IMG/VR virus record: IMGVR_UViG_3300044970_000517
Location: 1 to 38,029 of that record
Source: a virus
Length of the DNA stretch: 38,029 bases
Reading direction: 5' to 3' (one strand)
Below, one piece after another: positions 1-38,029 of this stretch (within the stretch, counting starts at the first letter, position 1; every line of letters starts with the position of its first letter). The position numbers and the translations under genes are program-made. The notes beneath the pieces are model-generated. The model saw nothing but the letters and a program-made list of their open reading frames with translations. It did not search any database and was not told the DNA's origin.

Positions 1-1
1 G

Positions 2-490
2 TCGGCACCCCCGCCCCGCGAGTTCAAGCGGGCGCGCTACGGCTCGTTCTACGACACCACCACGCAGACGGCAACCGCCATCAACACGGCCAAGGCGATC
101 ACGTTCAACACGACCGACCTGAGCAGCGGCGTGCGCATTGGCACGACGACCTCGCAGGTCATTGTGGACACCGAGGGCGTCTACAACTTCCAGACCTCGA
201 TCCAGCTCGACAGCACTGTTTCCGTGGCCCACGAGTTCTACCTCTGGTTCAGGCTCAACGGGGTCGATGTGACAAACTCGGCCTCTCAGGTGCGCATCCA
301 AGGCAACAACGCCGAAGTGTTCCTCGCTCTGAACTACTTCTTCAACCTCAAGGCGAATGATTACGTCGAACTCATGTTCTCGGTAACCGACCTCGGCGTG
401 CGACTAGAGGCAACTGCGGCAAGTGCGCCGCATCCTGGCATCCCGAGCGTGATCTTGACCGTGAGCAACAACATTCAAGGAGTCCAGTAA
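2..490 (+). CDS. C1q/TNF-like phage structural protein, 5'-truncated
   Basis: The reading frame is open from the first bases of the window to a TAA at 488-490, so the N-terminus is outside; the GTG at 131 is only an internal codon. About 162 residues are visible. The C-terminal part alternates short hydrophobic strands with polar turns (for example VDTEGVYNFQTSIQLDS, YLWFRLNGV, LKANDYVELMFSV), the pattern of the jelly-roll C1q/TNF-like domains found at the tips of phage head or tail fibres. A role as a virion decoration or fibre domain is inferred from this pattern and from the adjacent structural genes. The stop overlaps the next start as TAATG, indicating translational coupling. Sequence-based family assignment is moderate. 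Confidence 0.65.
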   Translation, partial: SAPPPREFKRARYGSFYDTTTQTATAINTAKAITFNTTDLSSGVRIGTTTSQVIVDTEGVYNFQTSIQLDSTVSVAHEFYLWFRLNGVDVTNSASQVRIQGNNAEVFLALNYFFNLKANDYVELMFSVTDLGVRLEATAASAPHPGIPSVILTVSNNIQGVQ

Positions 491-828
491 TGACCGTCAC
501 CGTCAAAGTCCTCGTCGCGCCTCTCCAGATGGCGAACACGCAGACGACTCAGTACACCGCTCCCGCGAGCACCAAGACCATCATCGACAAGGCCACCGTG
601 GTGAACACGGACACCGTGAACCGCACGTTCAGCGTCAACCTCGTCACGAGTGGCGGGTCGCCGGGGAACGCGAACCTGATGATCGACGACCGCGCCGTGG
701 TGCCCGGGGAGACCTACAACTGCCCCGAACTGGTCGGCCAGGTACTCGAACCCGGTGGCATCATCAGCACCATCGCCAGCGCCGCATCGGCGTTGACGCT
801 GCGGGTGTCTGGTCGAGAGATCACTTGA
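490..828 (+). CDS. Small phage structural protein of unknown role (112 aa)
   Basis: The ATG overlaps the preceding stop (TAATG) and has an AGGAG ribosome-binding site nine bases upstream. The protein is beta-rich with no membrane segment. It has a pattern I associate with a widespread small protein of podovirus late operons (VVNTDTVNRTFSVNLV followed by VVPGETYNCPELVGQVLEPGG, ending ALTLRVSGRE). Its position between a fibre-like gene and the ejection-protein genes suggests a virion or tail-accessory role. No enzymatic motif is visible, and the function remains unknown. Confidence 0.75.
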   Translation: MTVTVKVLVAPLQMANTQTTQYTAPASTKTIIDKATVVNTDTVNRTFSVNLVTSGGSPGNANLMIDDRAVVPGETYNCPELVGQVLEPGGIISTIASAASALTLRVSGREIT

Positions 829-836
829 GGCATACA

Positions 837-1322
837 ATGACGCCGCCGAGTTCGTGGCTTCCGGCTGCCTCTGAGGACGTCATGGTCGACTCGCTACGGT
901 CTCACTTCGCGTCGCTGATGTTGCCGCCTGCCGCGCAGGAGTGGCTGCTCATGCTATGGCAAGCGATCCAGACGTTCGACGACTACGCTGACAACGATGC
1001 CGTCAAGCGCGACGATCTGGATGCGACGATCTGGAACACCCTGGTCGCCATGCCGCAGAACCCGTTCTTCGCGCAACATGCGGCGGCGCTGCTCTCGGCC
1101 TTGTCGGTTGCGATCCTCAAGTGGCAGGCAAGTGACCGACAAGAGCGTGCCGGTGCTGCTGATGCAAGGTCGTTTGTCTGGCGAGCCGGGTACTACGACG
1201 TCGTGCTGCTGACGGTGCAACTTGTCCATGGTCCTGCTGCTGCAACGGCGGTATCAAACAAGGTACTAGGGTTGTATGGGGAGTCGCTGGACGACTATAT
1301 GAAGGAGTTCGGCAATGCCTGA
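837..1322 (+). CDS. Conserved phage protein of unknown function in the ejection-gene block
   Basis: I chose the ATG at 837 because a GAGG at 827-830 lies six bases upstream; the TTG four codons earlier (825) overlaps the previous stop and is a less likely start. The protein (161 aa) is helical, with conserved-looking stretches LMLWQAIQTFDDYAD, WNTLVAMPQNPFF and FVWRAGYYDVVL. It has no signal peptide or clear membrane helix. It overlaps the next gene by eight bases. Similar proteins typically sit directly before ejection genes in P22-like and related phages, so a virion-assembly or internal-virion role is inferred from context only. Confidence 0.75.
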   Translation: MTPPSSWLPAASEDVMVDSLRSHFASLMLPPAAQEWLLMLWQAIQTFDDYADNDAVKRDDLDATIWNTLVAMPQNPFFAQHAAALLSALSVAILKWQASDRQERAGAADARSFVWRAGYYDVVLLTVQLVHGPAAATAVSNKVLGLYGESLDDYMKEFGNA

Positions 1323-2040
1323 TCCAGTTACCGGCACTCTCGCTGGTTCGTCACTCATCGGTGGCGCGATGCAGTCGCGGTCCGCGAGCAAGGCCGCAGA
1401 CGCACAATCGCAAGCCGCTCAAGCGGGCATCGAAGAACAGCGCCGCCAGTTCGACGAGATTCGCAGGCTGTTGTCACCCTACGTCGAGGTCGGTACCCCG
1501 GCGCTCGAAGCGCAGCAAGCGCTGCTGGGCCTCGGTGGCGCAGGCGCACAGCAGCAGGCAATCCGCCAGATCGAGCGCAGCCCGTTCTTCCAAAGCCAGA
1601 TCGAACAGGGCGAGCGAGCCATGCTGCAGCGTGCCGGTGCGACGGGTGGCCTTCGCGGTGGCAACTTGCAGGCGGGGCTTGCTCAGTTCCGTCCCGCGCT
1701 GCTTCAGGAAGCCATCAACCAGCAGTATTCTCGCCTCGGGGGCATGACGTCGCTGGGCCAGCAGTCCGCTGTCGGCGTTGGTACGATGGGTCAGGCGATG
1801 GGTGGCAACATCTCCAATCTGCTTCAGCAGCAGGGTGCTGCACAGGCTGGCGGCATTCTCGGAGCCACTGCACCATTCGCGCAGATGGCGCAGCTGCCGA
1901 TGCAACTGGCGGGCTTGAACTACGCGAGGACTGGTGAGTTCGGCATCCCGGGCCTGTTCGGTGGAACTCCGATTGTTCCGCAGCAGTACGCTGGCGGCAT
2001 GACAGGTTTTTTCGGCGGCTACGGCACTGGCGGAGACTGA
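1315..2040 (+). CDS. Candidate DNA-ejection (internal virion) protein, 241 aa
   Basis: The ATG is preceded by AGGAG inside the end of the upstream gene. The N-terminus is a small Gly/Ser/Ala-rich segment (GTLAGSSLIGGAMQS) followed by a long Gln/Ala-rich helical region (residues 25-190) and a Gly-rich C-terminus with GIPGLFGG. This composition, small size and position upstream of two larger Ala-rich proteins match P22 gp7-type ejection proteins, which leave the capsid with the DNA and help form a conduit through the cell envelope. There is no catalytic motif. Functional assignment rests on composition and gene order. Confidence 0.65.
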   Translation: MPDPVTGTLAGSSLIGGAMQSRSASKAADAQSQAAQAGIEEQRRQFDEIRRLLSPYVEVGTPALEAQQALLGLGGAGAQQQAIRQIERSPFFQSQIEQGERAMLQRAGATGGLRGGNLQAGLAQFRPALLQEAINQQYSRLGGMTSLGQQSAVGVGTMGQAMGGNISNLLQQQGAAQAGGILGATAPFAQMAQLPMQLAGLNYARTGEFGIPGLFGGTPIVPQQYAGGMTGFFGGYGTGGD

Positions 2041-2041
2041 C

Positions 2042-3529
2042 ATGGTTCAGCCGATCAACTACACCATCCCCGTCGCCGATCCCTTCGAGAGTCTGACGAG
2101 GGGGATGAACCTGGGCCTGCAGATGGAGAAGGTGCAGGCTGTGCGGCAGCAGCGGGCCATGCAGGCGCAGCAGATGCAGGCTGATATGGGGGTTGCGCGG
2201 CAGAAGGCCGAGCAAGATGCTGCCAAGGCTGCGGAACTCGCACGTCTTCAAGAAGTTCCGCTGGAGGACATGACCCAAGCGCAGCGGTTCCGACTGATGG
2301 AACTCACGCAGAGTGAGGCCACCCGGGCGCACATGGCTCGTGCCTATGAGAGTCTGAACACCGAGCAGCGCGCAAACCAGGCTCGCAACTCGGGCAGTCT
2401 GATTGTTGCGCTGGGGTCCAACCCTCAAGTCGGCATTCGACGCCTGCAGACGATGATTGAGGCGGAGAAAGACCCCGCTCAGAAGCAAGCACTCCAGGTC
2501 GCACTTCAGATCGCCGAGATCAATCCCCTTGAGGCGGCGAAGATGATCGACGGCACGCTTTCAATGGCGGGGCCTGAGTTCAGCAAGGTCGCGGAGTCGG
2601 CGCGCAACTACCTCAAGAACACGGGTAAGCCGCTGTACCCGGAGCAAGAGAAACCCATCGTGGTTGGGCGTGAAAGCTCGGTGTTCATGCCCGGAACCCG
2701 TGAATTCTTGACCCCTCCCGCACCACCCACACCCCCTGTTTCGGTTGGCCGCGGTGGTGGCGCACCCACTGCTGAAAAACCTGCCAAGCCCGGCAAGGCT
2801 GTCAAGGTGGTCGACCCCGATACGGGCAAGATCGTCATGGTTTCGGAGCAGGAAGCTATTGAGCGACGTATGACTCCAGCCGAAGGGTTGGAAGGGTTGT
2901 CGCCCAAAGAGATCCAGCGCCGCGAAGCGACGTTCCCGCAAGCCAGACAATCTGTGCGATCTGTTACGTCCACGATGTCGACCATTGAGGAGACCATTGA
3001 CCGACTTCTCAAGAACAAGAGTGGTTTGAACCAGGCCACTGGTTTCATCCTTGGTCGAGAGATGGTTCCCGCTGTGACAGACGAGGCTCGCCTCGCAGTG
3101 GCCGACATCAACCAACTGAAGAACCTCGCATTCGTTCAGGGGTTGACTGAACTTCGTCAAGCATCCACCACTGGGGCCGGCGTCGGTAACGTGTCGAACA
3201 AGGAAGGTGATCGCTTTGAGAACATAAAGGCTTCGCTTGATCGGGTGCAGTCTTACGACGATCTTGTAGCCTCATTGAAGCGACTCAAAGCACAGGCTAC
3301 GAATACGAAGTCGTCGATGCAAACGGCGTTCGACGACACTTACGAATATCGTCAGCAGCAAGCACAACCGCCCGCACCCCCGGGTGCCCCGCAACCGCCT
3401 GCTGCTGGTGGTAGATTTCCTACGCCTCCTCAAGCAGCAATTGACGCGCTGCGGCAAGGGCGTGGTACTGACGCACAATTCGATGCGATTTTTGGCCCCG
3501 GGGCTGCGGCAAGGGCGAGGGGGCGCTAA
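2042..3529 (+). CDS. Candidate DNA-ejection / internal virion protein, 495 aa
   Basis: The start has a GGAG ribosome-binding site and lies one base after the previous stop. Residues 20-75 form a Gln/Ala/Met-rich predicted coiled coil (VRQQRAMQAQQMQADMG). A low-complexity Pro/Gly/Lys linker lies near residues 220-255, followed by a helical domain with the run ELRQASTTGAGVGNVSNKEG, a motif seen in podovirus internal proteins. The C-terminus is Pro/Gln-rich and ends in AAARARGR. Gene order (second of three) is like the gp7-gp20-gp16 ejection block of P22. It may be the gp20-like member; this is inference. The stop overlaps the next start (TAATG). Confidence 0.65.
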   Translation: MVQPINYTIPVADPFESLTRGMNLGLQMEKVQAVRQQRAMQAQQMQADMGVARQKAEQDAAKAAELARLQEVPLEDMTQAQRFRLMELTQSEATRAHMARAYESLNTEQRANQARNSGSLIVALGSNPQVGIRRLQTMIEAEKDPAQKQALQVALQIAEINPLEAAKMIDGTLSMAGPEFSKVAESARNYLKNTGKPLYPEQEKPIVVGRESSVFMPGTREFLTPPAPPTPPVSVGRGGGAPTAEKPAKPGKAVKVVDPDTGKIVMVSEQEAIERRMTPAEGLEGLSPKEIQRREATFPQARQSVRSVTSTMSTIEETIDRLLKNKSGLNQATGFILGREMVPAVTDEARLAVADINQLKNLAFVQGLTELRQASTTGAGVGNVSNKEGDRFENIKASLDRVQSYDDLVASLKRLKAQATNTKSSMQTAFDDTYEYRQQQAQPPAPPGAPQPPAAGGRFPTPPQAAIDALRQGRGTDAQFDAIFGPGAAARARGR

Positions 3530-5742
3530 TGGCTACCAACCCGTTCGCTCAGTTTGTTCAAGAAGAAGTCAACCCATTCGCTCAGTTCGCAACACCGACC
3601 CCCACCACCCCACCCGGTCAGATCCCCGGCGCCCCTGCCAACCTCGTCGCGCCGCCCAGCGTTCCCGCACGCGAAGTTCCTTCTATTACGTCCAAATTGC
3701 TTGGCGGTCGAGGTCCAGCGATTGGAAATATCCTAGCTGGTGGTATTCGCGGCGCTGGTTCCATTGGTGCAACACTTCTTCGACCATTTGAGACTGCTGA
3801 AGAAAATATTTCCCGCCGTCGTGCGATAACCGACGCATTGACATCTATGGGGGCACAGCCGGAATCGGCAGCGTTCAGTCTTGGCAAAATCGCAACCGAA
3901 GTTGCCGGAACGGCTGGAATTGGTGGTGCTATTGCCGCACCGGTACAACTCGCGGCAAAAACATTTCCCGCTTTGGCACCCGTGGTCACTGCTCTTCAGA
4001 CAGGCGGAACTGGCGCCCAAACAATATTAGGACGAGCAACCGCCGGTGCTACCGTTGGTGGTGCTGGCGCCACTTTGATTGAACCAAGCGCCGCAGAAAC
4101 AGGCGCCGCTATTGGCGCCGCTGTACCGTTTGTTGCGCCGGCTGTGGGTGCGGTGATCGGCAAGATTGCCGATCTCAAGCAACTGCCGACCCAACGAGCC
4201 GCACGAATCGCCCGAGACGCCATTGGTCGAGACATTGACGAAGTGTTGCCGATTCTGCGCAACGCTCGTCCCGGTGCCAGTGTCGCGGAGATTACCGCCG
4301 ACTTGGACAACCCAGCTTGGCAGGCTCTGATTGACAAGGCTCTGACACGCGATCCGCAGTTCCTTCGCAAGATGCAGGTTATGGGCGACCGTCAGGTCCG
4401 CACTACTCTTGCAGACCTAGCTCGTGGAGCCACCGCAACCGACGTTCGAGCGAGTCTTGAGATTGCGAAGAAGAACCTGAACGCGCTGCAAGGACCGGCG
4501 CGTGAGGCGGCGCTCTCTCGTGCAAATCTGGGTCAGAGTGTTGCGGATTACGAGGCGCGTGCTGGCCGACTCAGCAAAGAAGCCGCATCTGCGGTGCAGG
4601 AAGTTCGTGATCTGATCAGCAGAGGTGAGGCTGCTGAAGCATGGGCTCGTCTTGATCTCATCAAGCGCGGATTGCCGGTAGGTGCGACCAAGTACACCTA
4701 CTTTGGAGAGTTGTCTGAAAAGGCTTTCAACGAATGGGCCGACAAAGCCGCGAACGCATCGCTCGATCTCGGTCAAGGCGCACGATTCGCACAAGGGGCG
4801 GCAGATGCGTTGCGTGCTCAAGGGATTAAACCACTTGAAACAAAACAACTGTTGCGCGGAATTCGTGGATTGACTCGACAGCCCGAATACGCCGGTAACG
4901 ATCTTCTATCCGGGGCGGCTAACAATCTGATCCACGATATCAAGCAGTTTGCTCGCAACGGTGTCATTGACGCTCGTGCCCTTGAGGCCATTCGGAAGAA
5001 TTCCGTCAATGCGGCAATTCAGCAACTTCGTCCGGGTGTTGATGCTACAACGCAGCGCAATCTAGCATCCAGTGTACTGTCCGATATCAAGCCTCTCATC
5101 GACAACACAATCGAGGGCGCGGGTGGTCGCGGTTGGGTTCAGTACCTTGACGACTATAGCCAAGGTATGAGAAAGATCGCCGAGAGAGAACTCGTCGGTG
5201 ATTTGGCGCAACTGTGGAAGAACGACAAGACCGCGTTTGCCGATGTCGTGATGCGAGAGTCTCCGGAGACCATCGAGAAAGTTCTGGGTCCGGGGAAGTA
5301 CGACATCGCAAGAGAACTCGCGGACGATGTTGTGAATCAACTGCGAACGATTGCTACGCAGCGTCTACGACAAGTCTCCGCATCCGAACAAGCCACGCAA
5401 GGGCAAGTCGCACTAACCGAAATACTCAACCAGAACTCGGGACTCATGCGAATCCCGAATCGAATGCAAGCGTGGATTGCAAACACGAACCTCGCACTGG
5501 CGCAGGTCGAGCGTGCCGTTGGTCAGAAGACAATGATGATCCTGACCAATGCAATGAAAGATCCTCAGAAGGCTGCTAATCTACTTAGCGTTCTGCCAGG
5601 AAAAGAGCGCAGCCGCGTCGCCGCAATCCTGGCAAATCCGCCAATCGCACCAGCAGCCGCCGCCCGTGGTGCTCTCGTCGCCACGATGGCACCAGAAGAA
5701 CAGCAACCTCAAGGCATCATGTCCCCCGAGGAGCAACAATGA
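3529..5742 (+). CDS. Large candidate DNA-ejection protein, 737 aa
   Basis: A GAGGGGG ribosome-binding site precedes an ATG that overlaps the previous TAA. The N-terminus repeats NPFAQF twice within 21 residues, a short motif common at the start of phage ejection proteins. Residues 45-215 contain several Gly/Ala-rich hydrophobic stretches (GGAIAAPVQLAAK, AAIGAAVPFVAPAVGAVIG) that could insert into a membrane, followed by about 480 residues of charged helical sequence. This fits a P22 gp16-like internal protein that enters the host envelope during genome delivery. The gene looks somewhat more AT-rich than its neighbours. The stop overlaps the tailspike start (ATGA). Confidence 0.65.
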   Translation: MATNPFAQFVQEEVNPFAQFATPTPTTPPGQIPGAPANLVAPPSVPAREVPSITSKLLGGRGPAIGNILAGGIRGAGSIGATLLRPFETAEENISRRRAITDALTSMGAQPESAAFSLGKIATEVAGTAGIGGAIAAPVQLAAKTFPALAPVVTALQTGGTGAQTILGRATAGATVGGAGATLIEPSAAETGAAIGAAVPFVAPAVGAVIGKIADLKQLPTQRAARIARDAIGRDIDEVLPILRNARPGASVAEITADLDNPAWQALIDKALTRDPQFLRKMQVMGDRQVRTTLADLARGATATDVRASLEIAKKNLNALQGPAREAALSRANLGQSVADYEARAGRLSKEAASAVQEVRDLISRGEAAEAWARLDLIKRGLPVGATKYTYFGELSEKAFNEWADKAANASLDLGQGARFAQGAADALRAQGIKPLETKQLLRGIRGLTRQPEYAGNDLLSGAANNLIHDIKQFARNGVIDARALEAIRKNSVNAAIQQLRPGVDATTQRNLASSVLSDIKPLIDNTIEGAGGRGWVQYLDDYSQGMRKIAERELVGDLAQLWKNDKTAFADVVMRESPETIEKVLGPGKYDIARELADDVVNQLRTIATQRLRQVSASEQATQGQVALTEILNQNSGLMRIPNRMQAWIANTNLALAQVERAVGQKTMMILTNAMKDPQKAANLLSVLPGKERSRVAAILANPPIAPAAAARGALVATMAPEEQQPQGIMSPEEQQ

Positions 5743-7892
5743 CCGCACTCAGCATCCAACCCGCCTACCCGCTGTTCACCGACAAGGATGGGGCACCACT
5801 ACGCAACGGGTACGTCTGGATCGGTGCGGCCAACCTGCCCCCGCAGACCAACCCCATCGGCGTCTTCTGGGATGCGGCGCTGACCATCCCTGCCGCGCAG
5901 CCCGTCCGCACGATCAACGGCTACCCGTCGAACAACGGCACCCCGGGGCGTCTGTACGTCAACAGCGACTACTCGATCCTCGTGCAAGATCGTGCGGGTA
6001 CGCTGGTCTACAGCGCCCCGGCTGCTGGCGAGCGGTTCAGCGAGGTCGTCATCACCGGCATCGACTCGTCGAAGGTGCAGTACCTGCCCAGTGGCCCCGG
6101 TGCTGACCCCACCAACGTCCAGACGGTGCTGCGTCGCACCATCCACGTTGACGACTTCGGTGCCATCGGTGACGGCATCGCCAACGACAGCGCCGCGTTC
6201 CAGGCTGCGGTGGACTACGCTGAGTCGCTTGTCGGCACCTCGGCCTTCGACGCCGTAGGCGTAGAGATCCAACTCGGCCCGAAGAAGTACCTCCTCGGGT
6301 CCACCATCACCGTGACCAACGGAGGCATCGGCTTCCGTGGGCCGCTGGGTCGTGGAGCGATGGTCGAGGGCAACGTGCTGCTGTTCGACGTTGGCGATCC
6401 GACCAACACGCAGCGTATCCGATTCGTCAGCTTCGAGAACATCCACTTCTTCTGCAACGTCACTGGCGGAACCACGGCGGCGGTGCGTCTCTACCGCACG
6501 ATCCAGACGCAGTTCCAGTTGTGCTACTTCAGCAACTGGAACATCGGCATCGACTCGGTGCGCGGCAGCACGACCCACTTCGACCGCTGCTACTGGGCCA
6601 ATAGCCTGCGCAACGTACAAGGCCAGGCGTTCATCAAGCTCAGCGGGCTGGACGAATCGCTGTTCCCCTCGCCTCCCGCAACCGGGGCGCCGGGTGGTGG
6701 CGTCCACCTCACCGACTGCGAGTTCGACGGCGGGCCGGCAGAGATGCTGTACGGCATCCAGGTGCGCTCGGTTGATGGTCTCTACATCACCCAGTGCCAC
6801 TGGACCGACTGCGTTTACACCCTCGGCGTCGTGCCAGAGGGTGTGCCCGACAGCCACGTCATCCTTGACATCCACGTCACCAACTGCTATTTCGACGGGC
6901 CGGCAACCGTCACCCCCGATCCGGTGAACGTGCTCATCGGCGGCACGGTGCGCGAGACGGTGACGATGGCCTCCGGTGCCACCCGGACGAGCAGCTACGA
7001 GAAGATCAAGTTCATCGGCTGCACGTTCCGTGGCGATGCTCGGGCCGAGAACTCGGTCAGCGTGCGCGTCACCGATGGCGACTCGTGGTGGGACAACACT
7101 GCTCGGCGGCTAGAGAACATCATCTTCAGCGCGTGCATGTTCGGCCAGGTCAAGCGATCTGGTCTTTTCATCGCTGGCGCCGCCACCAATCCGACTGACA
7201 CATTCATCGAGCCGTTCGGCGTCGTGGTCGATGGTTGCACCTTCTACGACTGTGCGCTGACCAACCCGACCGGTATCGGCTCGGGTATCAACGCCCAGGC
7301 CGAGAGCATCGTCATCTCGAACTGCGCGTTCCTGCCCAACAACGGCACGTCGGACTTCATCGTCAACCTGATTCCGTCCGATGCTGGCGATGACGCCGGC
7401 CCTGGATGCATCGTTGTCACGGGCAACGACTTCAGCAAGGCCGATGGTGCGACGGTGCGGGTGCTGAACGTCTCGCCCGCTCAGATCGGCGTCAGCATCG
7501 AGCAGTCGAACAACCTGTTCCCCGGCTCGGGCACCCGCATCAGCGAGGTCTACCGGCTCACCACGACCAATGCCACCACAACGAATTTGTGGAGTTACAC
7601 GGTGCCCCAGGGTGCCGCTGGACACGTTCGTGCCCGGGTGGTCGGATCGACGGCCACCGGCAACTACCGCGTCGTCTATGAGTTCGAGGTGGGCTTCGGG
7701 CGAAACGCGGTGGGTACGAACCTGTCCACCGGCACCGGGAACTGGGCCAGCGTGATGAGTTGGAACCCCGATTCGCTCGCCACTCCGCCGACTGCCACCA
7801 TGAGCGCGAACGTGCTGAACGTGGACGTGACTGGTGTTGCAGCTACCAGCATTGACTGGGATGTTCACATCGACCTGGTGCGCTCGCGCTAA
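5739..7892 (+). CDS. P22-type tailspike with pectate-lyase-like beta-helix, 717 aa
   Basis: The ATG overlaps the upstream stop (ATGA) and follows GAGGAG. Residues 1 to about 110 closely follow the P22 tailspike head-binding domain: IQPAYPLFTDKDGAPLRNGY, WDAALTIPAAQPVRT and GRLYVNSDYSILVQD are diagnostic. From about residue 130 the sequence enters a pectate_lyase_3-type right-handed beta-helix, beginning VDDFGAIGDGIANDSAAFQ, with repeated turns such as ITQCHWTDC and ISNCAFLPNN. A beta-rich C-terminus follows (residues 605-717). The protein should trimerise on the short tail and bind or cleave surface polysaccharide. The substrate cannot be read from the sequence. It sits just upstream of the lysis genes. 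Confidence 0.9.
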   Translation: MTALSIQPAYPLFTDKDGAPLRNGYVWIGAANLPPQTNPIGVFWDAALTIPAAQPVRTINGYPSNNGTPGRLYVNSDYSILVQDRAGTLVYSAPAAGERFSEVVITGIDSSKVQYLPSGPGADPTNVQTVLRRTIHVDDFGAIGDGIANDSAAFQAAVDYAESLVGTSAFDAVGVEIQLGPKKYLLGSTITVTNGGIGFRGPLGRGAMVEGNVLLFDVGDPTNTQRIRFVSFENIHFFCNVTGGTTAAVRLYRTIQTQFQLCYFSNWNIGIDSVRGSTTHFDRCYWANSLRNVQGQAFIKLSGLDESLFPSPPATGAPGGGVHLTDCEFDGGPAEMLYGIQVRSVDGLYITQCHWTDCVYTLGVVPEGVPDSHVILDIHVTNCYFDGPATVTPDPVNVLIGGTVRETVTMASGATRTSSYEKIKFIGCTFRGDARAENSVSVRVTDGDSWWDNTARRLENIIFSACMFGQVKRSGLFIAGAATNPTDTFIEPFGVVVDGCTFYDCALTNPTGIGSGINAQAESIVISNCAFLPNNGTSDFIVNLIPSDAGDDAGPGCIVVTGNDFSKADGATVRVLNVSPAQIGVSIEQSNNLFPGSGTRISEVYRLTTTNATTTNLWSYTVPQGAAGHVRARVVGSTATGNYRVVYEFEVGFGRNAVGTNLSTGTGNWASVMSWNPDSLATPPTATMSANVLNVDVTGVAATSIDWDVHIDLVRSR

Positions 7893-7909
7893 CATCTGCG
7901 AGTGCAGCA

Positions 7910-8182
7910 ATGGCTTCCGACAACACAGTCCAGACCCAAGTGGAATATCTAGCTCAAGTCATCACAGAGATCGAGGACAAAATGATCGACCCCATCGACT
8001 ACGGATTGCTCAAGGGTAAGGTGGAAGCCTTGGGGCAGAAAATCGACAACCTGAACGGCAAGGTAGACCAACTGGTTCACCTCGCCAGCGAGGGTAAGGG
8101 CGGCATTCGCGCCCTGTGGTTCGCCGGCAGCATCGTCGCCGGCATCATCGGTTGGGTTGGCGCAGACAGGTTATTCAAGTGA
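7910..8182 (+). CDS. Small coiled-coil protein with C-terminal membrane helix, lysis block
   Basis: This 90-residue protein has a heptad-rich central region (KGKVEALGQKIDNLNGKVDQ) and one C-terminal transmembrane segment around residues 68-84 (LWFAGSIVAGIIGWVGA), an arrangement like the XhlA-type holin-associated proteins. The ATG has only a weak ribosome-binding site. The stop overlaps the GTG start of the holin (GTGA), so the two are coupled. A role in lysis, as a holin partner or regulator, is inferred from layout and topology; it could also be a spanin-like component. Confidence 0.7.
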   Translation: MASDNTVQTQVEYLAQVITEIEDKMIDPIDYGLLKGKVEALGQKIDNLNGKVDQLVHLASEGKGGIRALWFAGSIVAGIIGWVGADRLFK

Positions 8183-8574
8183 CACCCATCGACCCCATCA
8201 GCGCAGTTCTCGGCATCGGCGGTAAGCTGATTGACCGTCTGTGGCCTGACCCTGAACAGAGGGCGCAGGCTCAGATCGCACTGATGGAGCTCGCGCAGAA
8301 GGGCGAACTGTCTGAACTGGTGGAGCGAGCCTCCATCATCAAGGCCGAAGCGCAATCTGAGCACTGGCTTGCTGCGACATGGCGACCCGTGCTGATGCTC
8401 ACATTCGGCGCGTTGATCGTGGCTCGATGGCTCGGGTACTCGGCACCGAATCTGAGTCCAGACGAAGTGCTCAAACTGTGGGACATCGTTGAGCTCGGCA
8501 TTGGCGGTTACGTGATCGGAAGAAGCGCCGAGAAAATCGTTCCGAGTATTGCCGACGCCATGAGGAAGAAGTGA
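8179..8574 (+). CDS. 3TM-family phage holin
   Basis: I place the start at the GTG at 8179, which overlaps the previous stop and gives the expected N-terminus VTPIDPISAVLGIGGKLIDR; the frame extends upstream but that part is antisense-like in composition. The 131-aa protein begins with an amphipathic segment, then a charged helix (PEQRAQAQIALMELAQ). The conserved EHWLAATWRPVLMLTFGA leads into membrane segments near residues 71-92 and 100-118. This is the signature of the GTA/3TM holin family, which forms pores that time lysis. It lies directly upstream of the endolysin, overlapping it by one base. Confidence 0.85.
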   Translation: MTPIDPISAVLGIGGKLIDRLWPDPEQRAQAQIALMELAQKGELSELVERASIIKAEAQSEHWLAATWRPVLMLTFGALIVARWLGYSAPNLSPDEVLKLWDIVELGIGGYVIGRSAEKIVPSIADAMRKK

Positions 8575-8936
8575 TGGACTGGTCGGATTACCCGAACTTC
8601 GACGAGCGGGAGTTCCGCTGCCGGCATTGCGGGCGGCAGGAAATGAAGCCCGAGTTCATGGCGAAGCTGCAGGCGCTGCGAACGGCCTACGGCAAGCCCA
8701 TGAGCATCTCGTCAGGGTATAGGTGCGCCGACCACCCCATCGAGAAGGCGAAGCCCTCGCCCGGGATGCACGCTACCGGGCGCGCGGCAGACATTGCGGT
8801 GCAGGGTGCTGAAGCCGTCCGCGTGCTCCAACTGGCCCTCGAACACGGGTTCACCGGGATCGGGGTGCAGCAGAAGGGCACCGGACGCTTCATCCACGTC
8901 GATCTGCGGGAGCAGCCGACGATCTGGTCGTACTAG
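8574..8936 (+). CDS. M15-family peptidoglycan endopeptidase (endolysin)
   Basis: The ATG at 8574 shares a base with the holin stop (TGATG), with GAGGAAG upstream; a GTG one codon earlier is an alternative. The 120-aa protein is a compact Peptidase_M15_3 domain: ISSGYRC near residues 45-51, the zinc-binding pattern H66-x6-D73 (HATGRAADI), and the final H108-x-D110 (FIHVD). These enzymes cleave D-Ala-containing peptide bonds in the cell wall. An extra CRHC pair at residues 16-19 is common in phage members. No signal peptide is present, so export should depend on the holin. Its TAG stop overlaps the TAG of the convergent gene at the palindrome CTAG. Confidence 0.9.
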   Translation: MDWSDYPNFDEREFRCRHCGRQEMKPEFMAKLQALRTAYGKPMSISSGYRCADHPIEKAKPSPGMHATGRAADIAVQGAEAVRVLQLALEHGFTGIGVQQKGTGRFIHVDLREQPTIWSY

Positions 8937-8998
8937 GCCAGAGCCGCGAACGCTGCCACCAGCGCCACGATGGCGACGGCGCAGATCAGCGTCTGCAT
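8933..8998 (-). CDS. 21-aa single-pass membrane microprotein
   Basis: The ATG at 8998 shares a base with the stop of the zinc-ribbon gene (TGATG), so it is placed for translational coupling at the end of the leftward operon. The product is MQTLICAVAIVALVAAFAALA, essentially one transmembrane helix. It ends at a TAG that overlaps the endolysin stop on the other strand. No family is recognisable. The overlap, the clean hydrophobic composition and similar microproteins elsewhere in this window support it being real, but it is very short. Confidence 0.5.
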   Translation of the reverse strand: MQTLICAVAIVALVAAFAALA

Positions 8999-9204
8999 CA
9001 CTTGTGCAAACGCGAAATCAGCAAAGCGGTCTTCTTCGTCAGTGGCACCGAGTTCGGATGCTGCCTCGGCCGCTTCGCTGTAACCACCACTTCCTTGGTC
9101 GTGAATCGGTGCATGTTGGCGCACTGGTATCTCCTTCGCATGTAGTCAGACTGTTTCCGTGTTTCGAGGACTTGCGTCCACGTTCCGCACTCGGGGCACT
9201 GCAT
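8998..9204 (-). CDS. Zinc-ribbon protein (NrdR/Ogr-like N-terminus), 68 aa
   Basis: The N-terminus is CPECGTWTQVLETRKQSDYM followed by RRRYQCANMHRFTT. This resembles the zinc-ribbon of NrdR-type regulators and small phage Ogr-like activators. Only three cysteines are obvious (CPEC and YQC), with H35 as a possible fourth ligand. The remainder is basic. A DNA-binding regulatory role is plausible but inferred. No strong Shine-Dalgarno is visible; the leader just before the ATG is the 18-bp sequence shared with the junction at 21427-21444. Confidence 0.65.
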   Translation of the reverse strand: MQCPECGTWTQVLETRKQSDYMRRRYQCANMHRFTTKEVVVTAKRPRQHPNSVPLTKKTALLISRLHK

Positions 9205-9227
9205 GTTGGTCTATTTCGCGTTCGGCT

Positions 9228-9593
9228 TCACAACCCCAGCAGCCGGCGCTCGGCGGGCGTCAGCTTTGCCAGTGCGGCTTCGCGCTCGGCGTCTGTCTTG
9301 GTCTGCGCCAGTTCGCGCTCGCAGCGCGCCTTGTCAGCGGCTTGGTGGTCGCGCCACCAAATCTGCATCTCCAGGCTGTACTGCGTCACGTCGAGGCTTT
9401 GCAGCGCGGCGCACAGCTCGCGCACCATATGGTCGCCGGTAGCGCGGTCGGCCTTGCAGTACACGCGAGGGTGGTAACCATCCCACCAGCCGCGTTCCGC
9501 CTTCTGGCCAGCCAATTCGTCCAGCAGGCAAGCCACCCGCGAAATCTCTCGTTCGTAGCCGCTGGCGGCCATGTGGTCACTGTTGCAAGGCAT
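9228..9593 (-). CDS. Cassette-borne conserved phage protein, 121 aa
   Basis: The ATG at 9593 is chosen because GGAGA lies upstream at correct spacing; a GTG 11 codons earlier has no such site. The protein starts MPCNSDHMAASGYEREISRV, the opening of a small protein I have seen widely in phages and prophages of proteobacteria. It continues with a helical region (MVRELCAALQSLDV) and a charged C-terminus. Its function is unknown. The TGA stop (9228-9230) lies eight to ten bases inside the cassette boundary at 9220/9221, and attC site 9634-9692 lies just upstream of the start, so gene and attC form one cassette with the gene antisense to attC polarity. Confidence 0.8.
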   Translation of the reverse strand: MPCNSDHMAASGYEREISRVACLLDELAGQKAERGWWDGYHPRVYCKADRATGDHMVRELCAALQSLDVTQYSLEMQIWWRDHQAADKARCERELAQTKTDAEREAALAKLTPAERRLLGL

Positions 9594-9633
9594 CTTCAGT
9601 TCTCCAAGTGGTTTGGCTTCGTTCACCAGTGAA

Positions 9634-9692
9634 GCCGAACTGTCGGTTCAAGCGGACGCCGTGCGGGCGGCCCGTTTAACTCCGCGTTAGGC
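9634..9692 (+). repeat. attC recombination site A (59 bp)
   Basis: The outer boxes are GCCGAAC (9634-9640, one deviation from RYYYAAC) and GTTAGGC (9686-9692). The inner left arm GTTCAAGCGGACGCC pairs with the right arm, whose complement is GTTAAACGGGCCGCC. The left arm has one extra C, which sets the polarity as +, the same as in classical 59-base elements such as that of aadA1. The crossover would fall between G9686 and T9687, and T9687-A9689 is also the stop codon (TAA on -) of the next cassette gene. Confidence 0.85.
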
Positions 9693-9986
9693 CGCTGGCG
9701 GCAGCAGTGCGCGGATACGGCGCACGGCGTCAGCCTTGGCCTTGAACCACTCGTCTTGGTAGCTGTCGTCGGGTTGCGCGGCTTGCGCGGCGGCTTGCAG
9801 CCCGATTTCGCGCCCCACTTCAACGCCGAGCGCAAACGCGGTCAGGTCGCGCTCAGTCGGCACAACGCCCGGCAGCTTCTTGCACCATGCGTCTGTCAGT
9901 TCGGCATTGGTCAGCCCACCTTGCACTGGCGGCCTAACAGGTCCGTCAAGCGGACCCGCCACGGCGTGTTGCGTCGTCTCGTTCAT
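9687..9986 (-). CDS. Cassette-borne protein starting inside its own attC-like hairpin, 99 aa
   Basis: The ATG at 9986 overlaps the stop of the upstream winged-helix gene (ATGA) and follows AGGAG. Residues 10-20 (GPLDGPVRPPV) are encoded by the left arm of the attC-like hairpin at 9932-10024. A typical small phage protein domain follows (LTNAELTDAWCKKLPGVVP, FALGVEVGREIGLQ). The TAA stop is the TTA of GTTAGGC, exactly at the cassette boundary. The function is unknown; the sequence looks soluble and helical. The hybrid N-terminus suggests that cassette insertion created or extended this start. Confidence 0.75.
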   Translation of the reverse strand: MNETTQHAVAGPLDGPVRPPVQGGLTNAELTDAWCKKLPGVVPTERDLTAFALGVEVGREIGLQAAAQAAQPDDSYQDEWFKAKADAVRRIRALLPPAA

Positions 9987-10024
9987 CGTTGCTCCTGTTG
10001 CGCCCGCGTGGCGGGCCGGTTACC
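9932..10024 (+). repeat. Degenerate long attC-like site F
   Basis: A perfect RYYYAAC box GCCTAAC (9932-9938) is followed by the L''-like arm GTCAAGCGGAC. A perfect 9-bp stem (9955-9963 with 10007-10015) follows, then an L'-like CCGGTTACC. No GTTRRRY box follows, so the right core has decayed or been lost. The hairpin loop contains the Shine-Dalgarno and ATG of the gene ending at 9687. The right arm lies inside the 3' end of the winged-helix gene. Confidence 0.5.
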
Positions 10025-10354
10025 AATGGCGATTGCACGCTGCGTCGCCTTCACTCGATCCCGCATCCGCTGACTGCGCTGTGTCGGCGTCAGTCCCGGC
10101 GGTCGCTTGACGTCCTTGCCCTCACCCCATGCGTAGGCTGCGATTGTCCAGCGACCGATGCTGTCCTGTTCCCAGGCCGCGATACGCACGAGCCTGCGCC
10201 GGTACAGTGTCGCAACGAACTTGCGACAGGCGTTGTACGCCAGTCCCGACTCCTCGCTCAGACCGCGCACCGTTGTCGGCCCTGCGATAAGGACCGAGAT
10301 GGCCTCCGCGTAGCACGACACACTGGCGAGGTGGCGTCGTAGTGATCCGCTCAT
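9983..10354 (-). CDS. Winged-helix-like DNA-binding protein, 123 aa
   Basis: The ATG at 10354 shares a base with the helicase stop (TGATG). Residues 15-60 read as a winged-helix domain: AISVLIAGPTTVRGLSEESG, a recognition helix AYNACRKFVATLYRRRLV, then a wing (IGRWTIAAYAWG). The basic C-terminal third (KRPPGLTPTQRSQRMRDRVK) could contact DNA. The last 14 or so codons run through the right arm of the attC-like site at 9932-10024, so the native C-terminus may have been replaced. It lies in the replication operon and could be a regulator or replication accessory factor. Confidence 0.7.
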   Translation of the reverse strand: MSGSLRRHLASVSCYAEAISVLIAGPTTVRGLSEESGLAYNACRKFVATLYRRRLVRIAAWEQDSIGRWTIAAYAWGEGKDVKRPPGLTPTQRSQRMRDRVKATQRAIAIGNRPATRAQQEQR

Positions 10355-11760
10355 CAAACCCCCTTCTGTTGTCGGTACTTCTTCACGGCGCTGCGCAGTG
10401 CGTTCTGCGTCGTCGCCTTCTCGTCGAGCGCGATGGCCTGCGCCTGGTCAAGCGTATCGCGGCACATGATCCGGTGGCAAACCACCGGGGCACCCTGACC
10501 CTGCCGGCGCACCCGGGCGTTCATCTGGTCGTACAGATCGAGTGACCAGTTGAGCCCAAACCAGACCACCGTGCGTCCACGCTTCTGCAGGCCGTCGATG
10601 CCGTGTCCCATGCTGGCAGGATGGCCAATCATGAGTTGACAGTCCCCCTTCATCCACCTGTCCATTGCAGCCGTGAGTGACCCCTCGGTCTTGCACTCGG
10701 TCAGGTTGATCGGACGCAGATCCTTGAACCGCGCCATGATCCTCTCAGCATCGCTCCGGTAGGCATAGGAGCACAAGACGGGAGAACCCTGAGCCTCGTC
10801 GATGATCTCCTCCAGCGCGTCGAGCTTGAGGTCGTGGATCGGCTCCCACAGGGGCATCCCCGCCACCGGGTACACGGCACCGTTGCTGAACTGCAACGCC
10901 TTGTTGGTCAACGAGCCTTGGTTGAACACCTCGACCGTGGTGCCACTGTCGAGCTGCGTGAAGAACTCCTTCTCCAGCTGCTCGTACTTCGCTCGGACCT
11001 CGCCCTCCATCTCGACCTCGATGTTGTTGACGATGAGGTCGGGCAGCGGGTTGTAGTCCTCGGCTGACATCTCCAGCGTGATGTCGCCGATGAGGTTCTT
11101 GATCGTGTCCTCGGCGTCGTCGTAGAGCACCTCCTTGTACGTGCCCACCTTGCGATAGAAGCGCGTCTTGAAGGCGGTCTTGGACGTGCCCAGGCGCACC
11201 CCTCGGTCCACCACGAGGAACTGGCCGTGGAGATCCTTGTAGCCGTTGCTGGCCGGGGTGCCGGTGAGGCCCGTCGTCCAGGCGAACTGATCGAGCACCT
11301 TGCGCACCGCCTTAACGCGATCCGTGGCGCTGTTCTTCATCTTGCTGATCTCATCCCACACCACCCCGTTGAACGGCAGCGGCTTGTCCTTGGCGACGTA
11401 GTACGTTTGCAGGGTCTCAGCGAGCCAGCGCAGGTTCTCGTAGTTGATGAGGTAGATGTCGGCGGGGCGCATCAGTGCCCGGGTGCGCTGGTCGCGTGTG
11501 CCCGTGACCATGCTGAAGCGCAGATGCTTCGTGTGCTCCCACTTCGCAGCCTCCTGTCGCCACACGAGTCGGATGACGCGGATCGGGGCGACGATGATCA
11601 CGCCGCGCAGGTAGCCGGTGGACAACAGGTGCGCGATGCTGGTGAGCGTGATGACGGTCTTCCCGAGCCCCATGTCCAGCCACATCATCGACTGCGCGTG
11701 AGTGCATTGGAAGTTGACCGCCTTCTTCTGGTAGTCATGGAGCAGGTTGGGGGTTAGCAC
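10354..11760 (-). CDS. SNF2-type (superfamily 2) DNA helicase, 468 aa
   Basis: The start is a GTG at 11760 that overlaps the end of the VRR-NUC gene. Helicase motifs are clear: Walker A MGLGKT at residues 30-35, motif II DEIS near 136, motif III GLTGTPASNG near 164-173, a motif V-like GHGIDGLQ, and the arginine-finger motif VI QMNARVRRQGQ near 412-422. The protein lacks extra domains and is a typical size for phage SNF2/DEAD helicases that sit next to a VRR-NUC gene. It probably remodels or unwinds DNA during phage replication or recombination. Its role in this phage is inferred from its neighbours. Confidence 0.92.
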   Translation of the reverse strand: MLTPNLLHDYQKKAVNFQCTHAQSMMWLDMGLGKTVITLTSIAHLLSTGYLRGVIIVAPIRVIRLVWRQEAAKWEHTKHLRFSMVTGTRDQRTRALMRPADIYLINYENLRWLAETLQTYYVAKDKPLPFNGVVWDEISKMKNSATDRVKAVRKVLDQFAWTTGLTGTPASNGYKDLHGQFLVVDRGVRLGTSKTAFKTRFYRKVGTYKEVLYDDAEDTIKNLIGDITLEMSAEDYNPLPDLIVNNIEVEMEGEVRAKYEQLEKEFFTQLDSGTTVEVFNQGSLTNKALQFSNGAVYPVAGMPLWEPIHDLKLDALEEIIDEAQGSPVLCSYAYRSDAERIMARFKDLRPINLTECKTEGSLTAAMDRWMKGDCQLMIGHPASMGHGIDGLQKRGRTVVWFGLNWSLDLYDQMNARVRRQGQGAPVVCHRIMCRDTLDQAQAIALDEKATTQNALRSAVKKYRQQKGV

Positions 11761-12038
11761 AGCCCCACCATCTCGTCGATCATCGCCACCCCCGCCTCCA
11801 CGTTGTCAACGACGAACACGTTGACCTTGTGCCCCCGCAGCCGGTTGTGCTCACGCTGCTGCGGGATCGTGGGCTTCTGCCCCTGTCGCTTGAACTCGCA
11901 GAAAAACATGCGCCCGTTGGGCAGCACGAACAGGCGGTCAGGCACCGAAGCGCGCGCTGGCGACGTGAACTTGTAGACCAGCAGGCCGCGCTGCTTGGCG
12001 TAGTCGCACACCTTGGTTTCAATCTGCTTTTCGAGCAT
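11754..12038 (-). CDS. VRR-NUC domain nuclease, 94 aa
   Basis: The ATG at 12038 follows AGGAGA and lies inside the end of the preceding microgene. The whole protein is one VRR-NUC (PD-(D/E)xK) fold: MLEKQIETKVCDYAKQRGLL, then D34 in SVPDR, E48 and K50 in FFCEFKRQG, and the downstream Gln of PTIPQQREH. Stand-alone VRR-NUC proteins of about 90 residues are common in phages and can act as structure-specific endonucleases, for example on Holliday junctions. The adjacent SNF2 helicase suggests that they work together on replication intermediates. Confidence 0.92.
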   Translation of the reverse strand: MLEKQIETKVCDYAKQRGLLVYKFTSPARASVPDRLFVLPNGRMFFCEFKRQGQKPTIPQQREHNRLRGHKVNVFVVDNVEAGVAMIDEMVGLC

Positions 12039-12180
12039 GGCACTCTCTCCTGTACGCATCCAGCGCCACCCGCAGGTCGGCGCGTAGTTGTTCGATCTCG
12101 GCCTGTTGACGCTCCATCTTCTCGGTCGCCTCCTCGGCAAATCGAGCCAGCGTCTCGTGGTTCCAGGCAGCGAAGTTCAC
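12019..12180 (-). CDS. Coiled-coil microprotein between polymerase and VRR-NUC, 53 aa
   Basis: The GTG at 12180 overlaps the polymerase stop (GTGA), a coupled start; a longer upstream reading is antisense within the polymerase gene. The product contains a strong heptad helix (ATEKMERQQAEIEQLRADLR) and a basic C-terminus (RRECHARKAD). It overlaps the next gene by 20 bases, and the latter's ribosome-binding site lies inside it. The function is unknown. A small polymerase- or nuclease-associated oligomer is possible, from position only. Confidence 0.65.
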   Translation of the reverse strand: MNFAAWNHETLARFAEEATEKMERQQAEIEQLRADLRVALDAYRRECHARKAD

Positions 12181-14018
12181 GCGAGACTCAGGCACAGCTT
12201 CTCCACTTCCTCGACGTAGTAACCAAAGTCCACCGGCAGCACGGCATCCTCGATGCGGTTGCACACTTGGACGTTCCAGCCGCTTTTAACCCCGATGCGG
12301 CGCCACTCGCCAGGCTTGCGGGCCAGCGGCGGCATCACCTTCGTCAGCGGCCTACCACCTCGGGCGATGTAGTACCTGCAGGTGTTCTGCACCTGCTCCT
12401 CGCCCCACAGCAGCCTGCTCGACCGGGGCACCTTGACGCGCAGCATGAAGTCCATCTTGTCGGGCCAGTTCTCCACGGTCTCGCGGATCGGTGCGCCTTC
12501 GAGTAGCACCTTCTCGGCCACCTTCGGGATCACCAGTCCACCCGCGTTCTGGTGCCAGCCAACTCTCCACTCGTAGGCACCCTTGCGCTTGACCGACCCG
12601 TCCTCGTACTCAGCGATGTAGTTGTTGACGTCGCGCAGGAACATGCGCCGGTAGCGCACTTGTTCGAGGTTGAGCTTGGTCAGCCGCATCCACCAAGCGC
12701 ACGCCTCGTCCACCGCTGCCACCTGGCTGCGCGGCACGCGCACCGTGACACCATCGGTGTTGACCTGCACGATGCTCAACCCCGGCACCTTCAGCATGTT
12801 CTCGGCCAGCAGGCACAGCAGAAGCTGCCCGTTGAGCGTGATCGACATGGTGAACAGCGGGTCATAGAAGACGCTGAATCGGTTGTTGCTGTCGCCGTAG
12901 ACCCCGTTCAGCGCGAGCTTGAGCATGGCGCTCTCAGCCGACTTCTTGGGGTACTGCTTGCGCTGCTCGAACAGGTTGCCGTAGATGCTCGTGAACTCGC
13001 GCCCCAGGTGCGCCGGGGCGAACCCGTTCGTGATGGCGAGGTTCGGGTAGTAGCTGGTGACGTCTAGGTCGATGATGACGTGCTCGTCGTCGGACTCGAC
13101 CACCACGTTCTCAAGCGAGCCATGGATGCCACCCAGGCCGAAGACGAACGTGAACCCGTCCACCGTCGCCGTGAGGTCGGTGAAGACCCCCTTGGTCTCG
13201 GTGATCGTCTGCGCCTTGAGCCAGTCCAGCACCCGCTGGAACTCGGACCGCTCGAACGTGATCCACGGCAGGATGGCGTCGCGCAGCGCGATGCTCGGGC
13301 GCGGGGTCTGTCTGGGCTTGCGACCATCGGGGCCGAAGTCGTAGCACTGGACACCGGCCTCCTCCAGCTTCATCACGAAGAAGTCCTTGCCGATCTTCGT
13401 GTCGTTGTGGTTCAGGAAGTCGCGCCCGTACTTGACCGTCAGTTCCTCACGGAACCGGATCATGTCGAGCGTGTGGTGGTAGAACCGCTTCGTCTCGGCG
13501 ACGTCGTGGCGGTTGTACCGCTTGAGCACTTCGACCTGCTCCCGGGTCAGCACGGTCCCCACCGGGAACGGCAAATCCTCGATGCTGTCGGAGCGCATGT
13601 TGAACTCCAGCGCCTTGAGGCTGGTGCTGCGGTCCTTGTTGTCGAAGTGGTGGATCTTGAACAGGTCGATCTGCTCGACCACCCGGTCGCTCGGGCGTAC
13701 CTGGTGCAGCCAGCGGTCGTCACCCTCATCGGTCTGCGAGTCGATGATTGCCTGCGCCTTGGCGTACAGGATGCCCGCGTTGCACGAGCCCATCATCAGC
13801 AGCTGGTGCAGCACCGGGTAGTCGAAGCCCACATTGTTGAACCCCACCATCCGCGCCTTGCGGTCAGCGAGCCAGCGCACGAACTCGACGATCTCTCGGG
13901 AGTCGTTGCGCCAGTCGCTGATCTCAAACATCCAGCAGATCGGCGCAATGGCGTGCTCCACGGCCATCGTGAAGACGTTCGGATACGTCTCGACGTCCCA
14001 AATGAAGTCGTTGGTCAT
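12177..14018 (-). CDS. Family B DNA polymerase with 3'-5' exonuclease, 613 aa
   Basis: The exonuclease motifs are present: Exo I WDVETYP (D8, E10), Exo II GFNNVGFDYP (N61/N62, D66) and Exo III YNRHD (Y168, D172). Polymerase motif A is DLDVTSYYP with D319, motif B is KLALNGVYG with K367 and Y374, and motif C is VNTDG with D422. In motif C the usual DTDS has become NTDG; the remaining Asp and D319 can still bind the catalytic metals. It is much smaller than cellular PolB, as expected for this phage type. The ATG lacks a strong Shine-Dalgarno. It follows a UUCG hairpin after the SSB gene and is the main replicase of the phage. Confidence 0.92.
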   Translation of the reverse strand: MTNDFIWDVETYPNVFTMAVEHAIAPICWMFEISDWRNDSREIVEFVRWLADRKARMVGFNNVGFDYPVLHQLLMMGSCNAGILYAKAQAIIDSQTDEGDDRWLHQVRPSDRVVEQIDLFKIHHFDNKDRSTSLKALEFNMRSDSIEDLPFPVGTVLTREQVEVLKRYNRHDVAETKRFYHHTLDMIRFREELTVKYGRDFLNHNDTKIGKDFFVMKLEEAGVQCYDFGPDGRKPRQTPRPSIALRDAILPWITFERSEFQRVLDWLKAQTITETKGVFTDLTATVDGFTFVFGLGGIHGSLENVVVESDDEHVIIDLDVTSYYPNLAITNGFAPAHLGREFTSIYGNLFEQRKQYPKKSAESAMLKLALNGVYGDSNNRFSVFYDPLFTMSITLNGQLLLCLLAENMLKVPGLSIVQVNTDGVTVRVPRSQVAAVDEACAWWMRLTKLNLEQVRYRRMFLRDVNNYIAEYEDGSVKRKGAYEWRVGWHQNAGGLVIPKVAEKVLLEGAPIRETVENWPDKMDFMLRVKVPRSSRLLWGEEQVQNTCRYYIARGGRPLTKVMPPLARKPGEWRRIGVKSGWNVQVCNRIEDAVLPVDFGYYVEEVEKLCLSLA

Positions 14019-14043
14019 TACGATTACCGCTTACGTTGAGACA

Positions 14044-14059
14044 GGGGGCCGAAGCCCCC
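14044..14059 (-). other. Intercistronic UUCG stem-loop
   Basis: Read on the - strand this is a perfect 6-bp GGGGGC/GCCCCC stem closed by a TTCG tetraloop, just after the DUF2815 stop and before the polymerase. No T-tract follows. An mRNA stabiliser or partial attenuator is more likely than a true terminator. Confidence 0.6.
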
Positions 14060-14065
14060 ACCCGA

Positions 14066-14722
14066 TCACTGCTGCATGAACGGCGGCACGGGCATCACCG
14101 GCTGCATGAACGCCGGGGCCGGTGCGGCAGCGGGTGCGGCCTGCACCGCGCCGAACATGCCCGAGGCGTCCACGCGGCCCTCACCGAACGCCTGATCGTC
14201 GCCCGCGAACTGGACGGCCACGAGGTCGGCACGCACGCCACGCCCGTGCCTGTTATCTTGCAGCCACGGTTTCACAGCCACGTTGACCCTGCAGCCGCCG
14301 TACATCGCCCGGGTCAGTTGCTGGTAGGCCATCGTGTTGTTCGGGTCAATGGGCGAGCCGTCCGACTGGATGATCTGCGGCGGAGTGTCGACACCTGCGG
14401 TGAGATACATCTGGCCGGCGTAGCCGTCGTAGATCTGGAAGGTCTTACCGTTGACCTTCTGGTTGCCGTCGCCGTAGCAGCGCAGCTTGCGGTCATTCTG
14501 GATCATGCCCATGACGGTCTGGGCGTGTTCCTTCCACTTCACCAGCGCCATCTCGTTCACTCGGCGCATGAACTGCGCGAAGCCCGGGTGGTCGGGCGGC
14601 ATGATGAAGTCGGCGCTGTAGGACACGCGCTCCTTGCCGGTCTCGGGCGACACCTTGCGCTGCGGCTCGACGAGGTGCGGGAACGACAGGCGCACGTTGG
14701 ATAGGAAGATTACGTCAGACAT
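14066..14722 (-). CDS. DUF2815 single-stranded DNA-binding protein, 218 aa
   Basis: The ATG follows GAGG with six bases between. The sequence shows the DUF2815 pattern: FLSNVRLSFPHLVEPQ at the start, YSADFIMPPDHPGF, a central RKLRCYGDGNQK, and a Pro/Ala/Met-rich flexible tail ending VPPFMQQ. DUF2815 proteins have an OB-like fold related to T7 gp2.5 and act as phage single-stranded DNA-binding proteins. The disordered C-terminal tail is where such proteins contact partners, though here it is not strongly acidic. It sits between the DUF2800 nuclease and the polymerase, the usual order for this replication module. Confidence 0.88.
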   Translation of the reverse strand: MSDVIFLSNVRLSFPHLVEPQRKVSPETGKERVSYSADFIMPPDHPGFAQFMRRVNEMALVKWKEHAQTVMGMIQNDRKLRCYGDGNQKVNGKTFQIYDGYAGQMYLTAGVDTPPQIIQSDGSPIDPNNTMAYQQLTRAMYGGCRVNVAVKPWLQDNRHGRGVRADLVAVQFAGDDQAFGEGRVDASGMFGAVQAAPAAAPAPAFMQPVMPVPPFMQQ

Positions 14723-14737
14723 GATTACCTCACAGGG

Positions 14738-16009
14738 TTACGAAAGCCACGCCGGCAGTTCAGCCGGCTTCTCGACGGCGCTAAACATCGGCGCCGCATT
14801 CAGTTGGACGGCGGTACGGGAGTCAGCGACCAGCGCAACGACAGGCTTGCCCATCGTCTTGACCACGTACTCGCGCTCCATCGTCTCCAGTTGCCTCTTG
14901 GTCAGTTGGACGTCGGTGCCGTCCCGCTTCTTCCAGGTCAGTTTCTCGGCCTTGGCGGGGCTGACGAGCTTCGTCTCGTAGATCGCGGTCTTGGGGATGC
15001 CGAGCTTGACGAGCTTCTCGGCCATCTCCTCCTCGGACAGCTTCCACGAGCGGGTGCCCTTGCCGTTGACCATCTTGAGCCCAGGCATGTCGATGCCGGC
15101 CTTGAGCCTGCGCTCCGCCTCCTTCTCGACAGCCTCCAACAGTTGCCGCATCAGCGGTGCAGCCTCCATGATCTGCACGATCTGTTGGTCGGGCATCGTG
15201 GTTGGGTCTTTGCTCGCAGCACTCGACGCGATGTCCATACGATCCACCACCTCCAGCGCCTTGTTCGCCAGGGCACTGCAGCCACCACGGTGGGCACAGT
15301 ACCGGCACTGCTTCTCACCAGGCACCAATGGCGCATCGGGCCGGTCGGTCGCTGCGGCCTGCACCACGATGTCGCGGGCCACGACGTCGACCACCTCGTC
15401 GATGGTGTAGTCCTTCGAGCGCACGGCCTCGCCACCCTTGAGCGCGAGCTTCGGCTGGATGACGGTCAGGCGCACCGTGTCGAAAGGATAGCGATAGGGC
15501 TTCGCCACCCGCAGCGCAGACAGTGCGCCGACAGCGTACTGTTCCATCTGCAGGATGGCCGAGTCCCATGCGTCGTTCATCCCGTCCTTGTAGTCGATGA
15601 CCTCCAGCACACCGTTCAGTTCGTCGTGGATCTGTACGTCCACCGTGCCGCTGAGATCGTTGCGACTGGTCAGGAACGAGGGATCGACGCGCTGCTCGGC
15701 GATCACCTTCGCCATGCCCATCGTCGGCGCGACTCGGCTGCGGATATAGGTGAGCGCCGTACCGACGCGCAGAGCACGCTCCGCGTCCACGACGAACTGG
15801 CCTTCGTGGTCCTTCAGAGTCACGTCGACGAGCGTCAACGGATTCCAGATCTCGTTGACGATGCAGTGCTCCAGCAGCGTGTGCGTGTGCGTACCATCGA
15901 CAGCAGCCGATCCTCCCGGCTGCTCGGGATAGGCGCGCTCCTCGCGCACGCTGCCAGGGCAGACGGACCAGCGGTGCCGTTTGCTCGGTGACAGCGTGGC
16001 GTGGCTCAT
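14738..16009 (-). CDS. DUF2800 Cas4/RecB-like nuclease, 423 aa
   Basis: I chose the ATG at 16009, which overlaps the preceding stop (ATGA) and gives the family N-terminus SHATLSPSKRHRWSVCPGS. The PD-(D/E)xK core is visible as D124 in LSGTVDVQI, and E136 and K141 in EVIDYKDG, followed by QMEQYAVG. Cys17 together with C235, C238 and C244 (CRYCAHRGGC) matches the four-cysteine iron-sulphur arrangement of Cas4/AddB-type nucleases. Such proteins are probable 5'-3' exonucleases for end processing or recombination. The C-terminal 150 residues are helical and basic. It is co-transcribed with the SSB and polymerase genes. Confidence 0.9.
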   Translation of the reverse strand: MSHATLSPSKRHRWSVCPGSVREERAYPEQPGGSAAVDGTHTHTLLEHCIVNEIWNPLTLVDVTLKDHEGQFVVDAERALRVGTALTYIRSRVAPTMGMAKVIAEQRVDPSFLTSRNDLSGTVDVQIHDELNGVLEVIDYKDGMNDAWDSAILQMEQYAVGALSALRVAKPYRYPFDTVRLTVIQPKLALKGGEAVRSKDYTIDEVVDVVARDIVVQAAATDRPDAPLVPGEKQCRYCAHRGGCSALANKALEVVDRMDIASSAASKDPTTMPDQQIVQIMEAAPLMRQLLEAVEKEAERRLKAGIDMPGLKMVNGKGTRSWKLSEEEMAEKLVKLGIPKTAIYETKLVSPAKAEKLTWKKRDGTDVQLTKRQLETMEREYVVKTMGKPVVALVADSRTAVQLNAAPMFSAVEKPAELPAWLS

Positions 16010-16428
16010 GCTGCCGCCTTGAGGGCTTCGACACCCGCGTACAGGGCAGCGTATTGCTCGGGCTTCACTTCGTTGATCGACTGGCACCCCATCTGCAGCA
16101 GCACCTGCTGGATCTGCGCGCCCTTCTGCGGACCCATCGACTGATAGGCACCCATGACGTAGGTGACGAGGCCCTTCTGATCGCCGAACGGCACACCGGA
16201 CGCCACGGGTGCGGGCGCCGGGGCGTTGAACGTCGGCGGGGCGGGCATCGCGGGCGCGGGAGGTGCCACGACAGCCACAGGCGCAGGGGCCGGGGGGATG
16301 ACGGGCGCCGGGGCAGGCGCTACCATCGGGGCGGCAACGGGCGCCGGGGCATGGGCTGCTTTTGCGTTCAGCGCGGCCGCCAGGGCGTTGATCGCCGTGA
16401 CCAGTTCATCAAGCTTCTGTTCGAGCAT
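16006..16428 (-). CDS. Pro/Ala-rich linker protein of the replication operon, 140 aa
   Basis: The ATG at 16428 follows AGGAGA. The protein has an N-terminal coiled coil (LEQKLDELVTAINALAAAL), about 60 residues of Ala/Pro repeats (PAPVAAPMVAPAPAPVIPPA), and a C-terminal helical domain (MGPQKGAQIQQVLLQMGCQS). This layout of oligomerisation domain, flexible tether and small binding domain is common for phage replication accessory proteins located next to DUF2800/DUF2815 genes. The function is unknown. It overlaps the RHH gene upstream by 20 bases and DUF2800 downstream by four. Confidence 0.75.
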   Translation of the reverse strand: MLEQKLDELVTAINALAAALNAKAAHAPAPVAAPMVAPAPAPVIPPAPAPVAVVAPPAPAMPAPPTFNAPAPAPVASGVPFGDQKGLVTYVMGAYQSMGPQKGAQIQQVLLQMGCQSINEVKPEQYAALYAGVEALKAAA

Positions 16429-16606
16429 AGAGACTCTCCTTTTTCGGGGTTGCGGGGGGTTGAATGACGAGTCGGTCGTCGAGGAATGCTTCGACCAACT
16501 CGCGTATGACCTCGGCGACACCACCGAACCGCGCCGCCTTGTCGCGGAATCGTTTGTGTGTCCCCGGGTGCATGCGCACGGTGAGGAAGGTAGATCGCTG
16601 TGTCAT
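16409..16606 (-). CDS. Ribbon-helix-helix (Arc/CopG-like) regulator, 65 aa
   Basis: The ATG at 16606 gives a short beta-strand STFLTVRMH followed by two helices (GTHKRFRDKAARFGG and AEVIRELVEAFLDDRL), the RHH DNA-binding fold. It is the first gene of the leftward replication operon. An extended -10 element (TGGTACAGT) ends only seven bases before the ATG and no Shine-Dalgarno is visible, so the mRNA may be leaderless. An 18-bp palindrome at 16617-16634 overlaps its promoter and the divergent one, so autoregulation and control of the rightward operon are likely. That is inference. Confidence 0.8.
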   Translation of the reverse strand: MTQRSTFLTVRMHPGTHKRFRDKAARFGGVAEVIRELVEAFLDDRLVIQPPATPKKESLYARTEA

Positions 16607-16607
16607 G

Positions 16608-16637
16608 TTGCGCACTGTACCACAACGGTGATACGAT
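16608..16637 (+). promoter_or_regulatory. Rightward extended -10 promoter for the 16668 operon
   Basis: The weak -35 TTGCGC (16608-16613) lies 18 bases before -10 TACGAT (16632-16637), which has a TG at 16629-16630 (extended -10). The predicted start is near 16644, giving a short leader that carries AGGAGA before the ATG at 16668. Confidence 0.5.
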
Positions 16638-16641
16638 GCAA
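16614..16641 (-). promoter_or_regulatory. Leftward extended -10 promoter for the replication operon
   Basis: On the - strand, -35 TTGCAT (16641-16636) is separated by 16 bases from -10 TACAGT (16619-16614), with TGG in the extended -10 position. The start point would fall at or within two bases of the RHH ATG (16606). It overlaps the rightward promoter, so the two polymerases would compete. Confidence 0.5.
16617..16634. promoter_or_regulatory. 18-bp palindromic operator between divergent operons
   Basis: GTACCACAACGGTGATAC is symmetric with GTAyCAC half-sites around a 4-bp centre and one mismatch. It covers the TG and the first three bases of both extended -10 elements. It is a candidate binding site for the adjacent RHH protein. 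Confidence 0.5.
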
Positions 16642-16667
16642 GCACGTTCAACGACAGGAGAGAAGCG

Positions 16668-17042
16668 ATGACACAACCCGAAGCCCTGCGGCTGGCTGAT
16701 GCGCTGCAGCAGCAAACAGTGTGGGAGGGTCATTACGGCCCGAGCTACTTGCGCGACTTGTTGCCAGAAGCCGCCGCCGAACTGCGCCGCTTGCACGCGG
16801 AGAATGAAGCACTGCGCGAAGCCAACGAGGCTTTCGGCAAGCGGCAAGAATGGTGGAACGAGCGGATGGTTGCCCTTGAGCAGCAGCGCGATGCGCTGCT
16901 GGAGGCGTTGAAAAGCACGGGGCTGTTTTTGCACCACTGCTGGTGCGATGTGCAGATGAACGACTACTCGTTCGAGAAGCTGAATCAGCAGATGCAGATC
17001 GTTGACGCCGCCATCGCCAAAGCAGAAGGAGAGGAAGCATGA
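16668..17042 (+). CDS. Coiled-coil phage accessory protein, 124 aa
   Basis: The ATG follows AGGAGA at good spacing and is the first gene of the rightward operon. The sequence begins EALRLADALQQQTVWEG and then becomes a long heptad helix (AAAELRRLHAENEALREANE and MVALEQQRDALLEAL), a pattern seen in many small phage proteins of Burkholderiales-type phages. A single HCWC motif lies near residues 90-93. No enzymatic domain is visible and the function is unknown. It overlaps the next gene by four bases (ATGA). Confidence 0.75.
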   Translation: MTQPEALRLADALQQQTVWEGHYGPSYLRDLLPEAAAELRRLHAENEALREANEAFGKRQEWWNERMVALEQQRDALLEALKSTGLFLHHCWCDVQMNDYSFEKLNQQMQIVDAAIAKAEGEEA

Positions 17043-17677
17043 CCACCCTACGCGAAGCCGCCCAGCAGGCGCTGGATGCGTTGGAGAAAGCCGTTGTTGC
17101 CTTCGGTCCTGGGTTGACGTTGCAGCAAAACGCCATTACAGCCCTACGGCAAGCGCTGGCAGAGCAGGATGACGACCTGACCGCCGCATGGATGGCGGGA
17201 GCGGCAGAGGAACGCAAGCGGGCAGAACAGGCGCAGCCCGCATACTGGGGCGTGTTTGAAGGTGGTAATTTGCACGACTTCTTCCCTGTGCGCGAAATGG
17301 CCGAAGAGATGGCGTACTACAAAGGTAGTCATGCGGTTGTGGGGCCTATCTACACCACCCCGCCCGCGCAGCAGGCCGAGCCGGTGCAGGAGCCGGTGGC
17401 GTGGATGGTCAAAGACGAGGGGCTGTACTGGACTGAGGAAGCCGCCATTCGCCGTACCGACCAGTTCGTGGAGCCGCTTGACGTGGTGCCCCTCTACACC
17501 ACCCCGCCCGCGCCGCAGTCGCTGCGTGACCTGTGCGCGGCGGCATATCAGGTCGTCGGGGTAGCAGACGGGCCGGTCGAGATGCTCGACAACCTCTGGG
17601 CCGCAGCAGAGGGTGAGCCGCTTCCTCACGATCCGGGTGCCGGCCTTCCGTGGTCACCACCAGCCCCGCAGCGATGA
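17039..17677 (+). CDS. Phage accessory protein with repeated YTTPPA motifs, 212 aa
   Basis: The start overlaps the previous stop (ATGA). The N-terminus is helical (TLREAAQQALDALEKAVV), followed by two copies of a motif in which a short aromatic segment ends in IYTTPPAQQ or LYTTPPAPQ; between them lies EPVAWMVKDEGLYWTEEAA. These EPVAW/YTTPPA units are modular in small proteins of GC-rich proteobacterial phages and vary in copy number. The DNA encoding the two YTTPPA copies is nearly identical over about 20 bases (near 17351 and 17495). The function is unknown. A stem-loop follows the gene. Confidence 0.75.
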   Translation: MTTLREAAQQALDALEKAVVAFGPGLTLQQNAITALRQALAEQDDDLTAAWMAGAAEERKRAEQAQPAYWGVFEGGNLHDFFPVREMAEEMAYYKGSHAVVGPIYTTPPAQQAEPVQEPVAWMVKDEGLYWTEEAAIRRTDQFVEPLDVVPLYTTPPAPQSLRDLCAAAYQVVGVADGPVEMLDNLWAAAEGEPLPHDPGAGLPWSPPAPQR

Positions 17678-17685
17678 CTGGCCCC

Positions 17686-17718
17686 AAAGAAAAAAGGCCC
17701 GCCGGGTGAGGGCGGGCC
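17686..17718 (-). terminator. Rho-independent terminator oriented leftward
   Basis: GGCCCGCC (17696-17703) pairs with GGCGGGCC (17711-17718) across a 7-nt loop. A-rich sequence at 17686-17695 becomes a T-tract when read on the - strand, so it would stop leftward transcription; on + no T-tract follows. It lies between two rightward genes and may block antisense read-through. Confidence 0.65.
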
Positions 17719-17772
17719 GAAGTCGCACGGATTGCAACAGGAGGAGAGTCCCGAAAAGGACAACGGTAGTCT

Positions 17773-20277
17773 ATGTCATCATCAAGCACTGTGCAACACC
17801 CCGCGTCCGTGGACGCCTACATCCGCCACGGCTGGTCGCTCGTGCCCATCCCGCACGGCAGCAAGGGTCCGCAGACACACGGGTGGAACCGACGTGAGGC
17901 TGCGCTGCAGTCCAGCGTCAGCCTGCCGCCGAACCACGGGATCGGGCTGGCCCACGCATACAGCGGAACGATGGCGCTGGACATCGACGACTGGCCTATC
18001 GCCGCGTCGATGCTGATGCTGGCCGGCATCGACCTCCAGTCGCTCTACGATGCCCCCGATGCGGTGGTGATTGACTCTGGTCGACCAGGGCACGGCAAGT
18101 TGATCTACTCGATGCCGTTCGGCCTGGCGCTGCCGTCGAAGAAACTGATGGTGGACATAGAGGGAAAGGGGAAGAACTACCTTGACTTCCGCTGCGCTAC
18201 GGCGGACGGCCTGACGGTGCAGGACGTGCTGCCGCCGACGATCCACCCGCAGACGCAGCAACCGTACCGATGGGCTGGCCGGGGGCACTGGTCTCGCCTG
18301 CCCGTCATCCCGATGGCACTTCTCAACCTGTGGCAGACGATGCTGGCCGAGGGTGAGCGGCAAGAGCCGGTTGCATCAACCGAGGTCGCCACGGCAGAGT
18401 GGGACGAGGTGCGCTCCGCGCTGCAGGCGATCCCGGCGACGTGCAGCCGCGACGAGTGGATCTCCTGCGGCATGGCGATTCACCACGCCGCCACCGCGCA
18501 GAACATGCTGGCCGAGGGCTATCGGCTGTGGCATGCATGGAGCGCCAGCGCACCGTCGAAGTACCCTGGGCCGCGCGTCGTCGAAGCACAGTGGCGCAGC
18601 TTCCGCAGCGACAAGGCCACGGTGGTGCGTCTGGGCACGCTGTTCGCACTCGCTCGCCGGCACGGGTGGACCAAGCCATCGCCCGACGCATCGGCGCTGT
18701 TCCGCCCCGTCTCGCAACTGGTGACGCCGACGCAGCTCGCAGCGATGGTGGCAGACCAGGCACCTCCAGCGCCGCAGATCGACCCGTCCCTGTGGCCCGA
18801 GCCGCTGGCCCGTCGAGCCGTCGAAGTGTCGGAGCACGTCGGCTGCGATCCGCTGATCCCGTTGTACGCCGGCCTGGCTGCGATCAGCGGGGTGGCCGAT
18901 GCCCGCTCCCGGTTGCGACTGATGGAAGGGTACGAGGTGCCGCCGGTGGTGTGGCTGATGGTGGTGGGCAGTCCAGCAGACAAGAAGTCCCCGGGCTCGC
19001 AGCCGATGATCGAGCCGCTGCACACGCTTGAATCCGAGGACGTGCCCCGGTGGAAGAAGGCCCTACTTTCATGGGAGGCGCAGGAAGCGCTCTACAGCGC
19101 CCAGAAGAAGGACTATCTCGAAGCGGCATCGACCGGCATCGGCATGGGTGAACTGCCCCCGGTGATCGAACTGCCAGCGCAGCCGCAGCCGCTGCGGATC
19201 AAGGTGAGCGACATCACGTCGCAGAAGCTGGTGCGCTACTCGGCGGATCGTCCCCGGGGGCTGCTGTGCTTCCTCGATGAAATGTCGGCGTGGACCCGGA
19301 AGATGTACGACCGAGGATCTAGCGAGGATCGGTCAGCGTGGGTGCAGGCTTACGAGGCGCGGCGATACGAGATGGATCGGGTGGGCAGCGGGTCCATCAT
19401 GGCCGAAACCTTTGCAATCAGCGTCTACGGGAACATCCAGCCTGCAGTGCTGCGCCAGTCGGTCGAGTACCTAGCATCCGACGGCCTGCTGCAGCGCTTT
19501 GTTCCGGGCATTCTGGACACGACTCGCACGCGACGAGGTGAGCCGGGGCCGACTGCGGGGCCGCAGGAATGGGAGCAGATCGTTCGTCTCGTCCACAGTC
19601 TGCCGACGAGCACGTACACGCTCTCACCCGAGGCATTCGACCTGTTCCGGCAGTTTCAACTATGGTTCGAGCAGAGCAAGCGCGACGAGGTGACGCTGCA
19701 GTCGGATGACTCGTACTTGACCGCCTACGGCAAGCTGGAGGGCACGACAGCACGCATCACGCTGCTGTGGCACTTGATCGAGGCCCCTTTCTCGACCGTG
19801 GTGCAGGCCGACACTCTGGCACGGGCGATCCGGTTCACCCGTGAGTACCTAATCCCCGCGCTTCGGTACACGCTCTCGCATATCACCACCAGCGAACCCT
19901 TCGACGCATGGGTTCGTGATTACCTGCTGTATCACTGCGAGGGGCGCGAGTCGATCACCCTGTCAGACATCAGGCGTGGAGCTCGCCGGCAACTGGAGGC
20001 GATCCGCTCGCCAGCCGTCCAGGACCAGATGGTGCTCGAAGCAATGGAACCGCTCGAACGTGCGGGGTGGGTGATCAAGAGCGAGGGTACGTCTGTTCGG
20101 TCGGTGCAATGGGCGATCAACCCGGCGGTCGCCCAGGCATTCGCGGATCAGCGGCGGAAGATCGTGCTTGCCAGGCAGCGCCAGCAGGACGAGCGCACGC
20201 GGATCGCCAAGCTGCCCAGGCGCATCGTGGCCGGGTACGATCCAGCATGGGACGACGAACTGCAGACAGGTACGTGA
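17773..20277 (+). CDS. Prim-pol primase fused to DUF3987 helicase-like domain, 834 aa
   Basis: Residues 1-170 are a bifunctional primase/polymerase (prim-pol, AEP) domain with catalytic D70 and D72 (ALDIDDW), the SGRPGHGKLIY motif near 102-112 and a downstream LDFR. Residues 208-300 resemble PriCT (EVRSALQAIPATCSRDEW). From 340 onward is DUF3987, with a variant P-loop VGSPADKKSPG (398-408) and Walker B LLCFLDEMSAW (497-507), then helical C-terminal domains. The protein should prime phage DNA synthesis and couple to unwinding. The likely start is the ATG at 17773, with AAGGA 11 bases upstream, which is somewhat far. A GNRA-loop terminator follows directly. Confidence 0.9.
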   Translation: MSSSSTVQHPASVDAYIRHGWSLVPIPHGSKGPQTHGWNRREAALQSSVSLPPNHGIGLAHAYSGTMALDIDDWPIAASMLMLAGIDLQSLYDAPDAVVIDSGRPGHGKLIYSMPFGLALPSKKLMVDIEGKGKNYLDFRCATADGLTVQDVLPPTIHPQTQQPYRWAGRGHWSRLPVIPMALLNLWQTMLAEGERQEPVASTEVATAEWDEVRSALQAIPATCSRDEWISCGMAIHHAATAQNMLAEGYRLWHAWSASAPSKYPGPRVVEAQWRSFRSDKATVVRLGTLFALARRHGWTKPSPDASALFRPVSQLVTPTQLAAMVADQAPPAPQIDPSLWPEPLARRAVEVSEHVGCDPLIPLYAGLAAISGVADARSRLRLMEGYEVPPVVWLMVVGSPADKKSPGSQPMIEPLHTLESEDVPRWKKALLSWEAQEALYSAQKKDYLEAASTGIGMGELPPVIELPAQPQPLRIKVSDITSQKLVRYSADRPRGLLCFLDEMSAWTRKMYDRGSSEDRSAWVQAYEARRYEMDRVGSGSIMAETFAISVYGNIQPAVLRQSVEYLASDGLLQRFVPGILDTTRTRRGEPGPTAGPQEWEQIVRLVHSLPTSTYTLSPEAFDLFRQFQLWFEQSKRDEVTLQSDDSYLTAYGKLEGTTARITLLWHLIEAPFSTVVQADTLARAIRFTREYLIPALRYTLSHITTSEPFDAWVRDYLLYHCEGRESITLSDIRRGARRQLEAIRSPAVQDQMVLEAMEPLERAGWVIKSEGTSVRSVQWAINPAVAQAFADQRRKIVLARQRQQDERTRIAKLPRRIVAGYDPAWDDELQTGT

Positions 20278-20300
20278 AAAGGGGCCGCGAGGCCCCTTTT
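20277..20300. terminator. Bidirectional rho-independent terminator
   Basis: A perfect 10-bp stem AAAAGGGGCC/GGCCCCTTTT with a GCGA tetraloop separates the convergent prim-pol gene and HTH operon. The T-run continues on + as TTTTCTTCT and the A-run on the other side supplies the T-tract for - transcripts. Confidence 0.9.
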
Positions 20301-20316
20301 CTTCTGGTGCAGTGGT

Positions 20317-20589
20317 TCACTTCCTCCCCGGCATCAACTGCTCGTGGATCCCCGGCGCGAGAGCCTCCACGGTGCCGAGCACGTCCAGCAGACGATGGAG
20401 CAGGGCAGGGGGCTCGCGGTGCCCGTCTCGCCAGTTCCTGAAGGTAGCAACGGGCACGCCCAGGTACTGTGCCATGCCCTGCGCCGATAAATCGAGCCGT
20501 GCCTGTACGAGTGACAGGGTGACGCTGGCATCGGTGGCGCGAGTGGCGCGTACCCGGGGGCGTCCGGGGGATCGGGTGGTGTCGGTCAT
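20317..20589 (-). CDS. Cro/CI-like helix-turn-helix regulator, 90 aa
   Basis: The ATG follows GGAGG and overlaps the microprotein stop (ATGA). The core is a HTH: LSAQGMAQYLGVPVATFRNW with the recognition helix VATFRNWRDGHREPP, typical of XRE/Cro-like or CopG-antitoxin-type regulators. A basic, probably flexible N-terminus (TTRSPGRPRVRATRA) may grip the minor groove. It is the last gene of the leftward small-gene operon and is closed off by the bidirectional terminator. Without an associated repressor/integrase module, its role (early/late switch or autoregulation) is not determined. Confidence 0.8.
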   Translation of the reverse strand: MTDTTRSPGRPRVRATRATDASVTLSLVQARLDLSAQGMAQYLGVPVATFRNWRDGHREPPALLHRLLDVLGTVEALAPGIHEQLMPGRK

Positions 20590-20666
20590 TCGTCATCCTC
20601 CTGTTCAGTGAGCACCAGCGCCACGAGTAGCGCGGCGATTGTTCCAATGATTCCCGCGATGATCAT
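20586..20666 (-). CDS. 26-aa single-pass membrane microprotein
   Basis: The ATG at 20666 overlaps the stop of the upstream gene (ATGA) and its TGA overlaps the HTH start (ATGA), so all three are coupled. The product MIIAGIIGTIAALLVALVLT plus EQEDDE is one transmembrane helix followed by an acidic tail. A GGGGG stretch upstream could act as ribosome-binding site. The double overlap supports it being a real gene. The function is unknown. Confidence 0.65.
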   Translation of the reverse strand: MIIAGIIGTIAALLVALVLTEQEDDE

Positions 20667-20917
20667 CGGTTGCCCCCGCTGGTGACACGTGCAGCGTAGT
20701 CGGCAGCTGCGCGGTCGGCATAGTCCGCATCAGGGATCGGGTCAAGTTCGTCCGATTCATCCTCACCCGATGCTTGCCATTCGATTCCGTGCGCTGCGCA
20801 CATAGCGCGCGCGTCCTCCTCGCCTATCCAGCCCAGGCAGCGGGCGAGCAGGGGCGCTGGGTCGAGTAGACCCTCCTCGATCATCTCTAGCAGTTGCGTG
20901 GTGCATTCGCGGGTCAT
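20663..20917 (-). CDS. Acidic small phage protein, 84 aa
   Basis: It is coupled at both ends by ATGA overlaps. The sequence begins MTRECTTQLLEMIEEGLLDP and contains CLGWIGEEDARAMCAAHGIE followed by an acidic segment (EDESDELDPIPDADYADR). It resembles a family of small host-takeover or accessory proteins in GC-rich phages, but I recognise no domain. The strong negative charge could allow DNA mimicry or binding to a host factor; this is speculative. Confidence 0.7.
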   Translation of the reverse strand: MTRECTTQLLEMIEEGLLDPAPLLARCLGWIGEEDARAMCAAHGIEWQASGEDESDELDPIPDADYADRAAADYAARVTSGGNR

Positions 20918-21204
20918 TCGTCATCCTTCAGTGACTTGCACAGCTCGATGATCTGCGCATGGGTGGTGCCCTTAGGGGCGATTAGTTCGTAGTGTTGCCC
21001 GCCGATGCGTGCGCAGAATGTGTACAGATCATCGGTCTGACACTCGGGCACGCGGAAGCTTTCGGTGTCGCCGACCCGATGCCAGTCGGCGGGGAAAAGA
21101 ACCTCGAACATGTCGAAGAAGCGCGACTCTTCGATGCGGCGAGGTGCTTCCCCGCGGTTGCGTCGCATCGCGTCATAACGGGCCATCGTCTCTTCGTATG
21201 TCAT
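20914..21204 (-). CDS. Hypothetical phage protein, 96 aa
   Basis: It overlaps both neighbours by four bases (ATGA). The sequence has an N-terminal helix (MTYEETMARYDAMRRNRGEA) and a mixed alpha/beta body (FFDMFEVLFPADWHRV, YTFCARIGGQHYELIAP). The end LKDDE resembles the acidic ends of neighbouring small proteins. There is no recognisable domain. Tight coupling and good codon pattern make it a credible gene. Confidence 0.7.
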   Translation of the reverse strand: MTYEETMARYDAMRRNRGEAPRRIEESRFFDMFEVLFPADWHRVGDTESFRVPECQTDDLYTFCARIGGQHYELIAPKGTTHAQIIELCKSLKDDE

Positions 21205-21314
21205 TCGTCATCTCCAGTAAAGAAGTCGATCAGGAACGCCACGATGGCGACGATGGCGAAAACAGAAACACCGGTTGCCAACAGGAACGCGGGCAAGTTG
21301 ATCTCGTACCACAT
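21201..21314 (-). CDS. 37-aa membrane microprotein
   Basis: I chose the ATG at 21314 because AGGAG lies eight bases upstream. The frame extends to 21425 but that part is a low-complexity translation without a ribosome-binding site. The product is MWYEINLPAFLLATGVSVFA followed by IVAIVAFLIDFFTGDDE: one long transmembrane segment and an acidic C-terminus. It overlaps the next gene (ATGA). The function is unknown. Confidence 0.6.
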   Translation of the reverse strand: MWYEINLPAFLLATGVSVFAIVAIVAFLIDFFTGDDE

Positions 21315-21442
21315 AGACGGGTCTCCTCTCAGCCGACCATCAGGGCCAGCACGGTTAAGGGTAGGGCGGGAAGCGCCGGCGGCCGGCGCGGCGGTGTCGA
21401 CGTCTAAGACGGGCGGCAGAGACATGGTTGGTCTATTTGGCG

Positions 21443-21604
21443 TTATGCGCTTGGCTCACGTACACGGTCCAGCCACTCGCGCAGCCGCTGCACGCCGATG
21501 CGTTGCAGTTTGGCTTTCTGCGCTTCTGTCAGCCGCACCGGCACAACCACCAGCTTTTCTCCTGGCGGCAGCGCCGGTCGTCCCGGCTTGCGTTTGGTGC
21601 TCAT
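21443..21604 (-). CDS. Cassette-borne basic protein, 53 aa
   Basis: The ATG at 21604 overlaps the preceding stop (ATGA), making it the second gene of a bicistronic cassette; longer starts lie inside the upstream gene. The sequence is STKRKPGRPALPPGEKLVVV followed by PVRLTEAQKAKLQRIGVQRL: a basic AT-hook-like GRP stretch and a helix pair resembling RHH or HTH regulators (VPVRLTEAQ beta-strand then helix). It could be a DNA-binding protein. The TAA stop is the TTA of the boundary GTTATGC at 21442-21448. Confidence 0.7.
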   Translation of the reverse strand: MSTKRKPGRPALPPGEKLVVVPVRLTEAQKAKLQRIGVQRLREWLDRVREPSA

Positions 21605-21786
21605 TTCTTTGCCCATGCTGGAAACGTCCCCATCCAACCATGCCAGTGTTTACGCACCTCTCCCGGCGTTGCCACCTCAAGCCATGAGTCAAGCGCTTGC
21701 CGCCGCTTGCACGGTTCGGCAATTCGCAGCACTTCTAGCCGCAATTTAGACACGTTTGCTCGATTTGCCGTTGTCTTGTTTACCAT
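21601..21786 (-). CDS. Cassette-borne small protein, 61 aa
   Basis: The ATG follows AGGAG seven bases upstream. The protein is basic and helical (RANVSKLRLEVLRIAEPCKR, WLEVATPGEVRKHWHGW). It overlaps the next gene by ATGA, forming a two-gene unit within one cassette, as is common for toxin-antitoxin cassettes; the downstream partner has an RHH-like N-terminus. I cannot assign a toxin fold, so this remains a hypothesis. A candidate promoter lies at 21831-21859. Confidence 0.65.
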   Translation of the reverse strand: MVNKTTANRANVSKLRLEVLRIAEPCKRRQALDSWLEVATPGEVRKHWHGWMGTFPAWAKK

Positions 21787-21830
21787 CGTGCGCTCCTGTT
21801 AGTTGCTGCGCGTTGTGCTGCAGTAGTGTT

Positions 21831-21859
21831 AATGTAATACCGGAACAGCAGGCATGCAA
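21831..21859 (-). promoter_or_regulatory. Candidate promoter inside the first cassette of array 2
   Basis: On the - strand TTGCAT (21859-21854) and TACATT (21836-21831) are separated by 17 bases, about 45 bases before the ATG at 21786. It would let this cassette be expressed independently of an integron promoter. Confidence 0.4.
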
Positions 21860-21884
21860 CCACTATTGTGTAACACCGAAACGC

Positions 21885-21941
21885 GCCTAACCCTGCGCTG
21901 GACCGGACAGCCTGCGGCTGCCGGTCAGCTCTGCGTTAGGC
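21885..21941 (+). repeat. attC recombination site B (57 bp)
   Basis: GCCTAAC (21885-21891) and GTTAGGC (21935-21941) flank arms GCTGGACCGGACAGCC and, as complement of the right arm, GCTGACCGGCAGCC. The left arm has one extra G, so the polarity is +. The crossover is at G21935/T21936; the TTA there is the stop of the next gene on -. Confidence 0.85.
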
Positions 21942-22316
21942 GTCACCACTTGTCGCCTTGGTGCGCTGCCATCCCATGTTGGCAAACAGCTTCACCCCGC
22001 GCTCGTTCAGGCGCCAGCCGCGCCGCTTTGCTCGCGGCTCGTATTCCTCGACGCAAAACTCAGGGACAGGCGCCCAATGGCCGAACGGGATCAGGCAAAA
22101 CGTCGCGCCGCCGATCAGGTCGTCGCTCCAAAACTCCGTCACCATGCGGTCACCGTCACGCGACACGATGCGCCCGATCCGGCCTGCATCTTCGTGCGGC
22201 TTGCCGGCCGTCTTGCATTCGTGATGAAGCATCACAAAAGCACCAGGCGCAAACATCTTTTCTTCCATGCGAGCCATGTGGTCGCGGCGCGCGTCGTCGG
22301 TCGTGTAATCAAGCAT
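21936..22316 (-). CDS. Cassette-borne hypothetical protein, 126 aa
   Basis: The ATG at 22316 has GAGG six bases upstream. Longer starts would translate the attC site and lack a ribosome-binding site. The sequence contains MLDYTTDDARRDHMARMEEK, a small beta-rich core (FAPGAFVMLHHECKTAG, IGRIVSRDGDRMVTEFWSDD) and a basic C-terminal helix (EPRAKRRGWRLNERGVKLFA). This may be a KOW/SH3-like barrel with a C-terminal basic domain. The function is unknown. The TAA stop is contributed by the TTA of attC B's GTTAGGC, exactly at the cassette edge. Confidence 0.75.
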   Translation of the reverse strand: MLDYTTDDARRDHMARMEEKMFAPGAFVMLHHECKTAGKPHEDAGRIGRIVSRDGDRMVTEFWSDDLIGGATFCLIPFGHWAPVPEFCVEEYEPRAKRRGWRLNERGVKLFANMGWQRTKATSGDA

Positions 22317-22340
22317 CTTCGTCCTCATCGTTGCAGTGCT

Positions 22341-22397
22341 GCCTAACTGTCGGTTCAAGCGGACGCCGTGCCGGCGCCGCTTAACCTGGCGTTAGGC
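22341..22397 (+). repeat. attC recombination site C (57 bp), near-canonical
   Basis: GCCTAAC (22341-22347) and GTTAGGC (22391-22397) flank GTTCAAGCGGACGCC and, as complement, GTTAAGCGGCGCC. The single extra C of the left arm is the same asymmetry as in the aadA1 59-base element. This is the clearest attC in the window. Confidence 0.92.
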
Positions 22398-22398
22398 A

Positions 22399-22635
22399 TC
22401 AATGCCCACGGCAGGCGGCGCCCACAAGCTCATGTGCAAGCCGCTGCTGGTTGATGTCAACCGGGGTGCGGCCTTTGTCGGTCTGCGCGTTACGCCACCC
22501 ATGCCAGTAACTGCGGCTCTTGTCGCTGCCCGGCTCGTCTGCGCACGCCAGGCCGTCGCGGTATCCAGCGACGATTTCGTCATCGTCTAAATTGCGCAAG
22601 TCGGCCGCAGTAGCTACGGGCTTGAATTCACTCAT
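22399..22635 (-). CDS. Cassette-borne conserved small protein, 78 aa
   Basis: The ATG follows AAAGG. The sequence contains DDDEIVAGYRDGLACADEPG and KSRSYWHGWRNAQTD. This 'YRDG...SRSYWHGWRN' pattern is one I have seen in small proteins of Burkholderiales phages and prophages. It ends with a TGA 8-10 bases inside the cassette start (22392). The function is unknown. A forward ORF starting just after the core site at 22402 was judged a shadow because this ORF has much better protein-like composition. Confidence 0.75.
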   Translation of the reverse strand: MSEFKPVATAADLRNLDDDEIVAGYRDGLACADEPGSDKSRSYWHGWRNAQTDKGRTPVDINQQRLAHELVGAACRGH

Positions 22636-22658
22636 TGCTTACCTTTCGTTCGTTTGAT

Positions 22659-22715
22659 GCCTAACTATCGGTTCCAGCGGACGGCCTTTGGCCGCCGCTG
22701 AACCTGGCGTTAGGT
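22659..22715 (+). repeat. attC recombination site D (57 bp)
   Basis: GCCTAAC (22659-22665) and GTTAGGT (22709-22715) flank GTTCCAGCGGACGGCC and, as complement, GTTCAGCGGCGGCC, with one extra C on the left arm. Polarity is +. The TTA at 22710-22712 is the stop of the next cassette gene on -. Confidence 0.88.
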
Positions 22716-22997
22716 CCCAGCCGGCTTAATCAGGCCGCCGCTGCCGCCGCAGTCGTGGCACGGGTCGCCTTCGTTGCCATCCTCGCCAGTGCCGCTGCAC
22801 GTCCTGCACGGGTACAGCGGGCGCACACCTGCGCGAGTCATCTTCGCGGGCACAACGTACGCGGCGCGGTAGTCGCTTGTCGCTTTGTCGCTTTGCAACC
22901 ACTCGTCGCTTACGTAAAGCCCGCGGTCGTCCATCCAGTGCGTGGGCCTAACCCCTCGCTCAACCGGACCAATGCCGGCGGGCTGCTTTTGCTCCAT
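22710..22997 (-). CDS. Cassette-borne DnaJ-type zinc-finger protein, 95 aa
   Basis: The ATG at 22997 is seven bases after AGGAG; a GTG two codons earlier is too close to that site. Residues 69-91 carry two CxxCxGxG-like motifs, CRTCSGTG and CHDCGGSG, which form the DnaJ-type zinc ribbon also used by small phage proteins. The N-terminal half includes VRPTHWMDDRGLYVSDEWLQ. Residues 8-16 are encoded by the left arm of attC E, and the Shine-Dalgarno and ATG lie in that attC's loop. The TAA stop coincides with the cassette edge. The function is unknown; protein-protein or nucleic acid binding is possible. Confidence 0.8.
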   Translation of the reverse strand: MEQKQPAGIGPVERGVRPTHWMDDRGLYVSDEWLQSDKATSDYRAAYVVPAKMTRAGVRPLYPCRTCSGTGEDGNEGDPCHDCGGSGGLIKPAGT

Positions 22998-23048
22998 GCT
23001 CACACTCCTGTAGCGCCGTCATTGGCGCGGTTAGCTCGAACGTTAGGC
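22946..23048 (+). repeat. Long attC recombination site E (103 bp)
   Basis: GCCTAAC (22946-22952) and GTTAGGC (23042-23048) flank arms GCTCAACCGG and, as complement, GCTAACCGC with one extra C on the left. An additional stem pairs 22969-22980 with 23014-23025 (11 of 12 bases). The loop holds the Shine-Dalgarno and ATG of the gene ending at 22710. Length resembles VCR-type attC sites. Confidence 0.82.
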
Positions 23049-23099
23049 CCCGCGAATACGGGCCGCGGTCGATCGCGCAGTAGGTGCAGATTCGGGATG

Positions 23100-23294
23100 T
23101 CATCCGCCGACGACCGGGTACACGCCTTCACTAGCCCGGAAAAACGTGTCGCCCTTGCGTTTGGCGCCCTGCCGCACACATGCGGCGAATGCGCGGCGGG
23201 CCGCGCGACGGGCAGCTTCGAGGGTACGATGTCCCGAGATAACTCGTGTGTGGTCGCCGTAGTGACCCGGAGCGGGGACGACAAAGTAGTACAT
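23100..23294 (-). CDS. Small phage protein, 64 aa
   Basis: The ATG follows AGGAG. The sequence MYYFVVPAPGHYGDHTRVIS then GHRTLEAARRAARRAFAACV and a C-terminal YPVVGG looks like a compact alpha/beta protein with a strongly basic helix. It lies between attC E and the sliding-clamp gene. I recognise no domain. A longer overlapping ORF on the same strand in another frame was rejected for poor composition. Confidence 0.7.
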   Translation of the reverse strand: MYYFVVPAPGHYGDHTRVISGHRTLEAARRAARRAFAACVRQGAKRKGDTFFRASEGVYPVVGG

Positions 23295-23319
23295 GGTCGT
23301 TTCTCCTTGTGATGGTCGT

Positions 23320-23973
23320 TCACGCGGTAGCCCACGAGGGCAGGCCCGGGTGCCGCATGTCGTCAGCGTCGACGCGCAGGGGCATGATTACCCCGAGCGC
23401 GTCGCGTCCGAGACCCGAGACCAGGGCGCCGCCGCGCCCGTTGTGGTGGACGACGGGCTTGCTCTTCGTCGACCCGGACAGCAGCGCGTGCACGTCGCCG
23501 AACGTCGCCACCAAGGCAGGGTCGAACTGCGCCACTTCAAGCGACGCGGCGGCGGGCATGACCCGGCGCCAGTCGGGATAACGCCCTTCGACGGGCTTCG
23601 TTGTCGTGGTCGTGGTGCCCGTGATAGTGATAGCGTCGGGTGCCTTAATCGTCACCCCAGGCCGATCGGGATCCGGGGTCTGTGCGCCGGGGATGATCTC
23701 GACGGTAATCGGCAGCGTCGTTCGCCCGACCTTCCCGGGCTTGACGGCTTCGAGAGCCTCGCGCGGGATGATCCATTGCCCGACGGCGCGGTCGCCTTCG
23801 ATGTTGTCGTCCACGTAGGGCACGGAGAGCAACACGTGACCATTCGTTGCCACCAGGGTGACGTCCTGCGCTCGGACGTCGACCAGTACTCCCTTCAGGT
23901 AGTAGCGGATGTCCTGCTTCGGAGCGACGAGCAGCAGGGCCTTGAGGATGTTGTGTTCGATTGTGAGTTTCAT
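23320..23973 (-). CDS. DnaN-like sliding clamp, 217 aa
   Basis: The ATG follows AAGGAG. The N-terminal half resembles DnaN clamp domains: DIRYYLKGVLVDVRAQDVTL, VATNGHVLLSVPYV and WIIPREALEAVK. The C-terminal half has RYPDWRRVMP, a beta-rich segment and ALGVIMPLRV, which matches the conserved end of bacterial beta clamps (VIMPxR). At 217 residues it is about two clamp domains, so it would need to assemble as a trimer like T4 gp45 or PCNA, whereas DnaN is a three-domain dimer. It may tether the phage polymerase or recruit host factors. Assignment is by motif similarity and is moderately confident. Confidence 0.7.
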   Translation of the reverse strand: MKLTIEHNILKALLLVAPKQDIRYYLKGVLVDVRAQDVTLVATNGHVLLSVPYVDDNIEGDRAVGQWIIPREALEAVKPGKVGRTTLPITVEIIPGAQTPDPDRPGVTIKAPDAITITGTTTTTTKPVEGRYPDWRRVMPAAASLEVAQFDPALVATFGDVHALLSGSTKSKPVVHHNGRGGALVSGLGRDALGVIMPLRVDADDMRHPGLPSWATA

Positions 23974-23998
23974 TTCCGGTTCTCCTTATGGTGGTGGG

Positions 23999-24208
23999 TC
24001 AAAGGGTAGCGCGATAAGCCAGACCCGAAGAGATGACCCCGTCGCGCTGCAGCCAGTCGATCCAGTCGACGAAGGTGCAACGGACCGTCGCGCAGTGGTG
24101 GTTTTGCCGCTTGGACAGAATCCCGGCTTCCCGGGCTTGTTCTGCGAGGTGGGGGTACGCGGCCCAGAATGCGCGGCGCAGGGCGCGTTGGCTGGTGATA
24201 CGGTTCAT
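23999..24208 (-). CDS. Small helical phage protein, 69 aa
   Basis: AGGAG lies eight bases before the ATG. The sequence is helical and basic (TSQRALRRAFWAAYPHLAEQ), with a His/Cys cluster (NHHCATVRCTFVDWIDWL) that might bind metal. It resembles small phage proteins with 'TTRCAFVDWVDAL'-type motifs, found next to replication genes. The function is unknown. Confidence 0.7.
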   Translation of the reverse strand: MNRITSQRALRRAFWAAYPHLAEQAREAGILSKRQNHHCATVRCTFVDWIDWLQRDGVISSGLAYRATL

Positions 24209-24233
24209 TTCCGGGTTCTCCTATCTAGTTGGT

Positions 24234-24323
24234 TCAAAGACACAGCGCCAGAATAGCGCCAATGACACAGCCGGCGAATAGGGCGAACCCGTAGTCGACC
24301 AGGCGCATAGGTACGTTCCACAT
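24234..24323 (-). CDS. 29-aa membrane microprotein
   Basis: I chose the ATG at 24323, two bases after the stop of the gene upstream. The earlier part of the frame overlaps that gene. The product MWNVPMRLVDYGFALFAGCV plus IGAILALCL is one transmembrane helix. No obvious Shine-Dalgarno is present, suggesting coupled translation. The function is unknown. Confidence 0.5.
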   Translation of the reverse strand: MWNVPMRLVDYGFALFAGCVIGAILALCL

Positions 24324-24325
24324 GG

Positions 24326-24478
24326 TCAGCCCAGCAGGATGACGAGGGCGATGCTCAGCGGAACTCCCTGCTTGCGCAGGTTCCGCGCTGCCTGCTGGTA
24401 GCCGACTTCGGCCGCTTGCTGGCGGGCCTTGCAGACTATCCATCGGCCGGCACTGATGTAGGTTGCGAGGGTTCGCAT
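24326..24478 (-). CDS. Small phage protein, 50 aa
   Basis: The ATG at 24478 follows AGGAG, which overlaps the stop of the upstream gene. The sequence is a basic helix (AGRWIVCKARQQAAEVGYQQ) ending in a short hydrophobic tail (VPLSIALVILLG) that could anchor in a membrane. No family is recognised. The downstream membrane microprotein begins two bases after its stop, so the two may be functionally linked. Confidence 0.6.
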   Translation of the reverse strand: MRTLATYISAGRWIVCKARQQAAEVGYQQAARNLRKQGVPLSIALVILLG

Positions 24479-24480
24479 GT

Positions 24481-24690
24481 TCACTCCTGATTCAGCAAAT
24501 GCTGCGCATACCGGTGCGCCAGATCGGGGCACGCGAAGATCCGCGATTCAATGATCGCATCGGATTCCAGGTCAGCAAAAACCACGCGATGCGTGCCCAT
24601 TTGAGTGCGGGCCACGCCTACGACGAGGGTGGAATGCCGAGGGCACGTCGATTGCCATTCCGGGGAGTCGGACGAGGGGAAGATGCTCAT
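24481..24690 (-). CDS. Small phage protein, 69 aa
   Basis: GGAG lies nine bases upstream of the ATG. The sequence has a mixed beta/alpha character (STLVVGVARTQMGTHRVVFA, ESRIFACPDLAHRYAQHLLN). It looks like a small soluble protein of the leftward accessory operon. There is no recognised domain. It is separated from the next gene by two bases, consistent with an operon. Confidence 0.65.
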   Translation of the reverse strand: MSIFPSSDSPEWQSTCPRHSTLVVGVARTQMGTHRVVFADLESDAIIESRIFACPDLAHRYAQHLLNQE

Positions 24691-24711
24691 AGTGCGGGGC
24701 TCCGGGTACTG

Positions 24712-24921
24712 TTACGGGCGCGGCCACTGACGGACGAGCGCGCCGTCCGGGCCGTAGAGCTTGACGCTTTGGACACGCTCGCCGTGCTCGCCTACGCCGG
24801 GTGCGTGGGCGTATGCCCAGGCGGCGTCTTTGTATGCGTCCATGGCTTCGTCTTCGTCGTCGAAAGTGTCGACGATATCGGGCGCGGCATGCCAATAATG
24901 CTGGACAAGTCTGTAGGTCAT
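24712..24921 (-). CDS. Small acidic phage protein, 69 aa
   Basis: An AGGAG about ten bases upstream supports the ATG at 24921. The sequence is MTYRLVQHYWHAAPDIVDTF with an acidic helix (DDEDEAMDAYKDAAWAYAHA) and a C-terminal strand (VQSVKLYGPDGALVRQW), resembling small 'host nuclease inhibitor-like' or DUF-type accessory proteins with an aromatic-acidic fold. I cannot assign a family. Its leader carries two overlapping alternative hairpins at 24953-24990. Confidence 0.65.
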   Translation of the reverse strand: MTYRLVQHYWHAAPDIVDTFDDEDEAMDAYKDAAWAYAHAPGVGEHGERVQSVKLYGPDGALVRQWPRP

Positions 24922-24952
24922 GGTGTGGGGCTCTCCTGTGGTGGGTGAACAC

Positions 24953-24990
24953 GGGCTAACGGGTTCGCTAGCCCCTGCACACGGCAGGGG
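24953..24990 (-). promoter_or_regulatory. Two overlapping, mutually exclusive leader hairpins
   Basis: CCCCTGC (24972-24978) pairs with GCAGGGG (24984-24990), and GGGCTA (24953-24958) pairs with TAGCCC (24969-24974). The arms share 24972-24974, so only one can fully form. It lies in the leader of the gene at 24712-24921 and looks like an attenuator or ribosome-access switch. There is no evidence beyond sequence complementarity. Confidence 0.4.
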
Positions 24991-24996
24991 ATGGGA

Positions 24997-25260
24997 TCAG
25001 GCGAAGTCTTCCGGGAACAGCAGGCGCAGAGCTTGCGCGGGGCCGATGTCGCCACGTGTCAGCCGAGCCATACTGCCGACGACGTGGATATCGGAGCTGG
25101 CGGTAGTGTGGCGCGCCCCCTGATCAGCGCGCCAGGTTGCCGTGAAGATTTGGTCGGCAAGCCGCTCGCGTTGATAGGCCCTGTAGTCCTTTCTCTCGTG
25201 GTGAGGGATCCACCATGGGACCGTGGCGCGGGCGATGCGACGGCAGACTAAGTACAGCAT
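24997..25260 (-). CDS. Basic phage protein, first gene of the leftward accessory operon, 87 aa
   Basis: I chose the ATG at 25260 with AGGAG seven bases upstream; the frame extends to 25323 without a ribosome-binding site. The product is rich in Arg/His/Trp (LVCRRIARATVPWWIPHHER, AYQRERLADQIFTATWRADQ) and ends GPAQALRLLFPEDFA. No domain is recognised. A candidate -10 TATCAT at 25300-25295 (on -) would give a short leader containing the ribosome-binding site. Confidence 0.65.
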   Translation of the reverse strand: MLYLVCRRIARATVPWWIPHHERKDYRAYQRERLADQIFTATWRADQGARHTTASSDIHVVGSMARLTRGDIGPAQALRLLFPEDFA

Positions 25261-25603
25261 GGTGCGTGCTCCTGCAGTGGTTGACGACGAAGTGATGATA
25301 GGTCCGATGGTGTAATGGTGCACTAGTGGAAACCCTTAGGTTCATTGTCGAGTGCGACACTGTGACTGGTGGGGGGTGTTGGATTTCGACTGTCGCAATT
25401 GATATTTAAAAAATGACCCCATAGTCAGAAAACTACATGGTCGCAGTCTCCACCATCGCACCATCCCTTGACCCGATGAACCACCACATCCTGTCACGCC
25501 GTCACACCGCACACTGTGTCAATGGACATTAGGGTTTCCCCTAATGTGCAATGGGTCAATGGTGGATACGATGACATTGTCGTCAACGAACCAAGGAAAG
25601 AGC
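25261..25603. promoter_or_regulatory. Divergent regulatory region between accessory and late operons
   Basis: This 343-bp non-coding stretch includes a leftward -10 candidate (TATCAT, 25300-25295 on -). It has an AT-rich block in an otherwise GC-rich sequence (25399-25418). A perfect 9-bp inverted repeat with a 4-nt spacer lies at 25526-25547 (ACATTAGGG/CCCTAATGT). A rightward -10 candidate TACGAT (25567-25572) lies upstream of the ATG at 25604. The inverted repeat covers the -35 region of that promoter, so it may be an operator. I see no gene in this stretch. Confidence 0.5.
25526..25547. promoter_or_regulatory. Perfect inverted repeat, candidate operator
   Basis: ACATTAGGG (25526-25534) and CCCTAATGT (25539-25547) are exact complements around TTTC. 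The site is centred about 30 bases before the candidate -10 at 25567, as expected for an operator. A hairpin without T-tract is the alternative. Confidence 0.5.
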
Positions 25604-25771
25604 ATGTCGGTCTACCGAGAGATGGGGTATGAAAGCCGCAGGGACTACCTGGAAAGATTGGCCGATGAGTACGGGATTGACCCGACCATCGTTTTCGCAC
25701 TGGCGTCGATGCTGGGTCCGAACGAGGACTTCGACGGGCTCGTCACGTCGCTTGAAGACGAGTACGCCTGA
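25604..25771 (+). CDS. Small conserved phage protein, 55 aa
   Basis: The ATG at 25604 follows AAGGA; the frame extends back to 25544 but that part is non-coding in character. The sequence YESRRDYLERLADEYGIDPT and ALASMLGPNEDFDGLVTSLE matches a small protein frequently found ahead of terminase genes in related phages. It is helical and acidic, with no known function. The pattern 'LGPNEDFDGLV' is probably the conserved core. Confidence 0.75.
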   Translation: MSVYREMGYESRRDYLERLADEYGIDPTIVFALASMLGPNEDFDGLVTSLEDEYA

Positions 25772-25989
25772 GACCCTAGGGGCCACGGCCCCCCGCTCCC
25801 CCGCTCCCCCGCTCCAGCGGCTGCGCGGGGGGCGGCGGCGGCGGGCGGCAGGGGGTACCCCTCGACCGGGCCGGCCCCGTGTTCAAAAACGTACACCCCA
25901 CAAAAATTTTCAGCACCCCCGAACCCGTAAGCCATTGAACCAATCTATTCCCTTTTTCCTTCCCTACCCCCTCGTGCTACACTCGTCGC
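25772..25989. other. GC-rich intergenic region before terminase
   Basis: This 218-bp stretch contains three exact tandem copies of CCCCGCTC (25791-25814), a G-rich run (25827-25856) and a pyrimidine-rich tract. It leads to an extended -10 element just before the small terminase gene. It could hold the packaging (pac) site or a terminator for the preceding small gene, but nothing in the sequence proves either. Confidence 0.4.
25975..25983 (+). promoter_or_regulatory. Extended -10 promoter for leaderless terminase transcript
   Basis: TGCTACACT has the TG extended -10 motif and a 4/6 -10 hexamer (25978-25983). The predicted start falls on the A of the ATG at 25990. No Shine-Dalgarno is visible between, consistent with a leaderless mRNA. 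Confidence 0.45.
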
Positions 25990-26604
25990 ATGGAGCAGAA
26001 TCCGCCAGTCGCTCAGGCGATCCCTACGTGGCTTGATGCCACCTCGTCGCCTAGTCACAGCGTCACACCGCACATATCGCAGGCCAAAGCGGCCAGGATG
26101 ACCCGGGAGGGTCAGGAGGCGGTATTCCTCGCCATGTTCGAACGAGTCCTTGGCGAGATGGTGCGCGGACGTACCCTCAAGAACGTCATCGAGCACGACG
26201 TTCGCCAGATTGACTACGAAGCCTTCTTCCGCTGGATCAAACGCAACCCCGCTCGTCATGAACGGTACAAGGAGGCCAAGGAGCTACGCACCGAGTGGTG
26301 GGCTGGTCGCCTCGTCGAGATCGCCGATGCCGATGACAGCACCGAGGACGTGGCACGCTCTCGTCTGCGCGTGGACACCCTGAAGTGGCTCATGGGTGCC
26401 GACAACCGGAAGACCTACGGAGACACGAAGCAGGTCGAGATCAACCAGTCCATCAGCATCACCGCAGCCCTTGAACAGGCTCGGGCACGGGTGCAGATGA
26501 TCCAGCCTATCAACTCGACCCACCCCATCGAAGACGTCGTTGACGTGGACACTATGGGGCTGATCGAGCACCGGCAAGAACAGCAGACTGAGGACAACGA
26601 CTGA
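25990..26604 (+). CDS. terS: Terminase small subunit, 204 aa
   Basis: The central region follows phage small terminases: RTLKNVIEHDVRQIDYEAFF with RWIKRNPARHERYKEAKEL is the DNA-binding HTH-like part. It is followed by an acidic helix (EIADADDSTEDVARSRLRVD) and the signature LMGADNRKTYGDTKQVEI. The C-terminus is acidic. Small terminases recognise the packaging site and hand DNA to the large subunit. No ribosome-binding site precedes the ATG, and an extended -10 lies six bases before it, so translation may be leaderless. The stop overlaps the terL start (TGATG). Confidence 0.85.
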   Translation: MEQNPPVAQAIPTWLDATSSPSHSVTPHISQAKAARMTREGQEAVFLAMFERVLGEMVRGRTLKNVIEHDVRQIDYEAFFRWIKRNPARHERYKEAKELRTEWWAGRLVEIADADDSTEDVARSRLRVDTLKWLMGADNRKTYGDTKQVEINQSISITAALEQARARVQMIQPINSTHPIEDVVDVDTMGLIEHRQEQQTEDND

Positions 26605-28151
26605 TGCCAGCGCAGCGCCAACGCTACAGCGCCGAGGAGGAGCAGCTACTCATGTCGCAGATGTGGTCGCCCCACGTCGCCGACGACCCCGAGACGTTCG
26701 TGATGTTCACGTTCCCCTGGGGGCAGAAGAACACTCCCCTCGAACACTTCAGCGGACCGCGTACCTGGCAGCGGGAGGTGCTGCGCTCAATCACTCGTCA
26801 CATCCGCACGAACCGCAGCCCCGGGGCCGTGCTCCAGGCGATGCGTAGCGCCATCGCATCGGGCCGGGGGATCGGGAAGAGCGCACTCGTGTCGTGGCTC
26901 ATCTTGTGGATGCTGTCGACGCGGATCGGTTCTTCCGTGATCGTCAGTGCCAACAGCGAACCGCAGTTGAGGTCGGTCACCTGGGGCGAACTGACGAAGT
27001 GGGCCACGATGGCGATTAACGCGCACTGGTGGGAGCCGTCGGCGACCAAGTTGGTGCCTGCAGCGTGGCTCACTACCCTCGTCGAGCGGGACTTGAGCAA
27101 GGGCACGCGCTACTGGGGTGCTGAGGGGAAACTGTGGAGCGAGGAGAACCCGGACGCGTATGCGGGTGTCCACAATCACGACGGCATGATGGTGATTTTC
27201 GACGAGGCCAGCGGCATCCCGGACACCATCTGGTCCGTGGCTGCGGGTTTCTTCACCGAGCCCATCGTTGACAGGTACTGGCTCGCGTTCAGCAACCCTC
27301 GCCGACCCAGCGGGTACTTCTACGAGTGCTTCACGTCGAGGCGGGACTTCTGGCAGACGCGGCAGATCGACTCTCGCACGGTCGAGGGCACCGACAAGGC
27401 GGTGTACGACCAGATCATCGCGGAGCACGGTGAGGACAGCCGGGAGGCGCGCATCGAGGTGTACGGTCAGTTCCCCAGCACCGGGGACGACCAGTTCATC
27501 GACCTGCAGCGGGTCGAGGAGGCGATGAAGCGCGAGGCTGTGCCCGACCCCAGTGCGCCCGTCGTCATCGGCGTGGACCCGGCGCGCAGCGGGGCGGACA
27601 GCACGGTGATCGCGGTGCGGCAGGGGCGGACGATCCTGACGCTGCGGCGGTACAAGGGCGAGGACACCATGACTGTCGTCGGGCACGTCATTCGCACCAT
27701 CGAGGAGTTCCGCCCGACGTTGACGGTGGTGGACGAGGGTGGCCTGGGCGCCGGGGTACTTGACAGGCTCAAGGAGCAGCGGTACAAGGTGCGCGGGGTC
27801 AACTTCGGATGGAAGTCGAGCAGGCCGGCGATGTACGGCAACAAGCGTGCTGAAATCTGGGGTGCGCTCAAGGAGTGGCTGTCCACAGCGTCGATCCCCA
27901 ACGACAAGCACCTGCGCGACGACCTCACGGGGCCACGGGTCAAGCCAAACAGCGCCGGGGCCATCTTCCTGGAGTCGAAGAAGGAGATGAAAGCCCGAGG
28001 ACTCGCCTCTCCCGACGCTGCCGATGCCATCGCCGTCACCTTCGCGTTCCCCATCGGCACCGACGACCCGGTGCTCAACCAGCGAGGCGCATCGCACTCG
28101 CGCATCGTAGTTCCAACGGTAAACTACTGGAACGCGACACAGAGAGCATGA
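26604..28151 (+). CDS. terL: Terminase large subunit, 515 aa
   Basis: The ATPase domain has Walker A SGRGIGKSAL (K92 in GRGIGKS) and Walker B MMVIFDEASG (D200, E201). The RNase H-like nuclease domain has acidic residues at D325 (GVDPARSGADS), D377 (VVDEGG) and D474 (DAADAIAVTF). The N-terminus contains FTFPWGQ and TWQREVL, typical of adenine-recognising TerL motifs. It cuts concatemeric DNA and drives it into the procapsid through the portal encoded next. Coupled to terS by TGATG. Confidence 0.95.
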   Translation: MPAQRQRYSAEEEQLLMSQMWSPHVADDPETFVMFTFPWGQKNTPLEHFSGPRTWQREVLRSITRHIRTNRSPGAVLQAMRSAIASGRGIGKSALVSWLILWMLSTRIGSSVIVSANSEPQLRSVTWGELTKWATMAINAHWWEPSATKLVPAAWLTTLVERDLSKGTRYWGAEGKLWSEENPDAYAGVHNHDGMMVIFDEASGIPDTIWSVAAGFFTEPIVDRYWLAFSNPRRPSGYFYECFTSRRDFWQTRQIDSRTVEGTDKAVYDQIIAEHGEDSREARIEVYGQFPSTGDDQFIDLQRVEEAMKREAVPDPSAPVVIGVDPARSGADSTVIAVRQGRTILTLRRYKGEDTMTVVGHVIRTIEEFRPTLTVVDEGGLGAGVLDRLKEQRYKVRGVNFGWKSSRPAMYGNKRAEIWGALKEWLSTASIPNDKHLRDDLTGPRVKPNSAGAIFLESKKEMKARGLASPDAADAIAVTFAFPIGTDDPVLNQRGASHSRIVVPTVNYWNATQRA

Positions 28152-28152
28152 C

Positions 28153-30177
28153 ATGGCACGCCCCTCGAACGAACAGCGCATGAACGACATCCACCAGGAG
28201 GCCATGGCGGAGTTCGACAAGATCCAGACTGCGCTGGGCGACGAGCGTCTGCAGTGTCTGCAGGACCGCCGGTTCTACTCCATCGCGGGTGCGCAGTGGG
28301 AAGGCCCACTGTTCCAGCAGTACAAGAACAAGCCTCGACTGGAGGTCAACAAGATCGCGCTGGCCGTGCAGCGGATCTTCAGCGAGTACCGGAACAACCG
28401 CATCACCGTCAACTTCATCTCGAAGGACGGGTCGAAGAACCGGAACCTCGCGGACATCTGCGACAAGCTCTACCGCGCCGACGAGCAGGACTCGTGCGCC
28501 GAGGAGGCGTATGACAACGCCTTCGAGGAGGGCGTGGCCGGCGGGTTCGGGGCGTGGCGTCTGCGGGCCGAGTACGAGGACGAGGAAGACCCGGACAACG
28601 AGTACCAGCGTATCAGGATCGAGCCGATCTTCGACGCTGACGCCTCGGTGTTCTTCGACCTCAACGCCAAGCGGCAGGACAAGTCGGACGCCAGGCACTG
28701 CTTCGTGCTGACGTCCATGACCCGTTCTTCCTACATGCGGGAGTGGAACGACGACCCGGCGACGTGGCCGAAAATCGTCCATCAGAGCGAGTTCGACTGG
28801 CAGACGCCCGACGTGGTGTACATCGCCGAGTTCTACCGGGTCGAGAACGTGCGCGAGACGCTGCACATCTTCGAGGCCATCGACGGCACCGAGGAGAAGT
28901 ACCTCGAAAGCGAACTGGACGACGAGACTCGTGCGACGCTGGAGGCCGTGGGCACCATCGAGGTAAGGCAGCGCAAGATCACGCGCAAGCGGGTCCACAA
29001 GTACATCATGTCCGGTGGCCGGGTGCTGGAGGACGTGGGTTTCCTGGCTGGGAAGTACATCCCCATCGTGCCGTTCTACGGCAAGCGGTGGTTCATCGAC
29101 AACGTGGAGCGGTGTTCAGGTCACGTCCGCACGGCGAAGGATGCCCAGCGGCTGAAGAATATGCAGCTCTCCAAGCTCGCAGAGATCAGCGCGCTGTCGA
29201 GCATCGAGAAGCCGATCATGACCCCGGAGCAGGTGGCGGGGCACCAGGTGATGTGGTCTGAGGACAACATCAAGAACTACCCGTATCTGCTGATCAACCC
29301 CGTCACGGGGCCGGACGGGAACACGCAGGTCGGTGGGCCGGTGGCCTACACGAAGTCGGCATCGGTGCCCCCGGCGCTGGCGGGCCTGCTACAGATCACT
29401 GAGCAGGACATCCGTGACCTGCTGGGTAACCAGGAGCAGGGCGACAAGATCGTCAGCAACATCTCGGGCAAGGCGCTGGAGACCGTCCAGCAGCGGCTCG
29501 ATATGCAGAGTTACATCTACCTGTCGAACATGGCGAAGGCCATTCGGCGGTGCGGTGAAATCTGGCTGTCGATGGCGAAGGAGCTCTACATCGAGCCCAA
29601 GCGTAAGATGAAGGGCCTGGGCCTGCAGAACACCGTCGAGAGCATCGAACTCATGAAGCCGATGATCGACGAGCAGGGCGAGTTGCGCTACGAAGGCGAC
29701 CTGAGCACTGCAGACTTTGACGTCAGCGTGGATGTTGGCCCGTCGTTCCGTTCGCAGCGCGAAGCCATCGTCCAGTCGCTCACGAACCTCGCCGCGGTGA
29801 CGCAAGACCCGCAGACGCAGGCCGTGCTCCAAGCCATGATCATCATGAACATGGAAGGCGAGGGTCTGTCCGACGCGCGGGAGTTCTTCCGCAAGAAGCT
29901 CGTAGACATGGGTGTCGTCAAGCCGACTGATGAGGACATCAAGGCGGCCGAGGCGGCAGCGGCCAACGCGCAGCCTGATCCGAACGCTGTCTTCGTCCAA
30001 GCTGCTGCCGAGAAGGCGATGGCCGAGGCCGAGAAGGCCCGCGCCGATGCTGCCAAAACGGTCGCCGAAACCGAATTGACTCGGGTGAAAACGATGGAGA
30101 CCATCGAACGCCTGCAACTCGACGCCGATCAACAAGTGATTGATGTTGTGCAGAACCGACAATCTGTGCAACAATGA
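28153..30177 (+). CDS. P22-type portal protein, 674 aa
   Basis: The start lies two bases after the terL stop. The N-terminal region RRFYSIAGAQWEGPLFQQYK and KPRLEVNKIALAVQRIFSEY, and DEQDSCAEEAYDNAFEEGVA, are characteristic of the P22 portal family. A long C-terminal helical region (AAEKAMAEAEKARADAAKTV) corresponds to the barrel-like extension. A dodecameric ring at one capsid vertex, used as DNA channel and packaging motor attachment, is expected from family knowledge. Length is slightly below the P22 gp1 protein. Confidence 0.92.
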   Translation: MARPSNEQRMNDIHQEAMAEFDKIQTALGDERLQCLQDRRFYSIAGAQWEGPLFQQYKNKPRLEVNKIALAVQRIFSEYRNNRITVNFISKDGSKNRNLADICDKLYRADEQDSCAEEAYDNAFEEGVAGGFGAWRLRAEYEDEEDPDNEYQRIRIEPIFDADASVFFDLNAKRQDKSDARHCFVLTSMTRSSYMREWNDDPATWPKIVHQSEFDWQTPDVVYIAEFYRVENVRETLHIFEAIDGTEEKYLESELDDETRATLEAVGTIEVRQRKITRKRVHKYIMSGGRVLEDVGFLAGKYIPIVPFYGKRWFIDNVERCSGHVRTAKDAQRLKNMQLSKLAEISALSSIEKPIMTPEQVAGHQVMWSEDNIKNYPYLLINPVTGPDGNTQVGGPVAYTKSASVPPALAGLLQITEQDIRDLLGNQEQGDKIVSNISGKALETVQQRLDMQSYIYLSNMAKAIRRCGEIWLSMAKELYIEPKRKMKGLGLQNTVESIELMKPMIDEQGELRYEGDLSTADFDVSVDVGPSFRSQREAIVQSLTNLAAVTQDPQTQAVLQAMIIMNMEGEGLSDAREFFRKKLVDMGVVKPTDEDIKAAEAAAANAQPDPNAVFVQAAAEKAMAEAEKARADAAKTVAETELTRVKTMETIERLQLDADQQVIDVVQNRQSVQQ

Positions 30178-30224
30178 TTTGACGTGGCTTCCGTCCGGCC
30201 CCTAACGGATGAGATGAGGAACAC

Positions 30225-31094
30225 ATGACTGACAAGGCAGACAAGGACGACACCGACCACGAAGACGTAGCGGTTCTGGACGAGCCCGAGGCAATCAACG
30301 ACGAGAACTCCTCCGTCGAAGATCAACCGACGAGCGAATCCGAGCAGCAAGAGTCTGACGAGGTTGTTGTCTCCATCGGGGAGGAAGCGCCGCCTCCCGA
30401 AGAGAGCACTCCTGCGCCGGAATGGGTGCGCGAGTTGCGCAAGTCTCACCGCGAGGCTCAGAGGAAGATTCGAGAGTACGAGACCAAGCTGCAGGCCATG
30501 CAGGGCGCCGAGAACAAGCCGGCACCCTTGAGCGCCAAGCCGAAGCTCGAAGACTTCGACTACGACTCCGAGCGGTACGAGAAGGCACTGGAGCAGTGGT
30601 ACGACCACAAGCGCCAAGTGTCTGAAGCAGAAGCCAAGGCCCGAGCCGCCGAAGAGGAACAGGCGAAGGCGTGGCAGTCCAAGCTGGATGCCTACGGGAA
30701 GGCGAAAGCCGACCTGAAGGTCAAGGACTACGACGATGCCGAAGAAGTTGCGCAGCAAGTCTTCAGCACGGTCCAGCAAGGCGTGATTCTGCAAGGTGCC
30801 GAAAACCCCGCGTTGCTGATTTACGCACTCGGCAAGAACCCGAAGAAGGCGAAGGAACTGGCGTCTCTGAGTGACCCGGTGAAATTCGCGTTTGCGGTTG
30901 CGAAACTGGAAAAGGAACTGAAAGTGACGCCACGCAAACCCACCCCCGCACCCGAACGAGTCGTCAATGGTGATGGCCCGAAGTCGGGTACGGTAGACTC
31001 TCAACTGGAACGGTTGCGCGCCGAGGCCGAGAAGACCGGAAACTATTCCAAGGTCTTCGCGTACAAGCAGCAACTGAAGCGTTCACCCCGATAG
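30225..31094 (+). CDS. Scaffold-like protein, 289 aa
   Basis: The ATG follows GAGGAA and lies directly before the coat gene. The N-terminal 70 residues are very acidic and disordered (DKADKDDTDHEDVAVLDEPE). The middle is charged coiled coil (WVRELRKSHREAQRKIREYE, QVSEAEAKARAAEEEQAKAW), and the C-terminus is basic (LERLRAEAEKTG, AYKQQLKRSPR). This is the layout of P22-like scaffolding proteins, whose basic C-terminus binds coat. The position between portal and coat supports the call. Confidence 0.85.
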   Translation: MTDKADKDDTDHEDVAVLDEPEAINDENSSVEDQPTSESEQQESDEVVVSIGEEAPPPEESTPAPEWVRELRKSHREAQRKIREYETKLQAMQGAENKPAPLSAKPKLEDFDYDSERYEKALEQWYDHKRQVSEAEAKARAAEEEQAKAWQSKLDAYGKAKADLKVKDYDDAEEVAQQVFSTVQQGVILQGAENPALLIYALGKNPKKAKELASLSDPVKFAFAVAKLEKELKVTPRKPTPAPERVVNGDGPKSGTVDSQLERLRAEAEKTGNYSKVFAYKQQLKRSPR

Positions 31095-31103
31095 GAGCTT
31101 TTC

Positions 31104-32384
31104 ATGTCCAACTCTTTCGTCAAGGAAGAACGAGTCGCCTTCGAGAACATGCTCGAAGGCTTCAACGACGCCCTGGTGCTGTCGCGCAACGTGTCCATCT
31201 ACCGCACCAGCGGCGAGATGATGGAGCGCACGAACAACATCATCTGGCGTCCGCAGCCCTTCATCGCCCAGTCGTTCAGCGGCATGGACCAGACGCTGAA
31301 CTTCCAGAACATGACCCAACTGTCGGTGCCGGCCACGCTCGGCTTCCAGCGGTCGGTGCCGTGGATCATGGACGCGCTGGAACTGCGTGACGCGATGGAC
31401 GAGGGTCGCCTGGGCGACGCTGCCAAGCAGAAGCTCGCCAGCGACATCAACCTCGCCATCATGGGCGCTGCTGCCAACTTCGGCTCGGTCGCCGTCTGCG
31501 TCACGGGTGCTGCCGGTGACTACGACGACGTGGCGCTGTGCGACACGGCGTTCAACGAGATCGGCGTTCAGAACTTCGACCGTTACCTCGCCCTGTCGAG
31601 CCGCGACTACAACGGCATGGCCGGCAACCTTGCCATCGCCACCCGTTCGTTCGGCAACCGCATGTCCGAGGATGCGTACCGCCGCGGCTTCGTTGGCACG
31701 GTCGCCGGGTTCGAGACGTACAAGTTCGACTACGCCAACCGCATCCGTGCAGTGACCGGCTCGAACACGACCATCGACACCCGTGCGACGGCCAGCAACT
31801 ACTACGTGCCCGAGGCGACGACCGTTGCGGTGACTGGCGAAACGTCCAACAAGGACAACCGCTTCCAGACCATCACGGTCACGAGCAACGCCGACCTGCG
31901 CGCAGGCGACGTCATCCGCATCGACGGTGTGGAGTCGGTCCATCACATCACGAAGGCTTCGACCGGCGTGCTGAAGACCTTCCGCGTCGTCAGCGTCGGT
32001 GGCGGCAACACCGTGGTGATCACCCCGCCGATGATCTCGGCCCAGGGTGGTACGGACGCCGAGAAGCAGTACCAGAACTGCTCGATCACCGCCAATGCCT
32101 CGGCCACCGTCACGCGCCTGAACACCGCTGCCGCGCCGATCAACTGCTTCTGGCAGAAGGACGCGCTGGAAATTCTGCCGGGCAGCTACGCTCCCCCGAC
32201 GAATGCTGGTGCGGCGATCATGCGCGCTTCGACCGACCAAGGCATCGAACTGGTGATGCAGAAGCAGTACGACATCAACACGATGAAGACCAAGTACCGC
32301 CTCGACTGCCTGTTCGGCGTGGTGAACAAGCAGCCCGAGATGTCGGGCATCCTGCTGTTCGGTCAGTCCACGGCTCAACCCTGA
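31104..32384 (+). CDS. P22-type major coat protein, 426 aa
   Basis: AGGAG precedes the ATG. The N-terminal arm and core follow P22 gp5: FENMLEGFNDALVLSRNVSI, NIIWRPQPFIAQSFSGMD, and VPATLGFQRSVPWIMDALEL. A beta-rich insertion around residues 225-330 (ATTVAVTGETSNKDN, LRAGDVIRIDGVESVHHI) corresponds to the I-domain. The C-terminus includes IELVMQKQYDINTMKTKYRL. It has an HK97-like fold and builds the icosahedral capsid with scaffold. A strong stem-loop follows the stop. Confidence 0.93.
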   Translation: MSNSFVKEERVAFENMLEGFNDALVLSRNVSIYRTSGEMMERTNNIIWRPQPFIAQSFSGMDQTLNFQNMTQLSVPATLGFQRSVPWIMDALELRDAMDEGRLGDAAKQKLASDINLAIMGAAANFGSVAVCVTGAAGDYDDVALCDTAFNEIGVQNFDRYLALSSRDYNGMAGNLAIATRSFGNRMSEDAYRRGFVGTVAGFETYKFDYANRIRAVTGSNTTIDTRATASNYYVPEATTVAVTGETSNKDNRFQTITVTSNADLRAGDVIRIDGVESVHHITKASTGVLKTFRVVSVGGGNTVVITPPMISAQGGTDAEKQYQNCSITANASATVTRLNTAAAPINCFWQKDALEILPGSYAPPTNAGAAIMRASTDQGIELVMQKQYDINTMKTKYRLDCLFGVVNKQPEMSGILLFGQSTAQP

Positions 32385-32391
32385 TGACGTA

Positions 32392-32414
32392 GCGGGCCGG
32401 TGAACCCGGCCCGC
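32392..32414 (+). other. Stem-loop after the coat gene
   Basis: GCGGGCCGG (32392-32400) pairs perfectly with CCGGCCCGC (32406-32414) around a 5-nt loop. No T-tract follows, so it may stabilise the coat mRNA 3' end or partially terminate rather than be a strong terminator. Confidence 0.6.
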
Positions 32415-32443
32415 ATCGCAACCGCATCTCAAGGAGTTCACAC

Positions 32444-33058
32444 ATGTCCTACCAGACCATCGCGGCGCAAGGCACCGCTGTCGTCACGCTGACCGCTAAC
32501 CAGAAGATCGTCGTCCAGACCCAAGGCGAGGCCGAGATTCTGCAGCAAGTTGGCTACCCCAACTACCCGTCGCAGTTGGACCTGCTGAGTGCCCTGACCA
32601 ACGGCACTTACACCTCGTCCGCCTTCACCAACGGCGCTACCATCGAGATTCGCGCAGGCGCGTTCCCGGTGCTGTACGACGTTGGCACCGATCCTGTCGT
32701 CGGTGACAACGGCAACTGGCAACCCCAGGGCGATCCCGTCGCGCTGAACGCCACCGGCAACCTGACCGCTGCGGCGATGCTGAACGGCCTGGTGACGTCC
32801 ACGACCGCCGCCGCCGTGACCGCCACTCCGCCGACCGGCACCGTGCTCGACGCTGCTGCCACCCTGGCCGTGAACGAGAGCTTCGACTTCTCGGTCATCA
32901 ACACGGGTGCGAGCAACGCCTTCACGATCTCGGTCGGTGGTGGTGTCGCCGGCTGCACGCTGGTCGGCAACATGGTCGTCGCGCTGAGCTCGTCGGGCCG
33001 GTTCCGCGTGCGCAAAACCGCTGCGGCGACCTACACGATCTATCGCATCGGCAGCTAA
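32444..33058 (+). CDS. Capsid-associated / decoration-like protein, 204 aa
   Basis: The ATG follows AAGGAG. The protein is beta-rich and hydrophilic. The C-terminal half (TPPTGTVLDAAATLAVNESF, DFSVINTGASNAFTISVGGG, SGRFRVRKTAAATYTIYRIG) is a pattern I associate with conserved proteins placed directly after phage coat genes, where decoration or head-fibre proteins are encoded. No enzymatic motif is visible. A role on the capsid surface is inferred from position and composition. Confidence 0.75.
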   Translation: MSYQTIAAQGTAVVTLTANQKIVVQTQGEAEILQQVGYPNYPSQLDLLSALTNGTYTSSAFTNGATIEIRAGAFPVLYDVGTDPVVGDNGNWQPQGDPVALNATGNLTAAAMLNGLVTSTTAAAVTATPPTGTVLDAAATLAVNESFDFSVINTGASNAFTISVGGGVAGCTLVGNMVVALSSSGRFRVRKTAAATYTIYRIGS

Positions 33059-33074
33059 CGCCACCGGCAGTCTG

Positions 33075-33112
33075 AAACGCGGGTGGTGGTTACAAGCTGC
33101 CACCCGCGTTTT
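33075..33112 (+). terminator. Rho-independent terminator after the decoration-like gene
   Basis: AAACGCGGGTGG (33075-33086) pairs with CCACCCGCGTTT (33100-33111) across a 13-nt loop, followed by one more T. The T-tract is short, so partial termination to set head-gene stoichiometry is plausible. Confidence 0.75.
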
Positions 33113-33129
33113 CACATGAGGAGCGCACT

Positions 33130-33294
33130 ATGCCGTTGAAGAAGGGCTACTCCCAAAAGTCGATCAGCGAGAACATCTCGAAAGAGGTGAAGCGTGGCAA
33201 GCCGCAGAAGCAGGCTGTCGCCATCGCGCTGAACACCGCCCGCACCGCTGCCACCAAGGCCGGGATGCCGAGCAAAGCGCCGAGGAAGCGTTGA
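33130..33294 (+). CDS. Small basic phage protein, 54 aa
   Basis: The ATG at 33130 follows AGGAG. The product starts [20 protein letters not shown] and has [19 protein letters not shown], matching a very small protein commonly found in head gene clusters of diverse phages. It is highly basic and helical. The function is unknown; it may bind DNA or RNA. The stop overlaps the next start (TGATG). Confidence 0.8.
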
Positions 33295-33440
33295 TGAAGC
33301 GCGGCCTGTACTCCAACATCCACGAGAAGCGCGAGCGGATCAAGGAGGGCAGCGGGGAGCGCATGCGCAAGCCCGGTGCCAAGGGTGCTCCGACCGCTAA
33401 AGCGTTTCGAGACTCCGCCAAAACCGCCAAGAAGCGATGA
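33294..33440 (+). CDS. Small basic phage protein, 48 aa
   Basis: The ATG at 33294 shares a base with the previous stop. The product [20 protein letters not shown] followed by GERMRKPGAKGAPTAKAF matches a widespread tiny phage protein of head gene clusters (pattern GLYANIHAKRxRIxxGSGERMRKPG). It is very basic. It overlaps the next gene (ATGA), so three small genes are translationally coupled. Function unknown. Confidence 0.8.
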   Translation: MKRGLYSNIHEKRERIKEGSGERMRKPGAKGAPTAKAFRDSAKTAKKR

Positions 33441-33850
33441 ACTACCCCACCTTCGTCTACAAGTCCCCTGGCCCGTTCGGCGGTCTGATGGGCGGCTCGT
33501 ATCAGTACCGCAGCGTAACCGATGCAGCAGAGCACGAGGCCGCGCTGGCGGACGGATGGCATGCCACCGCTGACGACGCTATCGTGGCGGCTGGGAAAGA
33601 AGCGTTCACCCATGGGGTGAACAAGCGCCAACTCGCCCGGGTGCTCAAGGACAAGCCTTGGGAACGTCTGCCGAAGCCTGCTGAAGTGGTTCCCGTGGTC
33701 GAACCTGTCGCGCAGGCGCCTGCTGATGACGCCCCGCCGACTCGCGCAGAGATCGAAGAACAGGCTACACTTCTGGGTATCAAGTTCGACGGGCGCACTT
33801 CCGACAAGCGCCTGCTCGACCGCATCGCAGAGGCGATGAAAGGGGCCTGA
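33437..33850 (+). CDS. Phage protein with C-terminal HeH/LEM-like domain, 137 aa
   Basis: The start overlaps the previous stop (ATGA). The N-terminus MNYPTFVYKSPGPFGGLMGG and QYRSVTDAAEHEAALADGWH form a small conserved region found in head-cluster proteins. A Pro/Ala/Val linker follows. The C-terminus (PTRAEIEEQATLLGIKFDGR with TSDKRLLDRIAEAMK) is a helix-extended-helix (HeH/LEM-like) motif that often binds DNA. Such proteins are usually encoded between coat and head completion genes; precise function is unknown. Confidence 0.78.
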   Translation: MNYPTFVYKSPGPFGGLMGGSYQYRSVTDAAEHEAALADGWHATADDAIVAAGKEAFTHGVNKRQLARVLKDKPWERLPKPAEVVPVVEPVAQAPADDAPPTRAEIEEQATLLGIKFDGRTSDKRLLDRIAEAMKGA

Positions 33851-33852
33851 TC

Positions 33853-34335
33853 GTGGGCTACAGCAAGCGCCAGTTCCTGACCGCCGCCTTCACCGAAATC
33901 GGGATGGCGTCTTACGTCTTTGACCTTCAACCCGAAGACCTGGAATCGGCGCTTCGTCGCCTTGATTCGATGATGGCCGACTGGAACGGCAAAGGCATCC
34001 GCCTGGCTTACCCGCTTCCCGGCTCGCCGCAGGACAGCGACCTTGATGCGCAGTCCGAAGTGCCCGACAGTGCCAACGAGGCAATCATCGCTAGCCTGGC
34101 GATGCGATTGGCTCCGAGCTACGGCAAGCAGGTGTCGCCGCTGACCCTTGTCGCGGCGAAGACTGGTTACAACACCCTTCTGTCGCGTGCCACGATGCCC
34201 TACGAGCAGCAGTTCCCCGGAACGCTGCCATCTGGTGCCGGCAACAAGCCGTGGCGCGTTTACGACGATCCCTTCGTCCGTCCTCCGGTTGATCCGGTGT
34301 TGACTGGACCCGAGGGACCGTTGGAGTACAACTGA
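33853..34335 (+). CDS. P22 gp4-like head completion / tail accessory protein, 160 aa
   Basis: The start is GTG at 33853. The protein contains the gp4-family pattern: SKRQFLTAAFTEIGMASYVF, LESALRRLDSMMADWNGKGI, NEAIIASLAMRLAPSYGKQV and the end GAGNKPWRVYDDPF. P22 gp4 binds the portal ring after packaging, closes it and provides the platform for the tail. No gp10 or gp26 homologue is visible next to it, unlike P22. The stop overlaps the following spike gene (TGATG). Confidence 0.9.
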   Translation: MGYSKRQFLTAAFTEIGMASYVFDLQPEDLESALRRLDSMMADWNGKGIRLAYPLPGSPQDSDLDAQSEVPDSANEAIIASLAMRLAPSYGKQVSPLTLVAAKTGYNTLLSRATMPYEQQFPGTLPSGAGNKPWRVYDDPFVRPPVDPVLTGPEGPLEYN

Positions 34336-35861
34336 TGCCGACTATCAATCAATACCCGCAACTCAAAGCTGACGACGGTTCCGATAACGTTAACTTCACG
34401 CAGGCGGGGAGTAATGCCGCGACTCGTAGCGTGCAGGACAAGCTGCGGGACATGGTGTCGGCCAAGGACTTTGGCGCTGTTGGCGACGGAACCACTGACG
34501 ACGCCGTGGCGCTGCAAGCGGCGCTGGACTATGTGTCTCAGAACGGCCTGACGCTCTACATCCCGAGCGGCAATTACACCATTGAAACTGGCTTGACCAT
34601 CACGGGCCGCGATAACTGGAGCATTGTCGGCGACGGCATGTATATCTCCAAGATTATCCGCAACAGTTTCGCCTGCGGAACTGTGCTGAACATCGTTAGC
34701 TGCGAGCATGTTGTCGTCAAGGATCTTGGCTTTGATGGCGGCTGGGCAACGTACAACGGCGGCAGCGCCAACCATGCATTCGTGTTCAACGATTGTGAGA
34801 ACGTGCGCGGCGAGAATTTGTACGCCACCGACTTCAAGAACGGCGGCGTCAACGGTTTCGTGACCAACGGCACGCAGAAGCGAAACATCCGTTTTATTGG
34901 CTGCGAGGTTGACGGCTTGGGCGCGGCCAACAACGGCATCAACATTGCCAACGGTATCGAAAGCGGCATGATTGACTGCCACGTCAAAGGCTGCCCTGGC
35001 TCACCTGGCTACGGCTTGCAGCTGAAAAACGTTTGCGAACGGTCTTACATCCGCTCGTCTTGGGTTGAGGGTTGCACCGCAGGCGTGGCGTTTGGTAATG
35101 ACATCTCAGCGACTGGCGTCACCAAATGCTCGGTGACTGACGTGCAGATTTACGATTGCAGATCTGCAATAGCCACTGGATACGCCAGTGATAACCTATT
35201 TGATTCCATCCAGATCGACATGAACAATATTGTCGGCTGGGGCATTGACTTGGCCAACGGTAGCGGCAATAACTCTTTCCGCAATATCACGGGCCGCAAT
35301 ATCAACAACACGCGGTCATTGATTCGTGTCCGCGCAGGCGACTACAACACATTTGATGTATCGATGCTGGTCAACCCGACGGTGCTCAGTGGCACACTCG
35401 GCACCATTGATTCCGGCGTGCAGTACACGCGCATCAATCTTGGCCAAGTAGTAACTGCTGGCTATAGCCCGTGGACGCGGTTGGTCGATGACAACAGCAC
35501 CAACAACACCAATACGTTCCTGATCAATCACGAGCCCCGTGTTGAGCTTCATTCCATTGCGTCGGGCGCGGTGTCTTTGGTAACTGGCGGCGTGCGCATT
35601 TTGCGCATCGACACCGAGGGCGCTGCGGCGACCGACGACCTTGACAACATCCTTGGCGTTCTGCCCGACAACCAGTACGTCTACCTGCAATCCAGCGCCG
35701 ATGGCCGTGACATCACTGTGCGCGACGCTGGCGTCAGTGGGGGCAACATTCAACTGGCTGGCGGGTCACCGATGACGCTGGCCAAGCGCGGCGACTCGCT
35801 GGGGTTGATGTGGAAAGAAGGCGTCGGAGCGTGGTGTGAAATCAGCCGATCTACGGTGTGA
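34335..35861 (+). CDS. Second pectate-lyase-type tailspike/fibre, 508 aa
   Basis: The ATG shares a base with the gp4 stop. The N-terminus MPTINQYPQLKADDGSDNVN resembles short virion-attachment segments and differs from the P22 head-binding domain of the other spike. From residue 45 a pectate_lyase_3-like beta-helix begins (KDFGAVGDGTTDDAVALQAA) and continues with repeats such as ENVRGENLYATDFKNGGVNG and NRGGWGID-like turns. The C-terminal third (residues 380-508) is beta-rich. It should be a polysaccharide-binding or depolymerising spike. The N-terminal attachment differs, so the two spikes may sit at different places on the tail or form a branched system. Confidence 0.82.
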   Translation: MPTINQYPQLKADDGSDNVNFTQAGSNAATRSVQDKLRDMVSAKDFGAVGDGTTDDAVALQAALDYVSQNGLTLYIPSGNYTIETGLTITGRDNWSIVGDGMYISKIIRNSFACGTVLNIVSCEHVVVKDLGFDGGWATYNGGSANHAFVFNDCENVRGENLYATDFKNGGVNGFVTNGTQKRNIRFIGCEVDGLGAANNGINIANGIESGMIDCHVKGCPGSPGYGLQLKNVCERSYIRSSWVEGCTAGVAFGNDISATGVTKCSVTDVQIYDCRSAIATGYASDNLFDSIQIDMNNIVGWGIDLANGSGNNSFRNITGRNINNTRSLIRVRAGDYNTFDVSMLVNPTVLSGTLGTIDSGVQYTRINLGQVVTAGYSPWTRLVDDNSTNNTNTFLINHEPRVELHSIASGAVSLVTGGVRILRIDTEGAAATDDLDNILGVLPDNQYVYLQSSADGRDITVRDAGVSGGNIQLAGGSPMTLAKRGDSLGLMWKEGVGAWCEISRSTV

Positions 35862-35901
35862 CCATGTTAAAAAACCACACCGAATCGTGAGGAAGTAACA
35901 A

Positions 35902-36813
35902 ATGCCGCAAATCAATCAACTGCCGCTGCGTTCGCCTGTCAGTCTCGGTGACCAAATCCCTATCTACTCGCCTAACAACGGCGATGCGCGGCGCACTCCG
36001 GTTTCAGCGGTTGTTGATCTGGTTGTCAACGGTCTTGATCTGTCGAATATGGCTGTTCTGTTGACCGGCAATCAGACAGTTGGCGGGATCAAGACGTTCT
36101 CCAACGCGATTGTCGGGAGCATCACTGGAAATGCCGGCAGCGTCACGAACGGGGTCTACACGGTCGGCAACCAGACCATCGGCGGGACGAAGACCTTTTC
36201 GGGCGTCAACACATTCGGCAACGCAAGCGGCCAGCTTTTTCTTGCTTCAACGACTACGACGCAGGACGGCGTGGTCATCAACGGCCGAGCGGGCGGCTCG
36301 AGCAGTTTCCGCGTCACGATCTCCCCGACCACGCTGACTGCGTCGCACGCGCTGACGCTGCCCGACAACTCGGGAACCATCCTGACCACGGGCGCTGCGG
36401 TTACGATTGAGCAGGGCGGCACGGGCCACACAACTGCGAACGCTGCGCTGAATGCGCTACTGCCGTCGCAGGGTAGCAATGCCAATAAGTATCTGACAAC
36501 AGACGGATCAAATACTAGCTGGGCAGCAGCAGGGTCTTTGACGCTTAATGTTGTTACTGGGACCACACAAACCGCTGTTGCTGACAATCATTACGTGCTG
36601 ACCAATGTAGCGGCAACAACGCTAACATTGCCTGCATCCCCTGCGGCGGGCGAGCTGATCTGGGTCACGGTGGGTAACGGGCTGACCACAAATGTCGTGG
36701 CTCGTAACGGCAACAATATTCAAAGCCTCTCTGAAGACCTCACGCTGGACGCTGCCTACGCCGCGATCCAGCTCCGCTATATCAACTCGACCATCGGCTG
36801 GACGTTCATATGA
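35902..36813 (+). CDS. Tail fibre protein, 303 aa
   Basis: GAGGAAG precedes the ATG. The N-terminus MPQINQLPLRSPVSLGDQIP parallels that of the upstream spike (MPxINQ), suggesting a shared attachment mode. The body contains typical fibre repeats: TGNQTVGGIKTFSNAIVGSI and VGNQTIGGTKTFSGVNTFGN, then ALTLPDNSGTILTTG and EQGGTGHTTANAALNALLP. The C-terminal domain has VADNHYVLTNVAATTLTLPA. It overlaps the glycine-rich protein gene (ATGA), which may be its tip or partner. Confidence 0.85.
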   Translation: MPQINQLPLRSPVSLGDQIPIYSPNNGDARRTPVSAVVDLVVNGLDLSNMAVLLTGNQTVGGIKTFSNAIVGSITGNAGSVTNGVYTVGNQTIGGTKTFSGVNTFGNASGQLFLASTTTTQDGVVINGRAGGSSSFRVTISPTTLTASHALTLPDNSGTILTTGAAVTIEQGGTGHTTANAALNALLPSQGSNANKYLTTDGSNTSWAAAGSLTLNVVTGTTQTAVADNHYVLTNVAATTLTLPASPAAGELIWVTVGNGLTTNVVARNGNNIQSLSEDLTLDAAYAAIQLRYINSTIGWTFI

Positions 36814-37370
36814 GTAACTTTAGTCAATTTATAGGCAGCAAGCCGAGCAGAACCACGACATACACCTCCGGAACGGGCACGCACACGTTCCTGACATCGG
36901 CCACGCTCGCCCGCGTCACGCTGGTCGGCGGCGGTGGCGGCGCGTCGGGTGGCTCGGGTAGCAACTACAACGGCGGCGGCGGATCCGGGACCAACATCAC
37001 CCATTGGGTGCTTGCGTCGGTCGGTGCTTCTGCCAGTTACGCAGTCGGCGCGGGTGGGTCCGGAGGCACCGCCGCAAGCGGCTCGGCGGGTGGAGTGACA
37101 ACGCTGGCCGGTTTGAGGCAGAGCGGGGGCAGCGGCGACAACAGCGCCAGCAACGGAGGTGGCGCAGGATCGGCGGGCCAAGGTTATGGCGCTGATGGTG
37201 AAACCGCCCCCACCGGTGGTACCCGAGGCGGCAACAGTCAATACGGGCTGGGCGCGACGACCACTGGCGCCACAGGCGGCAACGGCGCCGGCTACGGTGC
37301 AGGCGGCGCCGCTGGCACAACTACCGGCGGCAACGGCAGCGGCGGCCTCATCATCATCGAGGAGTTCTGA
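36810..37370 (+). CDS. Glycine-rich tail tip adhesin, 186 aa
   Basis: The start overlaps the fibre stop (ATGA). After a short N-terminus (FSQFIGSKPSRTTTYTSGTG) and a small beta segment (ARVTLVGGGGGASGGSG), most of the protein consists of Gly/Ser/Ala/Thr repeats typical of phage polyglycine adhesins such as T-even gp38. The end GNGSGGLIIIEEF is a typical closing strand. Polyglycine loops in such proteins determine receptor specificity and vary quickly. The role as host-range determinant is inferred by analogy. Confidence 0.82.
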   Translation: MSNFSQFIGSKPSRTTTYTSGTGTHTFLTSATLARVTLVGGGGGASGGSGSNYNGGGGSGTNITHWVLASVGASASYAVGAGGSGGTAASGSAGGVTTLAGLRQSGGSGDNSASNGGGAGSAGQGYGADGETAPTGGTRGGNSQYGLGATTTGATGGNGAGYGAGGAAGTTTGGNGSGGLIIIEEF

Positions 37371-37372
37371 CA

Positions 37373-37780
37373 ATGAGGTACGCACTGATTCAAGGCGGCA
37401 CGGTCGCCAATGTGGTGGAGCAAGACTTTCCTCCCGTGATTGAGGGGCAATGGTTGCCCTGCGGCAATGCTGGCCCAGGCTGGCTGTACGACGGCAGCAC
37501 CTTCTCGCCACCGCCGCCCCCTCTGCCCAACATCATCACCAAGGTGGCGATGCTCACGCGCAGGCTCACGACTGCGGAGTTCGTGGGTATCCTCACGGCG
37601 GCAAAGACCGACCCCGCCATCGAGGCGTGGAAATACGTTTTCGACGCGGCCGCCCAGGTCGATCTCGACGCGCAGAACACGAAGGACGGCATGGCCTTGC
37701 TGGTGGCGAAGAACCTGCTGACCCAGGCCCGCGCTGATGCGATCCTGACCGATCCGGTGCAGCCCGAGGAGCGTCCGTGA
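37373..37780 (+). CDS. Fibre-associated phage protein (possible assembly chaperone), 135 aa
   Basis: The ATG lies two bases after the adhesin stop. The N-terminal half MRYALIQGGTVANVVEQDFP and GNAGPGWLYDGSTFSPPPPP is typical of proteins encoded after tail fibre genes, including fibre-assembly or fibre-tail-domain proteins. The C-terminal half is helical (LTTAEFVGILTAAKTDPAIE, AALLVAKNLL-like). It may help fold or attach the fibre. The stop overlaps the next GTG start (GTGA). Confidence 0.72.
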   Translation: MRYALIQGGTVANVVEQDFPPVIEGQWLPCGNAGPGWLYDGSTFSPPPPPLPNIITKVAMLTRRLTTAEFVGILTAAKTDPAIEAWKYVFDAAAQVDLDAQNTKDGMALLVAKNLLTQARADAILTDPVQPEERP

Positions 37781-38025
37781 TCCCACGCGACAAACTCCTC
37801 CACCTCGGCTTGGGCGTGCTGTGGCTCTGCGCCACGGCGGTGAACCTGCTGGTGTACACCTTCTTCGGCCTCGGCCCCGCGCTGGCCTACGGCACGACCG
37901 CCTTCGGCATCCTCTACGAGGTGAACCAGTGGATTCGCAAGGAGGGTCAGCCTGACCCGTGGGACGCGGCGGTCACTGCCGCGCCGGGGTTCGTGGCCTG
38001 GAGTCTGCTGGAGCTGATGGCATGA
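37777..38025 (+). CDS. Small membrane protein at the end of the tail operon, 82 aa
   Basis: The GTG start overlaps the preceding stop. The sequence contains DKLLHLGLGVLWLCATAVNL and two or three hydrophobic segments (LLVYTFFGLGPALAYGT, AAPGFVAWSLLELM), with NQWIRKEGQPDPWDA between them. This arrangement, 'DKLxH...G...YE..Q......PDxxDA..', is shared by small membrane proteins of phages that may act in lysis or membrane association. Exact function is unknown. It ends four bases before the window edge. Confidence 0.7.
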   Translation: MIPRDKLLHLGLGVLWLCATAVNLLVYTFFGLGPALAYGTTAFGILYEVNQWIRKEGQPDPWDAAVTAAPGFVAWSLLELMA

Positions 38026-38029
38026 GCTT

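Follow-up and report, generated by a model that had tools for sequence, protein, structure and literature searches.

Integron gene cassettes have been described in phage genomes before. Qi et al. (2023; PMC9892861) report 17 CALINs in phages, with recombination by IntI1 for five of six tested sites. In the parts of that report available to us, Tetrasphaera phage TJE1, Polaribacter phage P12002L, and Pseudoalteromonas phage PH101 carry an attC array without IntI, lack a lysogeny integrase, and have small or unknown ORFs; the temperate phages Vibrio anguillarum p16, Shewanella M16-3, and P1 carry intI together with a cassette array, the Vibrio phage integrons being pieces of a host sedentary integron and P1 carrying class 1 integrons; and those parts describe neither a conserved attI of phages nor cassettes that are reversed or exchanged between phages. 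Class 1 and sedentary chromosomal integrons have attC anatomy, crossover between G and TT (G/TT), and the IntI fold in common with the phage arrays analyzed here, but their cassette genes are parallel to attC, whereas those of the phage arrays are antiparallel. In the Treponema 'reverse integron' (PMC7691350), as in the phages analyzed here, integrase and cassette genes are transcribed in one direction; however, in Treponema the integrase gene is turned round, whereas in the phages it is the cassette genes that are turned, intI standing where it usually does with respect to attC polarity. A search of the open-access literature (that is, with subscription papers and preprints outside its scope) yielded no description of antiparallel phage arrays.

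Here we analyze a 38-kb IMG/VR contig (38,029 nucleotides; hereafter 'the window') that has linear ends and is possibly incomplete. The window encodes podovirus genes (P22-like portal, terminase, major head protein, DNA polymerase, and primase-helicase), and its nearest named relatives are distant: the DNA polymerase is 74.8% identical to that of phage DSL-LC05, and the portal is 65.5% identical to that of Manatee Spring phage. No match to the tyrosine recombinase family (PF00589) occurs anywhere in the window. Our interpretation, which we consider highly probable, is that the window phage is a podovirus with two integron cassette platforms and no integrase of its own, and that IntI acting in trans exchanges its cassettes between phages. 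Like TJE1, P12002L, and PH101, it has an attC array without IntI, no lysogeny integrase, and small or unknown ORFs; unlike in TJE1, in which genes are parallel to attC, its cassette genes are antiparallel. The initial annotation had regarded a multi-cassette array in a lytic-type phage genome as unusual: the array is real, but it is not unprecedented, CALINs in virulent phages being already on record (PMC9892861). Phage-borne attC arrays are thus known; the variant described here, with its cassettes reversed, an attI-like site of phages, and exchange that can be seen from phage to phage, is new and apparently widespread.

The first array (array 1) comprises the following sites and cassettes:

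21428-21444, plus strand: attI-like left boundary of array 1, TTGGTCTATTTGGC followed by GTT; crossover between G21442 and T21443; relatives differ beyond the motif.
21443-21935, plus strand: cassette 1, 493 bp from G/TT to G/TT; not in the related contig L001, which has both flanks.
21885-21941, plus strand: attC of cassette 1, 57 nt; covariance score 40.6 bits, E 1.2e-8; folding z -5.2.
21936-22391, plus strand: cassette 2, 456 bp; full-length identity of 97% to the cassette at L001 position 3.
22341-22397, plus strand: attC of cassette 2, 57 nt; 32.5 bits, E 1.8e-6; z -5.2.
22392-22709, plus strand: cassette 3, 318 bp; 100% identical at L001 position 5 and 99.7% identical at position 1 of locus 2 in L141.
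22659-22715, plus strand: attC of cassette 3, 57 nt; 28.8 bits, E 1.7e-5; z -6.1.
22710-23042, plus strand: cassette 4, 333 bp; 99.7% identical in L001.
22946-23048, plus strand: attC of cassette 4, 103 nt; loop contains ribosome-binding site and ATG of a minus-strand gene; L001 copy 28.2 bits; z -3.0.

The four attC sites proposed in the initial annotation for 21443-23048 are all present at the positions given there, and measured crossover-to-crossover cassette lengths (493, 456, 318, and 333 bp) agree with its range of 318-493 bp. The unpaired base lies on the left arm, as had been claimed, and attC polarity is therefore plus. The array thus has the makings of an integron cassette array (CALIN): at least two covariance-scored attC sites, each with R'', L'', L', and R' boxes and an extra-helical base. 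The covariance search proposed at the outset was performed with a model whose training set was limited to nine attC sites from plasmids with class 1 integrons, aligned using trimmed arms, full-length MAFFT alignment having misaligned the loops; the model matches all four sites (40.6 to 28.2 bits), the 103-nt site through an identical sequence in L001, which scores 28.2 bits, the site at 22946-23048 itself not being listed in an unfiltered scan of the window. The three 57-nt sites match on the plus strand, and no score on the minus strand of the window exceeds 10.7 bits. Folding of bottom strands as single-stranded DNA, likewise proposed at the outset, gives z-scores relative to dinucleotide shuffles of -5.2, -5.2, -6.1, and -3.0 for the sites in order. 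A strict structural scan returns exactly four sites in the window and none in 20 local shuffles. The attC sites of the window have no match in 50,697 phage records, and one of them, searched in plasmids, has no match there.

The genes of array 1 lie on the strand opposite to attC polarity:

21201-21425, minus strand: ORF left of array 1; its first codons match the 5' end of an excisionase-like gene of temperate phage G010.
21443-21616, minus strand: cassette 1 gene b, 57 aa; crossover-site TTA serves as its stop codon.
21601-21786, minus strand: cassette 1 gene a, 61 aa; ATG behind an AGGAG-type ribosome-binding site.
21936-22316, minus strand: cassette 2 gene, 126 aa; stop codon is the crossover TTA; positive codon score.
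22399-22635, minus strand: cassette 3 gene, 78 aa; PHROG 4460, E 1.7e-10.
22710-22997, minus strand: cassette 4 gene, 95 aa; N-terminus coded within attC; weak DnaJ-type Cys-rich motif (Pfam PF00684, E 1e-3, below the Pfam cut-off).

The cassette 2 gene and its L001 copy differ at seven nucleotides and two amino acids. Throughout the window and its relatives, ORFs with ribosome-binding sites and coding signal are on the strand opposite to attC polarity; in plasmid integrons, used as a yardstick, gene direction agrees with attC polarity. To quantify orientation, we used 52 viral contigs from an attC pattern search that gave at least 119 matches, with polarity defined by the covariance model, and a small bacterial sample of arrays adjoining IntI, and we required unambiguous ORFs with ATG plus ribosome-binding site, longest-ORF calling alone being noisy (37:81). 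Loci among L181-L200 that repeat earlier contigs were counted once, and L221, L211, and L312 were excluded as duplicates. The ratio of antiparallel to parallel cassettes is 81:7 in the viral sample (among the matches listed) vs. 1:18 in the IntI-linked bacterial sample (Fisher p = 7e-14). Since a locus contributes cassettes that are not independent of each other, counts by locus are more reliable: 32:2 for viral loci (34 informative, among the matches listed) vs. 0:5 for bacterial loci (p = 3.6e-5). One of the two parallel viral loci is that of L302, which has a bacterial-type IntI. Among the matches listed, the stop codon is exactly the crossover TTA in 61 of 114 antiparallel cassettes, and the start codon lies inside attC in 17 of the 35 cassettes with attC of at least 85 nt. 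Stops at the crossover and starts within attC indicate that the genes are fitted to the cassette ends in reversed orientation. The gene parallel to attC, a usual although not strictly defining trait of CALINs, is thus absent from the window and from nearly all related phage arrays, and the antiparallel layout provides a simple marker for finding such arrays in any genome collection.

The starts encoded by attC specify a recurrent N-terminal tail, such as PAVxGPVERPVR, that is a start peptide common to unrelated cassette proteins; tails of this type are seen at 22946-23048 and 9932-10022 of the window and in the long attC sites of L001, L087, L150, and L393.

BLAST against relatives revealed a second, older, partly decayed array at 9220-10022 (array 2), which the initial annotation had missed, and which contains one degenerate and one truncated attC:

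8998-9204, minus strand: phage gene directly after array 2 in the direction of transcription, 68 aa; conserved flank in relatives with and without the array.
9206-9222, plus strand: attI-like left boundary of array 2, TTGGTCTATTTCGC followed by GTT; motif and array are absent here in L198 and L199.
9228-9593, minus strand: cassette gene, 121 aa; PHROG 11759, E 2.2e-24.
9634-9692, plus strand: degenerate attC; 22.9 bits, E 7e-4; folds poorly (z +0.45).
9687-9986, minus strand: cassette gene, 99 aa; N-terminus in attC, stop codon is the crossover TTA; positive codon score.
9932-10022, plus strand: truncated long attC, R' box lost; 78.7% match to the L001 attC at 6609-6697.

The same truncated right end is present in L192, behind a different cassette. 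Both arrays are headed by an attI-like sequence, TTGGTCTATTTSGC followed by GTT, that had gone unnoticed in the initial annotation. The 17-bp motif is identical at the left ends of arrays 1 and 2; on the minus strand, the phage gene next after the array has its ATG just downstream of the motif. Conserved at both arrays and occurring in other phages, it is a candidate for the attI of a complete integron. It differs from the sites beside IntI in the temperate phages G396 and G432. A scan of 2.9 million viral contigs found the motif in 14 stretches and a one-base variant in three further occurrences; in six of the 14 stretches the context is different and an attC array is missing, and these six look like chance matches. 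The motif is absent from all sequenced bacterial integrons searched. A search with TTGGTCTATTTSGCGTTRRRY in 84,980 species genomes returned four matches, none with an array, which we take as chance (two of the four are in betaproteobacterial MAGs, inside a protein-coding gene with no attC array nearby), and thus found no bacterial origin of the motif.

Comparison with relatives shows base-exact exchange of cassettes between phages. The window, L141, and L150 agree to 96-98% in the flanks of locus 2, and the sequences from the GTT of the motif to the end of the last attC are all different; L151 has the flank and motif as in the window and another cassette; and L198 and L199 have neither motif nor array, an AGGAGG ribosome-binding site standing directly before the same phage gene. 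At locus 1, L001 retains cassettes 3 and 4, part of its array being made up of different cassettes; no array is present there in L002, L003, or L059. A 521-bp cassette is 100% identical in L141, a relative of the podovirus, and in temperate phage G437, and 97.9% identical in L139; besides this cassette, L141 and G437 have no long match. G437 is related to G010, a temperate siphovirus with terminase, portal, tape measure, and integrase. In these comparisons, flanking sequences switch exactly between G and TT; that is, cassettes are exchanged as units at G/TT. Because the contigs come from different metagenomes, a single assembly error cannot explain the pattern. The 64-bp segment at 21386-21449 of the window, which spans the excisionase gene start and the motif, matches G010 at 95%, suggesting that locus 1 may derive from a temperate phage of the G010 type.

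Complete, intI-bearing versions of such arrays occur in temperate phages. IntI scores above the family cut-off in three of 48 related viral records. In two of these, G396 and G432, the contigs carry tail, virion, endolysin, and integrase genes; cassette genes come first, then intI, then the phage integrase, and all of them are transcribed in one direction, against attC polarity. Thus G396 and G432 have intI next to attI on the same replicon, as in a complete integron, which the window does not, and, unlike the Treponema integron, do not have intI inverted relative to the attC array. G396 IntI aligns over its full length with PDB 2A3V (E 7.6e-79). In a small, first-look tree, the G396 and G432 IntIs pair outside the sampled bacterial IntIs, and the IntI of L302 nests among the bacterial ones. 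As in p16, M16-3, and P1 (PMC9892861), G396 and G432 combine intI and a cassette array in a temperate phage; unlike those, they have a separate IntI pair beside the phage integrase and antiparallel cassettes. G010 has a similar layout (cassettes, excisionase-like gene with HTH_17, phage integrase) but is without IntI; its integrase was considered as an IntI and rejected, being a phage integrase by PHROG.

The initial annotation had noted no IntI gene and had assigned capture to a host integrase. The window does lack a PF00589 match, and IntI would act in trans, but its source need not be a bacterial chromosome: related arrays with their own IntI are found in temperate phages, and a temperate phage is an alternative to the host as source. 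IntI scores above cut-off in 137 of 369 genomes of one sampled class, presumed to be Gammaproteobacteria because its center is a Comamonadaceae MAG; a host enzyme acting in trans is therefore plausible. The IntI closest to that of G396 among the 369 genomes is 60% identical and is located at 7702-8700 of contig 17 of G358 (L411). That contig has no attC match and carries a DNA methylase-like gene and genes resembling an SMC-type ATPase and a nuclease; by eye its genes look mobile or phage-like, and it may be a phage or plasmid with intI only.

Two other viral records may be mentioned. In L414 (KX853513, Virus Rctr41k; 4680-8813), an IntI-like gene carries the annotation xerD, and after it come four attC-like repeats of 127-131 nt with methyltransferase cassettes: apparently an unannotated integron in a published virus, in which genes look parallel to attC and intI has the same direction. 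Rctr41k was accordingly rejected as an antiparallel case, its genes looking parallel and the covariance model missing its repeats. The IMG/VR contig L302/L397 (G428) has a canonical parallel attC array of about a dozen sites and an IntI of bacterial type, and may represent a bacterial integron at the edge of a prophage or of the contig.

According to one alternative, a bacterial cassette block was captured once, as in an ordinary phage CALIN (Qi et al., 2023), is now inert, and differs between relatives through ordinary phage mosaicism. The published phage CALINs (PMC9892861), the decay of array 2, and the fact that some relatives, for example L002, differ at locus 1 by non-cassette DNA would fit such a history, but we consider it improbable: breakpoints fall at G/TT in several independent contigs, copies of one cassette that are 99.7-100% identical occupy different loci and positions, phages without other long homology share a cassette that is identical from end to end, and gene orientation is opposite to that in bacterial cassettes. 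According to a second alternative, the phage has no true attI, and the cassettes entered secondary sites of the attG type as off-target insertions made by IntI. In favor of this view, IntI accepts attG sites besides attI and attC (PMC12901181), the motif is short, and no intI adjoins it in the window phage. However, attG sites are short and otherwise unrelated, and random targets would not have 14 bases in common. Here, arrays at two unrelated loci, and in several phages, have the same 14 bp on their left; the complete 17-bp motif precedes arrays in three or more phage backbones without a single change, and relatives that lack the array also lack the motif. An origin in attG sites is therefore unlikely.

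A third alternative, a REP or terminator-like family, was named in the initial annotation as one that would overturn its reading and is already disfavored. The palindromes would then be transcription or RNA-processing signals merely resembling attC. They are strong hairpins between genes of one operon, and eight terminator-like sites are predicted in 20500-26700 (shuffle mean 3.9). However, no attC site coincides with any of the eight predicted stems. The attC sites fit a model derived from those of plasmid integrons, retain the two outer boxes and the extra base, have a fixed polarity, and mark recombination breakpoints; in other phages, related sites adjoin intI. We regard this alternative as scarcely credible.

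In the reading that we favor, cassettes are exchanged between phages by IntI in trans. Each platform consists of an attI-like site just ahead of a phage gene start codon, followed by attC-bearing cassettes. IntI, supplied by a host integron or by a resident or co-infecting temperate phage with intI, would cut G/TT at attI and at the bottom strand of folded attC, leading to insertion, removal, and exchange of cassettes between phages. The reversed cassette genes, co-directional with the leftward gene block of the phage and read towards attI, would be transcribed from phage promoters, and the cargo would be small accessory genes, at least some of them for counter-defence.

Most cassette products are small and without recognized function. 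Pfam matches among 129 antiparallel cassette ORFs of related phages include Acb2/Tad1 (four), DNA methylases (three), Lar (two), and RNA ligase (two). Acb2 and Tad1 sequester signal nucleotides of CBASS and Thoeris, methylases and Lar (restriction alleviation) counter restriction, and tRNA cleaved by host nucleases can be mended by phage RNA ligases; these functions make counter-defence the best-supported theme of the cargo. Among the window's cassette genes, just two match a family clearly, in both cases a PHROG without assigned function, and a counter-defence role for the window's own genes would be an extrapolation from its relatives.

It has long been asked how, in the mosaic genomes of phages, small accessory genes pass intact from one phage to another that is unrelated to it. 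In the arrays described here, the cassette is the unit that moves, G/TT is the join, and IntI is a candidate for the enzyme; exchange can be seen between lytic phages and temperate ones. These observations suggest that phages run their own cassette exchange, partly for genes countering bacterial defences. We lean towards the broader reading that there is a separate phage integron lineage, in which a phage-clade intI lies beside the integrase of temperate phages, cassette genes are systematically antiparallel and terminate at the crossover, and lytic phages without an integrase draw on the same cassettes by way of attI-like sites. The common pool would amount to a repertoire of counter-defence genes, traded by site-specific recombination. 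If cassettes carry counter-defence genes, integrons would serve phages as resistance-gene integrons serve bacteria.

Two further observations concern segments outside the arrays. Within 17006-17400 of the window, parts of 17006-17238, including a core of ~45-60 bp, match L183 (G008) at 10575-13391 repeatedly within one 3-kb stretch, and the matching segment looks like a repeated leader in another variable gene block. A ~130-bp segment at 36064-36201, in a gene behind the tail genes, is present in one copy in the window and in several copies in the near-identical relative L060 (9028-9398).
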